From Anaerolineae bacterium (lineage in GTDB: Bacteria > Chloroflexota > Anaerolineae > UBA4142 > SHND01): a stretch of DNA of 64,000 nt. The notes under the pieces are model-generated. The model was not told the DNA's origin. It was given only the letters and a program-made list of their open reading frames with translations, and ran no database searches. Location of the stretch: contig JADZCJ010000140.1 of the NCBI GenBank assembly GCA_020851635.1, positions 124,001 through 188,000 of the forward strand, in the 5' to 3' direction. The position numbers and the translations under genes were made by a program. Positions 1 through 64,000 of the stretch are shown in pieces (position 1 is the stretch's first letter; every line of letters starts with the position of its first letter).

Positions 1-1638
1 CTGGCAATCGTCAAATTCCTCGGCGTTGTATTGGAACTCGTGGCAAGTCCGCGCGATATAAGGATTTTTTCACTGCCCATCAACCCGTTGTTCGTGCCTG
101 CGCTTGCGCCGATTCAACCCTGGATCGCGCCGACGATCGGCGTGACCGGCCTGCTGCTGCCTGTCATTCTCATCGTCGGTATGCTTTCGTTGGTGTTGCG
201 CTATCGAGCATCCGCCGCGCGCGAACAACAGCAGATCAAGTGGGTTGTCTGGGCATTTGGTGCGATCCTCCCTGTGGTGCTTGTGGCATTCAGTACCATT
301 TTTAATCGCTCGATCTATAGTGCTCCAATTTCGGTGATCACTGCGCTGGGGGTGAGCGCCCAACTCTTTCTCGTCCTTGCGATCTCGATTGCAATTCTCC
401 GCTATCGCCTTTTTGATATTGACCTGATCCTCAATCGCACCTTGGTGTATGGTTCGCTCACTGCGCTCATCGTTGGTACATATGCTATCGTCGTCGGGGG
501 GTTGAGTGAGATTTTCCAAACGAGCGGCAACCTTATCATATCCCTGCTCGCCACCGGCGCGATTGCGCTTCTCTTTCACCCCCTGCGCAACCGGTTGCAG
601 CGCGCGGTCAATCGCTTGACATATGGCGAACGCGATGATCCGTACGCCGTGCTTGCGCGACTGGGACAGCGTCTCGAGGCCACGCTCGCGCCGGACGCGA
701 TCTTGCCCACCCTCGCGGAGACTGTGGGACAGGCGTTAAAACTGCCCTACGCTGCGATTGAACTTGCAGGTCCGGATGGTCGTGCCGATACTGCTGCGGT
801 CTACACGCCAATAGCAGCAGAGTTTGCGGATTCAAACGTTTTTCGGTTTGGACTGTTATATCAGCACGAAAGTATCGGTGCGCTTGTCGTCGCACCGCGG
901 AGCGGAGAAGAAACGCTTTCGGAGGCAGACACCCGATTACTCGAAACGATTGCCGATCAGGCGGCCATTGCCGCATATACTGTTCGACTCACCCGCGATT
1001 TGCAGAGTTCGCGCGAACGTCTGGTGACGGAGCGCGAACAGGAACGCCGGCGCATTCGTCGCGATTTGCATGATGGGCTCGGTCCGGCGTTGGCAAGTAT
1101 GACCCTCCAACTGGATGCAGCGTTAAATACGTTGCATCAAGACCCTCAAACGACAGCTGAACTTTTAACGGATTTGAAACAGCAAACCAAGAGCTCCCTC
1201 GCCGACATTCGCAATCTGGTGTATGCGCTGCGCCCGCCCGCGCTAGATGAATTGGGTCTACTCGGCGCGTGGCGTGAAACGATCACGCACATTCAGTCGG
1301 CAAACGGGCTGGAGATTACTCTCGACGCGCCGGCGCAAATGCCGCCGCTCTCTGCCGCGGTGGAAGTCGCCGCCTATCGTATTGTGATGGAAGCAGTGAA
1401 CAATGTGGTCCAGCACGCGCACGCCACTATGTGCACGGTACGTATTGCGTGCGCCACTGAATTGAAATTGGAGATTGTGGATAACGGGGTTGGAATGCCA
1501 GGCGATGTACGCCAGGGCGTTGGGTGGTCGTCTATGCGCGAGCGGGCAGAAGAGTTGGGTGGCACGTTTGTCGTCGAATCCAACAAGGGCGCGGGGACTC
1601 GAGTTGTGACCACGCTGCCGCTGCTGCAAGAATCGTGA
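1..1638 (+). CDS. Sensor histidine kinase, NarX/LiaS type (5' end outside window)
   Basis: Membrane-bound sensor kinase of a two-component system. The frame is open from base 1, so the true start lies upstream. Visible in order: several hydrophobic segments up to about base 560, including the RYRLFDIDLILNRTLVYG segment; a GAF-like region (about 640-1000); a HisKA_3 dimerisation box RRDLHDGLGP with the phospho-accepting His codon at 1069-1071; and a HATPase domain with DNGVGMPGD and a following G-box. The response regulator gene begins 23 bases after the stop, so the two form a pair. The signal sensed cannot be told from the sequence. Family assignment is firm; the N-terminal extent is unknown. 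Confidence 0.93.
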   Translation: MAIVKFLGVVLELVASPRDIRIFSLPINPLFVPALAPIQPWIAPTIGVTGLLLPVILIVGMLSLVLRYRASAAREQQQIKWVVWAFGAILPVVLVAFSTIFNRSIYSAPISVITALGVSAQLFLVLAISIAILRYRLFDIDLILNRTLVYGSLTALIVGTYAIVVGGLSEIFQTSGNLIISLLATGAIALLFHPLRNRLQRAVNRLTYGERDDPYAVLARLGQRLEATLAPDAILPTLAETVGQALKLPYAAIELAGPDGRADTAAVYTPIAAEFADSNVFRFGLLYQHESIGALVVAPRSGEETLSEADTRLLETIADQAAIAAYTVRLTRDLQSSRERLVTEREQERRRIRRDLHDGLGPALASMTLQLDAALNTLHQDPQTTAELLTDLKQQTKSSLADIRNLVYALRPPALDELGLLGAWRETITHIQSANGLEITLDAPAQMPPLSAAVEVAAYRIVMEAVNNVVQHAHATMCTVRIACATELKLEIVDNGVGMPGDVRQGVGWSSMRERAEELGGTFVVESNKGAGTRVVTTLPLLQES

Positions 1639-1661
1639 GAGGAATCGAGCCGGGACGTGCC

Positions 1662-2297
1662 ATGGACATGATTCGGGTTCTTATCGCTGACGATCACACC
1701 CTGTTTCGCAAGGGCATCCACGCGCTCTTGAAATCTATTTCGGACATGGAGGTCATCGGCGATGCGGCGACGGGCGAGCAAGCCATCGAACGCGCCGCGG
1801 CGCTCCGGCCGGATGTGATTTTGATGGACATTCAAATGCCGGGAGTCAACGGCATCGAGGCGACGCGACGGATTGTGCAAACAAGCCCCGAGATAGGGAT
1901 TCTCATGTTGACGATGTTCCAGGCGGATGACTCGGTCTTTGCGGCGATGCGCGCCGGTGCACGTGGGTATATTTTGAAAGGTGCCGACCAGGACGAGATG
2001 GTGCGCGCGATTCGCGCAGTGGCGGGCGGCGAAGCACTTTTCGGCCCCGAAATTGCCAAGCGCTTGATGAGTTTCTTTTCCGGTGCGAAACCGCCGCAAA
2101 TATTCCCTGAACTGACTGACCGGGAACGCGAAATTCTGAATCTTATCGCGCAAGGATACAATAATGCCGAGATCGGCGACAAACTCGCGCTTGCCCCGAA
2201 AACGGTTCGCAATCACATCTCGAACATATTCTCGAAACTTCAGGTCGCCGACCGCGCACAAGCGATCATCAAAGCACGTGATGCGGGACTGGGTTGA
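1662..2297 (+). CDS. NarL/FixJ-family response regulator
   Basis: DNA-binding partner of the kinase just upstream. The N-terminal receiver domain has the acidic pair DDH near residue 10 and the phospho-acceptor Asp in DVILMDIQMPG. The C-terminal LuxR-type helix-turn-helix reads LTDREREILNLIAQGYNN followed by KTVRNHISNI. Start chosen at ATG 1662 (MDMIRVL); ATG 1668 is also possible. The frame is open further upstream, but that extension overlaps the kinase and does not look like receiver sequence. The targets are unknown; the PEP-synthase-like gene 18 bases downstream could be co-transcribed. Confidence 0.93.
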   Translation: MDMIRVLIADDHTLFRKGIHALLKSISDMEVIGDAATGEQAIERAAALRPDVILMDIQMPGVNGIEATRRIVQTSPEIGILMLTMFQADDSVFAAMRAGARGYILKGADQDEMVRAIRAVAGGEALFGPEIAKRLMSFFSGAKPPQIFPELTDREREILNLIAQGYNNAEIGDKLALAPKTVRNHISNIFSKLQVADRAQAIIKARDAGLG

Positions 2298-2315
2298 AAA
2301 CGACCGCCCCAAAAG

Positions 2316-4531
2316 ATGGCTGCTAACCTAATTCTGCCCCTCGATTCGCCTAACGCCGCATTAGCACTCGCCGGTGGCAAGGGCGCGAATCTCGCCATCC
2401 TCACACGCGCAGGGTTTCCCGTCCCGCCCGGATTCATTGTGACTACCGACGCGTATTCCGAATTTGTCCGCGCCAATGATCTACACGGCCGCATCCTGGC
2501 GCGGATCAACGTGATCAATCCCCAAGACCACGCCGCGCTCGAAACGGCATCGGCAGAAATTCACGCATGGTTTAATTCTGCTCGTATCTCCGCGGCCTTG
2601 AGCGCCGCGATTCTCGATGGATACATGCGCTTGATCAACACGCAGCCTGTCGCCGTGCGCTCCTCTGCAACTGCCGAGGATTTGCCCGGGCTTTCATTTG
2701 CCGGACAACACGATACCTTTCTGAATGTGATCGGCAGCAAAGCGCTGTTGGACGCGGTGAAAAAATGTTGGGCAAGTTTGTGGACCGCGCGCGCCATCGG
2801 CTATCGCGCGCGCAGCGGGATCGCTTCCGAGTCGGTCGCGTTAGCTGTCGTCGTGCAGGTGATGATCGCGGCACAAGTGGCAGGGGTCGCGTTCACGGCG
2901 GACCCGTTGTCAGGGAATCGTTTCATCACTGTCATTAACGCAAACCCGGGTCTGGGCGAGGCGATTGTCGCAGGGCAGGTCGAACCCGATCATTATCAAG
3001 TAGATCACCGCACGTGGCAGATTGCAGTGAAACGCCTCGGCGCGAAAGCGATTGCAATTCTGCCGCGCCCGGGCGGCGGCACGGAACGCATCGCCTTGAA
3101 CGACGCGGCAACGCAGGCATTGTCCGACGAACATATCCTCGAACTTGCGCGTCTTTGCGGACAGGCTGCCGAATACTATGGCACGCCGCAAGATATTGAA
3201 TGGGCGCTCGCCAACGACGCGCTCTATCTCTTGCAAGCGCGCCCGATTACCTCGCTTTATCCTTTGCCAACCCATGCGCCGCGTGATCGCTTTGATATTT
3301 ATTTCAGTGTCGGCGAGGCGCAAGGCGTTCTTGATCCGTTCACGCCGATGGGGATTGACGCGATTCGCCGCTTGACGCAAGGCATAATGCATGAAGTGGG
3401 CGCAAACGGTCATGCGCTCGATACGCCTGACGATGCGGGAATGCGGTTGTTTGTTGACATCACGCTACCTTTGAGTGATTCGCGTTTGCGGCGCGTGCTG
3501 GAAACGCTGATGCAAAATGTGATGCCCTCGGTACTGCCGTTAGTCCACAAGCTGGTCCGCGATCCACGTTTCAAAACGCAGCACGTTTTATCCCCACGCG
3601 TCGCCCGGGGCGCATTGACATTCCTGTTCCCCATCTGGTGCAACATTGTTCGTGCGCTGCGGCATCCTGACGCAATGCGAAAACGAATTGACGCGCAAGT
3701 GGACGAATCTATCCGTGCGCAAGAGACGCGAGCGGCGGGTACCGTCACGTTCGACGAGCGACTTGATGTGATCCAAAGTGGACTGGAAGAAATTTTTAGG
3801 CAGGGCCCACTGGCCTATGCTCCCTTGATTGCGGGGGGCTTGCTGCCGCTCGTCCTCATTCGTCGTCTCGCGCCGGTTGATAACGATGTGCGAACGCTTG
3901 CGTTGGAATTGACACGCGGGCTGCCGCACAATGTCACGACCAAAATGAATCTTGACCTTTGGGCACGGAGCCAACGGATCCGCGCGGACGACGCATCGCG
4001 GCATGCATTCAAAGCACGGTCTATCTCGGTGCTGGTCGGGCAATATACAGCGCACACCTTACCATCCGTCGCGCAACACGAATTGAATGAATTTCTCGCT
4101 CAGTATGGAATGCGCGGCGTGGCAGAGATTGATCTCGGACGCCCGCGCTGGCGTGAAGATCCGACGCCGCTTTTGAACCTGGTAAAAAGTTACTTGGAGT
4201 TGACTGAGCCCAAGGCCGCGCCGGATGTGGTTTTTGCGCGCGGTGCACAGCAAGCCCAAGCGCGTCTAGACGAACTTGTTGCGCGTCTCCGTCAAACACG
4301 CGCAGGCAGGATGAAAGCGCGCATCGTGAGAGCCGCATTTGAGCGACTGCGCGCGTTGGGCGGGCTGCGCGAATCGCCCAAGCTTGCCATTATTCGCGCT
4401 CTTGGTATTTATCGTGAACTACTCGTGCAGTGTGGCGTCGAGCTGGCGCAAGCGGGAACCATTGAATGCGCAGACGATATTTTCTTTCTGAGTCTGGATG
4501 AATTGCGAGGGCGCGAGGCGAGTACACTAAG
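2316..4531 (+). pseudogene. PEP synthase / rifampicin phosphotransferase-like gene, 5' part (interrupted)
   Basis: N-terminal and central part of a dikinase-type enzyme (PEP/pyruvate-binding family) that transfers phosphate from ATP through a swivelling His domain. The ATP-grasp region shows GGKGANLAILTRAGFPVPPG, AVRSSATAEDLPGLSFAGQ and DIEWALANDALYLLQARPIT. The frame breaks after residue 737 (FFLSLDELRGREAST) where a mobile-element nest begins. The missing C-terminal His domain is intact at 7262-7718 in the matching frame. Joined, the product would be 890 residues, near the usual length of rifampicin phosphotransferases and somewhat longer than typical PEP synthases. In its present state the protein lacks the phospho-carrier domain and is probably inactive. 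PEP synthase and antibiotic phosphotransferase cannot be told apart here. Confidence 0.9.
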
Positions 4532-5982
4532 CTGGACTTTGGCCATCAGGACGCATAGCACAAGGCTTGTGCAAAGCGCTTGAAAATAGGTTTGGGTAGT
4601 TTTGCGATGTCCTTGTTGTTCTTTGACATGTGAAAAGTTGGTTGTCGCCAAAGTTCCAAGCGCACCGCCGCCAGCGCATCACTGAAGGTGGGACGCGGCT
4701 TGGCATACCAAGCGGTTTCGCGCACGAGCACTTTGCCGCGCTGCGCCAAACGATGGGCCAGCACGGTGACGAGCGAGAACAATCCGAACAGCGCAGGCGT
4801 CGTGCGCAGAATCGCCAAGTCCGACCACTGCCGTTGTGTTTCGACGCCCAGATGTTCGCGCACTTCGCGCTGCGTGACTTCCATTTGCCAACGTTGGATG
4901 AACCATGCGATGATTTGCAAAGGCGTCGCCTGCAAGTCGGTACACAACAAGGCTTGGGTTTTGAACCGGCCCAAGGGATCGCGCACGATGACCCAGCGGA
5001 TGGGCAAGGGTGGTTGCCCACTGTGAAACCAGACGGCGGTCCCACTGGTGAATTCAATGCTGCGTTTGACTTCGCCATACCAGTGGCGCATGACGTGCGT
5101 CGTCCAGACGGTCGCCGCATCCGCCGCGACGGCAACTAAAGTGGGCAAGCGTTTGCCTTTCTTGCGCGGTCGCCCTTTGGCTTTCGGGGCGCGCGGCGGC
5201 GCCGGTTCATACAATGCGGCATCCATGCGAAAACGCACCACCATGATGATGGGATTGGCGAGTTGGGTCATCGCCCAGAGAAATTCAATCACGGCATAAC
5301 TATTATCTGCCACAAACACGAGCGTGCGCTCAGGCAACCAGCGGCGCACTTGCAACAAGGCTTGGCGCATGACCACCGTGAGTTTTTTATGTGCCCGCGC
5401 GCTCGTTTCGTAATAACCTTCCGAAGGCGCCAGGACGGTCAAGAACGGTAACGCCCAAATGCGTTGGGCGAAGGGAATCAACGTCAGCAGCATGAGCGTA
5501 ACCCAGCGCAAGCCACTGGCTTTCACGAAATGATTGTGACTGGAGCGCACCGGATCACGATAAATGCCCTTGGCTTTGATCTGGCTGCCTCGGCGGCGTT
5601 CAATCGTTTCATCACCGCCCAAAACAATGACGCCCGTTGGAACAAAGGTCTGGACCAGCAAGCGCAGTAGGGTTCGACTCAGGGCATGGCTGGACCAAGA
5701 TGCCCGATTCAGCACACGATGGTAATTGACGAAATGTTTCTCTGCGCTCAAGCCCATTATGCGCAAAATCGCCGTGACGGTGCGTTGCCCGCGTGCCAGA
5801 ATCGCACCCGTGACCAGGACTTGGACCAACGGCCACAGTTCAGTGGAAAAGTGGATGGCGAATACTGCTAAAACATTGGTATACTCGGTTTGCAAGGTGA
5901 GCCTCGGTCATTGATTCTTGGCGGAATCGTTTTTGACCAGCTTGCCTTGCTTTTGTTTCGTTCGTCAATGGACAAAGTCCAG
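4532..5982 (-). mobile_element. IS701-like insertion sequence
   Basis: A 1451-bp element with inverted ends (CTGGACTTTG on the left; CAAAGTCCAG on the right at 5973-5982) and one transposase gene on the minus strand. It is flanked by CTAAG on the left and CTTAG on the right. IS701-family elements are known to duplicate a 4-bp YTAR target, and CTAA and TTAG both fit that pattern. The two flanks are not identical, so this copy may not have inserted as a simple unit; it is one part of the larger block. Confidence 0.8.
4546..5895 (-). CDS. IS701-type (DDE_5) transposase
   Basis: A 449-residue transposase on the minus strand, almost filling its element. Family hallmarks visible: VIVLGGDETIERRRGSQIKA with the first catalytic Asp, KGIYRDPVRSSHNHFVKASG, and LVFVADNSYAVIEFL with the second Asp. 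A late region QRWQMEVTQREVREHLGVE probably holds the catalytic Glu. The start appears to be TTG at 5895; no in-frame ATG lies just upstream. The length is usual for the family and no frameshift is seen, so it may be active. Its ends match those of the two short elements at 5988-6160 and 7084-7256, so it could mobilise them in trans (inference). Confidence 0.88.
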   Translation of the reverse strand: MQTEYTNVLAVFAIHFSTELWPLVQVLVTGAILARGQRTVTAILRIMGLSAEKHFVNYHRVLNRASWSSHALSRTLLRLLVQTFVPTGVIVLGGDETIERRRGSQIKAKGIYRDPVRSSHNHFVKASGLRWVTLMLLTLIPFAQRIWALPFLTVLAPSEGYYETSARAHKKLTVVMRQALLQVRRWLPERTLVFVADNSYAVIEFLWAMTQLANPIIMVVRFRMDAALYEPAPPRAPKAKGRPRKKGKRLPTLVAVAADAATVWTTHVMRHWYGEVKRSIEFTSGTAVWFHSGQPPLPIRWVIVRDPLGRFKTQALLCTDLQATPLQIIAWFIQRWQMEVTQREVREHLGVETQRQWSDLAILRTTPALFGLFSLVTVLAHRLAQRGKVLVRETAWYAKPRPTFSDALAAVRLELWRQPTFHMSKNNKDIAKLPKPIFKRFAQALCYAS

Positions 5983-5987
5983 CTTAG

Positions 5988-6160
5988 CTGGACTTTGTCC
6001 ATTACACGAACCAAAATTTGCGAAATTAGGCTAATTTTTGCGAACTGAATGGAATATTGGTCATCCGCCCTAACTCCACGACATCCGAAAAAGCCATTCA
6101 GCGTTGAAAATTAGCCTATTTTGTAAGGCCTCATGCCTCGGTTGAATGGACAAAGTCCAG
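5988..6160 (+). mobile_element. MITE-like 173-bp element, copy 1
   Basis: A non-coding element with terminal inverted repeats CTGGACTTTGTCCATT / AATGGACAAAGTCCAG that match the ends of the adjacent IS701-like element. It has an internal inverted repeat as well (AATTAGGCTAATTTT near 6018 against AAAATTAGCCTATTTT near 6107), so the whole element can fold as a long imperfect hairpin. It is flanked by CTTAG at 5983-5987 and CTAAG at the right junction. A second copy lies in reverse orientation at 7084-7256; by hand alignment they differ at about 22 of 173 positions. Confidence 0.85.
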
Positions 6161-6164
6161 CTAA

Positions 6165-7079
6165 GAAACTATCTCAAAACACAATTTGATACGATAATCG
6201 TCCCCAGCCTTCAGTTAGGGGACGCACATGGTCAGACGCAAACCACGCATGCCCACGTTGTGGGAAGTGCCGGATGAATTGTGGCAGCGCATCGAACCAC
6301 TTTTGGATACTGTCGATCCGCCGAAACACACCGGGCGCAAACGCGTCAATCGACGACGGATTATGGATGGCATCATCTTTCGCTTGCGCACGGGCTGTCA
6401 ATGGAATCACATTCCGAGCGTGTATGGAGATGACAGCACCATTCATCGCTGTTTTCGACACTGGTGTGAAATCGGTCTCTTTGCACAAATCTGGGCACTG
6501 CTTGTCAGCGAGTGTGACGAACTGCAAGGCGTCCAATGGGAATGGCAAGCGGCAGACAGTGCTTTGGGCAAAGCGCGGTTTGGGGGGGCGAAATTGGTCC
6601 CAACCCCACCGATCGAGCGAAAAACGGCACGAAACGCAGCATTTTGACGGATGGCGACGGTGGTCCACTTGCGATTGTCATTGCCGGTGCGAACGTTCAT
6701 GATACCAAATTACTTGAGCGCACCCTCGAAGCGATTGTCATCGCACGACCGCATCCCACAGCCGAAGCGCCACAGCATCTATGTCTAGACAAAGGCTACG
6801 ATAATCCCACAGGGCGCGAGGCGGTTGCCAAACATCAGTATATCCCACACATTCGGCGTGTGGGCGAGGAGCGAGTCAAGCGCCGCAAACGGAAATACAA
6901 ACCGCGCCGTTGGGTCGTCGAGCGAACGCTTGCTTGGTTGTCGAAATGTCGAGCAATTCTGGCCCGCTATGACAAGAAGCCCAAACATTACTTGGGGTTA
7001 GTCCAGTTCGCCTGTGTCCTTATTTGGTATCGGCGACTCGCTTGCTTAAATGCCAAAAATCACGTTTTGAGATAATTTC
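6165..7079 (+). mobile_element. IS5-family insertion sequence (IS427/IS1031-like)
   Basis: A 915-bp element with inverted ends GAAACTATCTCAAAAC on the left and the complement GAAATTATCTCAAAAC on the right. It is flanked by direct repeats TAA at 6162-6164 and 7080-7082, in line with the short TNA/TA targets of this family. It landed exactly in the CTAAG joint between the two 173-bp elements. It is the youngest layer of the nest, because it interrupts an otherwise contiguous palindromic junction. Confidence 0.88.
6228..7075 (+). CDS. IS5-family transposase in two frames (programmed -1 frameshift likely)
   Basis: Two overlapping reading frames encode one DDE transposase. Frame A runs from ATG 6228 (LWEVPDELWQRIEPLL) to 6647; frame B continues to TAA 7075. 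They join at a run of seven G at 6582-6588: a -1 slip gives FGGGEIGPNPTDRAKNGTKR, the expected family sequence. Catalytic residues: first Asp in WQAADSALGKA, second Asp in GANVHDTKLL, Glu in RRWVVERTLAWLSKCR with the family R-x3-E-x6-K spacing. Two-frame organisation is normal for the IS427/IS1031 groups, so this is not evidence of decay. Confidence 0.88.
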
Positions 7080-7083
7080 TAAG

Positions 7084-7256
7084 CTGGACTTTGTCCATTC
7101 AACCGAGGCACGAATCATTACAAAATAGGCTATTTCTCATCGCTGAATGGGTTTTTCGCATGTCGTGGAGTTAGCGCAGATGTCCAATAATCCATTCGGT
7201 TCGCAGGAATAAGCCTAAATTCACAAATTTTGGTCCGTGCAATGGACAAAGTCCAC
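7084..7256 (-). mobile_element. MITE-like 173-bp element, copy 2 (inverted)
   Basis: Same length as copy 1 and in the opposite orientation. The left end reads CTGGACTTTGTCCATT and the right end AATGGACAAAGTCCAC. It carries no coding capacity. The right end abuts CTAAG (7257-7261), which repeats the CTAAG at the far left of the whole block. Before the IS5-like insertion the two copies would have met head to head through CTAAG, making a roughly 350-bp near-palindrome. Confidence 0.85.
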
Positions 7257-7261
7257 CTAAG

Positions 7262-7718
7262 GACGCGCGTTGCCGAGCGGCGCGCGGCATATCAACGTGA
7301 GCAATTGCGCCGCCGCGTGCCATTGGTGTTGACGAGTGAGGGAGATACGTTTTACAACGGCCCGCTTCAAACGAGTGCGAACGATTTGGTCGGCGAACCG
7401 GTGTCCCCGGGCGTGGCCGAGGGTAAGGTGCGCGTCGTATTGGATCTGCGCGACGCCCAGTTGCAACCCGGCGAAATCTTGGTGTGCCCTGCCACCGACC
7501 CTGCCTGGACCCCTCTCTTCCTCATGGCGGGAGGTCTTGTCATGGAAGTAGGCGGACTCGTGACGCACGGCTCGGTCGTCGCGCGCGAGTATGGGATACC
7601 CGCGGTGGTCGGCGTCGCCGACGCGACACAACATCTGAAATCGGGTCAACGCGTGCGTGTGGACGGCACGCGCGGGCGTGTGACCATCTTGGGCGACATC
7701 ACTGCGGACAACTCTTGA
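7262..7718 (+). pseudogene. PEP synthase / rifampicin phosphotransferase-like gene, 3' part
   Basis: C-terminal phospho-carrier (PEP-utilising mobile) domain of the gene that begins at 2316. It starts in frame with LRTRVAERRAAYQREQLRRR, then NDLVGEPVSPGVAEGKVRV, and carries the phospho-accepting His in GGLVTHGSVVAREYGIPAVV. It ends with TGA at 7716-7718. The frame is open a little further left through the mobile-element end (from 7230), but those residues are not part of the original gene. Without its own start and ATP-grasp domain it is unlikely to work alone. Confidence 0.88.
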
Positions 7719-7980
7719 TTCGCGTAAGGATTTTATTTGACCGATGCGTGGGAGATTGTGCATTCGGCGGAGCATGAAAAGCAAATGGATGGCGCCGCCG
7801 TATTTTTATCGCAAGAAACGCGTGATTGTATAGTATCTCGGCAGCGACGAGCAAGCGCTCGCGCTGTTGGAAGGATTGTTGGGTGCGCCGCATGTGGGGA
7901 CATAGATGCCCTCGCGTTTTGGCCCATGTACAATTTTTGCAACTTGACATCAGAACAAAGCTCCACGTTATGCGTGTTCT

Positions 7981-8008
7981 TTGACACACCTCTATCTTTT
8001 CTTATAAT
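7981..8008 (+). promoter_or_regulatory. Sigma-70-type promoter upstream of pdxS
   Basis: Perfect -35 TTGACA (7981-7986), 16-base spacer and perfect -10 TATAAT (8003-8008). It points at pdxS, which starts about 180 bases further on. The -10 box lies inside the palindrome at 8001-8015, so a repressor bound there would block RNA polymerase. Confidence 0.8.
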
Positions 8009-8015
8009 GTGTAAG
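8001..8015. promoter_or_regulatory. Candidate operator CTTATAATGTGTAAG (regulon palindrome)
   Basis: A CTTAY-N5-GTAAG palindrome, extended by flanking T and A runs, overlapping the -10 hexamer. The same motif covers the -10 box of the BlaI/CopY-family repressor gene at 15799-15813 and appears by other copper genes in the window. The binding protein is inferred, not shown. Confidence 0.6.
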
Positions 8016-8186
8016 AAATCAGATGTTTCTTTCAAGACATCCTTCTACGTACTCAAAATTACAAAGATGCGCTGGCCAACTATATCCTCGTAACAACGAG
8101 CATCAAGGCGTCTAGATGTCAATTTAAAAGGAGCTGCGAAAACTCATTTCCCCGCACCTGGCGGGCGCAGCCAAAGGAGTTTTAAA

Positions 8187-9074
8187 ATGGAAAAGAAAAC
8201 CGGCACGTGGGCGGTCAAGGTCGGACTCGCGCAAATGCTCAAGGGCGGCGTCATTATGGATGTGACGAACGCCGAGCAAGCGAAAATCGCCGAAGATGCG
8301 GGCGCATGCGCCGTGATGGCGTTGGAACGGGTGCCCGCCGATATTCGCAAGGATGGCGGCGTGGCGCGGATGAGTGATCCGCAAATCATTCTGGATATCA
8401 TGGACGCGGTCACGATTCCCGTGATGGCTAAAGCGCGCATCGGACATTTTGTCGAAGCGCAGCTGCTGGAAGCGCTCGGCGTGGATTATGTGGACGAGTC
8501 TGAGGTGCTGACGCCCGCCGACGAAGAAAACCACATTGATAAGAATCAGTTCAATGTCCCGTTTGTATGCGGGTGTCGGAATTTGGGCGAGGCCCTGCGG
8601 CGTATCAGCGAGGGCGCGGCGATGATTCGCACCAAAGGCGAAGCAGGCACGGGCGATGTGGTAGAAGCGGTACGACATGCGCGCAGCGTGTTGGGTGAAA
8701 TCCGACGCTTGCAAAATATGCGTCCCGAAGAGTTGTATCACACCGCAAAGGAACTGCAAGCGCCCTATGAATTGGTGCGCGAGGTGGCGGAAACAGGCAA
8801 ACTGCCCGTGGTGAATTTTGCGGCAGGCGGAATTGCAACACCCGCAGACGCGGCGTTGATGATGCAGTTGGGCGTCGAAGGGGTTTTCGTCGGCAGCGGC
8901 ATTTTCAAATCGTCCGACCCCGCAAAGCGCGCCAAAGCGATTGTGATGGCGACCACGCATTTCAATGATCCCAAGATTCTGGCGGACGTCTCGCGCGGTC
9001 TGGGTGAACCCATGAGCGGGATTGCCGTGCGAACGATGGCGGAAGCGGAACAGCTGGCAGTGCGAGGTTGGTGA
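8187..9074 (+). CDS. pdxS: Pyridoxal 5'-phosphate synthase subunit PdxS (Pdx1)
   Basis: Makes vitamin B6 (PLP) from ribose 5-phosphate, glyceraldehyde 3-phosphate and ammonia supplied by PdxT. The 295 residues match the usual length and cover the whole TIM barrel. Key residues: Asp25 in [10 protein letters not shown], the two catalytic lysines Lys82 (VMAKARIGH) and Lys150 ([12 protein letters not shown]), and the phosphate-binding loop [20 protein letters not shown] followed by GSGIF. The ribosome-binding site AAAGGAG precedes ATG 8187. pdxT follows after 58 bases. The promoter carries the CTTAY-N5-GTAAG palindrome, which may place B6 synthesis under the metal-linked repressor (inference). 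Confidence 0.98.
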
Positions 9075-9132
9075 ACGCAAAGAGGGAGGAAAGACAATTT
9101 CTCTCCTCCTCCTGTCTTCTCACTTCTGATCT

Positions 9133-9717
9133 ATGAAAATTGGTGTTCTGGCATTACAAGGCGCGTTTCGCGAACATGTCGAGATGCTACGTGGAATGAA
9201 TGTGGACGCGATTGAAGTGCGCTTGCCCGAACAGTTGATCGAGGTAGAAGGACTAATCATTCCGGGAGGTGAGAGCACGACGATCGGGAAAATCGCGACG
9301 CAGTACGGACTGATTGAACCGATTCGCGAGATGGTCGCACAGGGCAAGCCCGTTTGGGGAACGTGCGCGGGAATGATTGTGCTGGCTAAAGATGTGGGCA
9401 TGCGACAGCCGTTGGTGGGCGTGATGGATGTGACGGTGAAACGCAATGCGTTTGGACGGCAGGTGGATTCGTTCGAGACGGACCTGAACATTCCTGCGAT
9501 TCAAAACGGCGACCCCGCGCCGTTTCACGCGATTTTTATTCGCGCGCCGTTTATCGAATCGGTCGGTGAAGGGGTTCAGGTGTTGGCGCAATTGGAGAAT
9601 GGAACGATCGTGGCGGCGCGACAGGGAAACCTGCTGGTGACGAGTTTTCATCCCGAATTGACGCGGGACGCGCGGTTTCACGAATTTTTTCTGAAAAGTC
9701 TTACAGTAAAAGAATGA
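9133..9717 (+). CDS. pdxT: Pyridoxal 5'-phosphate synthase glutaminase subunit PdxT
   Basis: Glutamine amidotransferase that hydrolyses glutamine and channels ammonia to PdxS; twelve of each form the PLP synthase complex. The 194 residues show the class-I-type triad: Cys78 in VWGTCAGMIVLAKD, His173 and Glu175 in TSFHPELTRD. The family motif GGESTTIGKI is present near residue 46. It follows pdxS directly and is surely co-transcribed. No strong ribosome-binding site is seen before ATG 9133; the 58-base gap is rich in GA and CT tracts. Confidence 0.98.
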   Translation: MKIGVLALQGAFREHVEMLRGMNVDAIEVRLPEQLIEVEGLIIPGGESTTIGKIATQYGLIEPIREMVAQGKPVWGTCAGMIVLAKDVGMRQPLVGVMDVTVKRNAFGRQVDSFETDLNIPAIQNGDPAPFHAIFIRAPFIESVGEGVQVLAQLENGTIVAARQGNLLVTSFHPELTRDARFHEFFLKSLTVKE

Positions 9718-9825
9718 TAGAAGAGATTGGATATCTTCTGAGACATCAAGTGCTACGTTTCTGCCGTTATTGGCTCTCCACTCATCCCCGAGTTCAATAA
9801 GAAGCCTTTTTTAATCACTCAAAGT

Positions 9826-9840
9826 CTTACACATGGTAAG
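9826..9840. promoter_or_regulatory. Palindrome CTTACACATGGTAAG at the start of a secreted-protein gene
   Basis: A perfect CTTAC-N5-GTAAG inverted repeat of the regulon type, but it overlaps the ATG at 9833 and has no clear promoter around it. If the mRNA is leaderless it could still act as an operator; otherwise it may be chance. It is weaker than the sites at -10 boxes. Confidence 0.35.
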
Positions 9841-10621
9841 CCAAAAGACTCGAACATTCTTATTTTCAACGTTTTTAGCGCACGTGCTGATCTTTGCGCT
9901 CGCCGCGGCTCTTTTCGCCCATCCCCTCGGCAATTTCACAATCAATCATTATGCGCGGCTTGAATTGGAGCCGAATCTAGTCCGACTCTATATTGTCTAT
10001 GACTTTGCCGAAATCCCGGCATTTCAAGAAAAGCAAACGATAGATGCCAATGGCGATGGCAATATCATGGCCGATGAACGCGAGCAGTACCTCACAACGT
10101 TCTTGGGCCAAGCTAAAGCGAACCTTACGCTTGACATCGGCGGAAAGCCCACCACGTTAGCGCTTGTTCCGAATTCCACGCAACTTGAATTTCTAGCCGG
10201 ACAAGGCGGCCTGGAAATCATGCAATTTCGTGCTCGGTTCACTGCTCCGCTCGAACTCAAAACAGCGCCGCTCACGATTCGCTATCGCGATGACAATTAC
10301 CGCGAACGGCTTGGCTGGCGCGAAATCGTCGCAAAACCAGTTGCGGGTGTGACTTTGACGCAATCGAACGTGCGTGAGACGGAAACCAGCGATGAATTGC
10401 GCAACTATCCGGAAGATCTACTGGCGAATCCGCTGAATGACCGCGAAGCAATCATGACGGTGACGCGCGGAGGGAATGGGACAGCGGGATCGGGGAAGCG
10501 CGCAGAATCCGATACGAATTCATTTGTCATCCTCGCGCTCCTGGCGGGTGTCGTTGTCGCCGTCGCCTCTGTATTTTTGATTCTCCGCCGCAAGCCAACC
10601 AACCCATCTTCATCCCGATAG
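9833..10621 (+). CDS. Secreted membrane-anchored protein, accessory to nickel/cobalt-type exporter
   Basis: 262 residues: an N-terminal hydrophobic signal segment (about 8-30), then HPLGNFTINHYARLEL, a conserved opening seen in proteins that sit next to or are fused with NicO-type exporters, and a C-terminal membrane anchor (FVILALLAGVVVAVASVFLI) with a basic tail. Residues DANGDGNIMADE look like an EF-hand-type loop, so it may bind calcium or another metal. The exporter gene follows 183 bases downstream. No Shine-Dalgarno sequence precedes ATG 9833, so translation may be leaderless. The exact role is unknown; an accessory role in export is inferred from the neighbour. Confidence 0.75.
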   Translation: MVSQKTRTFLFSTFLAHVLIFALAAALFAHPLGNFTINHYARLELEPNLVRLYIVYDFAEIPAFQEKQTIDANGDGNIMADEREQYLTTFLGQAKANLTLDIGGKPTTLALVPNSTQLEFLAGQGGLEIMQFRARFTAPLELKTAPLTIRYRDDNYRERLGWREIVAKPVAGVTLTQSNVRETETSDELRNYPEDLLANPLNDREAIMTVTRGGNGTAGSGKRAESDTNSFVILALLAGVVVAVASVFLILRRKPTNPSSSR

Positions 10622-10804
10622 ACCGCCTTGAAGTGAGCACAGATTGGGCACTTTTTGGTCTGTTCACTGAGCGCCAAAAAACACATACTCCTTATGCTTG
10701 GCAGGTGCAATGCAATGAGACCGTGCGTCTTGTGCGTATTAGGATTATCAAGCATTTCGCATAGACGAGATGCCTGATATCGAAACAAAGAAGGAGTAAC
10801 GATT

Positions 10805-11734
10805 GTGGCAGCTCAAATCCCAATGCAAAAACCCCGCAATTTCATCAACTGGATTTACGTTGCGCTTGGCGCAATTCTCGCGCTCGGCATTGTTTATGTG
10901 CTGGTTTTCGGACAAATCTCGTTGAACTCTTCCGCACCAAACCGCACGCCATTGAGTGAAGCGGGCATCGGTTTTATTCAAAGCACTTTGCAATCCTCTG
11001 CCACAAATCCACTACTCGCAATTATTGCCCTCGGTGCCGCCTTGCTCGTTGGCGCACTGCACGCATTGACGCCAGGACACAACAAGACGCTGACGGGCAG
11101 TTATCTCGTCGGTTCCCGCGCGCGCTTGCGCGATGCCGTGCTGTTGGGAGTGACGACCGCGCTTTCACATACTGCCAGCGCGCTCGTGATTGGTATTCTC
11201 GCAGTTTCGACGATTGGTCAATTGGTAAGCACGCAATATTTTCAGTGGGTGGGGATTCCATCGGGGTTATTGACAATCGCGCTGGGAATTTATCTCTTGT
11301 GGAAAAACACGCGCGGTGTTGGACACGGACATGCAACGGAACATGACCACAATCACGATCATCCACACCCACACGGGCAGCCGCATGACCATTATCATCC
11401 TGAATATGACACCGTGACACTCGGCGGATTGTTCGTGATGGGTTTGATGCACGGCATTGTACCGACGATAGATGCGCTGGCGATTATTCTCGTCGCGTTG
11501 AGTGTGAGTCAAATCGCGTTGGGCGTGGGTTTGGTCGTTGCGTACAGCGTTGGCATCGCAGGTGTCTTGATTGCCGTAGGCGCACTTTTTTTGCGCGCGC
11601 AGCGCGTCATGGTGGACAATCAGCGCTTTGAATGGTTTGCCGACCGCGCGACGTTGATTGCGGCGATGGTGGTGATTGTATTTGGCTTGTCGCTTTTCCT
11701 GCGGACCTTGCTCGCGGTAGGTTTGCACGATTGA
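10805..11734 (+). CDS. Nickel/cobalt exporter-type membrane transporter (NicO/RcnA family)
   Basis: A 309-residue integral membrane protein of the NicO superfamily, which exports Ni or Co. Visible: GALHALTPGHNKTLTGSYLV (the family H-x4-D-like metal motif region), a TALSHTASALVIGIL helix, and a His-rich cytoplasmic loop rich in GH, DH and HPH repeats between about residues 175 and 200, typical for metal loading. A later helix holds GLMHGIVPTIDALAIILVAL. The start is GTG 10805, supported by AAGGAG eight bases upstream. It ends before a strong terminator at 11822. The substrate (Ni, Co or another divalent metal) cannot be told from sequence. Confidence 0.88.
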   Translation: MAAQIPMQKPRNFINWIYVALGAILALGIVYVLVFGQISLNSSAPNRTPLSEAGIGFIQSTLQSSATNPLLAIIALGAALLVGALHALTPGHNKTLTGSYLVGSRARLRDAVLLGVTTALSHTASALVIGILAVSTIGQLVSTQYFQWVGIPSGLLTIALGIYLLWKNTRGVGHGHATEHDHNHDHPHPHGQPHDHYHPEYDTVTLGGLFVMGLMHGIVPTIDALAIILVALSVSQIALGVGLVVAYSVGIAGVLIAVGALFLRAQRVMVDNQRFEWFADRATLIAAMVVIVFGLSLFLRTLLAVGLHD

Positions 11735-11821
11735 AAGATACCGCGATGCGCGCATTTCCTGCATGCTGTAAGGTTGCACTTGCAAAAGTGGGTGCTTGAT
11801 GTGTGCCGATGTGAACGTAAA

Positions 11822-11866
11822 ATTACTGCGCGGCAATGCAAATTTCTCGCATTGCCGCGCAGTAAT
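11822..11866 (+). terminator. Strong hairpin terminator after the exporter gene
   Basis: Perfect 18-bp inverted repeat (ATTACTGCGCGGCAATGC, complement at 11849-11866) with a 9-base loop. It ends in TAATTTAT rather than a long T run. It separates the rightward exporter gene from the leftward membrane genes. Confidence 0.8.
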
Positions 11867-11981
11867 TTATTGAGCTTGGCGCTAGAGTGAACGCGTGATT
11901 CAGTGCCTATCCGAATAACTGGTGATATAAATGGGGCAGGAGTAAACCAACCAAAAGATACTCGGACCCAAGTCGCTGACT

Positions 11982-12512
11982 CTACGAAAGCGGCACCTTA
12001 TGCTGCTCGTACTGTTTACGCCACCCATACGGGGTCATGCCCCGCGGCTTGTATACATTCAGCACTTGTATCACGAGTAACAACAGCATCCCGACGCCTG
12101 CATGGAGGAGTTCGCCCGGTAGCCCTCCTTGCGGCGCGGCGACGTCGGCACTGTTCGCCTCTGCCGCTAGGCCTGCGAAGAAGCTTACGGTCTGCATGTG
12201 CTGCAGCAAGACGACGAAGGCAACGATGGTTAGCGCGAGTGAGAATAGGACCCAATAGTGCCGGAACAATCCCCACGGGGTGCCCAGTGACATGACTAGC
12301 CCGGTGAGTAGTGCGGCGAGAGCCAACGGGAAGATGACGTACCAGCCGGTCAACTTCATCGCGATCCAGGCGGCACGCAAAGTCTGAGCATCCTGGCTGG
12401 TCATAGCGGCAACGACTAGGGCCAGGTAAGCAATGACGGCACCGATCCAGCCGACCGAGGACGTGAGATGTATGATGAGCGCGAACTTGCGGAGAGGGGG
12501 GGGCATGGTCAT
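11982..12512 (-). CDS. Integral membrane protein, DUF2269-like
   Basis: 176 residues with about four hydrophobic helices. It begins MTMPPPLRKFALIIHLTSSV and contains GWIGAVIAYLALVVAAM and a His in LLQHMQTVSFF. It resembles predicted membrane proteins of the DUF2269 type; no enzymatic role is known. Its ATG (12512) overlaps the TGA of the preceding small gene (ATGA), so the two are translationally coupled. The transcript runs away from the TetR gene, with the perfect operator at 12790-12823 between them, so TetR control is likely. Confidence 0.8.
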   Translation of the reverse strand: MTMPPPLRKFALIIHLTSSVGWIGAVIAYLALVVAAMTSQDAQTLRAAWIAMKLTGWYVIFPLALAALLTGLVMSLGTPWGLFRHYWVLFSLALTIVAFVVLLQHMQTVSFFAGLAAEANSADVAAPQGGLPGELLHAGVGMLLLLVIQVLNVYKPRGMTPYGWRKQYEQHKVPLS

Positions 12513-12697
12513 GGCTGTGGCACGCCCTGTTCGATGGACGGTGCGTGGCGAGCTGGGCCATGCTGACCACCAAGGCCGGTGAGCATCACGATGCCAACCG
12601 GCAGGACAACGATGATGACAATGATCCCAAACACCTTCACCCAGCGTGGTGTGCCGGGGGCCGATCCGCGGTCGGGCTCTAGTTGAGTTTGTGACAT
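12509..12697 (-). CDS. Small single-pass membrane protein
   Basis: 62 residues: a polar N-terminus (MSQTQLEPDRGSAPGTPRWV), one strong transmembrane helix (FGIIVIIVVLPVGIVMLTGL) and a short His-containing tail. Start chosen at ATG 12697 because AGGGGA lies just upstream. First gene of the leftward TetR-controlled pair and coupled to the next gene by ATGA. I do not recognise a family. Similar small anchors often accompany DUF2269-type proteins (inference). Confidence 0.75.
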   Translation of the reverse strand: MSQTQLEPDRGSAPGTPRWVKVFGIIVIIVVLPVGIVMLTGLGGQHGPARHAPSIEQGVPQP

Positions 12698-12789
12698 GCA
12701 AGTTTCCCCTAATGTGCTTTGAGACGTTCCATACACAGACTATCACGATTCGCGGATGAACTTCAATCATCAAAACGCGGAATTTGTTC

Positions 12790-12823
12790 GTTTCTGAACA
12801 ATGTGAGTGAATTGTTCAGAAAC
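12790..12823. promoter_or_regulatory. Perfect palindromic operator for the TetR-family repressor
   Basis: 13-bp perfect inverted arms GTTTCTGAACAAT (12790-12802) and ATTGTTCAGAAAC (12811-12823) around an 8-base spacer. The site lies between the divergent membrane-protein pair and the TetR gene, the usual place for a TetR operator that controls both directions. Confidence 0.85.
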
Positions 12824-12941
12824 TTCACCCTCGCAGCTTGATTGCTCGTTTCCCAGAGGGGAAACAGTTTTCTTCATCAGAGGCGGAAAAACCGCAATCG
12901 ACCACACGCGGAGAGTACACCTGCTACTCAGAGGATTCTTC

Positions 12942-13568
12942 ATGACAAAGACGGACCGGCGAGTACAGCGTACGCGCGAGCGGCTGCAAAACGCACTGAT
13001 CGAACTAATCAGCGAATGTAGATATGATGCGATCACGATTCAGAACGTTGTGGATCGCGCCAACGTTGGGCGTACCACATTTTATCTGCACTATAGCAGC
13101 AAAGACGAATTATTCGTTAGCTGCCATGAAGCAATCGTTAGAGATTTCCATTTTGGGTCGCTTTTCCCCATTTCCCGTGACGAACTACTGTCGCCGAAAG
13201 CGCCACTCGGGATGGTTTCGGCATACCGACATCTCGAACACAAGCGGGTGCTGCTGTATTCCATTTTTCAGGGCAAGGATAGCTTGCTGATTCTGCGACG
13301 GATCCGCGACAGGAGCGCGCAGGAAATCGAAGCGAACCTGCGTGCGGCCTTTGCCGAATCTGACAGCACGATCCCGTTCGAGGTGCTGGCGAACTATCTC
13401 GCGGGGGCGCAGATCGCACTGGTACAATGGTGGTTGGAGAAGCGCCGACCCCACACACCTGAAAAGGTTGCAGAGTCCTTCTACCGCTTGCAGCGCGCTG
13501 CAATCCGCGATGCGTTCGCACAAACGGACAATGAGAGGCATGTTTCAGATAGCGAACGTTCCCGATGA
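12942..13568 (+). CDS. TetR-family transcriptional repressor
   Basis: 208 residues. The N-terminal TetR helix-turn-helix reads RTRERLQNALIELISECRYD then ITIQNVVDRANVGRTTFYLH, followed by YSSKDELF. The C-terminal ligand-binding half is helical and contains a WWLEKRRPHTPEKVAESF segment, common in the TetR_C group of AcrR-like repressors. Start at ATG 12942, preceded by AGAGGA; a longer frame from 12807 would run through the operator and is not used. Likely represses itself and the divergent membrane genes. The inducer is unknown. Confidence 0.93.
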   Translation: MTKTDRRVQRTRERLQNALIELISECRYDAITIQNVVDRANVGRTTFYLHYSSKDELFVSCHEAIVRDFHFGSLFPISRDELLSPKAPLGMVSAYRHLEHKRVLLYSIFQGKDSLLILRRIRDRSAQEIEANLRAAFAESDSTIPFEVLANYLAGAQIALVQWWLEKRRPHTPEKVAESFYRLQRAAIRDAFAQTDNERHVSDSERSR

Positions 13569-13760
13569 TGGACGTGTCTGGTTGATCGTCCGCAATTTGA
13601 CGGCGACTCAAAGTGTTCATATTCGTTTACAGGGCAAGATAAGACTACTCCAAAAATATCAAAAATTCCCGCCCAACGCTGCAAATTTCTCGCAGAGCTG
13701 CGGGGGAATTTCTTGCATTTACTAACGTAGACGCGGTTTTCGATAGTACGGTCCCTGTCC

Positions 13761-14519
13761 TCAATGGGTCTCGTGTCTTGAGCGTACTAAAAACAACCCG
13801 ACACCAACCAGAAGGAGACCCCCTATGATTGCGGGGTAGCTTGGATCGAAATCGCTGCCTGTTTGAGGCAACGTCGAGGGTCCGTTTTCTCCTTGAGTTG
13901 CTGTTCCATTCGCCGCCGGAGTTGCTTGGACAGCGGTCGCGCTGACGCTATACCACTGCGCAAGCCACGTTTGCATCTGATCAATCTCCTGCCGCTGAGA
14001 CGAAACAATATTTTGGCAGAGATTCTTGAGTTCTTGATGCTCCGCTCGTTGCAAACAGGGAGTTGCTTCCTGAATCGCGGTGCTGTGATGTTCGCTCATC
14101 ATTTCCATGAACATCTTGTCGAACTCGTCGCCGCTAACCGCGTTCAAATGGCTCATCATCTGTTCACCATCTTGCATCATCATCGGCGGCTTGTCGATTT
14201 GATACCAACCGGACAGCCACGACTGCATGTCTTGAATCTCTTTGGTTTGGCTGTCAATTATACTCTGGCACATTGTGCGCAGTTCATCATGCGTTGCTTT
14301 TTGCAAGCATACGGTTGCCATTTCGATTGCCATGTGATGATGATCAATCATCATTTGCATAAAGTCGGTTTCAAACTTGGCAGTTTCGGGGTCTTGTGCG
14401 GGTCCGTTTGCAGATACGGTTGAAACCCCTAACAGGGACACAAACAAAAACCCAATGGCAAGTAGAATTGCCGGTTGCAGCGATCGCTTGTTCCGTTTTG
14501 AGGCGTATTGTCGAATCAT
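13761..14519 (-). CDS. DUF305 copper-related protein with LPQTG sortase anchor
   Basis: 252 residues: signal peptide (about 12-37), two DUF305 repeats, then a linker and a C-terminal sorting signal. Repeat 1 has FMQMMIDHHHMAIEMATVCL and repeat 2 has FMEMMSEHHSTAIQEATPCL; these Met/His-rich helices are the copper-binding signature of DUF305/CopM-type proteins. The end reads LPQTGSDFD, a hydrophobic helix and RSRHETH, a full LPxTG signal, so the protein is expected to be fixed to the cell surface by a sortase (one lies at 22147). Second gene after the copper-storage protein; AGAGGA precedes the ATG. A role in surface copper binding is inferred. Confidence 0.92.
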   Translation of the reverse strand: MIRQYASKRNKRSLQPAILLAIGFLFVSLLGVSTVSANGPAQDPETAKFETDFMQMMIDHHHMAIEMATVCLQKATHDELRTMCQSIIDSQTKEIQDMQSWLSGWYQIDKPPMMMQDGEQMMSHLNAVSGDEFDKMFMEMMSEHHSTAIQEATPCLQRAEHQELKNLCQNIVSSQRQEIDQMQTWLAQWYSVSATAVQATPAANGTATQGENGPSTLPQTGSDFDPSYPAIIGGLLLVGVGLFLVRSRHETH

Positions 14520-14601
14520 AATTTGGTTGTCCTCTAGGGTACAGCCAATGGGCAGAGCTGATAGGATCTGTGTTGTTGTCAGGTCCGCCCATCAACACAC
14601 G

Positions 14602-14970
14602 TCACATCCGCTTTGCCATACTTGCCATTTGTTGACAGGATTCGGCGCAGCGGCGGCAAATTTCAGCGCATTCCTTCATTTGTGCGTCGTCGCCAAACTG
14701 TTCACAACTCTCGGCGCATCGCGCGCATACCTCCGCGCAAACGCCACATATTTGTGGATGCACGTCGGATTCGCGCAACATAAAATCCGCACTTGTAATG
14801 CAGATTTGCGCGCAGTCGCGCAGCAACCGCAAGTGTGTTGGCTCGACGTGCTTCCCGCCCATTTGCGTACAGTGCACGGCGGTTCGTTCGCAAATGCGAT
14901 GACATTCCAAGCAGTTTTCAACGCACTGCTCCATTTCACTGCTCATCGCATGACCTTGGTGCTGGGGCAT
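14602..14970 (-). CDS. csp: Four-helix copper storage protein (Csp/DUF326 type)
   Basis: 122 residues with 16 cysteines spaced as CxxxC and CxxC along helices, for example CVENCLECHRIC near the start and CAEICRRCAESC near the end. This is the pattern of the Csp family, whose four-helix bundles store many Cu(I) ions inside the tube. No signal peptide is visible, pointing to a cytosolic Csp3-like form. Start at ATG 14970, with AAGGAGG eight bases upstream; a longer frame to 15102 would cross the promoter. The upstream region holds a CTTAY-N5-GTAAG palindrome, so copper-linked control is likely. Leads the operon with the DUF305 gene. Confidence 0.93.
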   Translation of the reverse strand: MPQHQGHAMSSEMEQCVENCLECHRICERTAVHCTQMGGKHVEPTHLRLLRDCAQICITSADFMLRESDVHPQICGVCAEVCARCAESCEQFGDDAQMKECAEICRRCAESCQQMASMAKRM

Positions 14971-15014
14971 AGCAACCTCCTTGGGAAACTGATATGCGCA
15001 CCCCTGTGGCGCGT

Positions 15015-15031
15015 GTTGTACGCTGTACAAC
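15015..15031. repeat. Short palindrome GTTGTAC-GCT-GTACAAC in the csp leader
   Basis: A perfect 7-bp inverted repeat with a 3-base centre, 44 bases upstream of the csp ATG. It could be a second operator or an RNA hairpin in the leader. No matching copy was noticed elsewhere in the window. Confidence 0.5.
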
Positions 15032-15061
15032 GGCGCCCTATGCTGGTTATGACGAAGAAAT

Positions 15062-15076
15062 CTTATAAGACGTAAG
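15062..15076. promoter_or_regulatory. Candidate operator CTTATAAGACGTAAG upstream of csp
   Basis: The regulon palindrome. Read on the minus strand the region gives TTACGTCTTATAAGATTTC, in which TATAAG can serve as a -10 box for csp, again inside the palindrome. Same arrangement as in the promoters of the repressor gene and pdxS. Confidence 0.6.
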
Positions 15077-15090
15077 AACTGGTTGGGCGA

Positions 15091-15134
15091 AATGAAAAAC
15101 ACGTCGGAGAAATTTCTCCGACGTGTTTTTCATT
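15091..15134 (-). terminator. 44-bp perfect palindrome, terminator of the LPQTG protein gene
   Basis: Positions 15091-15112 are the exact reverse complement of 15113-15134. The core is ACACGTCGGAGAAATTTCTC, with runs of A at one end and T at the other on either strand. It lies 21 bases past the stop of the leftward gene at 15155 and just upstream of the csp promoter, so it probably insulates the two units. Confidence 0.8.
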
Positions 15135-15154
15135 TCTAATTTACGGACATGCAT

Positions 15155-15631
15155 TTAGAATATGGGCCGATGGACTGCAAGAACGATACCGGCAATTAGC
15201 AATAGCAAACCCAGAATCAGAGGGATGCCAATTGAGGGTATAGCTGCACCCGTTTGCGGCAAGGGTAAAACAGGAACGCCGGTGATGGATGCACTACCTG
15301 ACCCTTGATCGCCGCGCGCGTCGAGTTCCACACTCGAGAGGGGTGCTACCTCCAAACCCGTATCGAGTTCAAATGCGCCCTCCGCATTGGCTGTAGCGGT
15401 AAAGGTGTGCGCACCACTGTCAATCGTCACATTAATAGTAACGTTTTCATTTGGCTTGAACCCTGCGCCCAAGACCTTTAACTTGCCGTCACCGAACGAT
15501 GGGGTTATTTCAGTGCCGACATCTTGTGCATAGGCAACTCCCCCAATCAGTGACAAGACTGCAAGTAGCAACACGGCTATCGATATGAGCAGACCTATAC
15601 GGCGTTGTATTCTCAACTTGAATTGTGCCAT
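15155..15631 (-). CDS. Secreted LPQTG-anchored surface protein
   Basis: 158 residues: basic N-terminus and signal helix (GLLISIAVLLLAVLSLIGGV), then a beta-rich domain (ITPSFGDGKLKVLGAGFKPN, NVTINVTIDSGAHTFTATAN) resembling an Ig/carboxypeptidase-regulatory-like fold, then LPQTGAAIP, a hydrophobic helix and a basic end. This is a complete sorting signal like that of the DUF305 protein. ATG 15631 is preferred over GTG 15637 because GGGAGG sits at a better distance. It is divergent from the BlaI-type repressor gene. Function unknown; no metal motif is visible. Confidence 0.8.
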   Translation of the reverse strand: MAQFKLRIQRRIGLLISIAVLLLAVLSLIGGVAYAQDVGTEITPSFGDGKLKVLGAGFKPNENVTINVTIDSGAHTFTATANAEGAFELDTGLEVAPLSSVELDARGDQGSGSASITGVPVLPLPQTGAAIPSIGIPLILGLLLLIAGIVLAVHRPIF

Positions 15632-15777
15632 CTCCACGTGCCTCCCGGAAAAGTTGTTTGATTTTCTGTTCCAATAGACATTTGAAGTTGTAAGTTGCTG
15701 TGCCTCCTACGGTGCAGGTCGTATATTATGAGGACGGCGGTCGAGAGATTATAGTTCCCGAAACAAAGTCGTATTGT

Positions 15778-15806
15778 TTGACAAGTTAAGACGGAATTCC
15801 TATAAT
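15778..15806 (+). promoter_or_regulatory. Promoter of the BlaI/CopY-type repressor gene
   Basis: Perfect TTGACA (15778-15783), 17-base spacer, perfect TATAAT (15801-15806), 28 bases before the repressor ATG. It is overlapped by the regulon palindrome, as expected for autorepression. Confidence 0.85.
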
Positions 15807-15813
15807 GCGTAAG
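15799..15813. promoter_or_regulatory. Candidate auto-operator CCTATAATGCGTAAG
   Basis: The regulon palindrome (one mismatch in the left arm) directly over the -10 box of the repressor's own promoter. This placement is the main reason to name the downstream BlaI/CopY-family protein as the binder. Confidence 0.65.
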
Positions 15814-15834
15814 AATTAGACACCGGAGCGGATT

Positions 15835-16254
15835 ATGCCACATAAATTTAGCATTCCCCAATTCAAGTTGAATCATAAGGGGATGGCGCGTTTCCTTGGG
15901 ACGCTGGAAGCCCGTATCATGGAAATTGTTTGGAAAAAAGAGACTGTCAGCGTCCAAGAAGTGTGCGACAAGATGGGCAAAGGGACGAATTATAAAACCG
16001 TCATGACGGTGATGAATCGGTTGGTTGAGAAAGAATTCCTGGAACGCAAAAAGGTGTCACGCGCGTTTGTTTATTCCGCGCGCCTGAATCGCGTCGAATT
16101 TCTTGAACAGGTATCTCATCAAATCGTCACGGGCCTGGTCAGTGATTTCGGTGAATTGGCAATGGCACAATTTGTCGATGTACTCGGTGAACAAGACCCC
16201 GACGCCCTGGAAACGTTGCAGAAACTAGCAAAAGAGCGTAGTGAACAAAAATAA
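15835..16254 (+). CDS. BlaI/MecI/CopY-family transcriptional repressor
   Basis: 139 residues of the Penicillinase_R family. The winged helix-turn-helix shows LGTLEARIMEIVWKKETVSV, then GKGTNYKTVMTVMNRLVEKE and the wing FLERKKVSRAFVYSAR. The C-terminal part is helical and should dimerise. In this family a repressor is either released when cut by a partner protease (BlaI) or when it binds copper (CopY). The CopY Cys pair near the C-terminus is absent here, which favours the protease route. An M56 protease gene follows after 3 bases. Likely master regulator of the CTTAY-N5-GTAAG sites (inference). Confidence 0.92.
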   Translation: MPHKFSIPQFKLNHKGMARFLGTLEARIMEIVWKKETVSVQEVCDKMGKGTNYKTVMTVMNRLVEKEFLERKKVSRAFVYSARLNRVEFLEQVSHQIVTGLVSDFGELAMAQFVDVLGEQDPDALETLQKLAKERSEQK

Positions 16255-16257
16255 GCG

Positions 16258-17226
16258 ATGGCAGCTCATTTGAATTCAGTCTCATCAAATCTGCCACTCC
16301 CGGCGGAGAGAGTCGCGAACCGGCTCCTCGCTGGTCTCATCGCGTTCGGCGTCAGTCTGCTCCTGCTGCTCCTCATTGTCGTAGCCATGTTCGCCGAGAC
16401 GCTCGTGCCGCATGTGATCGAGTTTTGTTTGTTGGCATGGCAAACCATGTCCATTGACTTTGCCTATCGACTGATGTTTTTGGGGTTGATTGTTCTCACC
16501 CTTACGGAAATCGCTTTTCTGGTGAGGCTGTGGTGGCATGCCCGCTTGACGGAACGTCATGTGCAAAAACTTCTTTTGAAAAAAGGGCAGCCGACACCGA
16601 AACTTGCCTCTATCTTACATGAGCTCGGTCTTTCATCGCGGGTGGATTTCGTTGCGTTGCCTCAGCCCTTTGCATTGTGTTACGGTTGGCGTGCGCCGCG
16701 TGTTTTGGTGACGACGGGGCTGACGGAATCGTTGGATGAGATAGAGTTGCGCGGCGTTCTCGCGCACGAAAAGTATCATCTGATGCAACACGATCCATTA
16801 AAGATTCTCATTGCCCGTGCGTTGCGAGATGCCATAATCTTTTTCCCCGTCCTCAATGATCTTTTAGAAAACTACCTCCTATTACAAGAAATTGCGGCAG
16901 ATCAAACGGCCGTAGACGCGGGCGCTACGCGCGCCGCACTCGCCAGCGCGCTCATCAAGGTCTTTCGGTCGCCGGTGTGGGACACATTGGGTGTGGGTGC
17001 TTATACAACGTTTGGCGAACGGGTCGAGCATCTGGCGAATCCGCAGCGAAGGTTTGTGTGGCGCTTTTCATGGGTGCGCGCCGGTATCAGTGTTGTAGCT
17101 GGGATATTACTCTTGCTTGCTGTGTTACACCCTATGGCGCCGATGGCGCTGGGCGAAGCATTACACGCCGATTGCCATCATGTTGCGGTTTTGGACATCA
17201 AGTCACTCGTACCTTCACACACCTGA
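16258..17226 (+). CDS. M56/BlaR1-type membrane metalloprotease without sensor domain
   Basis: 322 residues with four hydrophobic segments: two near the N-terminus, a weak one around the protease core, and one near the C-terminus (ISVVAGILLLLAVLHPM). The zinc protease motif is HEKYH in GVLAHEKYHLMQHDPLK, with the downstream Glu in LLLQEIAADQTAVD. BlaR1 and MecR1 carry a large extracellular penicillin-binding domain after the last helix. Here only about 25 residues follow, with HADCHH among them, a plausible small metal-binding tail. It probably cleaves the repressor encoded just upstream when a signal, perhaps copper, is sensed (inference). Confidence 0.88.
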   Translation: MAAHLNSVSSNLPLPAERVANRLLAGLIAFGVSLLLLLLIVVAMFAETLVPHVIEFCLLAWQTMSIDFAYRLMFLGLIVLTLTEIAFLVRLWWHARLTERHVQKLLLKKGQPTPKLASILHELGLSSRVDFVALPQPFALCYGWRAPRVLVTTGLTESLDEIELRGVLAHEKYHLMQHDPLKILIARALRDAIIFFPVLNDLLENYLLLQEIAADQTAVDAGATRAALASALIKVFRSPVWDTLGVGAYTTFGERVEHLANPQRRFVWRFSWVRAGISVVAGILLLLAVLHPMAPMALGEALHADCHHVAVLDIKSLVPSHT

Positions 17227-17244
17227 TTTTTTTTACTTGGAACT

Positions 17245-17259
17245 CTTATCAAGAGTAAG
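17245..17259. promoter_or_regulatory. Candidate operator CTTATCAAGAGTAAG
   Basis: A perfect-arm regulon palindrome followed by AAATC, as at the pdxS site. It lies in the 133-base gap after the M56 gene and 101 bases before the next gene. A clear -35/-10 pair is not obvious; TTGGAA upstream could be a weak -35 box. It may govern the 17360-21712 cytochrome-related genes. Confidence 0.5.
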
Positions 17260-17359
17260 AAATCACTAATTGAATGGTGGCGGTTACGTTCCTACGTCGA
17301 TCCGAGTCCCAAGGAGATGAGGGATACGGGTACCGACAATTGATTGCGGGGCTAGTCTC

Positions 17360-17707
17360 ATGGATCAAGAAAAAATTCGGGCGTGGCTCTTACGCTGTGT
17401 TATTTGTCTGGCGCCGAGCGCGGTGATACTTGCTGTCATCTATTCGGGCGCGGGTTTGCATATGCCGTCGTTCGAGCTGTCGTGGCACAACGACTTGGTG
17501 TTCGCGCTGCTCGTCATTGCGTTCTTTTTGCCGTTGACCAAATTGCCTCTGTTATTTCTGCACGCGGAGCAACAATCGTTGTGTCTGCTTGACGACTGGG
17601 CAAGTTACAACAAACAGGAACGCGCGGCGCAGAGTGAGATTCTTGAACGGCGACTCAACGAATTGAGTGTTGAAGGTTCACTTCCAGTGATGGACTCGAT
17701 CAAATAA
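17360..17707 (+). CDS. Small membrane protein of unknown function
   Basis: 115 residues: two likely transmembrane helices (LLRCVICLAPSAVILAVIYS and DLVFALLVIAFFLPLTKLPL) and a charged, helical C-terminal tail with coiled-coil character (KQERAAQSEILERRLNELSV). I do not recognise the family. It is first in a close-packed row leading into the Asp-box protein, a TlpA-type oxidoreductase and CcmF, so a link to cytochrome assembly or membrane copper handling is possible. No cysteine motif typical of CcmH is present. Confidence 0.7.
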   Translation: MDQEKIRAWLLRCVICLAPSAVILAVIYSGAGLHMPSFELSWHNDLVFALLVIAFFLPLTKLPLLFLHAEQQSLCLLDDWASYNKQERAAQSEILERRLNELSVEGSLPVMDSIK

Positions 17708-17712
17708 GATCA

Positions 17713-18609
17713 ATGGCGCAAAGTAAAAAACGCGTGACGTCGCAAACGGTGTTCAGACGAAGGCTTTGGATTATTCTTGCGGTCGTAGCACCTGGCGCAG
17801 TTGCTGCCTTTGCGTGGTGGTTCGCGTCGTCTGCGACCGATTCTAGGCCGCTCGCCACCTTGAACACCCGCGATTATCACTCACTCGCGTTCCACCCGAA
17901 CAATCCCGATGTGCTCTATTTTGGGCATCATGGCGGGATGATGCAGAGCAGCGACGGGGGTAAAAGTTGGATTCCACTTGCGTCGCTTCAACAAGATGCT
18001 ATGTCTATTGCCATTCCTCGCGATGATCCGAATGTAATCACCATCGCAGGGCATGACGTCTTGAGTCAGAGCAATGATGGTGGGAAAACATGGCGCCCGC
18101 TCACGACGAATCTGCCAGGCACGGACATTCATGCGTTCGCCGTGAATCCCACCAACGCGCGCGAATTTTACGCGTTCGTTGCGGGATTCGGCTTGTTCAA
18201 AAGCGACGATGGCGGCGCGATGTGGACGAGTTTGAACCGCGCCGTTCCACCAAGCACAACCAGTATCGCGATTCGCGCCGACGCGCCACAAACGATTTTT
18301 CTCGGCAGCGGACAGCAAGGGTTGTTCGAGAGCGGTGATGGTGGTGTGACGTGGACGGGCATTCCCTCGAACACGTTTCAATCGGCAATCGCGCTTGCGT
18401 TGAATAACCAGAACGAATTATTTGTCGCAACCGAGCTAGGCGTTTTCAAGAGCGCGGATAGCGGCGCGACTTGGACGCGGTTGAATGTGGACACGGACGT
18501 TGCGCTTGCGCTCGCCATCAGTCCCTCGAATCCACAGCGTCTCGCGGTTGTGAATGACAAAGGTCAAGTCTTTCGCAGCGATGATGGAGGCGCGACGTGG
18601 GGCCAATGA
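17713..18609 (+). CDS. Membrane-anchored Asp-box (BNR/YCF48-like) beta-propeller protein
   Basis: 298 residues with an N-terminal membrane anchor (about 19-38), then six repeats with the Asp-box pattern: [40 protein letters not shown] and SDDGGATW. These fold as a propeller outside the membrane. The family includes sialidase-like and photosystem-assembly-like proteins, but the repeat alone does not imply enzyme activity, and no sialidase active site is evident. The stop overlaps the next gene's ATG (ATGA), so it is coupled to the TlpA-like oxidoreductase. A scaffold role in the envelope is inferred. Confidence 0.85.
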
Positions 18610-19190
18610 GTGACGGGTTGACGTTGACGGAGAAAAAACCGCGCCGCGCCTCGTTTTGGATGTTCGTCGGAATGTTTGCGGCGATTGGGATTGTGCTTGC
18701 GCTGCTCGCTTGGGCAGTGCAATCGAAAAGCGCGCCGCCACTCGCGTCTGGTATCGCGCCCGATTTTTCTCTTACCACGTTCGACGGGCAAGACATTAGA
18801 CTGTCGGAACTGCGCGGCAAACCTGTCATCATCAATTTTTGGGCATCGTGGTGTGTACCTTGTCGTACTGAGGCGCCACTGCTGGAACGGATGTGGCGCG
18901 ACTACCGCGAGCGCGGAATTATCCTGTTGGGAGTGGATTATGTGGACACGGGAGACGCGGCGAAGCAGTTCATTCATGAATACCGCATGACGTACCCGAA
19001 TGGACCGGATCTCGGTACTCGCATCTCGCAATCTTATCGCCTTACGGGTGTGCCCGAAACGTACTTTATCACGCGTGAGGGAAAAATGTTGGGCGGAATT
19101 GACGCGAACGGACGCGCGAATGCGAATTGGATTGGACCGATTTCCGAAGACGCGCTGCGCGAACGAATTGAAAGACTATTGAGTGAGTGA
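18606..19190 (+). CDS. TlpA/CcmG-like thiol-disulfide oxidoreductase
   Basis: 194 residues: an N-terminal membrane anchor ([20 protein letters not shown]) and an extracytoplasmic thioredoxin fold with the redox motif WCVPC in [20 protein letters not shown] and the cis-Pro region [10 protein letters not shown]. Proteins of this type reduce apocytochrome c or copper-site cysteines. Start at ATG 18606, which overlaps the preceding TGA; GTG 18597 is less likely. CcmF follows after 9 bases, so it most likely acts as the CcmG-type reductant in cytochrome c maturation. Confidence 0.93.
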
Positions 19191-19199
19191 GGAGAGCTC

Positions 19200-21215
19200 A
19201 TGAACACACTCGGTTCCATTTCCCTTACCGTCGCGCTCGTCGTGGCGATTTATGCGGCGGTTGCTGGATTCATCGGCGGACGACGAAATATTCCTGAATT
19301 GGTTGATAGTGCGCGCAATGGCGTGATTGTATACGCCGCGCTCACGACGATTGCGTTTTTTGTAATTATTTATGCCTATGTCACGCGCGATTTTTCCCTC
19401 TCGCTTGTGGCAAACTCTTCCTCGCGCGATTTGTCGCTCTTGCTCACTTTAACAGCGATATGGTCAGGCCAGGCGGGGTCACTTTTGTTTTGGTCGTGGA
19501 TCTTGTCGCTGTATGGCATTACCGCCGTTTTGAGAAATTGGAACCTTGACCGCGGCCTGATGCCCTATGTTATTGGGGTGCTGATGGCGTTGCAGGTGTT
19601 TTTCGCGTTCATGTTGAATTTTATTTCCAGTCCTTTCAAGTTAATGGAGGTGATTCCTCTCGATGGCGCGGGCTTGAATCCGTTGTTGACACATCCGTTG
19701 ATGTCGGCGCATCCGCCGCTCTTGTATTTGGGTTACATCGGTTTCACGATCCCTTATGTTTTCGCGATGGCGGCGCTGATCAGTGGGCGTATCAGCGACT
19801 CTTGGATTCGCGCGACGCGGCGTTGGACACTGATCGCGTGGATGTTTTTGGGAATCGGTTTGCTCGTGGGTGGACGATGGGCCTATGACGTGTTGGGCTG
19901 GGGCGGCTATTGGGGTTGGGACCCTGTGGAAAACTCCGCGTTGATGCCGTGGCTCGTCGGTACTGCATTTTTACATTCGGTGATGGTGCAAGAACGCAAA
20001 GGCACATTAAAGGTCTGGAATCTCGGGCTCATCATTCTTGCGTTCACATTGACGGTGTTTGGCACGTTCCTCACGCGCAGCGGCATTATTCAGTCAGTTC
20101 ACGCGTTTGCGACTTCGGAGGTGGGAGCATGGTTCCTCGGATTCATAGCGCTGGTCGCGCTCGCTTCGATGGCACTCCTCTTTTATCGCCTGCCGCTGCT
20201 GCGCACAGAATCCGAGTCACCTGCTTTTCTTTCGCGCGAAATGTTATTTCTGCTCAACAATGTTCTGTTTCTTGGCGCGGCGATGGCGATTATGATTGGG
20301 GTGATTTGGCCTCTGATCAGCGAGCTCATCACGGGACAAACACTGACCGTCGGTCCACCGTACTTTAATCTTGTTATTGGTATCATCCTTGTTGGCATCT
20401 TTTTGTTGATGGGGGTTATTCCTCTCATAGGGTGGGGGGGCGCGACATTAAGCCGGTTAGGCCGCAAAGTCATGGCGCCCCTTCTGTTCACCGTACTTTT
20501 TGTCGGACTGACATTCGTTTTGGGAAACCGCGAACTCCTTCCCTTGTTCGGCATGGCGCTCGTGGGATTTGTGATATTCACGACGCTCGCCGATATCTAT
20601 TGGGCATCGCGCGCGCGGCAAAAGAATACACGCGAAAATTTGTTTGTGGCGTTTGGACAGTTATTGAATCGCAATCATCGGCGCTATGGCGGTTACCTGG
20701 TGCATCTCGCCGTTGCAATCATGGCGATTGGCATCATCGGTTCCCGTAGTTACGCGACGGACCAAGTGCGCGCCCTTCAGATTGGGGATAGTTGGAGCAC
20801 GACCGACTACACCATTGTATTTGAAAAGTTTACTCCCAACATTCCCAATGGTGAAGGGATCACGACACAAGCCACGTTAGGTGTCTATCAGGACGGCAAC
20901 CGCGTCACGACGTTAACCCCATCCGCGACATACTACCCGCGCCAACAGCAAAACATGACCGACCCGGCAATCTATGGCGACGCGCCTTTGTATCGCCGTG
21001 ACGTATATGCCATCATTCAAGGATGGGAAGATAATTTCGAATACGTGAGTTTTCGCGTGTTTGTGAACCCTATGGTCGCATGGGTGTGGCTGGGTGGAAT
21101 CCTTTATATGTTAGCCGTCTCAGTCACGATGTTTCCCGATCCACAGGAGAATAAATCGCGTACACGGAATTTTGTAGAACAAAACGCGTATACGTTTGCC
21201 AAACCGAGTGAGTGA
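19200..21215 (+). CDS. ccmF: Cytochrome c heme lyase subunit CcmF
   Basis: 671 residues, about the usual length of CcmF, with many transmembrane helices. The tryptophan-rich heme-binding segment reads WGGYWGWDPVENSALMPWLV (WWD domain), followed by the conserved VWNLGLIILAFTLTVFGTFL and TRSGIIQSVHAF. A C-terminal extracytoplasmic region (about 530-625) precedes the last helix. CcmF transfers heme from CcmE to apocytochrome c. No CcmA-E genes are in the window. GAGGAG precedes ATG 19200. It is coupled to the next gene, a cytochrome c, by a TGATG overlap. Confidence 0.96.
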   Translation: MNTLGSISLTVALVVAIYAAVAGFIGGRRNIPELVDSARNGVIVYAALTTIAFFVIIYAYVTRDFSLSLVANSSSRDLSLLLTLTAIWSGQAGSLLFWSWILSLYGITAVLRNWNLDRGLMPYVIGVLMALQVFFAFMLNFISSPFKLMEVIPLDGAGLNPLLTHPLMSAHPPLLYLGYIGFTIPYVFAMAALISGRISDSWIRATRRWTLIAWMFLGIGLLVGGRWAYDVLGWGGYWGWDPVENSALMPWLVGTAFLHSVMVQERKGTLKVWNLGLIILAFTLTVFGTFLTRSGIIQSVHAFATSEVGAWFLGFIALVALASMALLFYRLPLLRTESESPAFLSREMLFLLNNVLFLGAAMAIMIGVIWPLISELITGQTLTVGPPYFNLVIGIILVGIFLLMGVIPLIGWGGATLSRLGRKVMAPLLFTVLFVGLTFVLGNRELLPLFGMALVGFVIFTTLADIYWASRARQKNTRENLFVAFGQLLNRNHRRYGGYLVHLAVAIMAIGIIGSRSYATDQVRALQIGDSWSTTDYTIVFEKFTPNIPNGEGITTQATLGVYQDGNRVTTLTPSATYYPRQQQNMTDPAIYGDAPLYRRDVYAIIQGWEDNFEYVSFRVFVNPMVAWVWLGGILYMLAVSVTMFPDPQENKSRTRNFVEQNAYTFAKPSE

Positions 21216-21712
21216 TGAAATCCCTCGTCATTGCGACGTTGTCAATTGTCATTTTCCTACTCTCCGGCTGTGTGTCTGAGCCTCCGCTCGTCAATCAATA
21301 TGGCACCGCCGTCCCGCCGCTTCCAACATTAGATTCGTCCGCAGTCCTGCGCGGGAAACAAATCTATCAGCTACACTGCGCAATGTGTCATGGCGGCAAC
21401 GCAGAAGGCGCGGTGAATTGGAAAGTGCCGGACGAGAATTTGAACTATCCACCACCACCGCACGACGACACGGGCCACTCGTGGCATCATCCCGATCGCG
21501 TAATCTATGAAGCGATACGGGAAGGCCTTCGCGATTCACTGCGCCCGGATCAACCGGTTCGAATGCAGTCTTTTGGCGAAAAATTGAGCGACGCTGAAAT
21601 TCGGGCGGTGTTGACGTATTTCAAGAGTTTGTGGTCACGCGAGCACCGCGAGTTTCAATATCTGCGTACGACAGAAGACGAGATCGAAAATCCGACCCCA
21701 CACGCGCCCTAA
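21215..21712 (+). CDS. Class I c-type cytochrome, lipoprotein
   Basis: 165 residues: lipoprotein signal peptide with lipobox LLSGC, a Pro-rich linker, then the heme-binding motif CAMCH in IYQLHCAMCHGGNAEG. A likely axial Met is in RMQSFGEKLSDAEIRAVLTY, a usual cytochrome c C-terminal helix region. One heme. Start at ATG 21215, sharing a base with the ccmF stop. It is probably a substrate of the maturation genes before it and a small electron carrier on the outer face of the membrane; the partner is unknown. Confidence 0.93.
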   Translation: MKSLVIATLSIVIFLLSGCVSEPPLVNQYGTAVPPLPTLDSSAVLRGKQIYQLHCAMCHGGNAEGAVNWKVPDENLNYPPPPHDDTGHSWHHPDRVIYEAIREGLRDSLRPDQPVRMQSFGEKLSDAEIRAVLTYFKSLWSREHREFQYLRTTEDEIENPTPHAP

Positions 21713-21757
21713 AATGGGAGCGCGCATACAAGAATTCAAGAATGATAACATTTGAAT

Positions 21758-21804
21758 GAGGGCGACTCCGCCGCAAGTCCGAAGCCCTCTCCGCGTAAGA
21801 GGGC
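21758..21804 (+). promoter_or_regulatory. Alternative hairpins before the 21818 gene
   Basis: GCCCTCT at 21784-21790 can pair with AGAGGGC at 21798-21804 (7 bp, loop CCGCGTA), or its first six bases can pair with GAGGGC at 21758-21763. The downstream hairpin ends just before the AAAGGAG ribosome-binding site. It could modulate translation, or it may be a common intergenic repeat. Confidence 0.4.
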
Positions 21805-21817
21805 GAAAGGAGAACGT

Positions 21818-22150
21818 ATGCAGAACACGTCACACTATTTGCATCACATCTTTATCCGCGTCGTGGTGCCAGATTTCGGCGCGTGGTATCGTGAACATGT
21901 TAATCAAGCAAAGGCGCGGGCAACGTATGGGCTCATGGATGGCCCCATCTATCGTGAGTTGGATAATCCCAACGCCGCACTCGTGCAGCTCGACACCAAC
22001 GATGTGCCAAAAGCACTCAAATGGTTCAAAACGGCCGAGTTTCGGGAAGCGTGTCTAAGTACGCAGGTGCAAGCCCGCGAGTTTTATGACACGGCGTGGC
22101 GCAAAGTGCGACGCGGGAGTTATCGCAAGTCGTCGCGTTCGTCAAAATGA
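21818..22150 (+). CDS. Small cytosolic protein, possibly ABM/dimeric alpha-beta barrel type
   Basis: 110 residues beginning MQNTSHYLHHIFIRVVVPDF. Start at ATG 21818, set by AAAGGAG. The order of predicted strands and helices (HHIFIRVVV, AWYREHVNQAK, NAALVQLDTND, PKALKWFKTAEFREA) suggests a ferredoxin-like alpha-beta fold as in antibiotic-biosynthesis-monooxygenase-type domains, but no firm family was recognised. The C-terminus is strongly basic (VRRGSYRKSSRSSK). The stop overlaps the sortase ATG (ATGA), so expression is coupled. Function unknown. Confidence 0.7.
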   Translation: MQNTSHYLHHIFIRVVVPDFGAWYREHVNQAKARATYGLMDGPIYRELDNPNAALVQLDTNDVPKALKWFKTAEFREACLSTQVQAREFYDTAWRKVRRGSYRKSSRSSK

Positions 22151-23010
22151 GGATTCGATCCGTGGATTCGCGCAAGGTCAGTCAAATCTCCCTCGCGGAA
22201 TTAGAGACAATTCTCGAAATGCGCCGCCGTGTGGAACGTGCGCGCACACAGACAGATGCAGTACGGGTTTCGCGAATACAATGGCAGCGCAGCGCATTCC
22301 TGCTGCTTGTTGAAATCATTGCGCTTAGCGCGTTCGTCCTTGTGCTTGGGCTGATCTTGTGGAATCTCCGGACGCTCAATCAATTCAGCGTAATAACGCG
22401 TACGGAGGCAATTCAAGCGCAAGAGGAAGGACTGACAATTGTCACAAGTGCGCGACCTTTAATACATGAACTCCCCGGCTCTTCGTTCCCACCGCCGGAT
22501 TTGTATGTGCGGGAATTGCCCGGGTCCTCTTTTGCGCCTGAATCGACTTTTCCTCCTGCCCTCGGGGTTCTGGGTGTACGCGCGCCGGTGGCGGCGTCTC
22601 CACTTGCGCCGACACCCAGCCCCGACTCGCCGTCACGGATCACGATTCCTGCAATTGCAATCGATTCGCCTGTTGTCGCCGGCGACGATTGGGAAGCGTT
22701 AAAGAAAGGCGTAGGCCATCGCATCGGAACTCCGAATCCGGGCGAGCGCGGCAACATGGTCATGTCGGGGCACAACGACGTGTATGGCGAAGTCTTTCGC
22801 GACCTCGATAGACTGGAGGTGGGAGCGGAAATTGTCGTGTATGCAGGCAGCCGCAAGTTCCGATACGTCGTACAAGCTCGCCGCATCGTCGTTCCAAACG
22901 ATTTGAGTCCACTCAAACCATCGCGCGAATCTATTCTCACGCTGATCACTTGTTGGCCCTATCGCGTGGACAATTTTCGATTAATTATCATCGCGCAGCT
23001 CGCTGCGTAA
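22147..23010 (+). CDS. srt: Sortase (class D/E-like transpeptidase)
   Basis: 287 residues: cytoplasmic N-terminus, one transmembrane helix (FLLLVEIIALSAFVLVLGLI), a Pro-rich stalk and a C-terminal sortase domain. Catalytic residues: His209 in VMSGHNDVYG, Cys269 in the TLxTC motif (LTLITCWPYR) and Arg278 in VDNFRLIII. Sortases cut LPxTG-type signals and join the protein to a cell-wall amine. Two LPQTG proteins (13761 and 15155) are in the window and are the natural substrates (inference). The stalk has a curious repeat, HELPGSSFPP and RELPGSSFAP. Start at ATG 22147, overlapping the preceding stop. Confidence 0.93.
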   Translation: MRIRSVDSRKVSQISLAELETILEMRRRVERARTQTDAVRVSRIQWQRSAFLLLVEIIALSAFVLVLGLILWNLRTLNQFSVITRTEAIQAQEEGLTIVTSARPLIHELPGSSFPPPDLYVRELPGSSFAPESTFPPALGVLGVRAPVAASPLAPTPSPDSPSRITIPAIAIDSPVVAGDDWEALKKGVGHRIGTPNPGERGNMVMSGHNDVYGEVFRDLDRLEVGAEIVVYAGSRKFRYVVQARRIVVPNDLSPLKPSRESILTLITCWPYRVDNFRLIIIAQLAA

Positions 23011-23063
23011 GGACAGATGTTGTACTGAAATGTTTCTACGCTCCGTTTCAAGAAATTCAAATT

Positions 23064-24233
23064 ATGTTCAATTCCAAACCCATCGCCTTACTGTTCATTT
23101 TTATTCTTTTGTTCGCAACGGGATGCAGCGGTTCGGCAGCAAATACGCCAGCCGTCGCATTGGCAACGCTTGAACCGACAAACGTTCGGGCTGTAATACA
23201 GTCAACGCCCCTGCCTGAAACAACGCGTGTCACAGAACCTCTTGTGCCCGCCACCTCACCGCGTCTCCCATCAGAAACCGCCACGCAGGTTCCATCCATG
23301 CCCCCCCCAACTCTTTTCGCGCCGAGCCCTACTCCCGCTAGCCCACTCGCGATCGAATCGCTGCGTGCACGCGAATATCCCGGCAGCGAAATTGTGATTG
23401 AACAAACACTTGCCCCCGGCAGTAACTATCAACGCTACATCGCATCACACTTTTCGGATGGATTGAAAATTTACGGCTTGCTGACCGTGCCGAAAGGCGC
23501 CAAGCCCGCGACGGGGTGGCCGGTGATTCTGTTCAATCACGGTTATATTTCACCCGAGCAATATCGCACTACGGAACGTTATATCGCCTACCAAGATGCT
23601 ATCGCGCGGGTGGGCTATATTACCTTCAAGTCCGATTATCGCGGACATGGCAGTTCCGAAGGCACGCCGAGCGGACATTTTGCGCCGGGGTACACGATTG
23701 ATGTGTTGAATGCGATGGGGTCATTGAAAAAATATCCAGAGGCGGATCCCAATCGTATTGGCATGTGGGGGCATTCGCTGGGGGGAGAGATTGTCTTGCG
23801 CGCGATGGTAATTAGCCCCGGCATCAAAGCAGGCGTCAGTTGGGCAGGCACTGTGGCTCCACCGTCTGAACAATTGGGGATGTGGGGTGGGGGACGTGGC
23901 GGTGGTGCGACTTCGCCTCATGGCGCGGCAAGTGGCCCAAGTGATTTAACGCGGCAGTATGGCACCCCCGCAGAGAATCCCGAATTTTGGGCTTCCCTTG
24001 CGCCCACTTCGTATCTCGCCGATTTGTCAGGGCCAATTCAATTGCATCATGGCACCGCCGATCCGGAAGTCCCACTGAACTTTTCCCAGGTGCTTTTCGA
24101 CGAAATCGATAGGGAGGGCAAGGCTGCCGAGTTGTACACGTACCCGGGAGACAATCACAATCTTTCAAACAGTTTTAACCTCGCGATGGAGCGAACGATC
24201 ACGTTTTTCGACGCCTATGTGAAAGGTGACTAA
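23064..24233 (+). CDS. Lipoprotein alpha/beta hydrolase (dienelactone hydrolase / S9-like)
   Basis: 389 residues: lipoprotein signal with LLFATGCSGS, a low-complexity Pro/Thr linker to about residue 95, then an alpha/beta-hydrolase fold. Catalytic Ser in MWGHSLGGEIVLRA, the oxyanion region in VILFNHGYISPEQ, the Asp probably in HHGTADPEVPL and His in YPGDNHNLS. The family includes esterases and prolyl-oligopeptidase-type peptidases; the substrate is unknown. Start at ATG 23064, giving a proper signal peptide; the open frame upstream to 22950 overlaps the sortase. Gly-rich loop GMWGGGRGGGATSP is an unusual insertion after the Ser strand. Confidence 0.88.
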   Translation: MFNSKPIALLFIFILLFATGCSGSAANTPAVALATLEPTNVRAVIQSTPLPETTRVTEPLVPATSPRLPSETATQVPSMPPPTLFAPSPTPASPLAIESLRAREYPGSEIVIEQTLAPGSNYQRYIASHFSDGLKIYGLLTVPKGAKPATGWPVILFNHGYISPEQYRTTERYIAYQDAIARVGYITFKSDYRGHGSSEGTPSGHFAPGYTIDVLNAMGSLKKYPEADPNRIGMWGHSLGGEIVLRAMVISPGIKAGVSWAGTVAPPSEQLGMWGGGRGGGATSPHGAASGPSDLTRQYGTPAENPEFWASLAPTSYLADLSGPIQLHHGTADPEVPLNFSQVLFDEIDREGKAAELYTYPGDNHNLSNSFNLAMERTITFFDAYVKGD

Positions 24234-25586
24234 GTGCCACGAATTGGCTCGCGTCAATCGACAATTTATGTTCAATCGCCGCGCGTCCGGCAGGAACGCG
24301 CACGCACACAACGCGTATTTCTTGCCCTGCTCGTACTACTTGTGATGCTTGGTGGTATCGGCGTTGGATTCGCGTTTCTGCAAACGGATGGCGGGGTGTT
24401 TTTCCAACAAAAATATTTCGCCTTGCGAGCGCGAGTGCAGGAAATGCTCCCGCGCTCCACACAGCCGGAATTTGTTCCGCCGCCGTTGACCGCTGCGGTA
24501 TTCACAGACGATCCAACCTCTGTTTCTTTACCATCGTCGGTTGTGCGGGGCAAAGACGTTCGAAACAATGAGCGCGCGAACGAAACGCAACAACAAGAGG
24601 CTGCGCAATTGGCTCTTGAATCAGGACACGCACCAACTACGTCGCCTCAATTTTCGCTTCCACCTTCGGTCTATTTGCAAAGCGTGAAATGGGAAGCGCA
24701 GTGGTGGAATAACTGCGGGCCCGCGACGTTGGGCATGTACTTGAGTTACTATGGACGCGATGATGGACAGCGTTTGATTGCGCCAATCACAAAACCTGAC
24801 CCTGAGGACAAAAATGTCAGCCCCAACGAGCTTGCTGCGTATGCAGAACGTATCGGAATGCGCACTCTCATACGCGAAAACGGCACGCTCGATCAGATGA
24901 AGGCGTTCCTGGCCAATGAAATTCCTGTCATGATCGAAACTGCATTTGATCCGCCGCGGAAGCAACAAGGATGGATGGGACACTACAAATTGCTCGTTGG
25001 GTACGATGACGCACAGTTCACGTTTATGGATTCTTACAACGGACCCGACCAAAAAATCTCTTTTCAACAAACGGATAACGATTGGCGCGCGTTCAATCGG
25101 CTCTACTTTGTCGTCTATCCGGCTGATCGAGAAGCGACCGTGCGCGAAATTGTGGGTGCGGATTGGGACGACCGCGTAATGTATGAAAACGCGGCACACC
25201 GTGCCCGGGACGACATTCAAGCGAACTCAGGAGACGCGTTTGCCTATTTCAATCTCGGCACGAGTTTGAATGGGTTGGAGCAATTCGAACAGGCGGCGGC
25301 CGCGTTCGATCAAGCCCGCCTATTGAAAATACCGTGGCGGATGATGTGGTACCAGTTCGGCGTGTACCGCGCGTATTACGAGACAAAACGCTACGACGAA
25401 ATCCTCGCGCTGGCAGATGCAACTCTGCGCGGTTCGGACAATCTGGAAGAATCGCATTACTCTCGCGGCTTGGCGCTAGTAGGGTTGGGGCGCGATACGG
25501 AAGCGCGCGCCGCGTTCGAGGCAGCGCTGCGTTACAACAAGAATTTTCGTCCTGCCCAGGATGCGCTGGACGCGTGGGGTAGCTAA
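24234..25586 (+). CDS. Membrane-anchored C39-like peptidase with TPR tail
   Basis: 450 residues: N-terminal transmembrane helix (VFLALLVLLVMLGGIGVGFA), a linker, a papain-like C39_2 domain and C-terminal TPR repeats. Catalytic Cys in WWNNCGPATLGMYLSYYG and His in MGHYKLLVGYDD; a following FMDSYNGPD supplies the third residue. The TPR part begins near FAYFNLGTSLNGLEQFEQAA and ends with AAFEAALRYNKNFRPAQ. Probably processes or binds peptides outside the membrane; the target is unknown. Start GTG 24234 is placed right after the previous stop, with AAAGG upstream. A related TPR tail fragment recurs at 30470-30553. Confidence 0.87.
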   Translation: MPRIGSRQSTIYVQSPRVRQERARTQRVFLALLVLLVMLGGIGVGFAFLQTDGGVFFQQKYFALRARVQEMLPRSTQPEFVPPPLTAAVFTDDPTSVSLPSSVVRGKDVRNNERANETQQQEAAQLALESGHAPTTSPQFSLPPSVYLQSVKWEAQWWNNCGPATLGMYLSYYGRDDGQRLIAPITKPDPEDKNVSPNELAAYAERIGMRTLIRENGTLDQMKAFLANEIPVMIETAFDPPRKQQGWMGHYKLLVGYDDAQFTFMDSYNGPDQKISFQQTDNDWRAFNRLYFVVYPADREATVREIVGADWDDRVMYENAAHRARDDIQANSGDAFAYFNLGTSLNGLEQFEQAAAAFDQARLLKIPWRMMWYQFGVYRAYYETKRYDEILALADATLRGSDNLEESHYSRGLALVGLGRDTEARAAFEAALRYNKNFRPAQDALDAWGS

Positions 25587-25626
25587 AGCGGATGCCAGCA
25601 TGGTCGGAAAAACCAGGGTGGATCCC

Positions 25627-26643
25627 ATGAAGGTCGTTCAGCGGACCGCTACCACTGGCGTTTGGTTTTATGCCATTTTTATATTGGGTTGGTTTATATC
25701 TCGGGTTCTTTTTGCCGATTCATTTTGGTTATTGGCGATGCTGAATACCTTCGCGCTTTGGCTTTTTGTACCGATTTTGATCACGACGTTGACTGTCCTG
25801 TGGCTTCCCCGACGAACGTTGATCGTTGCTTGGCTCGTCCCTGTTGCGATTTTCATTGTGCTATATGGAGAGCAGTTGGTTCCCAAGCCGATCCCTGCGA
25901 GCGCAGCTCGCGCAAACGAACTCAAGGTAATGACTTTCAATGTCAATAATGGAACACAAAGTGTCGCGCCCATTGTGCGCCTCATCGAAACCGAGTTACC
26001 CGACATTGTATTTCTCCAGGAACTGAATGCGCTTCATTTGGAAAGCTTGTCTAGCGAACTCGAAGCCCAGTATCCCTATCGCGCAATAGATGCTTTAGAT
26101 GTGGATGACAGTTTCGTCACATTGAGCCGCTACCCGATTTCTGATCCCGGCTGGATGCCCATTGATAATAAACCCTTCCCTGGACAAATTATGGAATTGG
26201 AGTGGGAGGATCAACGAGTGCAATTGGTCAACATCCATCTCGTTTCGACGCTCCCTTCGCATTCGTTCGATAACTTGCCCTCGCGGGTGGAAGAGACATA
26301 TCGGCTGCGGGAAAATCAAGCACGTGCCACCATCAAATTTTTGCGCGAACGCCAGATGACTTCGATTGTCGCAGGGGATTTCAATACAACAGATGCCACT
26401 TTAGCCTACGCTATCATAAGACAAGAGCTAATGGATGCACAGCGAGAGTCGGGGTGGGGATTCGGTCTGACCTTTCCGGCGACGCCCACGTTGTTTGACG
26501 AAGTCTGGGCGCCTTTCCCATTGCTGCGGATTGACTATATTTTTCACTCTCTTGACGTATCTGCGGGTAATACTTATGTGGCACCGTGGGATGGCCAGTC
26601 CGACCACCGCGCAGTTATTACGATGCTCTTGTTGAAGAAATAG
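25627..26643 (+). CDS. Membrane protein with endonuclease/exonuclease/phosphatase (EEP) domain
   Basis: 338 residues: three hydrophobic segments in the first about 95 residues, then an EEP-fold domain. Catalytic motifs: VMTFNVNNGT, FLQELNALH (metal-binding Glu), LVNIHLVSTL, IVAGDFNTTDATLAY (Asp/Asn), LRIDYIFHS and QSDHRAVITM (catalytic His). Such membrane-tethered EEP proteins may cut phosphodiesters in lipids or extracellular nucleic acid; the substrate is unknown. Start at ATG 25627, supported by AGGGTGG; ATG 25600 is an alternative, and the frame is open back into the previous gene. Confidence 0.88.
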   Translation: MKVVQRTATTGVWFYAIFILGWFISRVLFADSFWLLAMLNTFALWLFVPILITTLTVLWLPRRTLIVAWLVPVAIFIVLYGEQLVPKPIPASAARANELKVMTFNVNNGTQSVAPIVRLIETELPDIVFLQELNALHLESLSSELEAQYPYRAIDALDVDDSFVTLSRYPISDPGWMPIDNKPFPGQIMELEWEDQRVQLVNIHLVSTLPSHSFDNLPSRVEETYRLRENQARATIKFLRERQMTSIVAGDFNTTDATLAYAIIRQELMDAQRESGWGFGLTFPATPTLFDEVWAPFPLLRIDYIFHSLDVSAGNTYVAPWDGQSDHRAVITMLLLKK

Positions 26644-26654
26644 CACCTAAAAGA

Positions 26655-26774
26655 ATGTCTCGACCTGTGCGACTTTCGCCCTCGGAGATCGTGGGCGAGA
26701 CAATCCTTGTGCCCGCCTCGCCGCTGCGTTTGCGCGAAGAGATCGAGTACGCGGTGACGAATCCATCGGATTGA
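26655..26774 (+). CDS. Short reading frame or gene fragment (39 aa)
   Basis: MSRPVRLSPSEIVGETILVP followed by a charged helix-like end. No ribosome-binding site is seen. It may be the tail of a lost gene at the left border of the ABC-importer block, since its right neighbour starts a new unit and a tail fragment of another gene lies at the right border (30470-30553). No family recognised. Confidence 0.3.
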   Translation: MSRPVRLSPSEIVGETILVPASPLRLREEIEYAVTNPSD

Positions 26775-26853
26775 GGAGGTGATATCGCCGTTCATACGGT
26801 TTGGCACACCGCTCGCGTCCAGCACGTCATTCACTGAACAAGGAGGAGGAAAG

Positions 26854-28539
26854 ATGAATCACAAACTTGCGCGCGGGTTCGCGTTTGCGTTTTTGAGCAT
26901 CGCGCTGGCAGTAATGTTGATTGCGTGCGCCGCACCCGCCGCGCAGCCGACCATCGCACCGCCGACATCCGCGTCGGCAGCCCCAACTCAACCGCCCGCG
27001 CAGCCGACCATCGCACCGCCGCCCACCACCGTTGCACCGCCAACGCAAGCCCCGCCCGCTGCCGCGCAAGAATTGATCGTCGGCGCCGCCCAGGATCAAT
27101 ATCGGCTCGAAGGCGACCGCGCCAACCTCGGCGTCTATCCCTTCAACACCAACATCACCGAGCCACTCGTCAAACTCACACCCGAATATCAAGTCATCCC
27201 CTGGCTCGCCGAATCTTGGGAATACAAGGGCGACAATACATGGGAGTTCAAACTCAGGGAAGGTGTCATGTTCCACAACGGGGATGAATTTGACGCCGAA
27301 GCCGCGAAATGGTCGCTCGACAAGCAGACGCGCTTTCAACCGCTCATCCCTACCCAGCCCGAGGACATTACCGTTCTGGACAAGTACACGATTCAAATCA
27401 AAACGAGCGCGCCCTTCGGACGCGTAATCGAGTCGCTGGCGCATCCTTCGTATGCCATGTACAGTCCGAAAGGCGACCCCGGTAAAACTCCGATTGGCAC
27501 AGGCCCGTTCAAACTGACCGACTATAAACAGAACGAGTCTCTCACCGTCGAACAATTTGCCGAATACTGGGGTGAGAAGTCCAAGGTAGGCAAGATCACC
27601 TTCAAGTTCATCCCGGACAACTCGACGCGCGTCCTCGCGCTGCAATCGGGCGACGTGGATTTAATCGCGGTGGTGCCGCGCGATCAGGCAACCGAAGTTG
27701 CCGCGCTGCCCGACGTGACGCTGTCGCAATCCGCGCCGACCGCGTACTATGCGCTCTACTTTGCGACCAAAGAGCAAGAGCCACCGTTCGACACACTGAC
27801 CGATGCAAATCTGCGCAAAGCGATCAACTATGCGATTGACCGCGAGACGATTGCCACGCAAGTGTACGGCGGTTACGCGCTGCCCGCGAAAAGCATGACC
27901 ATGCCCGTCGTCCTCGCAGCCGTAGACGAAGGCATTCAAGGATTCACATACGATCCGCAAAAAGCGGAAGAGTTGCTCGACGCAGCGGGCTGGACTAAAA
28001 ACGCGCAGGGAATCCGCGAAAAGAACGGGACAGCGCTCCAGCTCACGCTCGTCTCGGGCTTCCCCCCTGCAAACCTCATCAAACCGTTGCCCGAGGTGAT
28101 CAAAGCACAACTTGAAAAAGTGGGCATCGGCGTCGAACTCGTCGAATTCAACGACATAGGCGCGTATTACGATTTCATTGATCCAGGCAAACTGCACATG
28201 GTCATCGAGTCGGGAACATACAACATTTCCGATCCGTCGTTTCTTGCCTACGCATTGTTCTGCGGCTGCAACACCGAGGGTGAAGCTGTGTTGTATAAAC
28301 GGTTCTGGATTGGACCCGAGTATGAAGAACAAGTACAGGCGATGTTGACTGAAGTGGACGCGCAAAAAGTGACGGACGCGGCTGTGGCAGCGTCAAAAAT
28401 CTGGATTGACGATTTCACCGCTGTCGCTCCGATTGCGTACCTGCCAAACCTGATGGCGGCAAAGAATTACGTGCAAGGACTCACCGTTCATCCGTCGGTG
28501 ATCAATCAGGATTGGACTACGATCACGGTAGAAAAGTAG
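26854..28539 (+). CDS. ABC importer substrate-binding lipoprotein, peptide/dipeptide type (SBP_bac_5)
   Basis: 561 residues: signal peptide with lipobox MLIACAAPA, a Pro/Thr-rich tether, then a family-5 solute-binding domain. Signature stretches: NITEPLVKLTPEYQVIPWLA, WEFKLREGVMFHNGDEFDAE, NLRKAINYAIDRETIATQVY. It binds peptides, or in some members nickel or other ligands, and delivers them to the two permeases that follow. Start at ATG 26854 with AAGGAGGAGGA upstream. A strong hairpin after the stop (28555-28587) probably protects this part of the mRNA so that more binding protein than permease is made. Confidence 0.95.
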   Translation: MNHKLARGFAFAFLSIALAVMLIACAAPAAQPTIAPPTSASAAPTQPPAQPTIAPPPTTVAPPTQAPPAAAQELIVGAAQDQYRLEGDRANLGVYPFNTNITEPLVKLTPEYQVIPWLAESWEYKGDNTWEFKLREGVMFHNGDEFDAEAAKWSLDKQTRFQPLIPTQPEDITVLDKYTIQIKTSAPFGRVIESLAHPSYAMYSPKGDPGKTPIGTGPFKLTDYKQNESLTVEQFAEYWGEKSKVGKITFKFIPDNSTRVLALQSGDVDLIAVVPRDQATEVAALPDVTLSQSAPTAYYALYFATKEQEPPFDTLTDANLRKAINYAIDRETIATQVYGGYALPAKSMTMPVVLAAVDEGIQGFTYDPQKAEELLDAAGWTKNAQGIREKNGTALQLTLVSGFPPANLIKPLPEVIKAQLEKVGIGVELVEFNDIGAYYDFIDPGKLHMVIESGTYNISDPSFLAYALFCGCNTEGEAVLYKRFWIGPEYEEQVQAMLTEVDAQKVTDAAVAASKIWIDDFTAVAPIAYLPNLMAAKNYVQGLTVHPSVINQDWTTITVEK

Positions 28540-28554
28540 AGCCGTACAACGGAT

Positions 28555-28587
28555 GGCATTGCCCTCCCCATGCGGGAGGGCAATGCC
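28555..28587 (+). promoter_or_regulatory. Intercistronic hairpin between binding protein and permease
   Basis: A 14-bp perfect stem (GGCATTGCCCTCCC with its complement at 28574-28587) and a 5-base loop, without a U run. It is typical of hairpins that stabilise the upstream message or partly stop transcription into permease genes. Confidence 0.75.
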
Positions 28588-28589
28588 AA

Positions 28590-29552
28590 TTGCAGACAAG
28601 GAGCAACCTAATCGCTCGCTATATCGCACTGCGGCTTTTGCAGCTCGTTCCGATCTTGTTGGCAATTTCGCTTTTGACATTCGCGCTGCTCAAGCTGGCG
28701 CCCGGTGATCCCGCGCAAATCATTTTGCGCGATCAGGGCGCGCTGCTCACGCGGGACGCGATTGCAAAAACGCGCATCGAGTTGGGCTTGAATGATTCGC
28801 TGCCTGTGCAATTCGCGCGCTGGCTGGGCAACGCGGTGCAGTTCAACTTTGGCAAGTCGCTCCGCACCGGACGCCCCGTCGGCGAACTAATCGGCGCACG
28901 GCTGATCCCGACGGTTCAATTGGCACTCGCGGGGCTCGCCTTTGCGCTGATCATTGCCGTGCCGCTTGGCATCCTTGCAGGCGTCAAGCCGTATTCGTGG
29001 TTCGATCATTTCGGACGCCTCACCGCGCTCGTGGGCGCGAGCATTCCCAGCTTTTGGCTCGGCCTGCTTTTGATTTACCTGTTCGCCGTGCAGTGGAAAC
29101 TGTTGCCCGCGATGGGGATGACTACGCCTCGGCATTTGATCCTGCCCGCGCTGACACTCGCCCTCGCGCTTGCACCGCTGTATATGCGCCTCGTTCGCGC
29201 AAGTTTGCTCGAAGTGATGAGCGAAGAGTACGTGACGACGGCGCGCGCCAAGGGATTACGCGAACGAGGCGTCATTCTGAACCACGCCCTACGGAACGCC
29301 TTGATCCCGATCGTGACGGTATTTGGGCTGACGCTGGCGCATTTGCTGGCAGGCACGGTGGTGGTCGAATCCATTTTCGCGTGGCCCGGCTTGGGACAGC
29401 TCGCCGTCGAATCCATTCTCGCGCGCGATTTTCCCGTCGTCCAGGCGTTCGTATTGGTGTTGTCGCTGGCGTTCGTACTGGCGAATCTCGGAGTGGACCT
29501 TTCGTACCATTGGCTCGACCCACGTATGCGCGTCGGAGGCGCGTCGCGGTGA
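28590..29552 (+). CDS. ABC transporter permease, DppB type
   Basis: Inner-membrane channel subunit of a peptide-type importer, about 313-320 residues, with six transmembrane helices. The family opening RYIALRLLQLVPILLAISLL is followed by LAPGDPAQIIL, and the EAA loop reads EYVTTARAKGLRERGVILNH. The start is unclear: no in-frame ATG lies near. TTG 28590 is the nearest usual start. AAGGAG at 28598-28603 points instead to ATC at 28611, which would be a rare initiation codon. The stop overlaps the next gene's GTG (GTGA). Confidence 0.9.
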   Translation: MQTRSNLIARYIALRLLQLVPILLAISLLTFALLKLAPGDPAQIILRDQGALLTRDAIAKTRIELGLNDSLPVQFARWLGNAVQFNFGKSLRTGRPVGELIGARLIPTVQLALAGLAFALIIAVPLGILAGVKPYSWFDHFGRLTALVGASIPSFWLGLLLIYLFAVQWKLLPAMGMTTPRHLILPALTLALALAPLYMRLVRASLLEVMSEEYVTTARAKGLRERGVILNHALRNALIPIVTVFGLTLAHLLAGTVVVESIFAWPGLGQLAVESILARDFPVVQAFVLVLSLAFVLANLGVDLSYHWLDPRMRVGGASR

Positions 29553-30466
29553 GACGCGCTCGAGCGGAGTCCACTCGCATTCTCCAGGTCCCCACGGTGC
29601 GTCCTGTGATTCAAGCCGCGCCACGTTCGGCAATGGCGACCGCGTGGGGGCGATTAACGCGGGACAGGTCCGCACTGTTCGGGCTCGCGATCCTCGTCGT
29701 GATATTGCTCGTCGCGTTGTTTGCACCGTTGATCGCGGGTGCGGATCCGTTGGCGATTGACCCGGCTAACAAATTCAAACCGCCAAGTATGGAATTTCCT
29801 TTCGGCACCGATAATATTGGGCGCTCAATCTTTGCGCGTGTAGTGTACGGCGCGCGCCTGACGCTCGGCGTGGGGCTGGCGGCGATGGGACTGATTTTAG
29901 CGATGGGTGTTCTGGTTGGCATCGTTTCGGGTCTGGCGGGTGGCATGGTGGATAATTTGCTGATGCGAGCTGTGGATATTTTCCTTGCGTTTCCGAGTTT
30001 GATTCTCGCGTTGGCAATCGTGGGCATGTTGGGCCCCAGCTTGCAAAATGTATTGATCGGAATTGTTGCCGTAGGCTGGGTGAATTATGCGCGCTTGGTG
30101 CGCGGGATGGTCTTGAGCGTCAAGGAAAAAGATTTCGTGCTCGCCGCGCGAAGCATCGGCGTGCCCGCGCGGCGCATCGGCTGGCATCACATATTGCCGA
30201 ACGTGCTTTCACCCATTGTGGTGCTGGCAAGTTTAGAGATGGGAACGTTATTGCTCGCTCTCGCGGCGTTGTCGTTCCTCGGCTTGGGCGCGCCCGCGCC
30301 GACGCCCGAATGGGGGCGCATGTTGAACGACGCGCGTCCGTTCTTTGCGAGTCAACCACATGTGATGTTGTTCCCAGGTTTGATGATTTTTCTTGTCGTG
30401 CTGGCATTCAATCTGCTGGGCGACGGTTTGCGCGATGCGCTTGATCCGCGATCGTCACGACGTTGA
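29549..30466 (+). CDS. ABC transporter permease, DppC type
   Basis: Second channel subunit, about 305 residues. An N-terminal extension leads into AWGRLTRDRSALFGLAILVV; then FPFGTDNIGRSIFARVVYGA, six helices, and the EAA loop DFVLAARSIGVPARRIGWHH. Start GTG 29549 overlaps the preceding stop, with GGAGG upstream; ATG 29634 is an alternative. No dppD/dppF ATPase genes follow, so the importer must borrow ATPases from elsewhere or is incomplete here. Confidence 0.92.
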   Translation: MRRARAESTRILQVPTVRPVIQAAPRSAMATAWGRLTRDRSALFGLAILVVILLVALFAPLIAGADPLAIDPANKFKPPSMEFPFGTDNIGRSIFARVVYGARLTLGVGLAAMGLILAMGVLVGIVSGLAGGMVDNLLMRAVDIFLAFPSLILALAIVGMLGPSLQNVLIGIVAVGWVNYARLVRGMVLSVKEKDFVLAARSIGVPARRIGWHHILPNVLSPIVVLASLEMGTLLLALAALSFLGLGAPAPTPEWGRMLNDARPFFASQPHVMLFPGLMIFLVVLAFNLLGDGLRDALDPRSSRR

Positions 30467-30469
30467 GGT

Positions 30470-30553
30470 TTGGCATTGGGGCGGAATCAGGAAGCCTGCG
30501 GCGCATTCGAGACCGCTCTGCGATACAACGAAAATTTTCGTCCCGCGCAAGAG
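30470..30553 (+). pseudogene. Remnant of a TPR-protein C-terminus
   Basis: Translated, this stretch reads LALGRNQEACGAFETALRYN followed by ENFRPAQE. It closely follows the end of the C39-like/TPR protein at 25586 (GLGRDTEARAAFEAALRYN, then KNFRPAQ). It has no start or upstream domain, since the DppC gene ends 4 bases earlier. It is best read as the leftover tail of a paralogous gene whose front was lost when the ABC-importer block arrived. The frame stays open into the DUF3105 gene. Confidence 0.65.
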
Positions 30554-30616
30554 CCCAAGGACAAAAACCGCGGTCCCACTCAAACTAGCAGCCCAAAAGG
30601 CATTTCCATAATCAAC

Positions 30617-31225
30617 ATGACAGACAAGTCCAAGAAACTAGAAAAACGCGCCCAACGCGAACAGGAACGCGCGGCGAAACGGCGCCAACGTTACCTCTAC
30701 ATTTTTACGGCAATTGCAACACTGATGATTTTGATTACAGGAGTGGTGTTGTGGCAAGTGTATGGACCGCGCGAAACACCTATCGAAACGATTGCCCTTG
30801 CAGCGGGGGAATGTACACCCGCGCAAGCCATGATGAATTATGGACGTGGTGATTTGCAAGAAGGTGCGCAACTGCCAACCTATGTCGACTATCCCCCGCT
30901 TTCAGGTGCACACCTCAACTCGCCTCTCAGGGACGGAGTTTGGCGGCAGCCCGCTCAAAATGACGAACTGTCGCGCGCCGTGCACAGTCTTGAACATGGA
31001 CGCGTCATCGTGTATTACAACCAGCTCACCGACGCCGAACGAACGGAATTGGAAAACCTTGTGGGCAGCGAGGGCAAAGTAATCGTCCTGCCCTGGACGG
31101 GTCTCAAAGACAGAGTGGTTTTGGCGGCGTGGGCGCGCTGGCAGCGCTGCCATGGCGTAAATCCGCAAGCGATTCTGAACTTTATCAATTCCTATCGCGA
31201 TAAGGGACCCGAAGGAGCGCCGTAG
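30617..31225 (+). CDS. DUF3105 membrane-anchored protein
   Basis: 202 residues: a highly basic, coiled N-terminus (KKLEKRAQREQERAAKRRQR), one transmembrane helix (LYIFTAIATLMILITGVVLW) and an extracytoplasmic DUF3105 domain with HLNSPLRDGVWRQP, HSLEHGRVIVYYN and AAWARWQRCHGVN. The conserved His residues suggest metal binding, but the function is not established for the family. The frame is open upstream to 30470; ATG 30617 is chosen as the start of the basic N-terminus. Followed after 25 bases by a rhodanese-like lipoprotein. Confidence 0.87.
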   Translation: MTDKSKKLEKRAQREQERAAKRRQRYLYIFTAIATLMILITGVVLWQVYGPRETPIETIALAAGECTPAQAMMNYGRGDLQEGAQLPTYVDYPPLSGAHLNSPLRDGVWRQPAQNDELSRAVHSLEHGRVIVYYNQLTDAERTELENLVGSEGKVIVLPWTGLKDRVVLAAWARWQRCHGVNPQAILNFINSYRDKGPEGAP

Positions 31226-31250
31226 CGTCAAAAATTCTCAGGAGACGGCT

Positions 31251-31709
31251 ATGATTTTACGGCTTACCATTGCAATCGCATTTTTTTTCGTTGCGTTACT
31301 CAGTACGGCATGTGACAACGCTCCGAACAGTAACGCGCCCCGCTCGGGCCCGCTGGGGGTTCGCGTAGAGACATCCAACGGTGTGTATACGAACATCTCG
31401 CCGCAAGAGCTGAATGCCTTCCTGGCTAACAAAACATTTCCGCTGATCAATGTCCACATTCCGTATGAAGGCGAAATAGAGAAAACGGACGCGTTCATTC
31501 CGTTCGATGAAATCGAAAAAAACCTCGACCAGCTGCCCAAAGACAAATCTGCGCAGATTGTGTTGTATTGCCGCAGCGGGCGCATGAGCCAAGAAGCGGC
31601 GAATACGCTCGTCAAGTTGGGCTTTACTAACGTATGGAATTTGGATCGCGGCATGATTGGATGGGAACAAACGGGGTATCCGATTCTGGAAAAGAATCAA
31701 CAGCCATGA
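31251..31709 (+). CDS. Rhodanese-like lipoprotein
   Basis: 152 residues: lipoprotein signal with LLSTACDNA, then one rhodanese domain with NISPQELNAFLANKTFPLIN and the active-site loop IVLYCRSGRMSQEAAN, where Cys is the sulfur acceptor, and GFTNVWNLDRGMIGWEQTGY. It acts on the outer side of the membrane, perhaps in sulfur or thiol transfer to redox proteins nearby. Caution: the usual rhodanese sequence VDVR before the active loop is replaced by INVHIPYEGE. The stop overlaps the next ATG (ATGA). AGGAGA precedes ATG 31251. Confidence 0.9.
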   Translation: MILRLTIAIAFFFVALLSTACDNAPNSNAPRSGPLGVRVETSNGVYTNISPQELNAFLANKTFPLINVHIPYEGEIEKTDAFIPFDEIEKNLDQLPKDKSAQIVLYCRSGRMSQEAANTLVKLGFTNVWNLDRGMIGWEQTGYPILEKNQQP

Positions 31710-32335
31710 AACGGAACGTCACGCTTTGGATTCTCCTGCTCAGCAGTGTTGGGTTAATCGCGTTAGGCGCGATTGCGATTTGGGCGCTCATGGTGCCGCA
31801 GCCGCCCAGTTTGTTTGAGCAAGCTCGGGTTGAACGCCCGGCGTTTGATGCCGGCAAATCCTCATCCCTCATCGAGCCAATAGACCCCAACGCGATTGGT
31901 TGGAGCGTTGGCAGCCAGGCGCCCGAAATCCAACTTCTGGACGTGAAGGGTAACCCCGTGCGCTTGAGTGAATTTCGCGGCCAGCCCGTGCTGGTGAATT
32001 TTTGGGCGACATGGTGCGCGCCGTGTCGCATCGAAATGCCGATCATGGAGACAAAGTATCGCGCTCACAAAGATACTCACGGATTTGTTATACTCGCGGT
32101 GGATGTAAAGGATGATTCGGGCATGGATGCGGTTCGAACGTTTCTCGACGAATTGAACTTGACGTTTCCCGTTTTGTTGGACAAGGACGGGGATGCGGGT
32201 ATTGCATATAACGTTCTCGGCTTGCCTACAAGTATTTTCATTGATCGTCGTGGGGTGATTCGCGCAACACGCGTCGGAGCCATGAGCGAATCATACATGG
32301 ACGACCAGTTGCAAATAATCCTTGCGGAGGAATAG
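31706..32335 (+). CDS. TlpA-like thiol-disulfide oxidoreductase (second paralogue)
   Basis: 209 residues: membrane anchor (LWILLLSSVGLIALGAIAIW), a spacer of about 60 residues, then a thioredoxin domain with WCAPC in VLVNFWATWCAPCRIEMPIM and cis-Pro region LGLPTSIFIDRRG. Likely a membrane-tethered reductant facing outside. It sits between the rhodanese-like lipoprotein and an L,D-transpeptidase gene. The first paralogue (18606) is next to ccmF and the third at 33237; the three may serve different clients such as cytochrome c, copper sites and sulfur carriers (inference). Confidence 0.93.
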   Translation: MKRNVTLWILLLSSVGLIALGAIAIWALMVPQPPSLFEQARVERPAFDAGKSSSLIEPIDPNAIGWSVGSQAPEIQLLDVKGNPVRLSEFRGQPVLVNFWATWCAPCRIEMPIMETKYRAHKDTHGFVILAVDVKDDSGMDAVRTFLDELNLTFPVLLDKDGDAGIAYNVLGLPTSIFIDRRGVIRATRVGAMSESYMDDQLQIILAEE

Positions 32336-32337
32336 TT

Positions 32338-33240
32338 ATGCGACGTATTATTTTTTGTCTGGCAGCAATCGCGATGCTCCTCGGTGTACTTTCAAATCGG
32401 GCCTACGCAGAAACACCCGATTATTACGTAACGGTCAAGATGGGGGATACGCTTTTTGCGATTGCAGCGCGCTATGGTGTTTCGGTCAACGCGCTCATGG
32501 AGACGAACGATTTGCCCAATGCGAACTTTGTATATATAGGGCAGCGGCTTGTTATTCCCGGACTCGCGCGCTCTGACGGGGACACGCAAACGACGACGGC
32601 GGGGAATAGTGAATATATCGTGCGCGCAGGCGATACGCTCTTTGCAATTGCAGTGAAACACAATTCGACCGTGGATTCATTCGTGCGCGCCAACAATCTT
32701 GCGTCAACGAATGTTTATACCGGTCAACGGCTGCGCGTACCGGGCGCCACCCCTTCTGAAAAGACAGCTCGCTTGATCAACCCGACAGCGCGGCCCGAAA
32801 AATTTTCGTACAACGATCCGAATGGCGCGCCTGCGCCCCTCGGCGGGGTCGTTCCGGATCCCCCGACATTGGACAAGTGGATTGATATTGACGTGACGGC
32901 ACAAACGGTCACTGCATACGAAGGTTCGACGCCGATCAAAAGTGTTGTCGTGTCAACCGGAGTCACGCGTACGCCGACCGTACTCGGCACCTACAAAATT
33001 TATCGCAAGATTCCCTCACAGACGATGTCGGGGGGCAGTCAGGCAGCGGGCGATTATTATTATCTGCCAAATGTGACGGATGTGATGTACTTTTATCAGG
33101 GCTATGCGTTTCACGGTACCTATTGGCACAACAATTTTGGGCGACCAATGAGTCATGGCTGCGTCAACATGACTCTGGCGGATGCAAAATGGTTCTATCA
33201 GTGGGCAAGCGTTGGAACGATGGTTGTCTCACGCAAATGA
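32338..33240 (+). CDS. L,D-transpeptidase with two LysM domains
   Basis: 300 residues: signal peptide (1-24), LysM 1 (YYVTVKMGDTLFAIAARYGV), LysM 2 (EYIVRAGDTLFAIAVKHNST), linker, and a YkuD catalytic domain (about 180-300) with HGTYWHNNFGRPMSHGCVNM, where the Cys in SHGC is the nucleophile. It cross-links peptidoglycan, which fits a wall to which sortase could attach proteins. It starts two bases after the preceding stop and its own stop overlaps the next ATG. Confidence 0.95.
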   Translation: MRRIIFCLAAIAMLLGVLSNRAYAETPDYYVTVKMGDTLFAIAARYGVSVNALMETNDLPNANFVYIGQRLVIPGLARSDGDTQTTTAGNSEYIVRAGDTLFAIAVKHNSTVDSFVRANNLASTNVYTGQRLRVPGATPSEKTARLINPTARPEKFSYNDPNGAPAPLGGVVPDPPTLDKWIDIDVTAQTVTAYEGSTPIKSVVVSTGVTRTPTVLGTYKIYRKIPSQTMSGGSQAAGDYYYLPNVTDVMYFYQGYAFHGTYWHNNFGRPMSHGCVNMTLADAKWFYQWASVGTMVVSRK

Positions 33241-33824
33241 AAGCGCCAACCCTCAAAACGAGTCCGGCTGCATTGCCTTTCTTTCAAGGCGCACGCCTCT
33301 TTATTATTTTTGCGCTGGTCATTGCGTTCGGCGCCGCGTGGACATGGTTCAATCGTTTGCCCGAAATCATAGCAACGCCAACGCTCGCACAGCCGCATAC
33401 AGGGTTCGCTGCGCCGAATTTCGCGCTCTCTTCGACGACGGCTGAGACGTTTACCCTCGCTGATTTGAAAGGTAAAGTAGTGCTGGTAAACTTTTGGGCG
33501 GCATGGTGTCCGTCGTGCCGCGCTGAAATGCCTGCAATTGATGCGGCGTATCGTGCGAACAAGGATGTGGGCTTTGTGGTGTTGGCGGTAGATCAAATGG
33601 AAAGTGCAGAGATGGTGAAGACGTTCGGCACCAAGTACAATCTTTCGTTTCCGCTGCTGCTCGACAGCGACGGGGCAATCAATCGTCAGTATCTGGTCAG
33701 TGCGCTGCCAACCTCCTTCTTTATTGACCGGCGCGGCGTGATTCGCGACATGATAATCGGCGGTTCAATGTCGCGCGAATTTGTCGAGGGGAAAATTAAA
33801 GCGTTGTTGGAGGAAAAGGAATAG
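33237..33824 (+). CDS. TlpA-like thiol-disulfide oxidoreductase (third paralogue)
   Basis: 195 residues: membrane anchor (ARLFIIFALVIAFGAAWTWF), a short spacer, and a thioredoxin fold with WCPSC in VLVNFWAAWCPSCRAEMPAI and the cis-Pro region SALPTSFFIDRRGV. Close in layout to the 31706 protein, from which it may have arisen by duplication. Start at ATG 33237, overlapping the L,D-transpeptidase stop (ATGA). The next gene, an Lgt-like membrane protein, begins directly after its TAG. Confidence 0.93.
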   Translation: MKAPTLKTSPAALPFFQGARLFIIFALVIAFGAAWTWFNRLPEIIATPTLAQPHTGFAAPNFALSSTTAETFTLADLKGKVVLVNFWAAWCPSCRAEMPAIDAAYRANKDVGFVVLAVDQMESAEMVKTFGTKYNLSFPLLLDSDGAINRQYLVSALPTSFFIDRRGVIRDMIIGGSMSREFVEGKIKALLEEKE

Positions 33825-34574
33825 ATGCTGCCCGTACTGCGCCTTGGTCCGTTCACGATTCCCGTCGCGCCCCTGACATGGCTTGCGGCATTTTTTGTTT
33901 TACAAGAAGTTGGGGACCGCGCCGCGAAACGTCTAAAACTGCCCGACGGTGTTTTTTCGGGTGCGTTGCTGTGGACGCTTGGAATTGGTGCCGTTGCCGC
34001 GCGGCTCGGATATGCGGCGCGCTATCTGGAGGCATATCTTGCTGACCCGCTGCAAATCATCACGCTTAATTTTGGCACACTCGATTTGGTGACTGGCGCA
34101 ATACTTGGGGCCGCTGCTGGCATCGCGTATCTGCAGCGCAAAAAAGTTTCACTACCATTGTTCGCCGACGCGCTCGCGCCTGCGCTGGCTATCGCTCTGG
34201 TGGTAACAAGTTTTGGAAACTTGCTGACGGGTGACGCGTTCGGTGTGCCCGCACCGAATTTGCCGTGGGCGATTTTCTTGTGGGGTGAGATGCGGCATCC
34301 CGTTCAAGTGTATGAACTCGTCATCTATCTCGCCATTTTCTGGTTTGTGTGGACCCGCGCGCCGCGTCCATTTGAAGGCGCGCATTTCCTCATTACCATC
34401 GCGTTGTTGGCAGGCGCGCGCGTATTGTTGGAACCGTTGCGCGGCGACAGTGTAGCGTGGCTGATGGGAGTTCGCATGGCGCAAGGAACTGCGCTCGTGG
34501 TGATGACGGTTGCGCTTGTCCTTTTTGCCCTGGCATACCAGCGTGCGCAATGGGTATCCAAACTGAGAGCGTGA
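33825..34574 (+). CDS. Lgt-like (prolipoprotein diacylglyceryl transferase family) membrane protein, divergent
   Basis: 249 residues with about seven hydrophobic helices. It resembles Lgt in layout: GAVAARLGYAARYLEAY in the place of the GARLGY motif, NLLTGDAFGVP near the usual GRWGNF region, and RHPVQVYELVIYL matching RHPTQLYE. The HGG motif with the essential His of true Lgt is not seen, so catalysis is doubtful. It could be a divergent Lgt or a paralogue coupled to the thiol-redox genes before it. Several lipoproteins in the window need Lgt activity, but the main enzyme may lie elsewhere. Confidence 0.75.
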   Translation: MLPVLRLGPFTIPVAPLTWLAAFFVLQEVGDRAAKRLKLPDGVFSGALLWTLGIGAVAARLGYAARYLEAYLADPLQIITLNFGTLDLVTGAILGAAAGIAYLQRKKVSLPLFADALAPALAIALVVTSFGNLLTGDAFGVPAPNLPWAIFLWGEMRHPVQVYELVIYLAIFWFVWTRAPRPFEGAHFLITIALLAGARVLLEPLRGDSVAWLMGVRMAQGTALVVMTVALVLFALAYQRAQWVSKLRA

Positions 34575-34614
34575 CCGGGTTGGTTATCTCCCAGCGCACT
34601 CTAACGAAATATAG

Positions 34615-34642
34615 TTGACAATCCTCTTAATTGTTGTAAGAT
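34615..34642 (+). promoter_or_regulatory. Promoter of the csoR-copA operon
   Basis: TTGACA (34615-34620), 16-base spacer and TAAGAT (34637-34642). It points to csoR (34719). Between and over the boxes lies the regulon palindrome, and just downstream a CsoR-type G-tract operator, so two regulators may act here. Confidence 0.7.
34626..34640. promoter_or_regulatory. Candidate operator CTTAATTGTTGTAAG
   Basis: CTTA-N7-TAAG palindrome of the regulon type, between the -35 and -10 boxes of the csoR-copA promoter. Confidence 0.55.
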
Positions 34643-34657
34643 ATAAGGGCTACCCCC

Positions 34658-34677
34658 TACCCCCCTGGGAGGGGGTA
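34658..34677. promoter_or_regulatory. CsoR-type G-tract operator
   Basis: Inverted arms TACCCCC (34658-34664) and GGGGGTA (34671-34677) with a 6-base centre; another half-site TACCCCC lies at 34651-34657. CsoR/RcnR proteins are known to bind such GC-tract palindromes. The site is 16 bases past the -10 box and 42 bases before the csoR ATG, fitting autorepression relieved by Cu(I). Confidence 0.8.
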
Positions 34678-34718
34678 TGAAGGGCGCTTCTTGGACAACT
34701 AAAGTTGTGGAGTAAATT

Positions 34719-34997
34719 ATGGCAACCCCGGATAAAACTCAGCTCTTGAATCGCGCACGTTCCATAGAGGGACACATGGGCGCGATTGTGCGCATGCTGG
34801 AACAGGATACGTACTGTGTAGATATTATCAAACAGACGCAGGCGATTCAGAAAGCGATTGACAAGCTGAACGCGCTCCTCCTCAAAAAGCACATGAACGA
34901 ATGCGTAACGACTGCAATACGCTCTGACAAGCCACAAGAGCGCGAACGGGTGGTTAATGAACTCTTGGAAGTTTTCCAGACCGCAAACAAACTTTAA
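34719..34997 (+). CDS. csoR: Copper-sensing repressor CsoR
   Basis: 92 residues, the usual length. The all-helical CsoR fold carries the Cu(I) ligands Cys33 (TYCVDI), His58 and Cys62 (KKHMNEC); their spacing (25 and 4) equals that of the known CsoR triad. Apo-CsoR binds GC-rich palindromes and lets go when it binds Cu(I). Its operator is at 34658-34677, and copA follows after 10 bases, so this is a self-regulated copper efflux operon. An additional palindrome in the promoter suggests a second repressor. Confidence 0.96.
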   Translation: MATPDKTQLLNRARSIEGHMGAIVRMLEQDTYCVDIIKQTQAIQKAIDKLNALLLKKHMNECVTTAIRSDKPQERERVVNELLEVFQTANKL

Positions 34998-35007
34998 CGG
35001 GTGACGA

Positions 35008-37602
35008 ATGACCGGCGACGGACGTGATTACTTTGGTCCGTCATGGGTTGCTCGTCGGCAAATTAAAATGGCTACTCAACAAATCGTTTTACCCATTAAA
35101 GGCATGACCTGCGCGAGCTGTGTCGCGCACGTAGAACATGGATTAAAGGACACCGCAGGGGTGGAAAAGGCGGTCGTGAACCTTGCCACCGAACGCGCTA
35201 CCGTTCAGTACGATCCAGAAAAAGCCACCGTCCCGGATATGTTGTGGCATGTTCAGGATGTTGGTTACGACGTCCTTACCGACACAGTGGACCTGCCGTT
35301 GGCAGACGTGGCAGATGCAGGGAAAATCATAACTGCTTTGAAAGCCGTGCCCGGTGTGTTGAACGCGACGGTTACGAATAACCAGGCAGCTGTTCAGATT
35401 ATTCCGGGTGCAGCGACCATTGGCGATCTGCGGGCCGCGATTGAAGAAGCGGGCGCGCATGTTGCAGATGATGTAAATGGCGTGCCGATTGCGGAACCCG
35501 TTGACCGCGAAGCACAAGCGCGTAGACGCGAACTGGAACGAGAACGGACCAATCTCATCGTCGGGGTTGCGTTCACCGTGCCATTGTTCCTGCTGGCAAT
35601 GGCGCATGACCTTTTGCACAGCGTATGGATGACTAATTCCACGCTGAATGCATTTTTTACCTCGCCCTATTTTGGCTGGCTCTTGATGCTGCTGGCGACG
35701 CCGGTCCAATTTTATGTGGGACGCGCCTACCATGTTGGCGCGTGGAAAGCCATTCGACACCGCACTGCAAATATGGACGTGCTGATTTCAATCGGCACGA
35801 ATGCCGCCTATTTTTACAGTGTGCTGGTCTTGATCGGCGTAGCACTTGGCATTGACTTTGGTGATCATGTGTACTTTGAAACGGCCGCCGTAATCATCAC
35901 ACTGATCAAAGTCGGAAAATATCTCGAAGCGCGCGCCAAGGGCGAGACGAGCGCGGCCATCAAGAATTTGATGAATCTCACGCCTAAAACCGCGCGCGTG
36001 ATTCGCAAAGGCGTTGAAAGCGAAATTCCCGTGAATGCGGTGCGCGTGGGCGATGTAATGCTTGTGCGCCCTGGGGAGCGCGTGCCGGTAGATGGAGTGC
36101 TTCTCGACGGCGCCTCCAGTGTGGACGAGTCCATGCTGACCGGCGAAAGTATTCCGGTTGAAAAACACATTGGCGATAAGGTGATGGCCGGCACGGTGAA
36201 CAAGACCGGCGCGTTCACCTTTGAAGCGCGCAAGATTGGCAAAGAGACCGCTCTCGCGCAAATCGTAAAACTTGTCGAGGAGGCTCAAACCTCCAAGGCG
36301 CCCATTCAAAAACTCGCCGACCAAATTTCTGCGGTTTTTGTGCCGATTGTGCTGGTTATCGCGCTCCTTACCTTTGTGACCTGGTTGATTTTCGGTCCTT
36401 CGCCGGCCTTTACCTTTGCGTTGACCAATGCCATTGCGGTGTTGATTATCGCCTGCCCGTGCGCGTTGGGTCTTGCGACACCGACTGCCATCATGGTCAG
36501 CACCGGCAAGGGTGCAGAACTCGGCGTGCTCATTCGCAGCGGCGAAGCGCTTGAGACTGCGCACAAACTCAACACCATTGTGCTCGACAAAACGGGCACA
36601 CTGACGCAGGGTAAGCCAATGGTCACGGATGTTGTCATCGCACCGACAATGCGCGTGCCGCAGCTCGCAACCGCGGGCATTGGTGTTGCGTCGAGCGATG
36701 GACAGATGTCGCAGGGCGAGTTAATAAAACTGGTTGCGTCGGCGGAAAAATTCAGCGAGCACCCGGTCGGGCAGGCGATTGTGGATTATGCAAATGCAAA
36801 AGGACTGTCGCTGGCGCCGGTGGTGGATTTTGGCGCGCTCGCCGGTCATGGGATTCACGCGCGCGTAGATTCGCGCGAGGTCGTCATTGGCAACGACAAG
36901 TTGATGGTGGACCAAAAAGTGAATACCGTCGCGCTCGACAAACTGGCGCAAAAGTTGGCTGGTGAGGGCAAGACGCCGATGTTTGTCGCCGTGGACGGGC
37001 AAGCGGCAGGTCTCATCGCCGTCGCGGACACGCTAAAAGTCGAAGCACGCGCGGCCGTCCAAGCACTGCAAAAAATGGGCATTGACGTGTACATGCTCAC
37101 CGGCGATAACGAACGCACGGCCGCTGCAATCGCAAAACAAGTGGGTATTACAAATGTGATTGCCCAGGTGCTGCCCGAACAAAAAGAGCAAAAAGTGCGC
37201 GCCCTCCAAGCGGAAATGAAAGGGAATGACAAACGCGTGGTGGCAATGGTCGGCGATGGCATTAACGACGCGCCCGCGCTCGCGGCGGCAAATGTGGGCA
37301 TCGCGCTGGGGACCGGAACGGATGTCGCGATGGAAGCGGCAGACATCACCCTGATGCGCGGCGATTTGCGCGGCGTGGTGACGGCGATTCAACTTTCGCG
37401 CGCGACGATGCGGACGATTTATGTAAATTATTTCTGGGCGTTCGCGTACAACGTCGCGGGAATTCCGATCGCAGCGGGTCTGCTGTATCCATTTTTTGGC
37501 ATCCTGCTGAGTCCGATCATTGCAGCGGCAGCGATGGCGTTTTCGAGCATCTTTGTGATCACAAACAGCTTGCGGCTGCGGAATTTCAAGCCGCAGATTT
37601 GA
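35008..37602 (+). CDS. copA: Copper-exporting P1B-type ATPase CopA (first)
   Basis: 864 residues. N-terminal HMA domain with [15 protein letters not shown]; a second HMA-like domain (about residues 93-155) has lost its CxxC motif. Then eight helices with the Cu(I) site CPC in [15 protein letters not shown], the TGES actuator loop, phosphorylation site [19 protein letters not shown] in the nucleotide domain, and [14 protein letters not shown]. Exports Cu(I) from the cytosol. Start taken at ATG 35008; ATG 35068 (MATQQIVLP) is possible and would give a more usual N-terminus. Second gene of the csoR operon. Confidence 0.97.
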
Positions 37603-37641
37603 AATTCCACATAGAAATCCTTTGCCTCAAAGGCGAGAGTA

Positions 37642-38259
37642 ATGCAATCGAAAACACATTGGGAAACGATTTACCAAACCAAAGCGCCCACCCAAGTCAG
37701 TTGGTATCAAACACATCCACACCTTTCGCTTGACTTTGTTCGCCGAACCGGTGTTGCGCCTGATTCACCCATCATCGATGTTGGCGGCGGCGCATCTACT
37801 CTCGTTGACCATTTGCTTGCGGCGGGTTATGCAAACCTCACCGTACTGGATATTTCCCATGCCGCATTGAAAGGCGCCCGCGAGCGCGTGAAAGACCTTG
37901 CTTCAAAGGTGACTTGGTTGGAGCAACATGTGACGCACGCCGAGCTGCCAGAGCGCGAATACGCAGTATGACACGATCGCGCGGTATTTCATTTTCTTAC
38001 CGACACGTCGGCGCGTGCGCAATACGTTCAAACGGTGCGGTCTGCCATGAAACCTGGTGGACACGTCATCGTCGCGACCTTCGGGCCGGACGGTCCTTCT
38101 CGTTGCAGCGGTCTGGATGTGATGCGCTACAGTTCCGAAAGTTTACACGCTGAGTTTGGCGAGAACTTTCGGTTAGTCGAGAGCGCGTGTGAAACACATC
38201 ACACACCCGCTGGCACCGAACAAAAATTCATTTACTGCTACTGCCGCGTCGCACAATAA
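37642..38259 (+). pseudogene. SAM-dependent methyltransferase with in-frame TGA
   Basis: A class I methyltransferase frame of 205 codons broken by one in-frame TGA at 37969-37971. Before it: HWETIYQTKAPTQVSWYQTH and PIIDVGGGASTLVDHLLAAG (SAM-binding motif I). After it: HDRAVFHFLTDTSARAQYVQ and SAMKPGGHVIVATFGPDGPS. Family members carry Trp at this spot (EYAV-W-HDRAVFHFLT), so TGG to TGA is a single-base change. The second half stays intact with no other lesion, so the mutation is recent or the stop is read through. Many genes here end in TGA, so the code is normal. Could also be a sequencing error. Confidence 0.85.
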
Positions 38260-38276
38260 TTCAAGGGTCTTTGGCT

Positions 38277-39080
38277 ATGACAGAAATCTATCTGCCCGTT
38301 TTCGGACAACTCGCATGGATTGACGCGATTCTCCTTGTATGGTTCACCCTCACCGCGTTTTCCGTCATTTACGTGGCATATGACGCGTTTACCAACAATC
38401 CTGAAATGACGATCATGAAATGGGGATGGGTGTTGGTAACGCTCTACCTCGGACCGATCGGCCTATCTTTGTACGTCATGTCCTGCAAAGAACCCGCGCC
38501 CGGGACGCACGAAGAATTCGTCAAGCCCCTCTGGAAGCAAGGCCTAGGCTCTGCTATTCACTGCGTCGCCGGTGATGCGACGGGCATTATCGTCGCCGCC
38601 GTGATCACTGCGTCCCTCGGTTTGCCGATGTGGATTGATCTCATTGTCGAATATGTTGCGGGGTTTGCCTTTGGCCTGCTCATCTTTCAATCGCTCTTTA
38701 TGAAAGACGTGATGGGCGGGTCCTACAGCAAAGCCGTTCGCCATTCTCTCTACCCCGAATGGGTCTCGATGAATTTCATGATGGCCGGAATGTTTCCCGT
38801 GATGGTGCTCTTGATGATGGGGCGCGATATGCGTGCAATGGAACCGACCGAACTGCTCTTTTGGGGTGCAATGTCGGTTGCCGTTGGCGCGGGGTTGCTG
38901 ACGTGCTATCCGGTGAACGTCTGGATGGTCAATGAAGGATTAAAGCATGGCATGGGTACCGTGCGCGCTCTGGGCAAGGGGGGACATTCGCTGCAGGCAG
39001 AATGGCGACAATGGCTGCCGTGGTTGAAACCCCAGCCCGCTGCCGCAATGAAATCATCGGCGGAATGGAAAGGAATCTGA
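38277..39080 (+). CDS. DUF4396 membrane protein
   Basis: About 267 residues with six or so helices. It contains YVMSCKEPAPGTHEEFVKPL and LGSAIHCVAGDATGIIVAAV, both with Cys or His in or near helices, and FLIFQSLFMKDVMGG-like sequence at about residues 140-155. DUF4396 proteins are often found beside copper oxidases and transporters; their role is not known. Met-rich helices (MNFMMAGMFPVMVLLMMG) suggest metal contact in the membrane. Start at ATG 38277, with AAGGGT upstream. A multicopper oxidase gene follows after 4 bases. Confidence 0.87.
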   Translation: MTEIYLPVFGQLAWIDAILLVWFTLTAFSVIYVAYDAFTNNPEMTIMKWGWVLVTLYLGPIGLSLYVMSCKEPAPGTHEEFVKPLWKQGLGSAIHCVAGDATGIIVAAVITASLGLPMWIDLIVEYVAGFAFGLLIFQSLFMKDVMGGSYSKAVRHSLYPEWVSMNFMMAGMFPVMVLLMMGRDMRAMEPTELLFWGAMSVAVGAGLLTCYPVNVWMVNEGLKHGMGTVRALGKGGHSLQAEWRQWLPWLKPQPAAAMKSSAEWKGI

Positions 39081-39084
39081 TGCC

Positions 39085-40425
39085 ATGCAAGGACACGATC
39101 ACAGCCGAATGACCGAGGGCGACGCAAAAGAAAAGGGAAAATCGGACGCCGAAAATATGCCCGAAATGGATCACAGCAAGATGGGTGGACCCAACCCGGA
39201 CAAGATGAAAACGTCCGACGCGGAAAAAATGGCTGCGATGGATCAGAGCAAATTGCAGACAGCGGGCGACAGTGAAATGGCAGGGATGGATCATGGCACG
39301 ATGGATTTGAGTGCTGCCACGCGTGCGACGCAGGCACAAAAATTCGCATGGGCGTTCCTCTCCGTGGTACTGCTCGCCGCGGGACTGATTTTTTCCGCGA
39401 CCGTCGTGAATTTGAATTTGAGCGCGCGCGATGTTGGCGGCGCTATTATGCCGCCGGGGATGATTATGCTGCGGGATACGCCCGGCGAATCCATGCGCGA
39501 CATGTCTGCGGTAGACCCACGGCACGTCAGTTACACCGCACCTGCGAATGCCCAGGGGGATAGTGAACTGCAGCCGCGTATCGAGAACGGATTCAAAGTG
39601 TTTGACCTCACCACTTCCGTAATCAAATGGAATATATTGCCCTACAAACAGGTGATGGGCTATGCGTTCAACCAACAAATTCCGGGTCCGCGCTTGCGCG
39701 TCACCCAGGGCGATCGCATCCGCATCAACGTGACAAACCAGTTGCCCGAATCCACAACGGTTCACTGGCATGGTTTGATTTTGCCCAATGCCATGGACGG
39801 TCCTGCCGAGATTACTCAAGCCCCGATTCCAACGGGGGGATCATTCACATACGAATTTACCACCCAGCAGGCAGGCTCGTACTTTTATCACACGCACGAT
39901 CACCCTGACCGGCAACAGGCCTTGGGCTTGTACGGCGCGCTGATTATTGATCCCGCGTCGCCGCAAAACATTCCGGCGTACGATCTCGAGTACACCATAC
40001 AATTGCAGGAATGGCTCGAACGCGAGGGCTATACCTTTCCCGCGATGTTGATGGAAGGTGGGTTGCCCAACTATTTCACCATCAACGGCAAAGCCTATCC
40101 GCCCACGGATACGATCAACATGAAGGTCGGGCAAAAAATACGGATTCGATTCATTGGTACGAACAACAACTTTATTCATCCGATGCACATTCATGGCGGA
40201 CCCTTTACGATCGTTGAAACGGATGGCAACATCGTACCCGAAAGCGCCCGCATTGAAAAAGATACCGTGAATGTGGGTCCGGGCGAACGGTATGATGTGA
40301 TCTGGGAGGCACGCGAGTCCGGCAGATGGCTGCTGCATTGCCATATTCCGCACCATACGACAAATAATAACGTCGAAGAGGATGGGGCGGGCGGTTTGAC
40401 GATGATTCTCAACGTCACGCCATAA
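39085..40425 (+). CDS. Membrane-anchored multicopper oxidase with Met/His-rich N-terminus
   Basis: 446 residues. The first about 85 residues are polar with MDHSKM-like repeats (EMDHSKMGG, GMDHGTMDL), then one transmembrane helix (AFLSVVLLAAGLIFSATVVN) and two cupredoxin domains. Copper ligands: HWHG, HTHDH, HPMHIHGGPF and LLHCHIPHH, which supply type 1, 2 and 3 sites. Enzymes of this group oxidise Cu(I) or other substrates with O2. The Met/His-rich N-terminus should lie inside the cell if the helix is a simple anchor, an unusual place for a copper-binding tail. Followed by a YHS-domain gene. Confidence 0.93.
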   Translation: MQGHDHSRMTEGDAKEKGKSDAENMPEMDHSKMGGPNPDKMKTSDAEKMAAMDQSKLQTAGDSEMAGMDHGTMDLSAATRATQAQKFAWAFLSVVLLAAGLIFSATVVNLNLSARDVGGAIMPPGMIMLRDTPGESMRDMSAVDPRHVSYTAPANAQGDSELQPRIENGFKVFDLTTSVIKWNILPYKQVMGYAFNQQIPGPRLRVTQGDRIRINVTNQLPESTTVHWHGLILPNAMDGPAEITQAPIPTGGSFTYEFTTQQAGSYFYHTHDHPDRQQALGLYGALIIDPASPQNIPAYDLEYTIQLQEWLEREGYTFPAMLMEGGLPNYFTINGKAYPPTDTINMKVGQKIRIRFIGTNNNFIHPMHIHGGPFTIVETDGNIVPESARIEKDTVNVGPGERYDVIWEARESGRWLLHCHIPHHTTNNNVEEDGAGGLTMILNVTP

Positions 40426-40450
40426 AAACATATTTCAGGAGGCAAACAGT

Positions 40451-40663
40451 ATGGAGCACGAACATCTCGATCACTCGACGCAGGATCAGAGCGCAGGGGG
40501 ACACATTGACCCCGTTTGCGGTATGACGGTTGAAGAAGGATCCGATGCGATCACGATGGAATATAACGGGACGAAATATTATTTCTGCGGACCCGGATGT
40601 CGTCGTGCATTTGAAAAGGACCCCGAAAAGTATTTGAAAGAGGGCCCTTCGATGCATATGTAA
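40451..40663 (+). CDS. YHS-domain protein
   Basis: 70 residues: a short polar lead (MEHEHLDHSTQDQSAGGHID) and a YHS domain with DPVCGMTVEEGSDAIT, YYFCGPGCRRAFEKDP. YHS domains bind metal through Cys and often occur alone near or fused to copper ATPases, so it is a likely small copper carrier or sensor. AGGAGG precedes ATG 40451. A terminator follows at once, closing the DUF4396-oxidase-YHS unit. A second YHS protein is at 62655. Confidence 0.93.
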   Translation: MEHEHLDHSTQDQSAGGHIDPVCGMTVEEGSDAITMEYNGTKYYFCGPGCRRAFEKDPEKYLKEGPSMHM

Positions 40664-40675
40664 AGGACAGAAAAG

Positions 40676-40711
40676 AAAAAAGGCGCGTTGCGCATGCGAC
40701 GCGCCTTTTTT
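40676..40711 (+). terminator. Rho-independent terminator after the YHS gene
   Basis: 13-bp stem AAAAAAGGCGCGT (40676-40688) with its complement at 40699-40711, ending in six T. A-tract upstream and T-tract downstream let it work in both directions. Confidence 0.9.
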
Positions 40712-40739
40712 GAAACCCAATCCTTACGTCCCGTAGGAA

Positions 40740-41306
40740 ATGATGAAGCGAGTTATAGAGCCAAACACCACACTTTACCCTGTCCCGGTTGTCATTATCA
40801 CGGCGGGAATCGCAACGCCAAACGTCATGACCTGTAATCGAATCGTATCGTGTTCGGCCGAGCCGCCGCGCCTTGCGATTTCTGTCCGCCAGCTGCGTTA
40901 TTCATATGGCTTGATCAAACAGACAGGCGAATTTGTAGTGAATATTCCCGCGCCCGCGCAAGATATACTCACCGATTACATAGGGGTGGTTACGGGTAAA
41001 AGCGAAGACAAAATTGCGATCGCGAAACTCAAGCTCGCGTCCGGTCGGTTTGTGCAAACACCGCTCCTCGCGGATTTTCCTGTCAACATTGAATGCGTCG
41101 TCGAACACGAAATCGAATTGGATTCGCATACGATGTTCATTGGATTGGTAAAAGCAGTGCATGTTCAAGAATCGTTGCTTGACGCAAAAGGCGACGTCGA
41201 TTTTTCACGTGCGCAGGGTATTGCCTACGACTGGGGTGTGGTACGTGAACGCCCGACTTACAATTTCAGGGTAGAAGATTTGCGGCGCGCCGTACAGGAA
41301 GTGTAA
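40740..41306 (+). CDS. Flavin reductase-like (FMN-binding split-barrel) protein
   Basis: 188 residues with the flavin_reduct fold: LYPVPVVIITAGIATPNVMT, SVRQLRYSYGLIKQTGEFVV NIPAPAQDILTDYIGVVTGK (in two adjoining parts), and SHTMFIGLVKAVHVQ. It binds FMN and would reduce it, or another acceptor, with NAD(P)H. The physiological partner is unknown. ATG 40740 or 40743 is preceded only by TAGGAA. The stop shares a base with the next ATG (TAATG), coupling it to the thioredoxin-like gene. Confidence 0.87.
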   Translation: MMKRVIEPNTTLYPVPVVIITAGIATPNVMTCNRIVSCSAEPPRLAISVRQLRYSYGLIKQTGEFVVNIPAPAQDILTDYIGVVTGKSEDKIAIAKLKLASGRFVQTPLLADFPVNIECVVEHEIELDSHTMFIGLVKAVHVQESLLDAKGDVDFSRAQGIAYDWGVVRERPTYNFRVEDLRRAVQEV

Positions 41307-41623
41307 TGAGAGTTCAGCTTCTTTATTTCGATGGTTGCCCGTCGTATCGGACGGCAGCGATGACATTGGAGCAGGTTTTTGTCGAAGAAGGCATTGACGC
41401 CTCCATCGAAATGATTCGGGTGGTGGATGAGGACGACGCGGTCTCGAAACAATTTGTCGGTTCACCGACTCTGCGCGTGAACGGGGTGGACTTGTTTCCG
41501 GACCAGATGTCGGGCGTGTACGCGATGCAGTGCCGCGTTTATCCTACGCCCGAAGGATTTAGAAGCGCGCCTTCCAAAGAGATGTTGCGCGGCGCGCTGC
41601 AGAGCTATTTGCTGCGACCCTAG
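41306..41623 (+). CDS. Thioredoxin-like DF-family protein
   Basis: 105 residues beginning MRVQLLYFDGCPSYRTAAMT, the opening of the so-called DF-family (seleno)proteins, some of which have selenocysteine or CxxC at this place. Here a single Cys remains in DGCPS. It also has GSPTLRVNGVDLFPDQ, the thioredoxin-fold region around cis-Pro. A thiol-linked role, perhaps with metal or mercury handling, is possible but unproven. Coupled to the flavin reductase-like gene. Confidence 0.82.
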   Translation: MRVQLLYFDGCPSYRTAAMTLEQVFVEEGIDASIEMIRVVDEDDAVSKQFVGSPTLRVNGVDLFPDQMSGVYAMQCRVYPTPEGFRSAPSKEMLRGALQSYLLRP

Positions 41624-41654
41624 ACGCTAACAATTTGATTCGCGACAGATTAAT

Positions 41655-41683
41655 TTGTAGTAAATTCTTACATCGTGTAGTAT
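41655..41683 (+). promoter_or_regulatory. Promoter of the plastocyanin-like gene
   Basis: TTGTAG (41655-41660), 17-base spacer, TAGTAT (41678-41683). The regulon palindrome covers part of the spacer and the -10 box. Confidence 0.55.
41667..41681. promoter_or_regulatory. Candidate operator CTTACATCGTGTAGT
   Basis: Regulon palindrome with two mismatches in the right arm, at the same position relative to the -10 box as in the pdxS and repressor promoters. Confidence 0.45.
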
Positions 41684-41736
41684 ATTTACTGCAAACCATG
41701 TTTGTATACAATCAAATCACTTATGGAGGCAGTTGG

Positions 41737-42195
41737 ATGTACAAGATACTTTTATTGATCGTAGTTGTGGTTGGCGCATTGTTGGCGGCGTGTGGACCCG
41801 GCGCCTCTTCGAATTCAGGCACAACGTCCGGTTCCGGGGCAGCGGCACCGACTGTAGTTCCAATCGCAATGACCGAGTTCAAGATCGACACTCCGCAAAC
41901 CACGTTCCAAGTCGGCGTGCCCTACCGCTTTGTCGTCAGCAACAAGGGCACAGTGAACCACGATTTTTCGATTACACCCCCGGTAATGTCCCACTCAGGC
42001 ATGAGTCCGTCCAATGAAGAGGCGCATGAAGATGCGCTCGCCGTGATCAAAGCGGATGACCTGCCGCCCGGCGCGACCAAATCCGTTGATGTAACATTCA
42101 GCAAACCGATGTCATCAGCCGAGATCGAATTAGCCTGTCACACGCCGGGGCATTACGAGGCGGGCATGCAAGTGCCGATCACGGTTACTCAATAA
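41737..42195 (+). CDS. Plastocyanin/azurin-like blue-copper lipoprotein
   Basis: 152 residues: lipoprotein signal with LLAACGPGA, a short Gly/Ser/Thr linker and a cupredoxin domain. Type 1 copper ligands: His in GTVNHDFSI, and Cys, His, Met in ELACHTPGHYEAGMQV. An insert with SHSGMSPSNEEAHEDA adds more His and Met. Carries electrons or holds copper outside the membrane. Start ATG 41737 with GGAGG upstream. Own promoter with the regulon palindrome. Confidence 0.94.
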   Translation: MYKILLLIVVVVGALLAACGPGASSNSGTTSGSGAAAPTVVPIAMTEFKIDTPQTTFQVGVPYRFVVSNKGTVNHDFSITPPVMSHSGMSPSNEEAHEDALAVIKADDLPPGATKSVDVTFSKPMSSAEIELACHTPGHYEAGMQVPITVTQ

Positions 42196-42273
42196 CGATT
42201 CCCCTTCAATTTTTCATGCCGTGCAAAAACAATTCGCGCGGTATGGAATCCCAAGTCGCAGGAGGAAAACATC

Positions 42274-42675
42274 ATGCCGGGTTCGTTTCTCAAAATTCCC
42301 ATCAATCTCACCGATGCAAATGATGATCTCGTTCTCCACGCCGCGATGCCCGGTGCAGAACCTGAAAACATTCTCGTTACCTTTACCGCCAAGAGCATTA
42401 TCCTCCATTCGACGATGCGCGGAATATTAGGCAGTGACAAGAAACCACTCCGACAAGAATGGCATATTGGCGAATATCATCGCGAGCTTCGCCTACCCTT
42501 TCCTGTTATGTCGCAGCATACGAATGTGACATACAACAACGGCGTCCTCACGTTGAGCATGCCCAAAGGCGAACAAACTGTGCCGCGAGAGCTGCGCGTG
42601 AAAAAGATTGGCGCAGCGCGGGGTCAAACACGCGGACACGTTGGGAGCGGTTCGGGCCATGTTGGTCGTGGTTAG
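42274..42675 (+). CDS. Small heat-shock protein-like (Hsp20/alpha-crystallin) protein
   Basis: 133 residues with an alpha-crystallin domain: LKIPINLTDANDDLVLHAAM, GAEPENILVTFTAKSIILHS, EYHRELRLPFPVMSQHTNVT and YNNGVLTLSMPKGEQ, the last matching the family A-x-x-x-n-GvL motif. It should act as a holding chaperone. The C-terminal tail is rich in Gly, Arg and His (GHVGSGSGHVGRG), unusual for Hsp20. AGGAGG precedes the ATG. It may protect proteins during metal stress. Confidence 0.9.
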   Translation: MPGSFLKIPINLTDANDDLVLHAAMPGAEPENILVTFTAKSIILHSTMRGILGSDKKPLRQEWHIGEYHRELRLPFPVMSQHTNVTYNNGVLTLSMPKGEQTVPRELRVKKIGAARGQTRGHVGSGSGHVGRG

Positions 42676-42695
42676 GACCTTATGTAGGAGCCAAA

Positions 42696-43079
42696 ATGCG
42701 TTCTTTGTTTGTTCTTGGAGCATTGCTTTCAATGGTGCTCGTCGTGAACTCATGCGGCAATGGTGGGTCACCTCCGACGGCCGCACCCGCAACTATCGTT
42801 TTGACAACAAATCCAAATCCACCAACGTCAGGCAACGTCGAAATGATAGTGACGGTCAGTGACTCGAAAGGCGAACTACTCGACGGCGTCGAAGTATTTG
42901 TGTTTGCGAATCATTCTGAAATGACAGGGATGACGATGAATGGTAAAGCAACGGGGCAAGGCGGAGGGCGCTACTCTCTGAAAACCGCTTTCAGTATGGG
43001 GGGATTGTGGAAGATTACGGTGCAGATCAAGAAACCGCCGCTAAACATCACACAAACGTTCAATCTTGATTTCAAGTAA
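42696..43079 (+). CDS. YtkA/FixH-like secreted lipoprotein
   Basis: 127 residues: signal with lipobox VVNSCGNGG, then an Ig-like beta domain of the YtkA type: NPPTSGNVEMIVTVSDSKGE, HSEMTGMTMNGKATGQGGGR and GLWKITVQIKKP. YtkA-like domains are found in copper-resistance and oxidase-assembly proteins; the Met/His stretch HSEMTGMTM is a probable copper site. Start at ATG 42696, preceded by TAGGAG. The gene is closed by a strong terminator. Confidence 0.88.
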   Translation: MRSLFVLGALLSMVLVVNSCGNGGSPPTAAPATIVLTTNPNPPTSGNVEMIVTVSDSKGELLDGVEVFVFANHSEMTGMTMNGKATGQGGGRYSLKTAFSMGGLWKITVQIKKPPLNITQTFNLDFK

Positions 43080-43082
43080 TAC

Positions 43083-43129
43083 AAATTTGGTCGCAAGCGG
43101 ATGAATAATCCACTGCGACCAAATTTTTT
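43083..43129 (+). terminator. Rho-independent terminator after the YtkA-like gene
   Basis: 13-bp stem AAATTTGGTCGCA (43083-43095) with its complement at 43114-43126, then more T. Inner bases GCGG/CC may extend the stem. Confidence 0.88.
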
Positions 43130-43135
43130 CCTGTA

Positions 43136-43567
43136 ATGTCCTATTCAATTCGTCCCGCACGCGTTAACGAACAATGGACGATTCGCCGGATCGTATGGCA
43201 GGCGCGCATTAACCCCTTTGACCTAGAGTGGCGGCGCTTTCTTGTTGTCGAAATTGAGGGAAATATTGTCGGTGTCGGGCAGGTCAAAGCACACCGCGAT
43301 GGAAGCCGCGAACTGGCCTCAATTGCAGTGATTCCTTCCTGTCAAGGACAAGGGAATGGCAGTAACCTGGTGCGCGCTCTCATGGCGCGTGAACTCGATA
43401 CACTATTTTTGACGTGCCGCGCGCCGCTTGAAACCTACTATGCGCGATTCGGATTTAGACGCGCTACTGTACAAGAATTGCCGCCTTATTTTCGATGCAT
43501 CATGCTCGTGCAAATGTTCTTGCCGATTAAGACAATTGTCATGAAACGCGCGATTGAACAAAAATAG
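43136..43567 (+). CDS. GNAT-family N-acetyltransferase
   Basis: 143 residues. GNAT features: a strand region FLVVEIEGNIVGVGQVK and the acetyl-CoA loop ASIAVIPSCQGQGNGSNLVR (the QGQGNG pyrophosphate loop), then YYARFGFRR near the C-terminus. Transfers an acetyl group to an unknown substrate. It begins 7 bases after the terminator and no ribosome-binding site is seen, so it may depend on a leaderless or read-through message. No clear link to copper. Confidence 0.88.
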   Translation: MSYSIRPARVNEQWTIRRIVWQARINPFDLEWRRFLVVEIEGNIVGVGQVKAHRDGSRELASIAVIPSCQGQGNGSNLVRALMARELDTLFLTCRAPLETYYARFGFRRATVQELPPYFRCIMLVQMFLPIKTIVMKRAIEQK

Positions 43568-43614
43568 CTCACGCCCGCGGCGGATTTGGTGTGTCGGAGA
43601 GCACCCCTCGTGGT

Positions 43615-43630
43615 AAGCCAAATGGCGCGG
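43615..43630. repeat. 16-bp sequence shared with the leader of another HMA gene
   Basis: AAGCCAAATGGCGCGG occurs here, 81 bases before the ATG of one HMA-domain gene (43712), and again at 57330-57345, 62 bases before the ATG of another (57408). The following about 20 bases are also similar. It could be a shared regulatory or RNA element, or a remnant of a once-coding sequence. Confidence 0.5.
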
Positions 43631-43711
43631 GTCCTGATGCGCGGGATGGCGGTAGCGCCCGGCGTTGCTCTTTGTTATGCTGACTGCAATTGGATTCAGA
43701 AAGGAGAACGC

Positions 43712-44038
43712 ATGGATGCAACCTGTCACGTCGAGCCGATTCAGAAAGAGATTAGCATCGAGGATCGAAATGCTGCGGAGATGATCATTCTCGCCGTTTG
43801 GGGGCTGGGGTGTGAAAATTGTGCGAATCGTGTTCGAAATTCGCTGCTCCAGCTGGAAGGTGTTGTATCTGCGGATATTGGGCTGGCACACGGGCTCGCG
43901 CTTGTGGACTATCTTCCATCCAAGACAAACCTATCAGAGATTGTACGCGCGGTAGCTGCCGCCGGTAACGACGGACGTCACCACTATCGTGCAGAAATCA
44001 TTCCGGGAGGCGAGGAGAATTCACATGTCAGCCTCTGA
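43712..44038 (+). CDS. Heavy-metal-associated (HMA) domain protein, CopZ-like
   Basis: 108 residues: a polar lead of about 30 residues, then one HMA domain with the metal loop GLGCENCANRVRNSLLQLEG and SEIVRAVAAAGNDGRHHYRA at its end. CopZ-type domains pass Cu(I) to ATPases and other partners. The two His after the domain are extra possible ligands. Start at ATG 43712, set by AAGGAG; the frame upstream is open but has no site. It overlaps the next gene by 14 bases. Confidence 0.88.
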   Translation: MDATCHVEPIQKEISIEDRNAAEMIILAVWGLGCENCANRVRNSLLQLEGVVSADIGLAHGLALVDYLPSKTNLSEIVRAVAAAGNDGRHHYRAEIIPGGEENSHVSL

Positions 44039-44510
44039 TAAAAAGCGTCTTGAACGCGTACACGAGTTAGAGCGGGGACAACGCCGACAACAATGGGTGC
44101 GCCCTGTTGCCTTTGGTCTTTTGGTTTTGGCCGTTATCGTCGGTATCGGATACTTCCTGTCCCCATTGCTTTCACCGAAAGCCAGTGGAGTTATGCAGAC
44201 CGAAAACGGCAAAGTAATCAATGTCCAGGCGGCAATGGATGGCTTTGACCTGACAGAAATTCACGTCAAAGCGGGCGAGACAGTCACGGTCAATTTACGC
44301 AGTTTGGACAACTCGATGCACACCGACGGGGGCGGCAAACACCAATTTGCGATCGACGAACTCGGTGTAAATCTTGTCGCGCAGCCAATGTCCACCAACA
44401 GCGCCACCTTTACGCCCACCCAACCCGGCGAATACACGTTTTACTGTGACATTTGCTGCGGCGGCAAAGCGAATCCGACGATGAACGGAAAGCTCATAGT
44501 TGAGGCATGA
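44025..44510 (+). CDS. Membrane-anchored cupredoxin with altered CuA-like site
   Basis: 161 residues: basic N-terminus, a transmembrane helix (PVAFGLLVLAVIVGIGYFLS) and a cupredoxin domain. It has HTDGGGKHQFAIDELG for the first His and FYCDICCGGKANPTMNG for the Cys/Cys/Met loop. In CuA domains this loop is C-x3-C-G-x2-H-x2-M; here the His is missing and the spacing to Met is one longer, so a true binuclear CuA is unlikely. It may bind a single copper and serve as a carrier. Overlaps the preceding HMA gene and leads into the CcdA-like gene. Confidence 0.87.
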   Translation: MSASDKKRLERVHELERGQRRQQWVRPVAFGLLVLAVIVGIGYFLSPLLSPKASGVMQTENGKVINVQAAMDGFDLTEIHVKAGETVTVNLRSLDNSMHTDGGGKHQFAIDELGVNLVAQPMSTNSATFTPTQPGEYTFYCDICCGGKANPTMNGKLIVEA

Positions 44511-44511
44511 C

Positions 44512-45360
44512 GTGGCGCTGAAACCAAAAGCAATTACATCGAGTCCAAGTGTTCGCAGCGTTGTAATCGTCGCCGCGATTGGGCTCGTGACGATGGCGCT
44601 GGCGGTGTATTACGGATTCATTCATCCGCACGCCCCTATGGGAGGAATGACAGAATACCTGCCTGCAGTGACGCTCGGCACAGTGGTTGTCGGTGGGTTG
44701 ATTGACGGGATCAATCCCTGCGCGTTTACGGTGTTGCTCCTCTTTGTGACGGCGATGCTCGCGACGCTGCAAGCCAGTAACGCGGCGGACATCAACATGG
44801 CGCGTAAGCGCATCTTTGGGATGGGTTCTATATACATCGCGTCGGTGTTTCTCACGTATCTGGCATTGGGTGTAGGGCTCTTGGCGACAAGCGCGTTGTT
44901 CTCGCGCTTTCATGCGCCGGCGCGCATCGGCGCCTTACTTGCGATTGGCATGGGTTTGTGGATGTTGAAAGATGTGTTTCTGCCCGATCTTGGTCCGCGA
45001 CTGGCTGCACCGAAATTTGTGGGACAGTGGACCATTGACAGCGCGCGCAAGGCGACGCTTCCTGCATTGATCATTGGCGGAATTCTCATCGGATTGTGCA
45101 CCGTTCCTTGCAGTGGCGCGGTGTATCTCGCGGTGCTATCGCTTTTGTCCCTCCAGTCGTCAGCGCTCGTTGGCTTTGCGTATCTCATTCTGTATAACTT
45201 GATGTTCATTCTGCCGCTCGTCGTGTTACTGATCGCTGCGTCGGCGCGCCCAACTCTAAATCGGTTGGCTCATTGGAATTTGCATCACAAAGAAGGCGTG
45301 AGATTGGCGCTCGGCATCAGCGTCGTGGGAATGGGCTTGTTGATTTTGGCAACGGTGTAA
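44512..45360 (+). CDS. CcdA/DsbD-like thiol transporter
   Basis: 282 residues of the cytochrome c biogenesis transmembrane family, with about seven helices. The two redox Cys lie in GGLIDGINPCAFTVLLLFVT and ILIGLCTVPCSGAVYLAVLS. It moves reducing power across the membrane to TlpA-like proteins, three of which are coded in the window. Start GTG 44512, two bases after the preceding stop. It closes the HMA-cupredoxin-CcdA unit, so it may keep copper-site thiols reduced. A terminator follows. Confidence 0.93.
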   Translation: MALKPKAITSSPSVRSVVIVAAIGLVTMALAVYYGFIHPHAPMGGMTEYLPAVTLGTVVVGGLIDGINPCAFTVLLLFVTAMLATLQASNAADINMARKRIFGMGSIYIASVFLTYLALGVGLLATSALFSRFHAPARIGALLAIGMGLWMLKDVFLPDLGPRLAAPKFVGQWTIDSARKATLPALIIGGILIGLCTVPCSGAVYLAVLSLLSLQSSALVGFAYLILYNLMFILPLVVLLIAASARPTLNRLAHWNLHHKEGVRLALGISVVGMGLLILATV

Positions 45361-45386
45361 AGTTTTCCTACACACGCGCAATGACG

Positions 45387-45416
45387 CGCCGCGTCGCAAC
45401 GCATTGCGACGCGGCG
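45387..45416 (+). terminator. Strong GC-rich hairpin after the CcdA-like gene
   Basis: 13-bp perfect stem CGCCGCGTCGCAA (45387-45399) with its complement at 45404-45416 and a 4-base loop. Only a weak T run (TTGTCG) follows. It separates this unit from the next promoter at 45426. Confidence 0.8.
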
Positions 45417-45425
45417 TTGTCGTAC

Positions 45426-45462
45426 TTGACAAGAGCGGCTAATATATCTTATTCTGCGTAAG
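45426..45462. promoter_or_regulatory. Promoter TTGACA with candidate operator CTTATTCTGCGTAAG
   Basis: TTGACA at 45426-45431 and a poor -10 (TTATTC, 45449-45454) at a 17-base distance. The regulon palindrome covers 45448-45462, in the same place as at the pdxS promoter. It would drive the pfkA remnant, the type II GAPDH and perhaps the CPD-type ATPase. Confidence 0.55.
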
Positions 45463-45596
45463 AAATAAACGAAAGTCAAAACCGCCATAACTCGAAGAGA
45501 TTGGACATGTGAAAACACAGGCTAAGCCCCTGCCGGCTAGCGCGCCATTTTGTCGGGGTTGAACCAGCTAGGTAGCTCATACGTTTTTGAGGGCAC

Positions 45597-46026
45597 TTGG
45601 ATAAGATGCAAAAATGGATTGAGGTCGGGCATACGGAACGGAGCGCAGTGTTGACGAGTGGTGCCGATGCGCCGGAGATGAACGCGGCGATTCGCGCGGT
45701 AGCGCGGGCGGGATTGGATGCGGGCTTTGAAGTGTTGGGTGTCCAACGCGGGTACGACGGGCTGATCGCAGGCGATTTCTTCCCGCTAACAGCGCGCAAC
45801 GACTTTGGGGCATGTACAACGCGGCGGCGCGCCAGCGGGTTTTGACCGCCTGCTGGCAACACTTTTCGTGGCAGCGGCGACTGACTACTTGATGCGCGGT
45901 GAACACAGCGGATCGGTGGGATTGAACAAAGTTGAAATTACAATGACACCTCTCGATGTCGTAGTCTCTGCGAAAAAGCCGCTCGATCTCAATGTATTGG
46001 TGCTGGCGAACGTGCTGGCGATATAA
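45597..46026 (+). pseudogene. pfkA: 6-phosphofructokinase remnant with internal deletion
   Basis: The N-terminal piece reads [20 protein letters not shown] then [20 protein letters not shown], a clear PfkA start (the usual TSGGDAPG is already changed). It runs up to [10 protein letters not shown]. After a frame change near 45805 the C-terminal piece continues with [18 protein letters not shown] and ends KPLDLNVLVLANVLAI. About 200 residues, including the catalytic and fructose 6-phosphate sites, are missing. The start is unclear; homology begins near 45640. It is non-functional as phosphofructokinase. The next gene is an intact GAPDH of unusual type. Confidence 0.85.
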
Positions 46027-46046
46027 GAAATCAGGAGGAACAGTGA

Positions 46047-47105
46047 ATGGCAACGCAAGTGCGAGTCGCCGTAAATGGTTATGGCGTGATTGGGAAACGG
46101 ATTGCGGATGCGGTGCGCGCGCAGGACGATATGGAACTTGTCGGCGTGGCGGACGTGGTAAGCGATTATCGCGTCAAGACCGCGGTCGCGCTCGAAATTC
46201 CCGTCTATGCGTCAGTGGCGGACAAGGCGAATGAGATGCGCGACGCGGGAATTCCCGTTGCGGGCACGCTCGATGAATTATTGAAACGGATTGATGTAAT
46301 TGTAGATGCGACGCCCGCGGGCATCGGCGCGAAGAATCTGGCGGTGTATCGCGCAGCGGGTGTGAAAGCAATCTATCAGGGCGGGGAAAAACACGCCCTC
46401 ACAGAGCATTCATTCGTCGCGCAGGCGAATTACGAGACGGCATTGGGACGCGAAGCGACACGCGTCGTATCATGCAACACAACTGCGACAGTGCGAACGT
46501 TGGGCGCGTTGAAAAACGCGGGCTTGTTGAAAAAAGCGCGCGGCGTCCTGATTCGCCGCGCATCAGACCCATGGGAAGCGCACAAAGAAGGAATCATGAA
46601 CACCCTTGTTCCCGAAAAGCAAATTCCGAGTCATCAGGGTCCCGATGCAAAAACAGTCATGCCCGATTTGGATGTAGTGACGCTCGCTGCCAAAGCCGCC
46701 CACAATTCGAGTCATGGGCATTTTTGGATCGTGGAGCTGACACACAATGCATCAAAAGACGAGGTGCTTGCCGCTTTCCGCGCCGCGCCGCGCATTGCCT
46801 TTATTCGAATGAGCGATGGTATTGCCGCGCTCAATTCGACGATTGAGTTGATGAGCGATTTAGGGCGTCCGCGTGGCGATATGTGGGAAGTGGCGATTTG
46901 GGAAGATGTGCTGACCGTCGAGGGCAACGAGTTGTACTACACCTATCAAGTGTACAACCAGGCGGTTGTCTCGCCCGAAAACGTCGATGCGATTCGAGCG
47001 TTAAGCGGGATCGAACGCGATGGTGCGCGCTCCATCGAAAAGACAGATCACGCTTTGGGTATCTTGCAAGAATTTTTGCCGCGCGCAGGACAAGTGTCTG
47101 CATAA
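46047..47105 (+). CDS. Type II (archaeal-type) glyceraldehyde-3-phosphate dehydrogenase
   Basis: 352 residues. Converts glyceraldehyde 3-phosphate with NAD(P) and phosphate to 1,3-bisphosphoglycerate. Rossmann start VRVAVNGYGVIGKRIADAVR, then DATPAGIGAKNLAVY, catalytic Cys143 in VSCNTTATVRTLGALK (the SCNTT motif of type II enzymes), and HNSSHGHFWIVEL. This form is usual in archaea and rare in bacteria, though known in some Chloroflexota and other lineages. AGGAGG precedes ATG 46047. It follows the pfkA remnant in the same unit and precedes a copper ATPase. Confidence 0.95.
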   Translation: MATQVRVAVNGYGVIGKRIADAVRAQDDMELVGVADVVSDYRVKTAVALEIPVYASVADKANEMRDAGIPVAGTLDELLKRIDVIVDATPAGIGAKNLAVYRAAGVKAIYQGGEKHALTEHSFVAQANYETALGREATRVVSCNTTATVRTLGALKNAGLLKKARGVLIRRASDPWEAHKEGIMNTLVPEKQIPSHQGPDAKTVMPDLDVVTLAAKAAHNSSHGHFWIVELTHNASKDEVLAAFRAAPRIAFIRMSDGIAALNSTIELMSDLGRPRGDMWEVAIWEDVLTVEGNELYYTYQVYNQAVVSPENVDAIRALSGIERDGARSIEKTDHALGILQEFLPRAGQVSA

Positions 47106-47126
47106 ATGGAACCGGTGGAGGTCAGG

Positions 47127-49670
47127 ATGAGCGAGACGACGCTGGACATCACCAACTGGAAATCGGTCCTCGACGCACAGTGCATCGAGCATTGCTTGAT
47201 GCATATGAAAGGCGTCCATCACGCCGATGCGAATTTCATGAGCGGTGGCGTGACGGTGCATTATGACGAGTCGCAAGTGTCTATCGGCGATATGAAAAAG
47301 ATGCTCGACGAGGGCGGGTTCGCGTGCATGCAGTCCATGCCCAGGAATCTTGTGACACAAGTCGATCCGCCCGCGGTGATGACGATGGATCATACGATGC
47401 ACGCAGATCACAGGATAGCGACCGCGCCGACTGCAACCATCGAACAGGCAGTGCCGACGGAACAAGTAATGCCGACGCCAACGGCACCCGTGAAAAAGGA
47501 TGAACACGTGGGCCATGTGATGCCGATGCCGACCAGCCCCGCGAAAGCGGATGAACACAAGGGTCATGAAATGAGCGGCGAGATGGCAGGGATGGCACAT
47601 GAGATGGGACACGGCGCGGGCATGTCGATGGATGCGATGGTACGCGATATGCGGAACCGATTTCTCGTCGCGCTTGTCTTTGCGGTGCCGGTCTTTCTCT
47701 ATTCGCCACTCTTTACCGACTTTTTTGGAATCAATTTGCCTGTCCCGTTTGGAATGGATATTAACGTCTTTGCGTTCCTGCTCGCAACGCCACCCATTCT
47801 CTACAGTGGTTGGATCTTTTACGCGGGCGCGTGGCGCGCGTTGAAAAACCGAACGCTGAATATGGCAGTGTTGGTCACACTCTCGGTCTTAGCGGGTTAT
47901 TTGTTCAGCATCGGGGCAACCTTTCTGTTTGAGAGTGAAGTCTTTTACGAAGCCTCGGTGTTGCTGCTCGTTTTTGTCCTTCTCGGACATTGGCTCGAAA
48001 TGCGCGCGCGTGCGGGCGCATCACAGGCGATTCAAGCGCTCTTGAATCTCACGCCCCCGAAAGCGATGGTGCTTCGCGACGGGCAGGAGGTGGAAATTCC
48101 CACGGCGGATGTATTGTTGAATGATATTGTGATCATTCGTCCGGGCAACAAGCTTCCGGTGGATGGGGTGGTCATCGAAGGCAGTTCCGATGTCGATGAA
48201 TCCATGATCACCGGTGAATCAATGCCCGTTTCAAAAAAAGTGGGCAGCCCTGTAACCGGCGCGACCATCAACAAAACTGGCACCTTCAAATTCACAGCGA
48301 CCAAGGTTGGAGCAGACACCGCGCTCGCTCAGATTGTGAAATTGGTGCAGGCGGCACAAAACTCCAAAGCTCCCGCGCAACGACTCGCCGACCGCGCGGC
48401 GCAATGGCTCGTTGCCGCCGCTATTATCATCGGCACCCTGACGCTGCTTGGTTGGCTGACTATTGGACGCAGCTATGTTCCACCAGACGTGACACCGTTT
48501 GTGTGGGCGCTGACGATGGCAATTACGGTCGTCGTCATCGCGTGTCCCGACGCACTCGGTCTTGCTACACCGACAGCGGTGATGATGGGAACGGGACTCG
48601 GGGCACAGAACGGGATTTTGTTCAAAAATGCAACGGCGCTGGAAGAAACATCCAAAGTGGGTGCGATCATTTTCGATAAAACGGGAACGTTGACGCGCGG
48701 GCAACCGGAAGTGACGGACGTGCTGGCAAATAGCGGCTCGCTGATAGCCAATCGCGATGTCCCATCAACCGATTTCAACAAACCAGCTGCCGTTCGCCAA
48801 CTGCTCGCTCTGGTTGCGTCGGTCGAACAGTCATCGGAACACCCATTAGCGCAAGCAATAGTGAACAAAGCGAAAGCGGAGAATGTCACGCTTACTGCGC
48901 CGCAAGACTTTCGCGCGATTCCCGGTCATGGTTTGCAAGCAAAGGTGGAGGACAAAACGCTGCTTGTCGGCAATCGCAAATTGATGAGCGACAACCAAAT
49001 TGGGTTTGACGGCTTGGCACAAGCCGCCTATGGATTTGAAGGCTCGGGGCGCACAGTGGTGTATGCGGCGGTGGATGGAAAACTTGCGGGCTTGATTGCG
49101 ATTGCAGATGCGCCGCGCGATTCATCCAAAGAGACGGTGGCCAAGTTGCACGAACTCGGCATTCAAGTCGCGATGCTGACAGGGGACAACCGTGCGACGG
49201 CGGAACGTATCGCTAAAGAATTGGGAATTGAGACTGTGTTTGCGGAGGTGCTGCCCGGACAGAAAGCGGACAAGGTTAAAGAGCTGCAGGCATTCGGAAA
49301 AAAAGTCGCGATGGTCGGCGATGGCATCAACGATGCGCCCGCGCTGGCGCAAGCAGATGTAGGCATCGCGATTGGCGCGGGAACGGATGTGGCGATGGAA
49401 ACTGCCGATGTGGTGTTGATGAAGAGCGATCCATTCGACGTGGTGAAAGCAATTGAACTCTCGAAAGCGACGGTCGCCAAGATGAGACAGAACTTGTGGT
49501 GGGCGGCGGGCTATAACACGATTGCATTCCCGCTTGCGGCAGGTATTTTCTATCCCGCGTTCGGACTCGTGCTGCGTCCCGAAATCGCCGCGATAGCAAT
49601 GAGTGGGAGTTCGCTGATTGTGGCAGTGAATGCGCTGTTGTTGAAATATACAAAGTTAGGGGGACGATGA
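47127..49670 (+). CDS. P1B-type ATPase with CPD motif, CopB-like
   Basis: 847 residues. An HMA-like N-terminus has CIEHC (CxxxC) instead of CxxC; then a long Met/His-rich linker ([32 protein letters not shown]) as in CopB-type pumps. The membrane metal site is CPD in [16 protein letters not shown], not CPC or CPH. Other motifs are standard: [36 protein letters not shown]. It likely exports copper or a related metal, but the ion and its charge state are uncertain. ATG 47127 is chosen for GGAGG upstream; ATG 47106 is an alternative. The stop overlaps the next ATG. Confidence 0.92.
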
Positions 49671-50332
49671 AAATCCCGCCTTGGGCCACAACGTTGCTTG
49701 GCGCGCTGGTGGTGATTGCGCTTCCGGTCTTTTTGGTGTTGTCGAACGTGAATCTGATTATGACACCGTGGTTCGTGCGGTTCCAGTACGCCAAGCCCGA
49801 TTTTCCACCATCCGAACGATTCGACACGGCATCGCGCACAAAATTTGCGATCGAAACAGTGCGGTACACGCGCGGCGAACTGACGCACGCGGATTTGCAG
49901 AATCTTAATGTGTATAACGAACGCGAATTGTCGCACATGCGCGATGTCCAAGATGTGGCAACACGTGCGCTGGCTCTCGATTATGCGCTGGGCATTTTCA
50001 TCGTTGTCGGATTACTCGTATTGTGGCGCGCCGCATCGGCACTGGCAGCGTGGTCGGCTCTATTTATTGGCGCGGGATTGACGCTTGCCATTTTCGGTGC
50101 GATCGGTTTATTCGCGCTCGTAGCATTCGACGCGTTTTTTGTGTTATTTCATCGCCTCTTTTTCGTCGGTGATTCATGGCTCTTTCTCACGACGGATAGT
50201 TTAATCCAGTTTTACCCTGAACCGTTCTGGGTGGATGCGAGTTTGGGTATTGCGGTCCTTACGCTGTTGGAGGCGCTTGTGCTGCTTGCCATTGGCTGGT
50301 GGGGGCGGCGCGTGTCGTCAAAACGCGCATAA
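49667..50332 (+). CDS. DUF1461/TIGR01906 integral membrane protein
   Basis: 221 residues with four transmembrane helices and an extracytoplasmic loop carrying [20 protein letters not shown] and [13 protein letters not shown], the features of TIGR01906. A C-terminal stretch [20 protein letters not shown] is also typical. The function is not established for the family. The ATG overlaps the TGA of the CPD-type ATPase (ATGA), so it is translationally coupled to that pump and may assist it (inference). Confidence 0.88.
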
Positions 50333-50412
50333 AAAACGAATCGCGTTTTCATCAATTCTTCACACCTCGAATGTATGCTTTGGTCAGAATAAAGTGAAGG
50401 GAGCGGATTGAG

Positions 50413-50526
50413 ATGATGTACGGATTCGATTTCGGCGTTGGCGCAATCTGGATGATTCTTATCTGGGCGCTGCCGGTCATTGCGGTGGTTGCGCTGGTCG
50501 CAGGGCTCGCCAAGAACAAAGCGTAG
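50413..50526 (+). CDS. 37-residue membrane microprotein
   Basis: Reads MMYGFDFGVGAIWMILIWAL and ends VVALVAGLAKNKA: one transmembrane helix and a short basic end. AAGGGAG at about the right distance from ATG 50413 supports translation. It sits at the head of four SHOCT-domain genes and resembles their N-terminal parts without the SHOCT tail. Function unknown; it may pack with them in the membrane. Confidence 0.75.
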   Translation: MMYGFDFGVGAIWMILIWALPVIAVVALVAGLAKNKA

Positions 50527-50595
50527 GCAGGTGACGAGGCATTGGGGTAGATTCATTGCTCCGTCTTTCCGAAAGAGTGAAAGTAGAGGTTGGAA

Positions 50596-50970
50596 ATGCG
50601 AAATACAGGTTTGATCATCGGCGTCGTTCTCGTAATTGTGCTGCTCGTGTTCTTATTGGGGGGCATGGGGATGATGGGGTTCGGCATGGGACCCGGAATG
50701 ATGGGCGGTTTTGGCATGCATGGCTGGGGCGGGACCTTTGGCGCAAATCCACTTGGTTGGATTTTGATGCTCGTGTTCTGGGGGCTGCTCCTTGGCGGGC
50801 TCGCGCTGGTCGTTGTCTCGCTCGCACGCAATTCCCGTGCATCGAGTGCTGCTCCGCTACCGCCGTCCGCGGGCGGTGAATCTCCGCTCGACCTTTTGAA
50901 AGCGCGGTACGTGCGCGGCGAGATCACGAAAGAGCAGTTCAACGAAATCAAAATGGATTTGGAACGATAA
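50596..50970 (+). CDS. SHOCT-domain membrane protein 1 (Gly/Met-rich)
   Basis: 124 residues: a transmembrane helix (LIIGVVLVIVLLVFLLGGMG), a Gly/Met-rich stretch (MMGFGMGPGMMGGFGMHGWG), a second helix, a linker and a C-terminal SHOCT domain SPLDLLKARYVRGEITKEQF. SHOCT is a short helical pair thought to mediate oligomer contacts. The Met-rich loop may bind Cu(I). ATG 50596 (after AGAGG). First of a tandem row of four. Confidence 0.88.
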   Translation: MRNTGLIIGVVLVIVLLVFLLGGMGMMGFGMGPGMMGGFGMHGWGGTFGANPLGWILMLVFWGLLLGGLALVVVSLARNSRASSAAPLPPSAGGESPLDLLKARYVRGEITKEQFNEIKMDLER

Positions 50971-50986
50971 AATGCGGGAGCAAACA

Positions 50987-51199
50987 ATGTGCATGATGCA
51001 TAGTATGGATCATACGCAACATATTACACCAACCACAGCGGTGAACGCGCCGCAGCAGGACGATTCTCTGCTCGATATTCTCAAACGACGCTATGCGCTG
51101 GGTGAGATTACACTCGCGCAATTCGAGGAGATGAAACGCGTGTTAGGCTTGACTCAAGACCTGCCGCACGCTACGACCACAGAACATGGGCATCACTAA
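50987..51199 (+). CDS. Small soluble SHOCT-domain protein 2
   Basis: 70 residues, no membrane helix. The N-terminus is rich in Met, Cys and His (MCMMHSMDHTQHITP), then SHOCT core SLLDILKRRYALGEITLAQF, and the tail ends TTEHGHH. The end residues could bind metal. ATG 50987 is preferred (GGGAG upstream); ATG 50972 is possible. It stands between two membrane-bound SHOCT genes and could be their soluble partner. Confidence 0.8.
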   Translation: MCMMHSMDHTQHITPTTAVNAPQQDDSLLDILKRRYALGEITLAQFEEMKRVLGLTQDLPHATTTEHGHH

Positions 51200-51229
51200 A
51201 TGCGTCGTGGACTAGAGGAGGAACATACA

Positions 51230-51508
51230 ATGATGGGCTTTGGCTTCTTTGGCATTGGCATAGTGCTGATGGTTGCGTTTTGGGTGTTGGTCATCGGTGG
51301 CGGGGTGTGGCTGGTGATGACGCTCGTGCGTGGCAATCAAGCCAACGCCGCGTTCACCCCACCGCAAGCGATCCCGTCGAATCAACCACAGGCGTTGGTG
51401 CCGCCAGTGTCGAATCAAACGCCGCTTGAAATTCTCAAGGCGCGTTACGCCAGGGGCGAAATCACCAAAGAACAGTACGATCAAATGCGAAAGGATTTGG
51501 AGGGATAA
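51230..51508 (+). CDS. SHOCT-domain membrane protein 3
   Basis: 92 residues: MMGFGFFGIGIVLMVAFWVL is the start of one transmembrane helix, followed by a Gln/Pro-rich linker and the SHOCT core TPLEILKARYARGEITKEQY. Start ATG 51230, set by GAGGAGG. The helix-coding DNA (about 51275-51345) is nearly identical to that of the next gene, showing a recent tandem duplication. Confidence 0.87.
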   Translation: MMGFGFFGIGIVLMVAFWVLVIGGGVWLVMTLVRGNQANAAFTPPQAIPSNQPQALVPPVSNQTPLEILKARYARGEITKEQYDQMRKDLEG

Positions 51509-51512
51509 TACC

Positions 51513-51782
51513 ATGATGGGTTTCGGAATGAACATGTGGGGTTTGGGCGCGTTGGTGATGCTCGCGTTTTGGGTGATTGTCATTGGTGGCGGGGTGTGGT
51601 TGGCGATGACGCTCGTGCGTGGCAATCAAGCCACCCCCGCGTCGAACCAATCCTATGCCTTGATGACGCCACCTGCCGCCTCATCAAATGTGACGGCGCT
51701 CGATTTACTGAAAGCACGCTACGCCAAAGGCGAACTCACCAAAGCGCAATTTGAGGAAATGCGCCGCGATCTAGATGCATGA
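51513..51782 (+). CDS. SHOCT-domain membrane protein 4
   Basis: 89 residues: MMGFGMNMWGLGALVMLAFW leads into one transmembrane helix, then a linker and the SHOCT core TALDLLKARYAKGELTKAQF. Paralogue of the gene before it, with near-identical DNA over the helix. GGAGGGA stands before ATG 51513, and only 4 bases separate the two genes. Last of the row; DUF302 follows after 97 bases. Confidence 0.87.
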   Translation: MMGFGMNMWGLGALVMLAFWVIVIGGGVWLAMTLVRGNQATPASNQSYALMTPPAASSNVTALDLLKARYAKGELTKAQFEEMRRDLDA

Positions 51783-51879
51783 GCGCATAGGACGGCGATA
51801 GTAACACACCGTTCGCTGTGCTGCGCGACAAAGAACGCGGTGCGTGTTGGCGCGTGTGCTAAATTTGAGAGGTAAAAAC

Positions 51880-52278
51880 ATGAGTGAAATTGGATCGCGC
51901 ATTGAATTGAAAACGGATTACGAGAATGCCGTTGCAGTAACAACAGCGGCATTGAAAGAAGAAGGCTTTGGTGTCCTGACGACGATTGATGTACAAGCGA
52001 CGTTCAAGCAGAAACTAGACGCCGAATTTCGACGCTATGTAATTCTCGGCGCGTGCAATCCGCCGCTGGCGTATCGCGCGCTGACCACCGATTTCGACGC
52101 CGGGTTATTGCTCCCATGCAATGTCATTGTATATGAAAAGAGTGGCGGCTCCATCGTTTCAATTGTCGATCCGCTTTCTATGCTCGGTGTGATTGCGAAC
52201 CCATGGCTTGAAGCGGTGGCACGTGACGCGCGCGAAAAGTTGAAGCGCGTTGCCCAGATGCTGCGCGAGGAACAGTAA
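51880..52278 (+). CDS. DUF302 protein
   Basis: 132 residues. DUF302 hallmarks: NAVAVTTAALKEEGFGVLTT, IDVQATFKQKLDAEFRRYVI, LGACNPPLAYRALTTDFDAG, LLLPCNVIVYEKSGGSIVSI. The family is common near copper and sulfur-redox genes; its role is not known. Two conserved Cys (GACNPP, LLPCNV) are present. Start at ATG 51880 with GAGAGG upstream. The TAA shares a base with the next ATG (TAATG). Confidence 0.92.
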   Translation: MSEIGSRIELKTDYENAVAVTTAALKEEGFGVLTTIDVQATFKQKLDAEFRRYVILGACNPPLAYRALTTDFDAGLLLPCNVIVYEKSGGSIVSIVDPLSMLGVIANPWLEAVARDAREKLKRVAQMLREEQ

Positions 52279-52913
52279 TGAGCCAACCGACGATGGCTGC
52301 GGAGACGGCAGCGACGCGAGCGCGGTATAATCGGATTGCGCCGGTGTATGATTTGATCGAGACATTATCAGAACAAAGTTTCAAGCCGATGCGCGAGAAA
52401 CTTTGGTCGCAGGCGCGGGGCGAGATTATTGAAGTGGGTGTGGGAACAGGCAAAAACTTTGCATACCATCCGCGCAACGCGCATGTCATCGGGATTGACC
52501 TTGCGGACCAGATGCTGGCACGCGCCCGCGAGCGCGCTCGGCAACTCGACGTGCCCGTCGAATTGCGCGAGGGGGATGTGCAGCAACTCACATTTGCTTC
52601 GAACACCTTTGATACTGCCCTTGCCACCTGCGTATTTTGCTCTGTGCCTGACCCCCTTCGCGGTTTGCAGGAGCTAAATCGCGTGGTCAAGCCGAATGGG
52701 AAAATTTTGTTACTTGATCACGTTCGAATCGACCAACCTATTATCGGGCGCCTCATGGACGTGCTTAATCCTCTGGTTGTGCGTCTCTGGGGCGCGAATA
52801 TCAACCGTCGGACAATTGAAAATGTTCAGCGCGCGGGATTGTGCATTGAGCAGGTCGAACATCTTGGTCCGATGGGAATGGTCAAACTTATTGTTGCGAG
52901 ACCAAATAAATAG
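52278..52913 (+). CDS. Class I SAM-dependent methyltransferase (UbiE-like)
   Basis: 211 residues with the Methyltransf_11 pattern: RYNRIAPVYDLIETLSEQSF, motif I IIEVGVGTGKNFAYHPRNAH, GIDLADQMLARARERA, and DTALATCVFCSVPDPLRGLQ. It methylates an unknown small molecule, perhaps a quinone or lipid precursor. It overlaps the DUF302 gene by one base. No evidence ties it to copper other than location. Confidence 0.92.
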   Translation: MSQPTMAAETAATRARYNRIAPVYDLIETLSEQSFKPMREKLWSQARGEIIEVGVGTGKNFAYHPRNAHVIGIDLADQMLARARERARQLDVPVELREGDVQQLTFASNTFDTALATCVFCSVPDPLRGLQELNRVVKPNGKILLLDHVRIDQPIIGRLMDVLNPLVVRLWGANINRRTIENVQRAGLCIEQVEHLGPMGMVKLIVARPNK

Positions 52914-52921
52914 CGGCAGAC

Positions 52922-53809
52922 ATGTGGGGAATTCTCGCGCTTGGCGCCGCTTTATTGACCTCCTTCAATCCGATTCTTTACAAGCGGATGCTGCAAGACG
53001 CAGACTCACTTGTGGCTGTGTGGGGTGTCCTCCTTTTGAGTCTTCCGCTCCTCGCCGCATTCACCGTAGCGCTTACACCCCAGTTGCCTGCGTTTGACGC
53101 GGCGTTCACTTTGGCGGTTGCCGCATCCGCTTTGCTGAATGTCATCGCGCATTTGTCGTTGACTCACGCATTGAAAGTCGCGGATGTGTCCCAAGTCACG
53201 CCGCTTCTCAATTTTGGCCCTGTTTTCACATTGCTGTTTGCAGCGCTCTTTCTGGGAGAAATACCCTCGGCGCGCGGTGTGTTCGGCGTCATGCTGATTC
53301 TCCTCGGCGCGTATTGGCTCACTCGCGCACCGAGAGAACGCGCAGCTCATGAGAAATCTCAGTTCGCCGCGTTCATGAATTTAACTTTCAAGCCCGCCAG
53401 CGTACTGGTTTTACTTGCGGGTTTGCTTTGGGCAATTACTCCCGTGTTGGAAAAGACTGCGATAGAGCACACTAACCCACCTAGTCCGCGTTTGGTGGCA
53501 TTCCTGATCCAAGTACTGGTCACATTGCTACTTACGATGGCAGTGTTAACACGGACGTGGACGGGAATTCAAAAACTCGGGTTACATCGGCGCGCGTGGA
53601 TTTTGGCGGGTTTAATAGCGGGAAGTGCGCCCGTGTTGGGTTACACCGCGTTAAGTTTAGGTTTCGTTGGTTATGTGACTACTCTGTTCAAATTGAGCGG
53701 CGTCATGACGATGCTGTGGAGCTATTTTCTGCTTCAAGAAAAGCTCGCGCTTGCTCGATTGCCGCCCACTGTATTGATGGTGCTCGGTGCGCTTTTGATT
53801 GTGCTGTAA
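52922..53809 (+). CDS. EamA/DMT-family transporter
   Basis: 295 residues, ten hydrophobic helices in two EamA repeats: first NPILYKRMLQDADSLVAVWG to FLGEIPSARGVFGVMLILLG, second LVLLAGLLWAITPVLEKTAI to LLQEKLALARLPPTVLMVLG. These transporters export metabolites or amino acids; the substrate is unknown. Starts 8 bases after the methyltransferase and is followed after 19 bases by a response regulator. Confidence 0.92.
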   Translation: MWGILALGAALLTSFNPILYKRMLQDADSLVAVWGVLLLSLPLLAAFTVALTPQLPAFDAAFTLAVAASALLNVIAHLSLTHALKVADVSQVTPLLNFGPVFTLLFAALFLGEIPSARGVFGVMLILLGAYWLTRAPRERAAHEKSQFAAFMNLTFKPASVLVLLAGLLWAITPVLEKTAIEHTNPPSPRLVAFLIQVLVTLLLTMAVLTRTWTGIQKLGLHRRAWILAGLIAGSAPVLGYTALSLGFVGYVTTLFKLSGVMTMLWSYFLLQEKLALARLPPTVLMVLGALLIVL

Positions 53810-53828
53810 CACCGGAGGATCTGTTGGT

Positions 53829-54494
53829 ATGATTCGGAATAAGAACAAACCCGTACGTGTTTTGCTTGCCGATGATCACGCGGTCGTCCGCAAAGGCATC
53901 CGCGATTTTTTGGAGGAGGACGATACACTGCGAGTTATTGGCGAGGCGAACGACGGCGAAGAGGCGCTTGCCCTCATCGCGCGTCACCCGCCGGATGTCG
54001 CGGTCTTTGATATCCAAATGCCGCGCCTCAATGGATTGGATGCCACGCGTCGCGTCAAACAAGAGTTCCCCGATGTCCAAGTCCTGATTCTGACGGCATA
54101 CGATGATGATCCCTATCTGTTCGCCGCGCTGCAAGCCGGCGCAAGCGGCTATCTGTTGAAAACATCATCCGCGGAAGAATTACTGCACGCCGTTCATGCG
54201 GTCGCAGAAGGGGAAACGGCACTTTCGCCCGCTGTCGCCAAGAAATTGGTCCGACGCGCCGCAGGTAGCGCCGCCGCGCAAGACGAAATCATCGAACCAC
54301 TGACAGATCGCGAACTTGAAGTGCTTCGTCTCGCCGCCCAAGGCCTCGGTAACAAACAAATTGGCGTGGCGCTCAACATCAGCGATCGTACCGTGCAAGG
54401 GCATCTCGCCAATATTTACGCCAAGTTCCACGTCGCCACACGGACGGAAGCCGTCCTATTTGCTGTGCGGCAAAAGTGGATTACGTTGGAGTAG
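53829..54494 (+). CDS. NarL/FixJ-family response regulator (second)
   Basis: 221 residues: a receiver domain with ADDHAVVRKGIRDFLEEDDT and the phospho-Asp in VAVFDIQMPRLNG, then a LuxR-type helix-turn-helix (PLTDRELEVLRLAAQGLGNK, DRTVQGHLANIYAKF). Partner of the histidine kinase 87 bases downstream; here the regulator gene comes first. ATG 53829 follows GGAGG by 12 bases. It may control neighbouring copper genes, but no binding site was identified. Confidence 0.94.
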   Translation: MIRNKNKPVRVLLADDHAVVRKGIRDFLEEDDTLRVIGEANDGEEALALIARHPPDVAVFDIQMPRLNGLDATRRVKQEFPDVQVLILTAYDDDPYLFAALQAGASGYLLKTSSAEELLHAVHAVAEGETALSPAVAKKLVRRAAGSAAAQDEIIEPLTDRELEVLRLAAQGLGNKQIGVALNISDRTVQGHLANIYAKFHVATRTEAVLFAVRQKWITLE

Positions 54495-54563
54495 ATTGGC
54501 GAATAGGAAGACTGGTAGACCGGCAAATAGGTGAATGACTTGATTATCGGTCTACCAATCTAC
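54492..54563. repeat. Intergenic inverted repeats around TGGTAGACCG
   Basis: TGGTAGACCG (54513-54522) pairs with CGGTCTACCA (54548-54557), and GTAGATTGG (54492-54500) pairs with CCAATCTAC (54555-54563). The pieces look like repeats of a simple GTAGAYTGG unit in both orientations. It could fold as a weak hairpin between regulator and kinase. Confidence 0.5.
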
Positions 54564-54580
54564 TTGTCTCCTTCCTCCCT

Positions 54581-56176
54581 ATGCTCCGCAGCCTTCGCAC
54601 GCAGATTCTCCTCTGGACGGTTCTTCCGCTCGCCGTCGTTCTAATTGGCATCGCGTATCTCGGCGTCAACAGCCACCAGGGCGCGATGCGCGAATTGGTG
54701 GCAGAGCGCGATGGTGCGCTGGCGCGCGTATCAGCGGCGCGCATTTCAGAACTTTTGACAGATCGCACGCGCGACCTGGCAAATCTTGACGCCTCGCGAC
54801 CCGAAACATGGAACACACAAATTTTTGATGGTGGTATTGCTTTCTTGGACGCGCAAGGACGCGTCGCAAATGCATCGCCTTCACATGAACTGTGGGAAGC
54901 GCGGCGCGACAAAATCCCGCGTGCCGGGGAATTTTCGGAGCCGTTTTTTGAGAATGGCGCATGGCTCGTTCTCTTTGCGCGCCCTATTCAGGAAGGCATC
55001 TTCGTCGGTGCGGTCAAGCTGCCGGTGTTCGAGACACTTGCCCCGCGCGGAACTGCGTTTCTCGTTGATCAACAGGGAAAAATCATTGCGCACCCAGACC
55101 CCGCGCTCGTAGGAACCGATTTCAGCATGCACGCGGGAATCGCACAGGTCATGCACGGTGAAACAGGCGCGACATTTCATTATGATACGAATGGAACCGA
55201 GTTGGTTGTTGGATACGCGCCGATAGCGCCAACGAACTGGGGCTTGTTGATTGACGAGCCCTGGCTAGTGGTCGTCGCGCCGATGTTTCAATATACGGTG
55301 CTGCTTCCCGTGGTCTTGGTCCTAGTCGCAGTGATCGCGCTTGGCGCGATTTATTTCGGCGTGCGCAATGTGATTCGTCCACTGGAAAATCTCGCGCAGG
55401 CAGCACAGCGCATCGCGTTCGGTGATTATCACGCGGCAGAACAGCGAGTCGGCGGCGTGCGCGAAATCGAAGAACTGCGTGAGACGCTCAATAGCATGGC
55501 GAAGCAGGTGAACACCGCGCAAGCGGCAATGCAAACGTATATCGTCGCCATTACGCACAGCCAAGAGGACGAACGCAAACACCTCGCCCGCGAACTGCAC
55601 GACGATACGATCCAAGCACTCATCGCGGTACGCCAGCGAATTGAAATGGCGCAAAGAGCGTTAACAAAAGACCCGGCGCTTGCCGCGTCCAAGTTAGCAG
55701 AATTAAAAGAACTAACGACAGAAGCAGTAGAACACGTGCGCGGCTTTGTGCGGGATCTGCGCCCGACGTATCTGGATGAGTTGGGTTTGATCCCTGCGCT
55801 CGAAACGGTTGCGCGCGAAGGAAACGCGCGTTTCACCATAAAGGGAGAGGAAAAGCGGCTCGATGCGGAACGCGAACTTGTCTTGTTCCGGATCACACAA
55901 GAAGCATTACGCAATGCTGGCAAACACGCGCGCGCGACCGAGGTGGAGGTTGTGCTTGCGTTTGATGCAAACGAAGTGACCGTCGCAATTCAAGACAATG
56001 GCGTGGGGTTTGACGCGCCCGAATCGCCAAATGCGTACGCGCGTGCGGGGCATTTCGGCTTGATGGGGATGCAAGAACGCGCACAATTGTTCGGCGGCAA
56101 TGTGTATGTCAAGTCGCAGCGCGGGAAGGGAACAAAAGTGGTCGCGTATGTGCCAACCCAAACCGTCCCAATGTAA
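54581..56176 (+). CDS. Sensor histidine kinase with extracytoplasmic sensor and HAMP
   Basis: 531 residues: first helix (ILLWTVLPLAVVLIGIAYLG), an extracytoplasmic Cache-like sensor (about 35-225; DQQGKIIAHPDPALVGTDFS is typical), second helix (LLPVVLVLVAVIALGAIYFG), a HAMP region, a coiled linker and a HisKA_3 box HLARELHDDTIQALIAVRQR. HATPase motifs: ITQEALRNAGKHARATEVEV, DNGVGFDAP and GLMGMQERAQLFGG. Works with the regulator at 53829. Cache domains bind small ligands; copper sensing is possible but unproven. Confidence 0.94.
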   Translation: MLRSLRTQILLWTVLPLAVVLIGIAYLGVNSHQGAMRELVAERDGALARVSAARISELLTDRTRDLANLDASRPETWNTQIFDGGIAFLDAQGRVANASPSHELWEARRDKIPRAGEFSEPFFENGAWLVLFARPIQEGIFVGAVKLPVFETLAPRGTAFLVDQQGKIIAHPDPALVGTDFSMHAGIAQVMHGETGATFHYDTNGTELVVGYAPIAPTNWGLLIDEPWLVVVAPMFQYTVLLPVVLVLVAVIALGAIYFGVRNVIRPLENLAQAAQRIAFGDYHAAEQRVGGVREIEELRETLNSMAKQVNTAQAAMQTYIVAITHSQEDERKHLARELHDDTIQALIAVRQRIEMAQRALTKDPALAASKLAELKELTTEAVEHVRGFVRDLRPTYLDELGLIPALETVAREGNARFTIKGEEKRLDAERELVLFRITQEALRNAGKHARATEVEVVLAFDANEVTVAIQDNGVGFDAPESPNAYARAGHFGLMGMQERAQLFGGNVYVKSQRGKGTKVVAYVPTQTVPM

Positions 56177-56196
56177 ATTGCATCGTGCTCAAAACG

Positions 56197-56233
56197 AAAA
56201 GGAGGAACACTCGAACTGAGTGTTCCTCCTTTT
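56197..56233. terminator. Bidirectional terminator between convergent genes
   Basis: 16-bp stem AAAAGGAGGAACACTC (56197-56212), 5-base loop, complement at 56218-56233 followed by TT. It lies between the rightward kinase and the leftward Met-rich PepSY-like gene and should serve both. Confidence 0.9.
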
Positions 56234-56251
56234 TTGTGTCACTTCATTCGT

Positions 56252-57106
56252 TTACTCGATTTCTTTCGCCCCGAGATATTCGCCGTGCCATGTATGATAC
56301 CAGACCGCTCCGGTGTTGGCGTTAACACTCAACATGCCATACGCTTTGCTGTCGCGCAGCACATCAAAGTTGTAATAGCCATAAAACGTGTCGGCTTGGG
56401 CAGCAAGCGTCGTGGTCGGCAAGAATGCTTTGAGAAACGCCTGGGCTTTTTCCTTCGCTTGATCCACGCTCAGGGTCACTTTGTCGCTTGTGATCGTCAT
56501 CCCCATATTTCCCATCATCGCCGTCATTGGCGAGTATTTGGAATTCCACATTATGTTCGGACCCATCTCGGGAGCGACATTTCCGCTGTACTTGTCCACG
56601 ATGAGTTGGAACGCCGCTTTGTCCGTGCTTTTTTCCTTCACCATACCGTAGAAATTCCATGTGTACTCTTCGAGGTCGGAGAGTATCAAATCGGCGTTGT
56701 TCAGCGTGGCAAGGTATTGTTGGATGCGCGCTTGCGCGCCATCGAGTGTCAAGGGTTTCGCGTTCGATAACTGATTCATCTCGTCGGCGCTCATCATGCC
56801 GCCTCCCATCATGCCACTACCCCCCATCATTCCCTGGCCGGCCATCATCGTACCCATCATTTGCATCATCTGGGTCATATCTCCGCTCATCATCGTGCCG
56901 TTCTGCGGCACACTATTCATCATGTCCCCCATCATGCCGCCGCTGTTGTTTTGCGTGCCCGGTGTAATGGTTGCCTCTGTGCCCGGAGTGGGGTGATGCG
57001 GGTCGGGCGTTGCAGTCGGCGTCGGTCCTTGGGCAAAAGCCACTGCGCCGAGCGCGAGCAAACCAACAAGAGAAAGGGTGAGGGCAAAAAGAATTGTGCG
57101 TTTCAT
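56252..57106 (-). CDS. Secreted Met-rich PepSY-like protein
   Basis: 284 residues: signal peptide (MKRTILFALTLSLVGLLALG), a Pro/Thr linker, a strongly Met/Gly-rich stretch (MMGDMM, MMSGDMTQMMQMMGTMMAGQ, GMMGGSGMMGGGMM) and two PepSY-like units: ARIQQYLATLNNADLILSDL with YTWNFYGMVKEKSTDKAAFQ, and KEKAQAFLKAFLPTTTL with MLSVNANTGAVWYHTWHGEY. The Met cluster is a good Cu(I) binder, pointing to extracytoplasmic copper capture. Start at ATG 57106 with GGAGG upstream. Function by analogy only; PepSY units in other proteins inhibit proteases or bind metal. Confidence 0.87.
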   Translation of the reverse strand: MKRTILFALTLSLVGLLALGAVAFAQGPTPTATPDPHHPTPGTEATITPGTQNNSGGMMGDMMNSVPQNGTMMSGDMTQMMQMMGTMMAGQGMMGGSGMMGGGMMSADEMNQLSNAKPLTLDGAQARIQQYLATLNNADLILSDLEEYTWNFYGMVKEKSTDKAAFQLIVDKYSGNVAPEMGPNIMWNSKYSPMTAMMGNMGMTITSDKVTLSVDQAKEKAQAFLKAFLPTTTLAAQADTFYGYYNFDVLRDSKAYGMLSVNANTGAVWYHTWHGEYLGAKEIE

Positions 57107-57407
57107 TATTGAATCCTCCATTTCGAGTGACAGGTGACAATTGATGAATGACGCGGAAATTCCGCGAGCGTCAATTGTGATCCGCCAATCATTTGTTATT
57201 GATGTCCAGATTTTCAATCACATTGTTGCTCAAGGATGTGAAGATGGTGTGAAGGTTTGTTGCGCTTTCCATAGGAATGATGCACGAGTCTTGAACGTAA
57301 TGCCTGCGCGAGATGGCGCATCGAGGACCAAGCCAAATGGCGCGGTATGTTCTGCGAGGGACGGCGGTTACATTGCGCAGCGAAACGCCTTACAGTATGA
57401 GCGTTAT
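57107..57407. other. Divergent intergenic region with nested inverted repeats
   Basis: No gene seen. It holds CGCGGAA (57152-57158) against TTCCGCG (57160-57166), flanked by ACAATTGA (57137-57144) against TCAATTGT (57171-57178). This could be a hairpin or an operator for the leftward Met-rich gene. Further right, 57330-57345 repeats the 16-mer found before the 43712 HMA gene. An open frame crosses part of this region into the next gene, but without a start site. Confidence 0.5.
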
Positions 57408-58184
57408 ATGAATACGCGACAGATTGCTTTTTCCGTTGAAGGTATGTTTTGCGCTCGCTGCGCGGTGGACTTGGAACGTGCGCTGGCACATCGCGATGGC
57501 GTCATCGGGGCATGTGTAAATTATGCCAGCGAACGCGCGACCTTACTTTACGATCCGACGCGTGTCAACCCGATGGCGCTTGTGCACATCGTAAAGGATG
57601 CCGGATTCTCAACACCCCTCGAAGTGGAATTGACGATGCAGGCAAATCAAGCTCATCGATTCGATACGCACAAGCGCTGGCTTGCGCCACTGCTCGTAGG
57701 ATTTGGGAGTGGCGCGGCACTGGTCGTTTTGTATCTTGCCATCTTGGCAATTGCTCAATCGCCTAGCCACGCGCTCGAGCAATTATCCCAAGACCGTCTT
57801 TGGGTCGGACTCGTAGCACTCGGCTTTGGGTTTCAAATCGGCTTGTATGTGTATCTGCGACTGATTGTGAGTGCGATGCTGCTGGCAGGCGCGACCGGGA
57901 TGGCAGGCGCAGGGACGACGACTTCGACTGTTGGCATGATCGCCTGTTGCGCGCATCATCTCGCAGACATAGCGCCGCTCCTTGGTTTGGCGGGCGTGAG
58001 CGCGCTGTCTCCTGTTGTGACGTTTCTCGCCGAATGGAAAATCCCATTCATTCTCTTTGGTCTCGCCGTGAATGTCGTAGCGATCGGCATGAGCCTTCGC
58101 ATCATTCGCCGCGAACGCGCACATTTGAAAATGATGGAAAGCGCCGTGACCCCCCCGACACGGCAACCAGCAGCGTGTCATTGA
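57408..58184 (+). CDS. HMA domain fused to a multi-pass membrane protein
   Basis: 258 residues: an N-terminal HMA domain with [20 protein letters not shown], then about five helices. One helix contains [20 protein letters not shown], a CC-x-HH cluster within the membrane that could bind copper or another soft metal. The layout of HMA plus helices recalls small metal importers or sensors of the MerT/CcdA-like kind, but no exact family was recognised. Start ATG 57408. It is followed after 34 bases by a copper ATPase and may pass metal to it. Confidence 0.85.
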
Positions 58185-58218
58185 TGGAGCAGAGCAAGTA
58201 GTGTGGGAGCAGGAAGCT

Positions 58219-60858
58219 ATGGCTACAAAACAAATCACCATCCCAATTGTCGGAATGACCTGCGCGAGCTGTGTCGCCCACATTGAGGGTGGGCTCAACA
58301 ACTTGAGTGGAATTGAAAAAGCATCGGTGAACTTGGGCAGCGGTAAAGCGAACGTCGAATATGATCCTGGGCGCGTGTCGCCGCACAAAATGTTCGACGC
58401 GATTGCGGATGTCGGCTATCAAGTCGGAACGGCTGAAGCGACGTTGCATGTGCTTGGAATGACCTGTGCGAGTTGCGTCGCGCAAATTGAAGGCGCCTTG
58501 AACGAACTGGAGGGCGTGACCAAAGCGGCCGTGAGTCTCGCCACGAACACAGCAAAGGTCGCCTATGTACCGACGATGGTCACGGTCGCACAGATGAAAC
58601 ACGCGATCCGCGATGTTGGTTATGATGTGAGCGAACAGACCGACAGCAGCGCATCGGCGCTCGATCGCGAACGCGAGGCGCGGCAGCAAGAATTAAAGCG
58701 CCAACAGCGCAATTTGCTCATTGCAACACCCATTGCCGCACTCGTCATGCTGGGCACGTTCCGCCAAATGCTGCCGCCCGAAATCCAACAATTTATCCCG
58801 GAACTGCTTTCGGAGAAATGGTTTCTCGCACTCTTGACTACCCCTCTTGTCTTTGGACCCGGACGCCAATTTTTCGTCAACAGCTGGCGCGGGCTAAAAC
58901 ATGGTGTCACGGACATGAATTTGCTGTATGCGACCGGTATCGGCGCAGCGTATGGCATTGCAGTGATCAACGTTTTGTTTCCGCAAGCGGGCTTTGGCGG
59001 CGAAGGCGCGACCTTCTTTGAATCTGCCGCGCTCCTGACGTGGTTCATTGTGCTGGGACGATACCTGGAAGCCCTGACACGTGGGCGCACGAGTGACGCA
59101 ATTCGAAAATTGATGAGTCTCCAGCCGAAAATCGCGCGCGTGATTCGTCGCGACGGTTCGTCGCAAGGGCAAGAAATTGAAATTCCCGCCGAAGAGGTGG
59201 AAATCCAAGATCTAATCCTCGTGCGCCCCGGCGAACGCATTGCGGTGGACGGGGTCGTGAGCGACGGCTACAGCGCGGTGGACGAATCTATGTTAACGGG
59301 GGAATCGCTGCCCGTCGAGAAAAAAGCAGGCGATAACGTCATCGGCGGAACGATGAACAAAACGGGTTCGTTCAAATTCGTCGCCACTCGCGTCGGCAAA
59401 GACACCGCGCTGGCGCAAATCATTCAACTCGTCGAGGACGCACAAGCCTCGAAAGCCCCGATTCAAAAGCTCGCCGATTGGGTCGCGGGGCATTTCATCC
59501 TCGGTGTGCACCTCCTCGCGATTCTGGTCTTTGTCTTTTGGTTCTTTGTGGGATACCAACTGTACTTTGACCCGAACACGCGCTTTATGCTCTCGCCGTA
59601 CACCTTGGGCGAGATGGGTGTGTTCGGGTTCGCGCTGCTCCTTAGCGTTACAGTCCTCGTGATCTCTTGCCCCTGCGCGGTGGGTCTTGCCACGCCGAGC
59701 GCGATGATGGCGGGAACGGGCAAAGCGGCAGAATACAATGTTCTGTTCAAAAATGCAGAGGCGATCGAGAATACGTCGAAACTGCAAACGATTGTCTTTG
59801 ACAAAACGGGAACACTGACCAAAGGCGAACCGTCGGTGACCAACGTGATCAGTGACCAATCATCGGAGGTCGGTAGGCAAAATGAAATTCTTCGTCTTGC
59901 GGCGATTGCGGAAAAGAACAGTGAACATCCGTTGGGCGAAGCCATTGTGCGCGGTGCAGCAGCGCGAGGTCTGTCAGTGAGCGAGCCACAGTCCTTCAAT
60001 TCGATTCCGGGCTATGGCGTGGAAGCGCATGCCGAGGAACGCGAGATTCTCCTGGGCAATCGCAAGTTGATGAAACAGCGCGGCGTGAATATCGGCGAGC
60101 TCTTGCCGCAAGCCGAGCAATTGGAGCAGGACGGCAAGACAGTGATGTTTGTGGCAACCTCCAGCCTCCGGTCTCCGCGTGCCTGGAATCTGGGGCTCAT
60201 CGCGGTCGCGGATACGCTCAAAGAACACTCTGCTGAAGCAATTCGCCAACTCCACAAACTTGGAATCGAAACCGTGATGATCACAGGTGACAATGCGCGT
60301 ACAGCATCAGCGATTGCAAAACAAGTGGGCATCGACCGCGTGCTCGCGGAAGTGCTGCCGCAAGACAAAGCCAACGAGGTAAAGAAATTACAAGCGCAAG
60401 GCAAGCGTGTTTCAATGGTCGGCGATGGCGTGAACGACGCGCCTGCACTTGCTCAAGCGAACGTTGGCATGGCAATTGGCTCGGGCACGGACGTCGCCAA
60501 AGAGACAGGTCACGTCATTCTCATCAAAGATGATTTGCGTGATGTTGTCGTCGCCATCGAAATCGGAAAAGCGACCATGCGCAAAGTAAAGCAAAATCTG
60601 TTCTGGGCGTTCATTTACAACACACTTGGGATTCCGATTGCGGCGGGCTTGTTGTATCCATACTTCCAGGTCGTCATTAGTCCTGAAATCGCCGCGGCGC
60701 TTATGGCGATAAGTTCCCTGACAGTGACATTCAATACTCTGCTCTTGCGCGGTTTTGTGCCATCCCTCAAACGCGAGCGCGGGACTGGAATTCCATCCAA
60801 ACGCACAGCGCAGCCCGCACATGTACCCGCGCCTGCGACAAGCGGTGGCGCAGAATAG
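58219..60858 (+). CDS. copA: Copper-exporting P1B-type ATPase CopA (second)
   Basis: 879 residues. Two full HMA domains ([16 protein letters not shown] and [16 protein letters not shown]), eight helices with the Cu(I) site in [43 protein letters not shown] and [15 protein letters not shown]-terminal tail of about 35 residues ([20 protein letters not shown]) is longer than usual. Exports Cu(I). ATG 58219 preferred over GTG 58201. It differs from the first CopA by its intact second HMA domain, so the two are not recent copies. Confidence 0.97.
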
Positions 60859-60910
60859 AGTTACAGCGCATCGTGCAATGAGCAAGATACGCGAGCCCGC
60901 CAACCCACAA

Positions 60911-60962
60911 CGAGCGGATGAATTACAAAGAACGCACAATCTCTCATACGTTCATCCGCTCG
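60911..60962 (+). terminator. Inverted repeat after copA covering a false start
   Basis: CGAGCGGATGAA (60911-60922) is exactly complementary to TTCATCCGCTCG (60951-60962), with 28 bases between. It includes the ATG at 60918, which would be hidden in the stem. This supports GTG 60990 as the true start of the oxidase. It could end or weaken transcription after copA. Confidence 0.5.
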
Positions 60963-60989
60963 TCCAAACATTTTCGAGGTGAAAGCAAA

Positions 60990-62132
60990 GTGTCCAAGTA
61001 TATTCGACTCATAGATGCCTTGGTGATAGCACTCGCAATCGCGCTAGGCGCGATGTGGCTGAACGTGTCGGCGGAAACACGCCCTCCGGCGTCCAACGCG
61101 GCAAGTGTGAACCAACCCAACGCGCAGGCGACGCCCACGCCGAACAGTATGGGCGGCATGGATATGGGCGGCATGCAAATGGCAACGCCAACGCCCGTTG
61201 CGCCCAGCGGCAATGAAATGCCCGGAATGGCGGAACCACCCGTGCCGGACGAAGGAGTGCCCTTGGCGACAGAAAAACAGGGCGCACAGCCGCTGGAATA
61301 CAAACTTGAAAACGGCGTCAAAGTATTCAACTTGACTGCCAAGCCGGTCAAGTGGCCCATCACGGTCGACACAACCGTAACAGCGTGGACGTACGACGGT
61401 ACGGTGCCGGGACCGCTGATTCGCGTGAATGAAGGCGACACGGTGCGTGTGATCTTGAAGAACGAACTACCCGAAGCCACGAGTATTCATTGGCACGGCA
61501 TCCCTGTGCCGAACAATCAAGATGGCGTCGCCGAACCTGCCGTAACGCAGAAACCCATCATGCCGGGTGAGACGTACACGTACGAATTCGTGGCGAAACC
61601 CGCTGGCACATTTATGTATCACTCGCATGTGCAAACCGATCGTCAAATCCCTATCGGCTTGTCCGCGCCGTTCATCATTGATCCTCCGGGCGCCAAAACG
61701 TATGACAAGGATTTTGTGGTGATGCTCAACGAATGGCAAGTCCGCGACGGCAAAACCTATGCGGCAATGCCCGGTATGAATGAGCCGAACTACTTTACCG
61801 TGAACGGCAAAGCATATCCTGACATTCCGACTATCAATGTCAAGCAAGGGGAACGCGTGCGCGTGCGCTTGATCGGCGCGGGACAGTTTGAACACCCCAT
61901 GCACTTGCACGGCATGTCATTCAAGATTGTGGCGACCGACGGGAATCCTGTTCCCGAAGTTGCGCAGTTGACCAAAGACACAATTCCCGTGCATCCGGGT
62001 GAACGATTCGATATTGAATTCACCGCCGACAATCCGGGACAATGGGCATTCCACTGCCACATCCTGCATCATGTCACAAGTGACAATGTCGAGCCGGGTG
62101 GACTGCTGTTCCTCGTAAACGTGGAGGAATGA
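60990..62132 (+). CDS. Multicopper oxidase (second), secreted/anchored
   Basis: 380 residues from GTG 60990: an N-terminal hydrophobic segment (LIDALVIALAIALGAMWLNV), a Met/Gly-rich linker (SMGGMDMGGMQMATPT), then two cupredoxin domains. Copper motifs: SIHWHGIPVP, FMYHSHVQTD, HPMHLHGMSF and FHCHILHHV. Oxidises Cu(I) or organic substrates outside the membrane. It resembles the oxidase at 39085 in domain order but has its Met-rich part outside. Start GTG 60990 (GAGGTG upstream) fits a signal anchor; ATG 60918 lies in an inverted repeat. Confidence 0.93.
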   Translation: MSKYIRLIDALVIALAIALGAMWLNVSAETRPPASNAASVNQPNAQATPTPNSMGGMDMGGMQMATPTPVAPSGNEMPGMAEPPVPDEGVPLATEKQGAQPLEYKLENGVKVFNLTAKPVKWPITVDTTVTAWTYDGTVPGPLIRVNEGDTVRVILKNELPEATSIHWHGIPVPNNQDGVAEPAVTQKPIMPGETYTYEFVAKPAGTFMYHSHVQTDRQIPIGLSAPFIIDPPGAKTYDKDFVVMLNEWQVRDGKTYAAMPGMNEPNYFTVNGKAYPDIPTINVKQGERVRVRLIGAGQFEHPMHLHGMSFKIVATDGNPVPEVAQLTKDTIPVHPGERFDIEFTADNPGQWAFHCHILHHVTSDNVEPGGLLFLVNVEE

Positions 62133-62136
62133 TCGA

Positions 62137-62364
62137 ATGAAATCACTTCAAATGGACCTTGATCGCAAAATCGCGGTGACGAGCGCGCTGATTTACGGGG
62201 GGATTTCGATAACCGCTGCACTCGTCTTTTTTCTCGCAGCTACGTCTGTGGGAACGTACACGAATGTCGCGAGGTTCGGGGGCGCGGCATGGGTAATGCT
62301 GTTGTCCTTTATCGTGACGATGCCGCTGGTGATTTCATTCGTCAAAAAGCGGATGAAGGCGTAA
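62137..62364 (+). CDS. Small two-helix membrane protein
   Basis: 75 residues: MKSLQMDLDRKIAVTSALIY opens into a helix (GGISITAALVFFLAATSVGT), followed by a second (FGGAAWVMLLSFIVTMPLVI) and a basic end. No family recognised. It begins 4 bases after the oxidase stop, so it belongs to that unit and may help it at the membrane (inference). Confidence 0.8.
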   Translation: MKSLQMDLDRKIAVTSALIYGGISITAALVFFLAATSVGTYTNVARFGGAAWVMLLSFIVTMPLVISFVKKRMKA

Positions 62365-62434
62365 AGGCGAGACCGTGGGTGGCTTTGGTTAACCTTGCTA
62401 CCCTATCACTTGTCGCTCTCAAGAGGAGGTTACC

Positions 62435-62680
62435 ATGAATAGACGATTCCAAGCTTGGCTGCAAACGCATGACACAACAATGCTGCTCACCCTTTTTCTC
62501 TGGTTGTGCGCGCTGCCATTCGTTTTGCTGCTCACGGTCCCGTTCTTTGGCTGGCAGCTGGGGATCCTTGCCGCCGCCATCGCGCTCCTGATGGCGCTTG
62601 GTCTCTGCTACGCGCTGTGCTATTTCCCGAAAATTTCTGTGGAGGATAAATCAAATGTTACGCGATCCCGTTTGCGGTAA
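62435..62680 (+). CDS. Small two-helix membrane protein
   Basis: 81 residues with helices TMLLTLFLWLCALPFVLLLT and QLGILAAAIALLMALGLCYA; AGAGGAGG stands before ATG 62435. Three Cys lie in or near the helices. No family recognised. The end overlaps the YHS gene by 26 bases, so the two are coupled. Confidence 0.8.
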   Translation: MNRRFQAWLQTHDTTMLLTLFLWLCALPFVLLLTVPFFGWQLGILAAAIALLMALGLCYALCYFPKISVEDKSNVTRSRLR

Positions 62681-62900
62681 GCGCATCACGCGCAATCACG
62701 CGCACATTGCATTCAATTTTCAAGGCGTCACGTACTATCTCTGCTGCCCGCGCTGCCAATCTGATTTCGAGGGCGCGCCCGAAAAATTTGCCAAGCCCGA
62801 ATTCGGCGAAAATACGTCCAAGCATTCACATATAAGACATAACGCGGGAGCGCACAAAACGCCTGCGGGTCTCACGATTATTCAAGGACCGCGGAATTGA
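62655..62900 (+). CDS. YHS-domain protein (second)
   Basis: 81 residues: a YHS domain right at the start, MLRDPVCGKRITRNHAHIAF and TYYLCCPRCQSDFEGAPEKF, then a His-rich tail (KHSHIRHNAGAHK). It likely binds a soft metal such as copper through Cys, with extra His. ATG 62655 is preceded by GGAGG. Unlike the first YHS protein (40451), the domain has no polar lead. Confidence 0.92.
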   Translation: MLRDPVCGKRITRNHAHIAFNFQGVTYYLCCPRCQSDFEGAPEKFAKPEFGENTSKHSHIRHNAGAHKTPAGLTIIQGPRN

Positions 62901-62931
62901 CCGCTTCACCATATTGCAAGAAAGGAAAAAA

Positions 62932-63243
62932 ATGAATCACAATCACTCTTCAAACGGTGGAAACGCCAGCCATATGCTACTGATGCTTTTGTGCTGTCTC
63001 ATTCCCATTGGACTGATTGCCGCTGTCGCGATTTTCGGAATCTCGCTCGGCGCGTTGACGCCATATCTCCCATTTGCTCTCGTTCTGCTCTGTCCGCTGA
63101 TGATGTTCTTTATGATGCGCGGAATGGGGCAGGGTCATGACGCGGCCGATGCACATCACACGGAAACATTCGTGCCAAAAAATAACAATGCACCGCGCAG
63201 TGTGCCGACTAACGAGGCAATAGAATCGAAATCACATCATTGA
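62932..63243 (+). CDS. Small His-rich two-helix membrane protein (DUF2933-like)
   Basis: 103 residues: a His/Asn-rich lead (MNHNHSSNGGNASHM), two helices (LLMLLCCLIPIGLIAAVAIF and LPFALVLLCPLMMFFMMRGM), then GQGHDAADAHHTET. The CPLMMFFMM part recalls DUF2933 proteins found with copper genes. The Cys, Met and His content suggests metal contact. GAAAGG precedes ATG 62932. Confidence 0.82.
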   Translation: MNHNHSSNGGNASHMLLMLLCCLIPIGLIAAVAIFGISLGALTPYLPFALVLLCPLMMFFMMRGMGQGHDAADAHHTETFVPKNNNAPRSVPTNEAIESKSHH

Positions 63244-63298
63244 AATCGGTGTCTTTTCAAGGCACGATTCAAGTTCAACCTTATAAGGAGTAGTTATA

Positions 63299-64000
63299 AT
63301 GAAACGTTATGGAATCGTACTGGGGGTCGCAATCCTTGCGCTGGTTGGCATTGGCGCGTGGCTCCTCGTGGGAGGCAGACTCCCTTTGCAAACTCCCAAC
63401 CATGACGGCATGGTGTCCGGTACCGTTTGGGTTGCGAACGAAGAAGGCAATAGCATTACTGCGGTTGATGCCGGCACAAATCAAGTACTCACGACATTGA
63501 ACGGCATCGAAGGCCCGCACAATCTCCAAGTCGCACCCGACGGCAAGAGCGTCTGGGCAGTCAGCGGACACGAATCGCTCGCGGTGATGATAGGCGCGTC
63601 AGCGTATCAAGTCCATGGCACGGTCCCAACGGGGAAAGAACCCGCGCATATCATTCTTACCCCCGACGGCAAAACCGCGTACGCGACGAACGGCGGCGAC
63701 AATACCGTCACTGTGATTGATGTGGCGACGATGAAGACACTTGCCACGATTCCCGTCGGCAAATATCCGCACGGTTTGCGCCCAAGTCCCGATGGCAAAT
63801 GGGTCTATGTTGCCAACGCCAAGGATACGACCCTGAGCGTGATTGACACGGCAACGAACTCAAAAGTCGCGGATATCGAGGTTGGTCAAAAACCCGTACA
63901 GGTCGCCTTTTCACCCGACGGCAAGTTCGTGTATTTCTCGCTCAATGGCGAGAATGCGATTGGCAAAGTGGATGTCGCGTCGCGTACTCTCGTTGGCAAA
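63299..64000 (+). CDS. YncE-like beta-propeller protein (3' end outside window)
   Basis: The frame from ATG 63299 is open to the window end (234 codons). A signal anchor (GIVLGVAILALVGIGAWLLV) is followed by YVTN/YncE-type repeats: VWVANEEGNSITAVDAGTNQ, AYATNGGDNTVTVIDVATMK, VYVANAKDTTLSVIDTATNS and VYFSLNGENAIGKVDVASRT. Such surface propellers bind partners; many act with copper or quinoprotein systems, but the role here is unknown. AAGGAG precedes the start. Confidence 0.9.
   Translation, partial: MKRYGIVLGVAILALVGIGAWLLVGGRLPLQTPNHDGMVSGTVWVANEEGNSITAVDAGTNQVLTTLNGIEGPHNLQVAPDGKSVWAVSGHESLAVMIGASAYQVHGTVPTGKEPAHIILTPDGKTAYATNGGDNTVTVIDVATMKTLATIPVGKYPHGLRPSPDGKWVYVANAKDTTLSVIDTATNSKVADIEVGQKPVQVAFSPDGKFVYFSLNGENAIGKVDVASRTLVGK

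Follow-up and report, generated by a model that had tools for sequence, protein, structure and literature searches.

The window, a 64,000-nucleotide stretch of an Anaerolineae contig, carries two neighboring genes on the minus strand whose products are both members of families associated with copper. The first, csp (14602-14970), encodes a Csp3-type cytosolic copper storage protein, and the second, lying 82 nt downstream (13761-14519), encodes a CopM-family DUF305 protein of 252 amino acids. On the other side of csp is orf3 (15155-15637, minus strand), whose product is secreted, belongs to no known family, and carries its own LPQTG sorting signal. Divergent from orf3, on the plus strand, are a gene for a BlaI/MecI/CopY-family repressor (15835-16254; Pfam Penicillinase_R, 2e-25) and, adjoining it, one for an M56/BlaR1-like membrane metalloprotease (16258-17226). 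These genes are part of a larger copper-resistance island that includes two Cu-translocating P-type ATPases (35008-37602, copA-like, and 47106-49670, both plus strand), a multicopper oxidase-like protein (39085-40425, plus strand), CopI-like and CopZ-like genes, and an array at 17360-23010 that encodes an ORF of unknown function, an F510_1955-like protein, a TlpA-like protein, CcmF, cytochrome c, a further ORF, and a sortase.

The csp reading frame starts with an ATG at position 14970, preceded by the strong ribosome-binding site AAGGAGG, and its 122-residue product contains exactly 16 cysteines, in agreement with an earlier note on this DNA that had described a Csp-type protein with that number. 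The product matched solved Csp3 structures (PDB 3lmf, 2.6e-29; RkCsp3, 3.6e-22), and each of its 16 cysteines, which form the ladder lining the four-helix bundle, aligned with a cysteine in RkCsp3 and NmCsp3. Because of this alignment we assign the protein, on sequence grounds, to the RkCsp3 subgroup of cytosolic copper storage proteins (PMC10155185). The resemblance to that subgroup (PDB 6ZIF, 3LMF) extends to length and to the absence of a signal peptide: the N terminus, MPQHQGHAMSSEMEQC, as read by eye, has no hydrophobic stretch and so no apparent export signal. It differs in that the RkCsp3 ligand Met46 is replaced by leucine and in that csp adjoins a CopM-type gene.

The DUF305 protein has a hydrophobic N terminus that is a putative signal sequence. 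Scores of 179 bits against the Pfam DUF305 profile (cut-off, 27) and 95 bits against the NCBIfam CopM profile (cut-off, 90) agreed with sequence comparisons, in which the protein was similar to CopM structures. In its predicted structure (mean pLDDT, 78) most of the helical bundle exceeded a pLDDT of 95, and the best eight PDB matches returned by Foldseek were all CopM (E values of 6e-8 to 1e-6; target TM scores of 0.84 to 0.88). By profile, by similarity to known structures, and by predicted fold, the protein is thus assignable to the CopM family. Its first helical repeat keeps the CopM metal-site residues M57, H60, H61, and M67, and the second keeps M141, H144, and H145, with Glu151 at the position of Met67. 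The earlier note had drawn attention to a double DUF305 protein; both repeats are present, but CopM itself contains two DUF305 domains (PMC4335983), and we therefore rejected the duplication as a special feature.

CopM of Synechocystis PCC 6803 (PDB 5FEJ, 5FFC), which acts partly outside the cell and limits cellular copper (PMC4335983), shares with the window protein the two-repeat fold, a signal sequence, richness in histidine and methionine, and a copper resistance context. However, CopM is soluble, in the periplasm or medium, and has neither cysteines nor a sorting signal, whereas the window protein has four cysteines and ends in a predicted LPQTG anchor, and its gene is partnered with one for a Csp3 protein. 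The cysteines form two C-X12-C pairs (C71/C84 and C155/C168), one at the turn of each helical hairpin, and could serve either as disulfide staples or as additional copper ligands. Both pairs are common to the genus and to one distant Chloroflexota relative (L070:1020-1463) and are absent from CopM and most DUF305 proteins. This restricted distribution, together with nearby genes for TlpA, CcmF, and cytochrome c under another operator copy, would fit a redox or delivery protein that uses the cysteine pairs in cytochrome or cuproenzyme maturation and is not a copper sink. We consider such a role improbable, given that the protein keeps both HH motifs along with its predicted CopM fold and that cysteine pairs placed across a helical hairpin are equally suited to structural disulfides.

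Beyond the repeats and a linker, a sorting signal occupies residues 216 to 252 of the DUF305 protein (13764-13874, minus strand). As the earlier note had claimed, it is complete, consisting of LPQTG, a predicted hydrophobic helix (residues 227 to 251), and the basic tail RSRHETH, and it scored 29.5 bits against the TIGR01167 LPXTG_anchor profile (cut-off, 15.9). Absence of the tail from close homologs had been named as grounds for abandoning the idea of surface anchoring. In the one close homolog compared, an orthologous DUF305 protein encoded by a congeneric metagenome-assembled genome (G003, contig CALMZO010000441.1), the LPQTG motif, helix, and basic tail are all intact. The orthologs are 65% identical over residues 12 to 208 (HMMER) and 59% identical over the full alignment; the DUF305 domain is 74% identical, with changes at the three codon positions of 0.14, 0.18, and 0.46, an excess at the third position that is the pattern expected under selection. 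The tail is kept in the congener, and it is the highest-scoring LPXTG anchor match in the whole genome; we therefore rejected a frameshift or a chance match as its origin.

A C-terminal hydrophobic helix could also act as a plain membrane anchor that sortase leaves uncut, so that the protein would be held at the membrane's outer surface, as its lipoprotein relatives are. Tethering is common among those relatives, in which N-terminal lipid or transmembrane anchors are frequent, a C-terminal helix is predicted, and its sequence is poorly conserved between the congeners. Yet it is LPQTG that is invariant across the two species while the helix and tail around it have diverged to 32% identity, and the genome encodes sortases and a second LPQTG protein alongside the first. 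A simple membrane tether is, in our judgment, unlikely, and we favor cleavage at LPQTG and attachment to the cell wall.

Three sortases in the genome scored above the profile cut-off and have the catalytic motifs. The one inside the window (22096-23010, plus strand) carries TLITC...R and SGHN, and the nearest models were those of class D, with scores below their cut-offs. Four further LPxTG-type proteins are encoded: orf3, a protein with LPDTG, a CopC-like protein whose sorting signal is LPATG (L147:865-1611, contig C119 of G000), and a c-type cytochrome-like protein with a C-terminal LPATG (L146:1498-2505, contig C111 of G000). The last contains one CxxCH and one near-motif and had no NCBIfam match. 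With these four proteins and three sortases, it looks as though the organism routinely anchors copper and redox proteins through LPxTG.

To assess how rare this arrangement is, we surveyed two samples on the Chloroflexota side, of about 400 genomes each (one for the phylum and one for the class), and, outside Chloroflexota, 46 DUF305-related loci and one plasmid record. Sorting signals were absent from the other Chloroflexota DUF305 ORFs read in the two samples (more than 100) and from the 46 loci of other phyla; a regular-expression match to MPMSG in L180 was rejected because it lies in a methionine-rich repeat, and a match on a Rubrobacter plasmid yielded no legible DUF305 tail. Where an anchor could be recognized, the other DUF305 proteins were lipoproteins or N-terminally membrane anchored, the rest being unassigned. 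Among the sampled genomes and loci, then, DUF305 proteins bearing a predicted sorting signal were seen only in the genus of the source genome. The open-access literature yielded no paper joining DUF305 with LPXTG and no relevant statement on sortase, which agrees with the earlier note's suggestion that a sortase-anchored DUF305 protein had not been described.

Expression of the pair appears to be governed by a short operator. The earlier note's candidate operator before csp was borne out as two conserved elements, each with 0.00 copies expected by chance. One, TCTTACGTCTTATAAGA (15061-15077, minus strand), is an instance of the 17-bp pattern TCTTACN6TARGA; the other, the palindrome TTGTACGCTGTACAA (element TTGTACNNNGTACAA; 15016-15030), lies between this operator and csp and is conserved before csp in the congener. 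The 17-bp pattern was derived from two sites, those before csp and before the repressor gene, leaving four sites as independent occurrences. It occurs six times in the window, against 0.00 copies expected, and all six are intergenic; across the 5.8-Mb genome these six are the only copies, and the reversed-pattern control gave two. In the congener the pattern is found on both contigs examined, before csp, the repressor gene, orf3, and other genes.

All six copies are on the minus strand. In addition to the one heading csp-DUF305, they stand between the divergent orf3 and repressor genes (15798-15814), before the array that extends from 17360 to the sortase gene (17244-17260), before the first Cu-ATPase gene (34625-34641), before the pair formed by type II GAPDH and the second Cu-ATPase (45447-45463), and before the pdxS-pdxT unit and the genes at 9833 and 10805 (8000-8016). 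Four of the six (15798, 34625, 45447, and 8000) overlie the -10 element of a promoter-like TTGACA-N16-18-TATAAT pair, and two of these promoters are perfect; the pair before the repressor gene is a consensus TTGACA-17-TATAAT (15778-15806), and that at 8000 has a spacing of 16. A consensus -35 element for csp was not found. The vitamin B6 synthesis genes pdxS-pdxT (8000-9717) lie behind an operator over a perfect promoter, and the type II GAPDH gene directly abuts the Cu-ATPase gene (46047-49670) with an operator copy in front.

These six operators, confined to the copper island together with a gene for a BlaI/CopY-type repressor, appear to constitute a compact copper regulon. The arrangement resembles that of CopY/BlaI-type copper repressors, with a BlaI/MecI-family repressor beside copper genes and operators placed over promoters. 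The operator box of CopY is TACANNTGTA. The TCTTACN6TARGA operator of the window differs from that box, and an M56 protease gene is adjacent to the repressor gene. Against the CopY_TcrY profile the repressor scored 48 bits, below the 122-bit cut-off, and it is accordingly a member of the superfamily that is not filed as CopY. Because this score is well below the cut-off, copper is suggested as the inducer by genomic context; we infer that the repressor binds TCTTACN6TARGA and responds to copper.

The 82-nt gap between csp and the DUF305 gene holds no strong terminator, and the two genes probably share one transcript. Shared regulation of the pair, which the earlier note had proposed, is supported by the presence of both genes in the copper regulon with an operator before csp. 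Between orf3 and csp lies a strong, symmetric terminator-like hairpin (15091-15134; z, -9.5), and we therefore dropped orf3 as the first gene of the transcript; the congener has a hairpin of different sequence at the same place. There, orf3 stays beside csp-DUF305 even though the module sits elsewhere, next to a Cu-ATPase gene.

Whether the two genes also act together is a separate matter, since their adjacency could be incidental, two independent copper resistance genes having settled in one copper island without a joint function. Among 400 Chloroflexota genomes csp was present in 23 and DUF305 in 65, and the genes were side by side only in the source genome and one other. In the congener, the csp copy beside DUF305 is truncated at its 3' end while the anchored DUF305 gene is intact, and a second csp copy, adjacent to blaI, is interrupted by a stop codon and lacks sequence between two RCAESC repeats (the two broken genes are at L087:3384-3700 and L085:13481-13798; both come from metagenome-assembled sequence, in which assembly error is possible). 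The notion of the pair as a fixed functional unit was thus not supported, both checked congener csp copies being broken and the anchored DUF305 gene whole. Against mere coincidence, another Chloroflexota family has the order csp-DUF305(lipoprotein)-copZ-copA, with a CopZ-like gene and a copA encoding two metal-binding domains, and six loci of Nocardia have a DUF305 lipoprotein gene no more than about 4 kb from csp, on the opposite strand. Incidental adjacency is a serious possibility that in our estimate falls short of an even chance. Because proximity recurs in these other lineages while in the congener sequence csp is broken and DUF305 kept, the pairing appears from comparative sequence to be recurrent but not obligatory.

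The reading that we favor, with a probability of roughly 0.6, is that csp and the DUF305 gene form one copper-inducible unit of a copper resistance island, in which Csp3 buffers copper inside the cell and a wall-fixed CopM-type protein binds it outside. According to this model, the BlaI/CopY-type repressor (15835-16254) probably acts on the TCTTACN6TARGA operators to keep the unit off until copper, directly or through the neighboring M56 protease, lifts repression. The Csp3 protein would then buffer or trap cytosolic Cu(I), while the CopM-type protein would leave the cytosol through Sec and, once a sortase had cleaved it at LPQTG, be attached to the cell wall. There its helical bundle, with His-His and Met motifs, would bind copper outside the membrane as the Cu-ATPases export the metal. 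A more ambitious version, in which one repressor switches on a copper-inducible wall barrier composed of the Csp store, two LPQTG proteins (the CopM-type protein and orf3), and a dedicated anchoring sortase expressed from the array behind the operator at 17244, is offered tentatively and seems to us rather doubtful. The sortase may lie on the transcript starting at 17244, as suggested by close, codirectional spacing and by terminator-like and promoter-like sites that do not exceed chance.

Both protein families were known previously, and it is the predicted anchoring of DUF305 by LPQTG, seen in our samples in this genus alone, that seems to be new. The lipoprotein DUF305s of Chloroflexota and Actinomycetota have the same domain and, in a single-membrane cell, probably the same location on the outer face; they hold a lipid or N-terminal membrane anchor where the window protein has LPQTG, so that the sorting signal would alter the mode of attachment more than the location. 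Since lipoprotein DUF305s are similarly placed and extracellular CopM is already known (PMC4335983, PMC4894872), the novelty is limited to a variant of anchoring. The findings also supply a well-defined, genome-unique candidate operator for what is probably a copper regulon, in a Chloroflexota genus without cultured members. In cyanobacteria CopM is partly extracellular, and a wall-anchored CopM, if true, would be one way to keep a metal sink at the cell surface.
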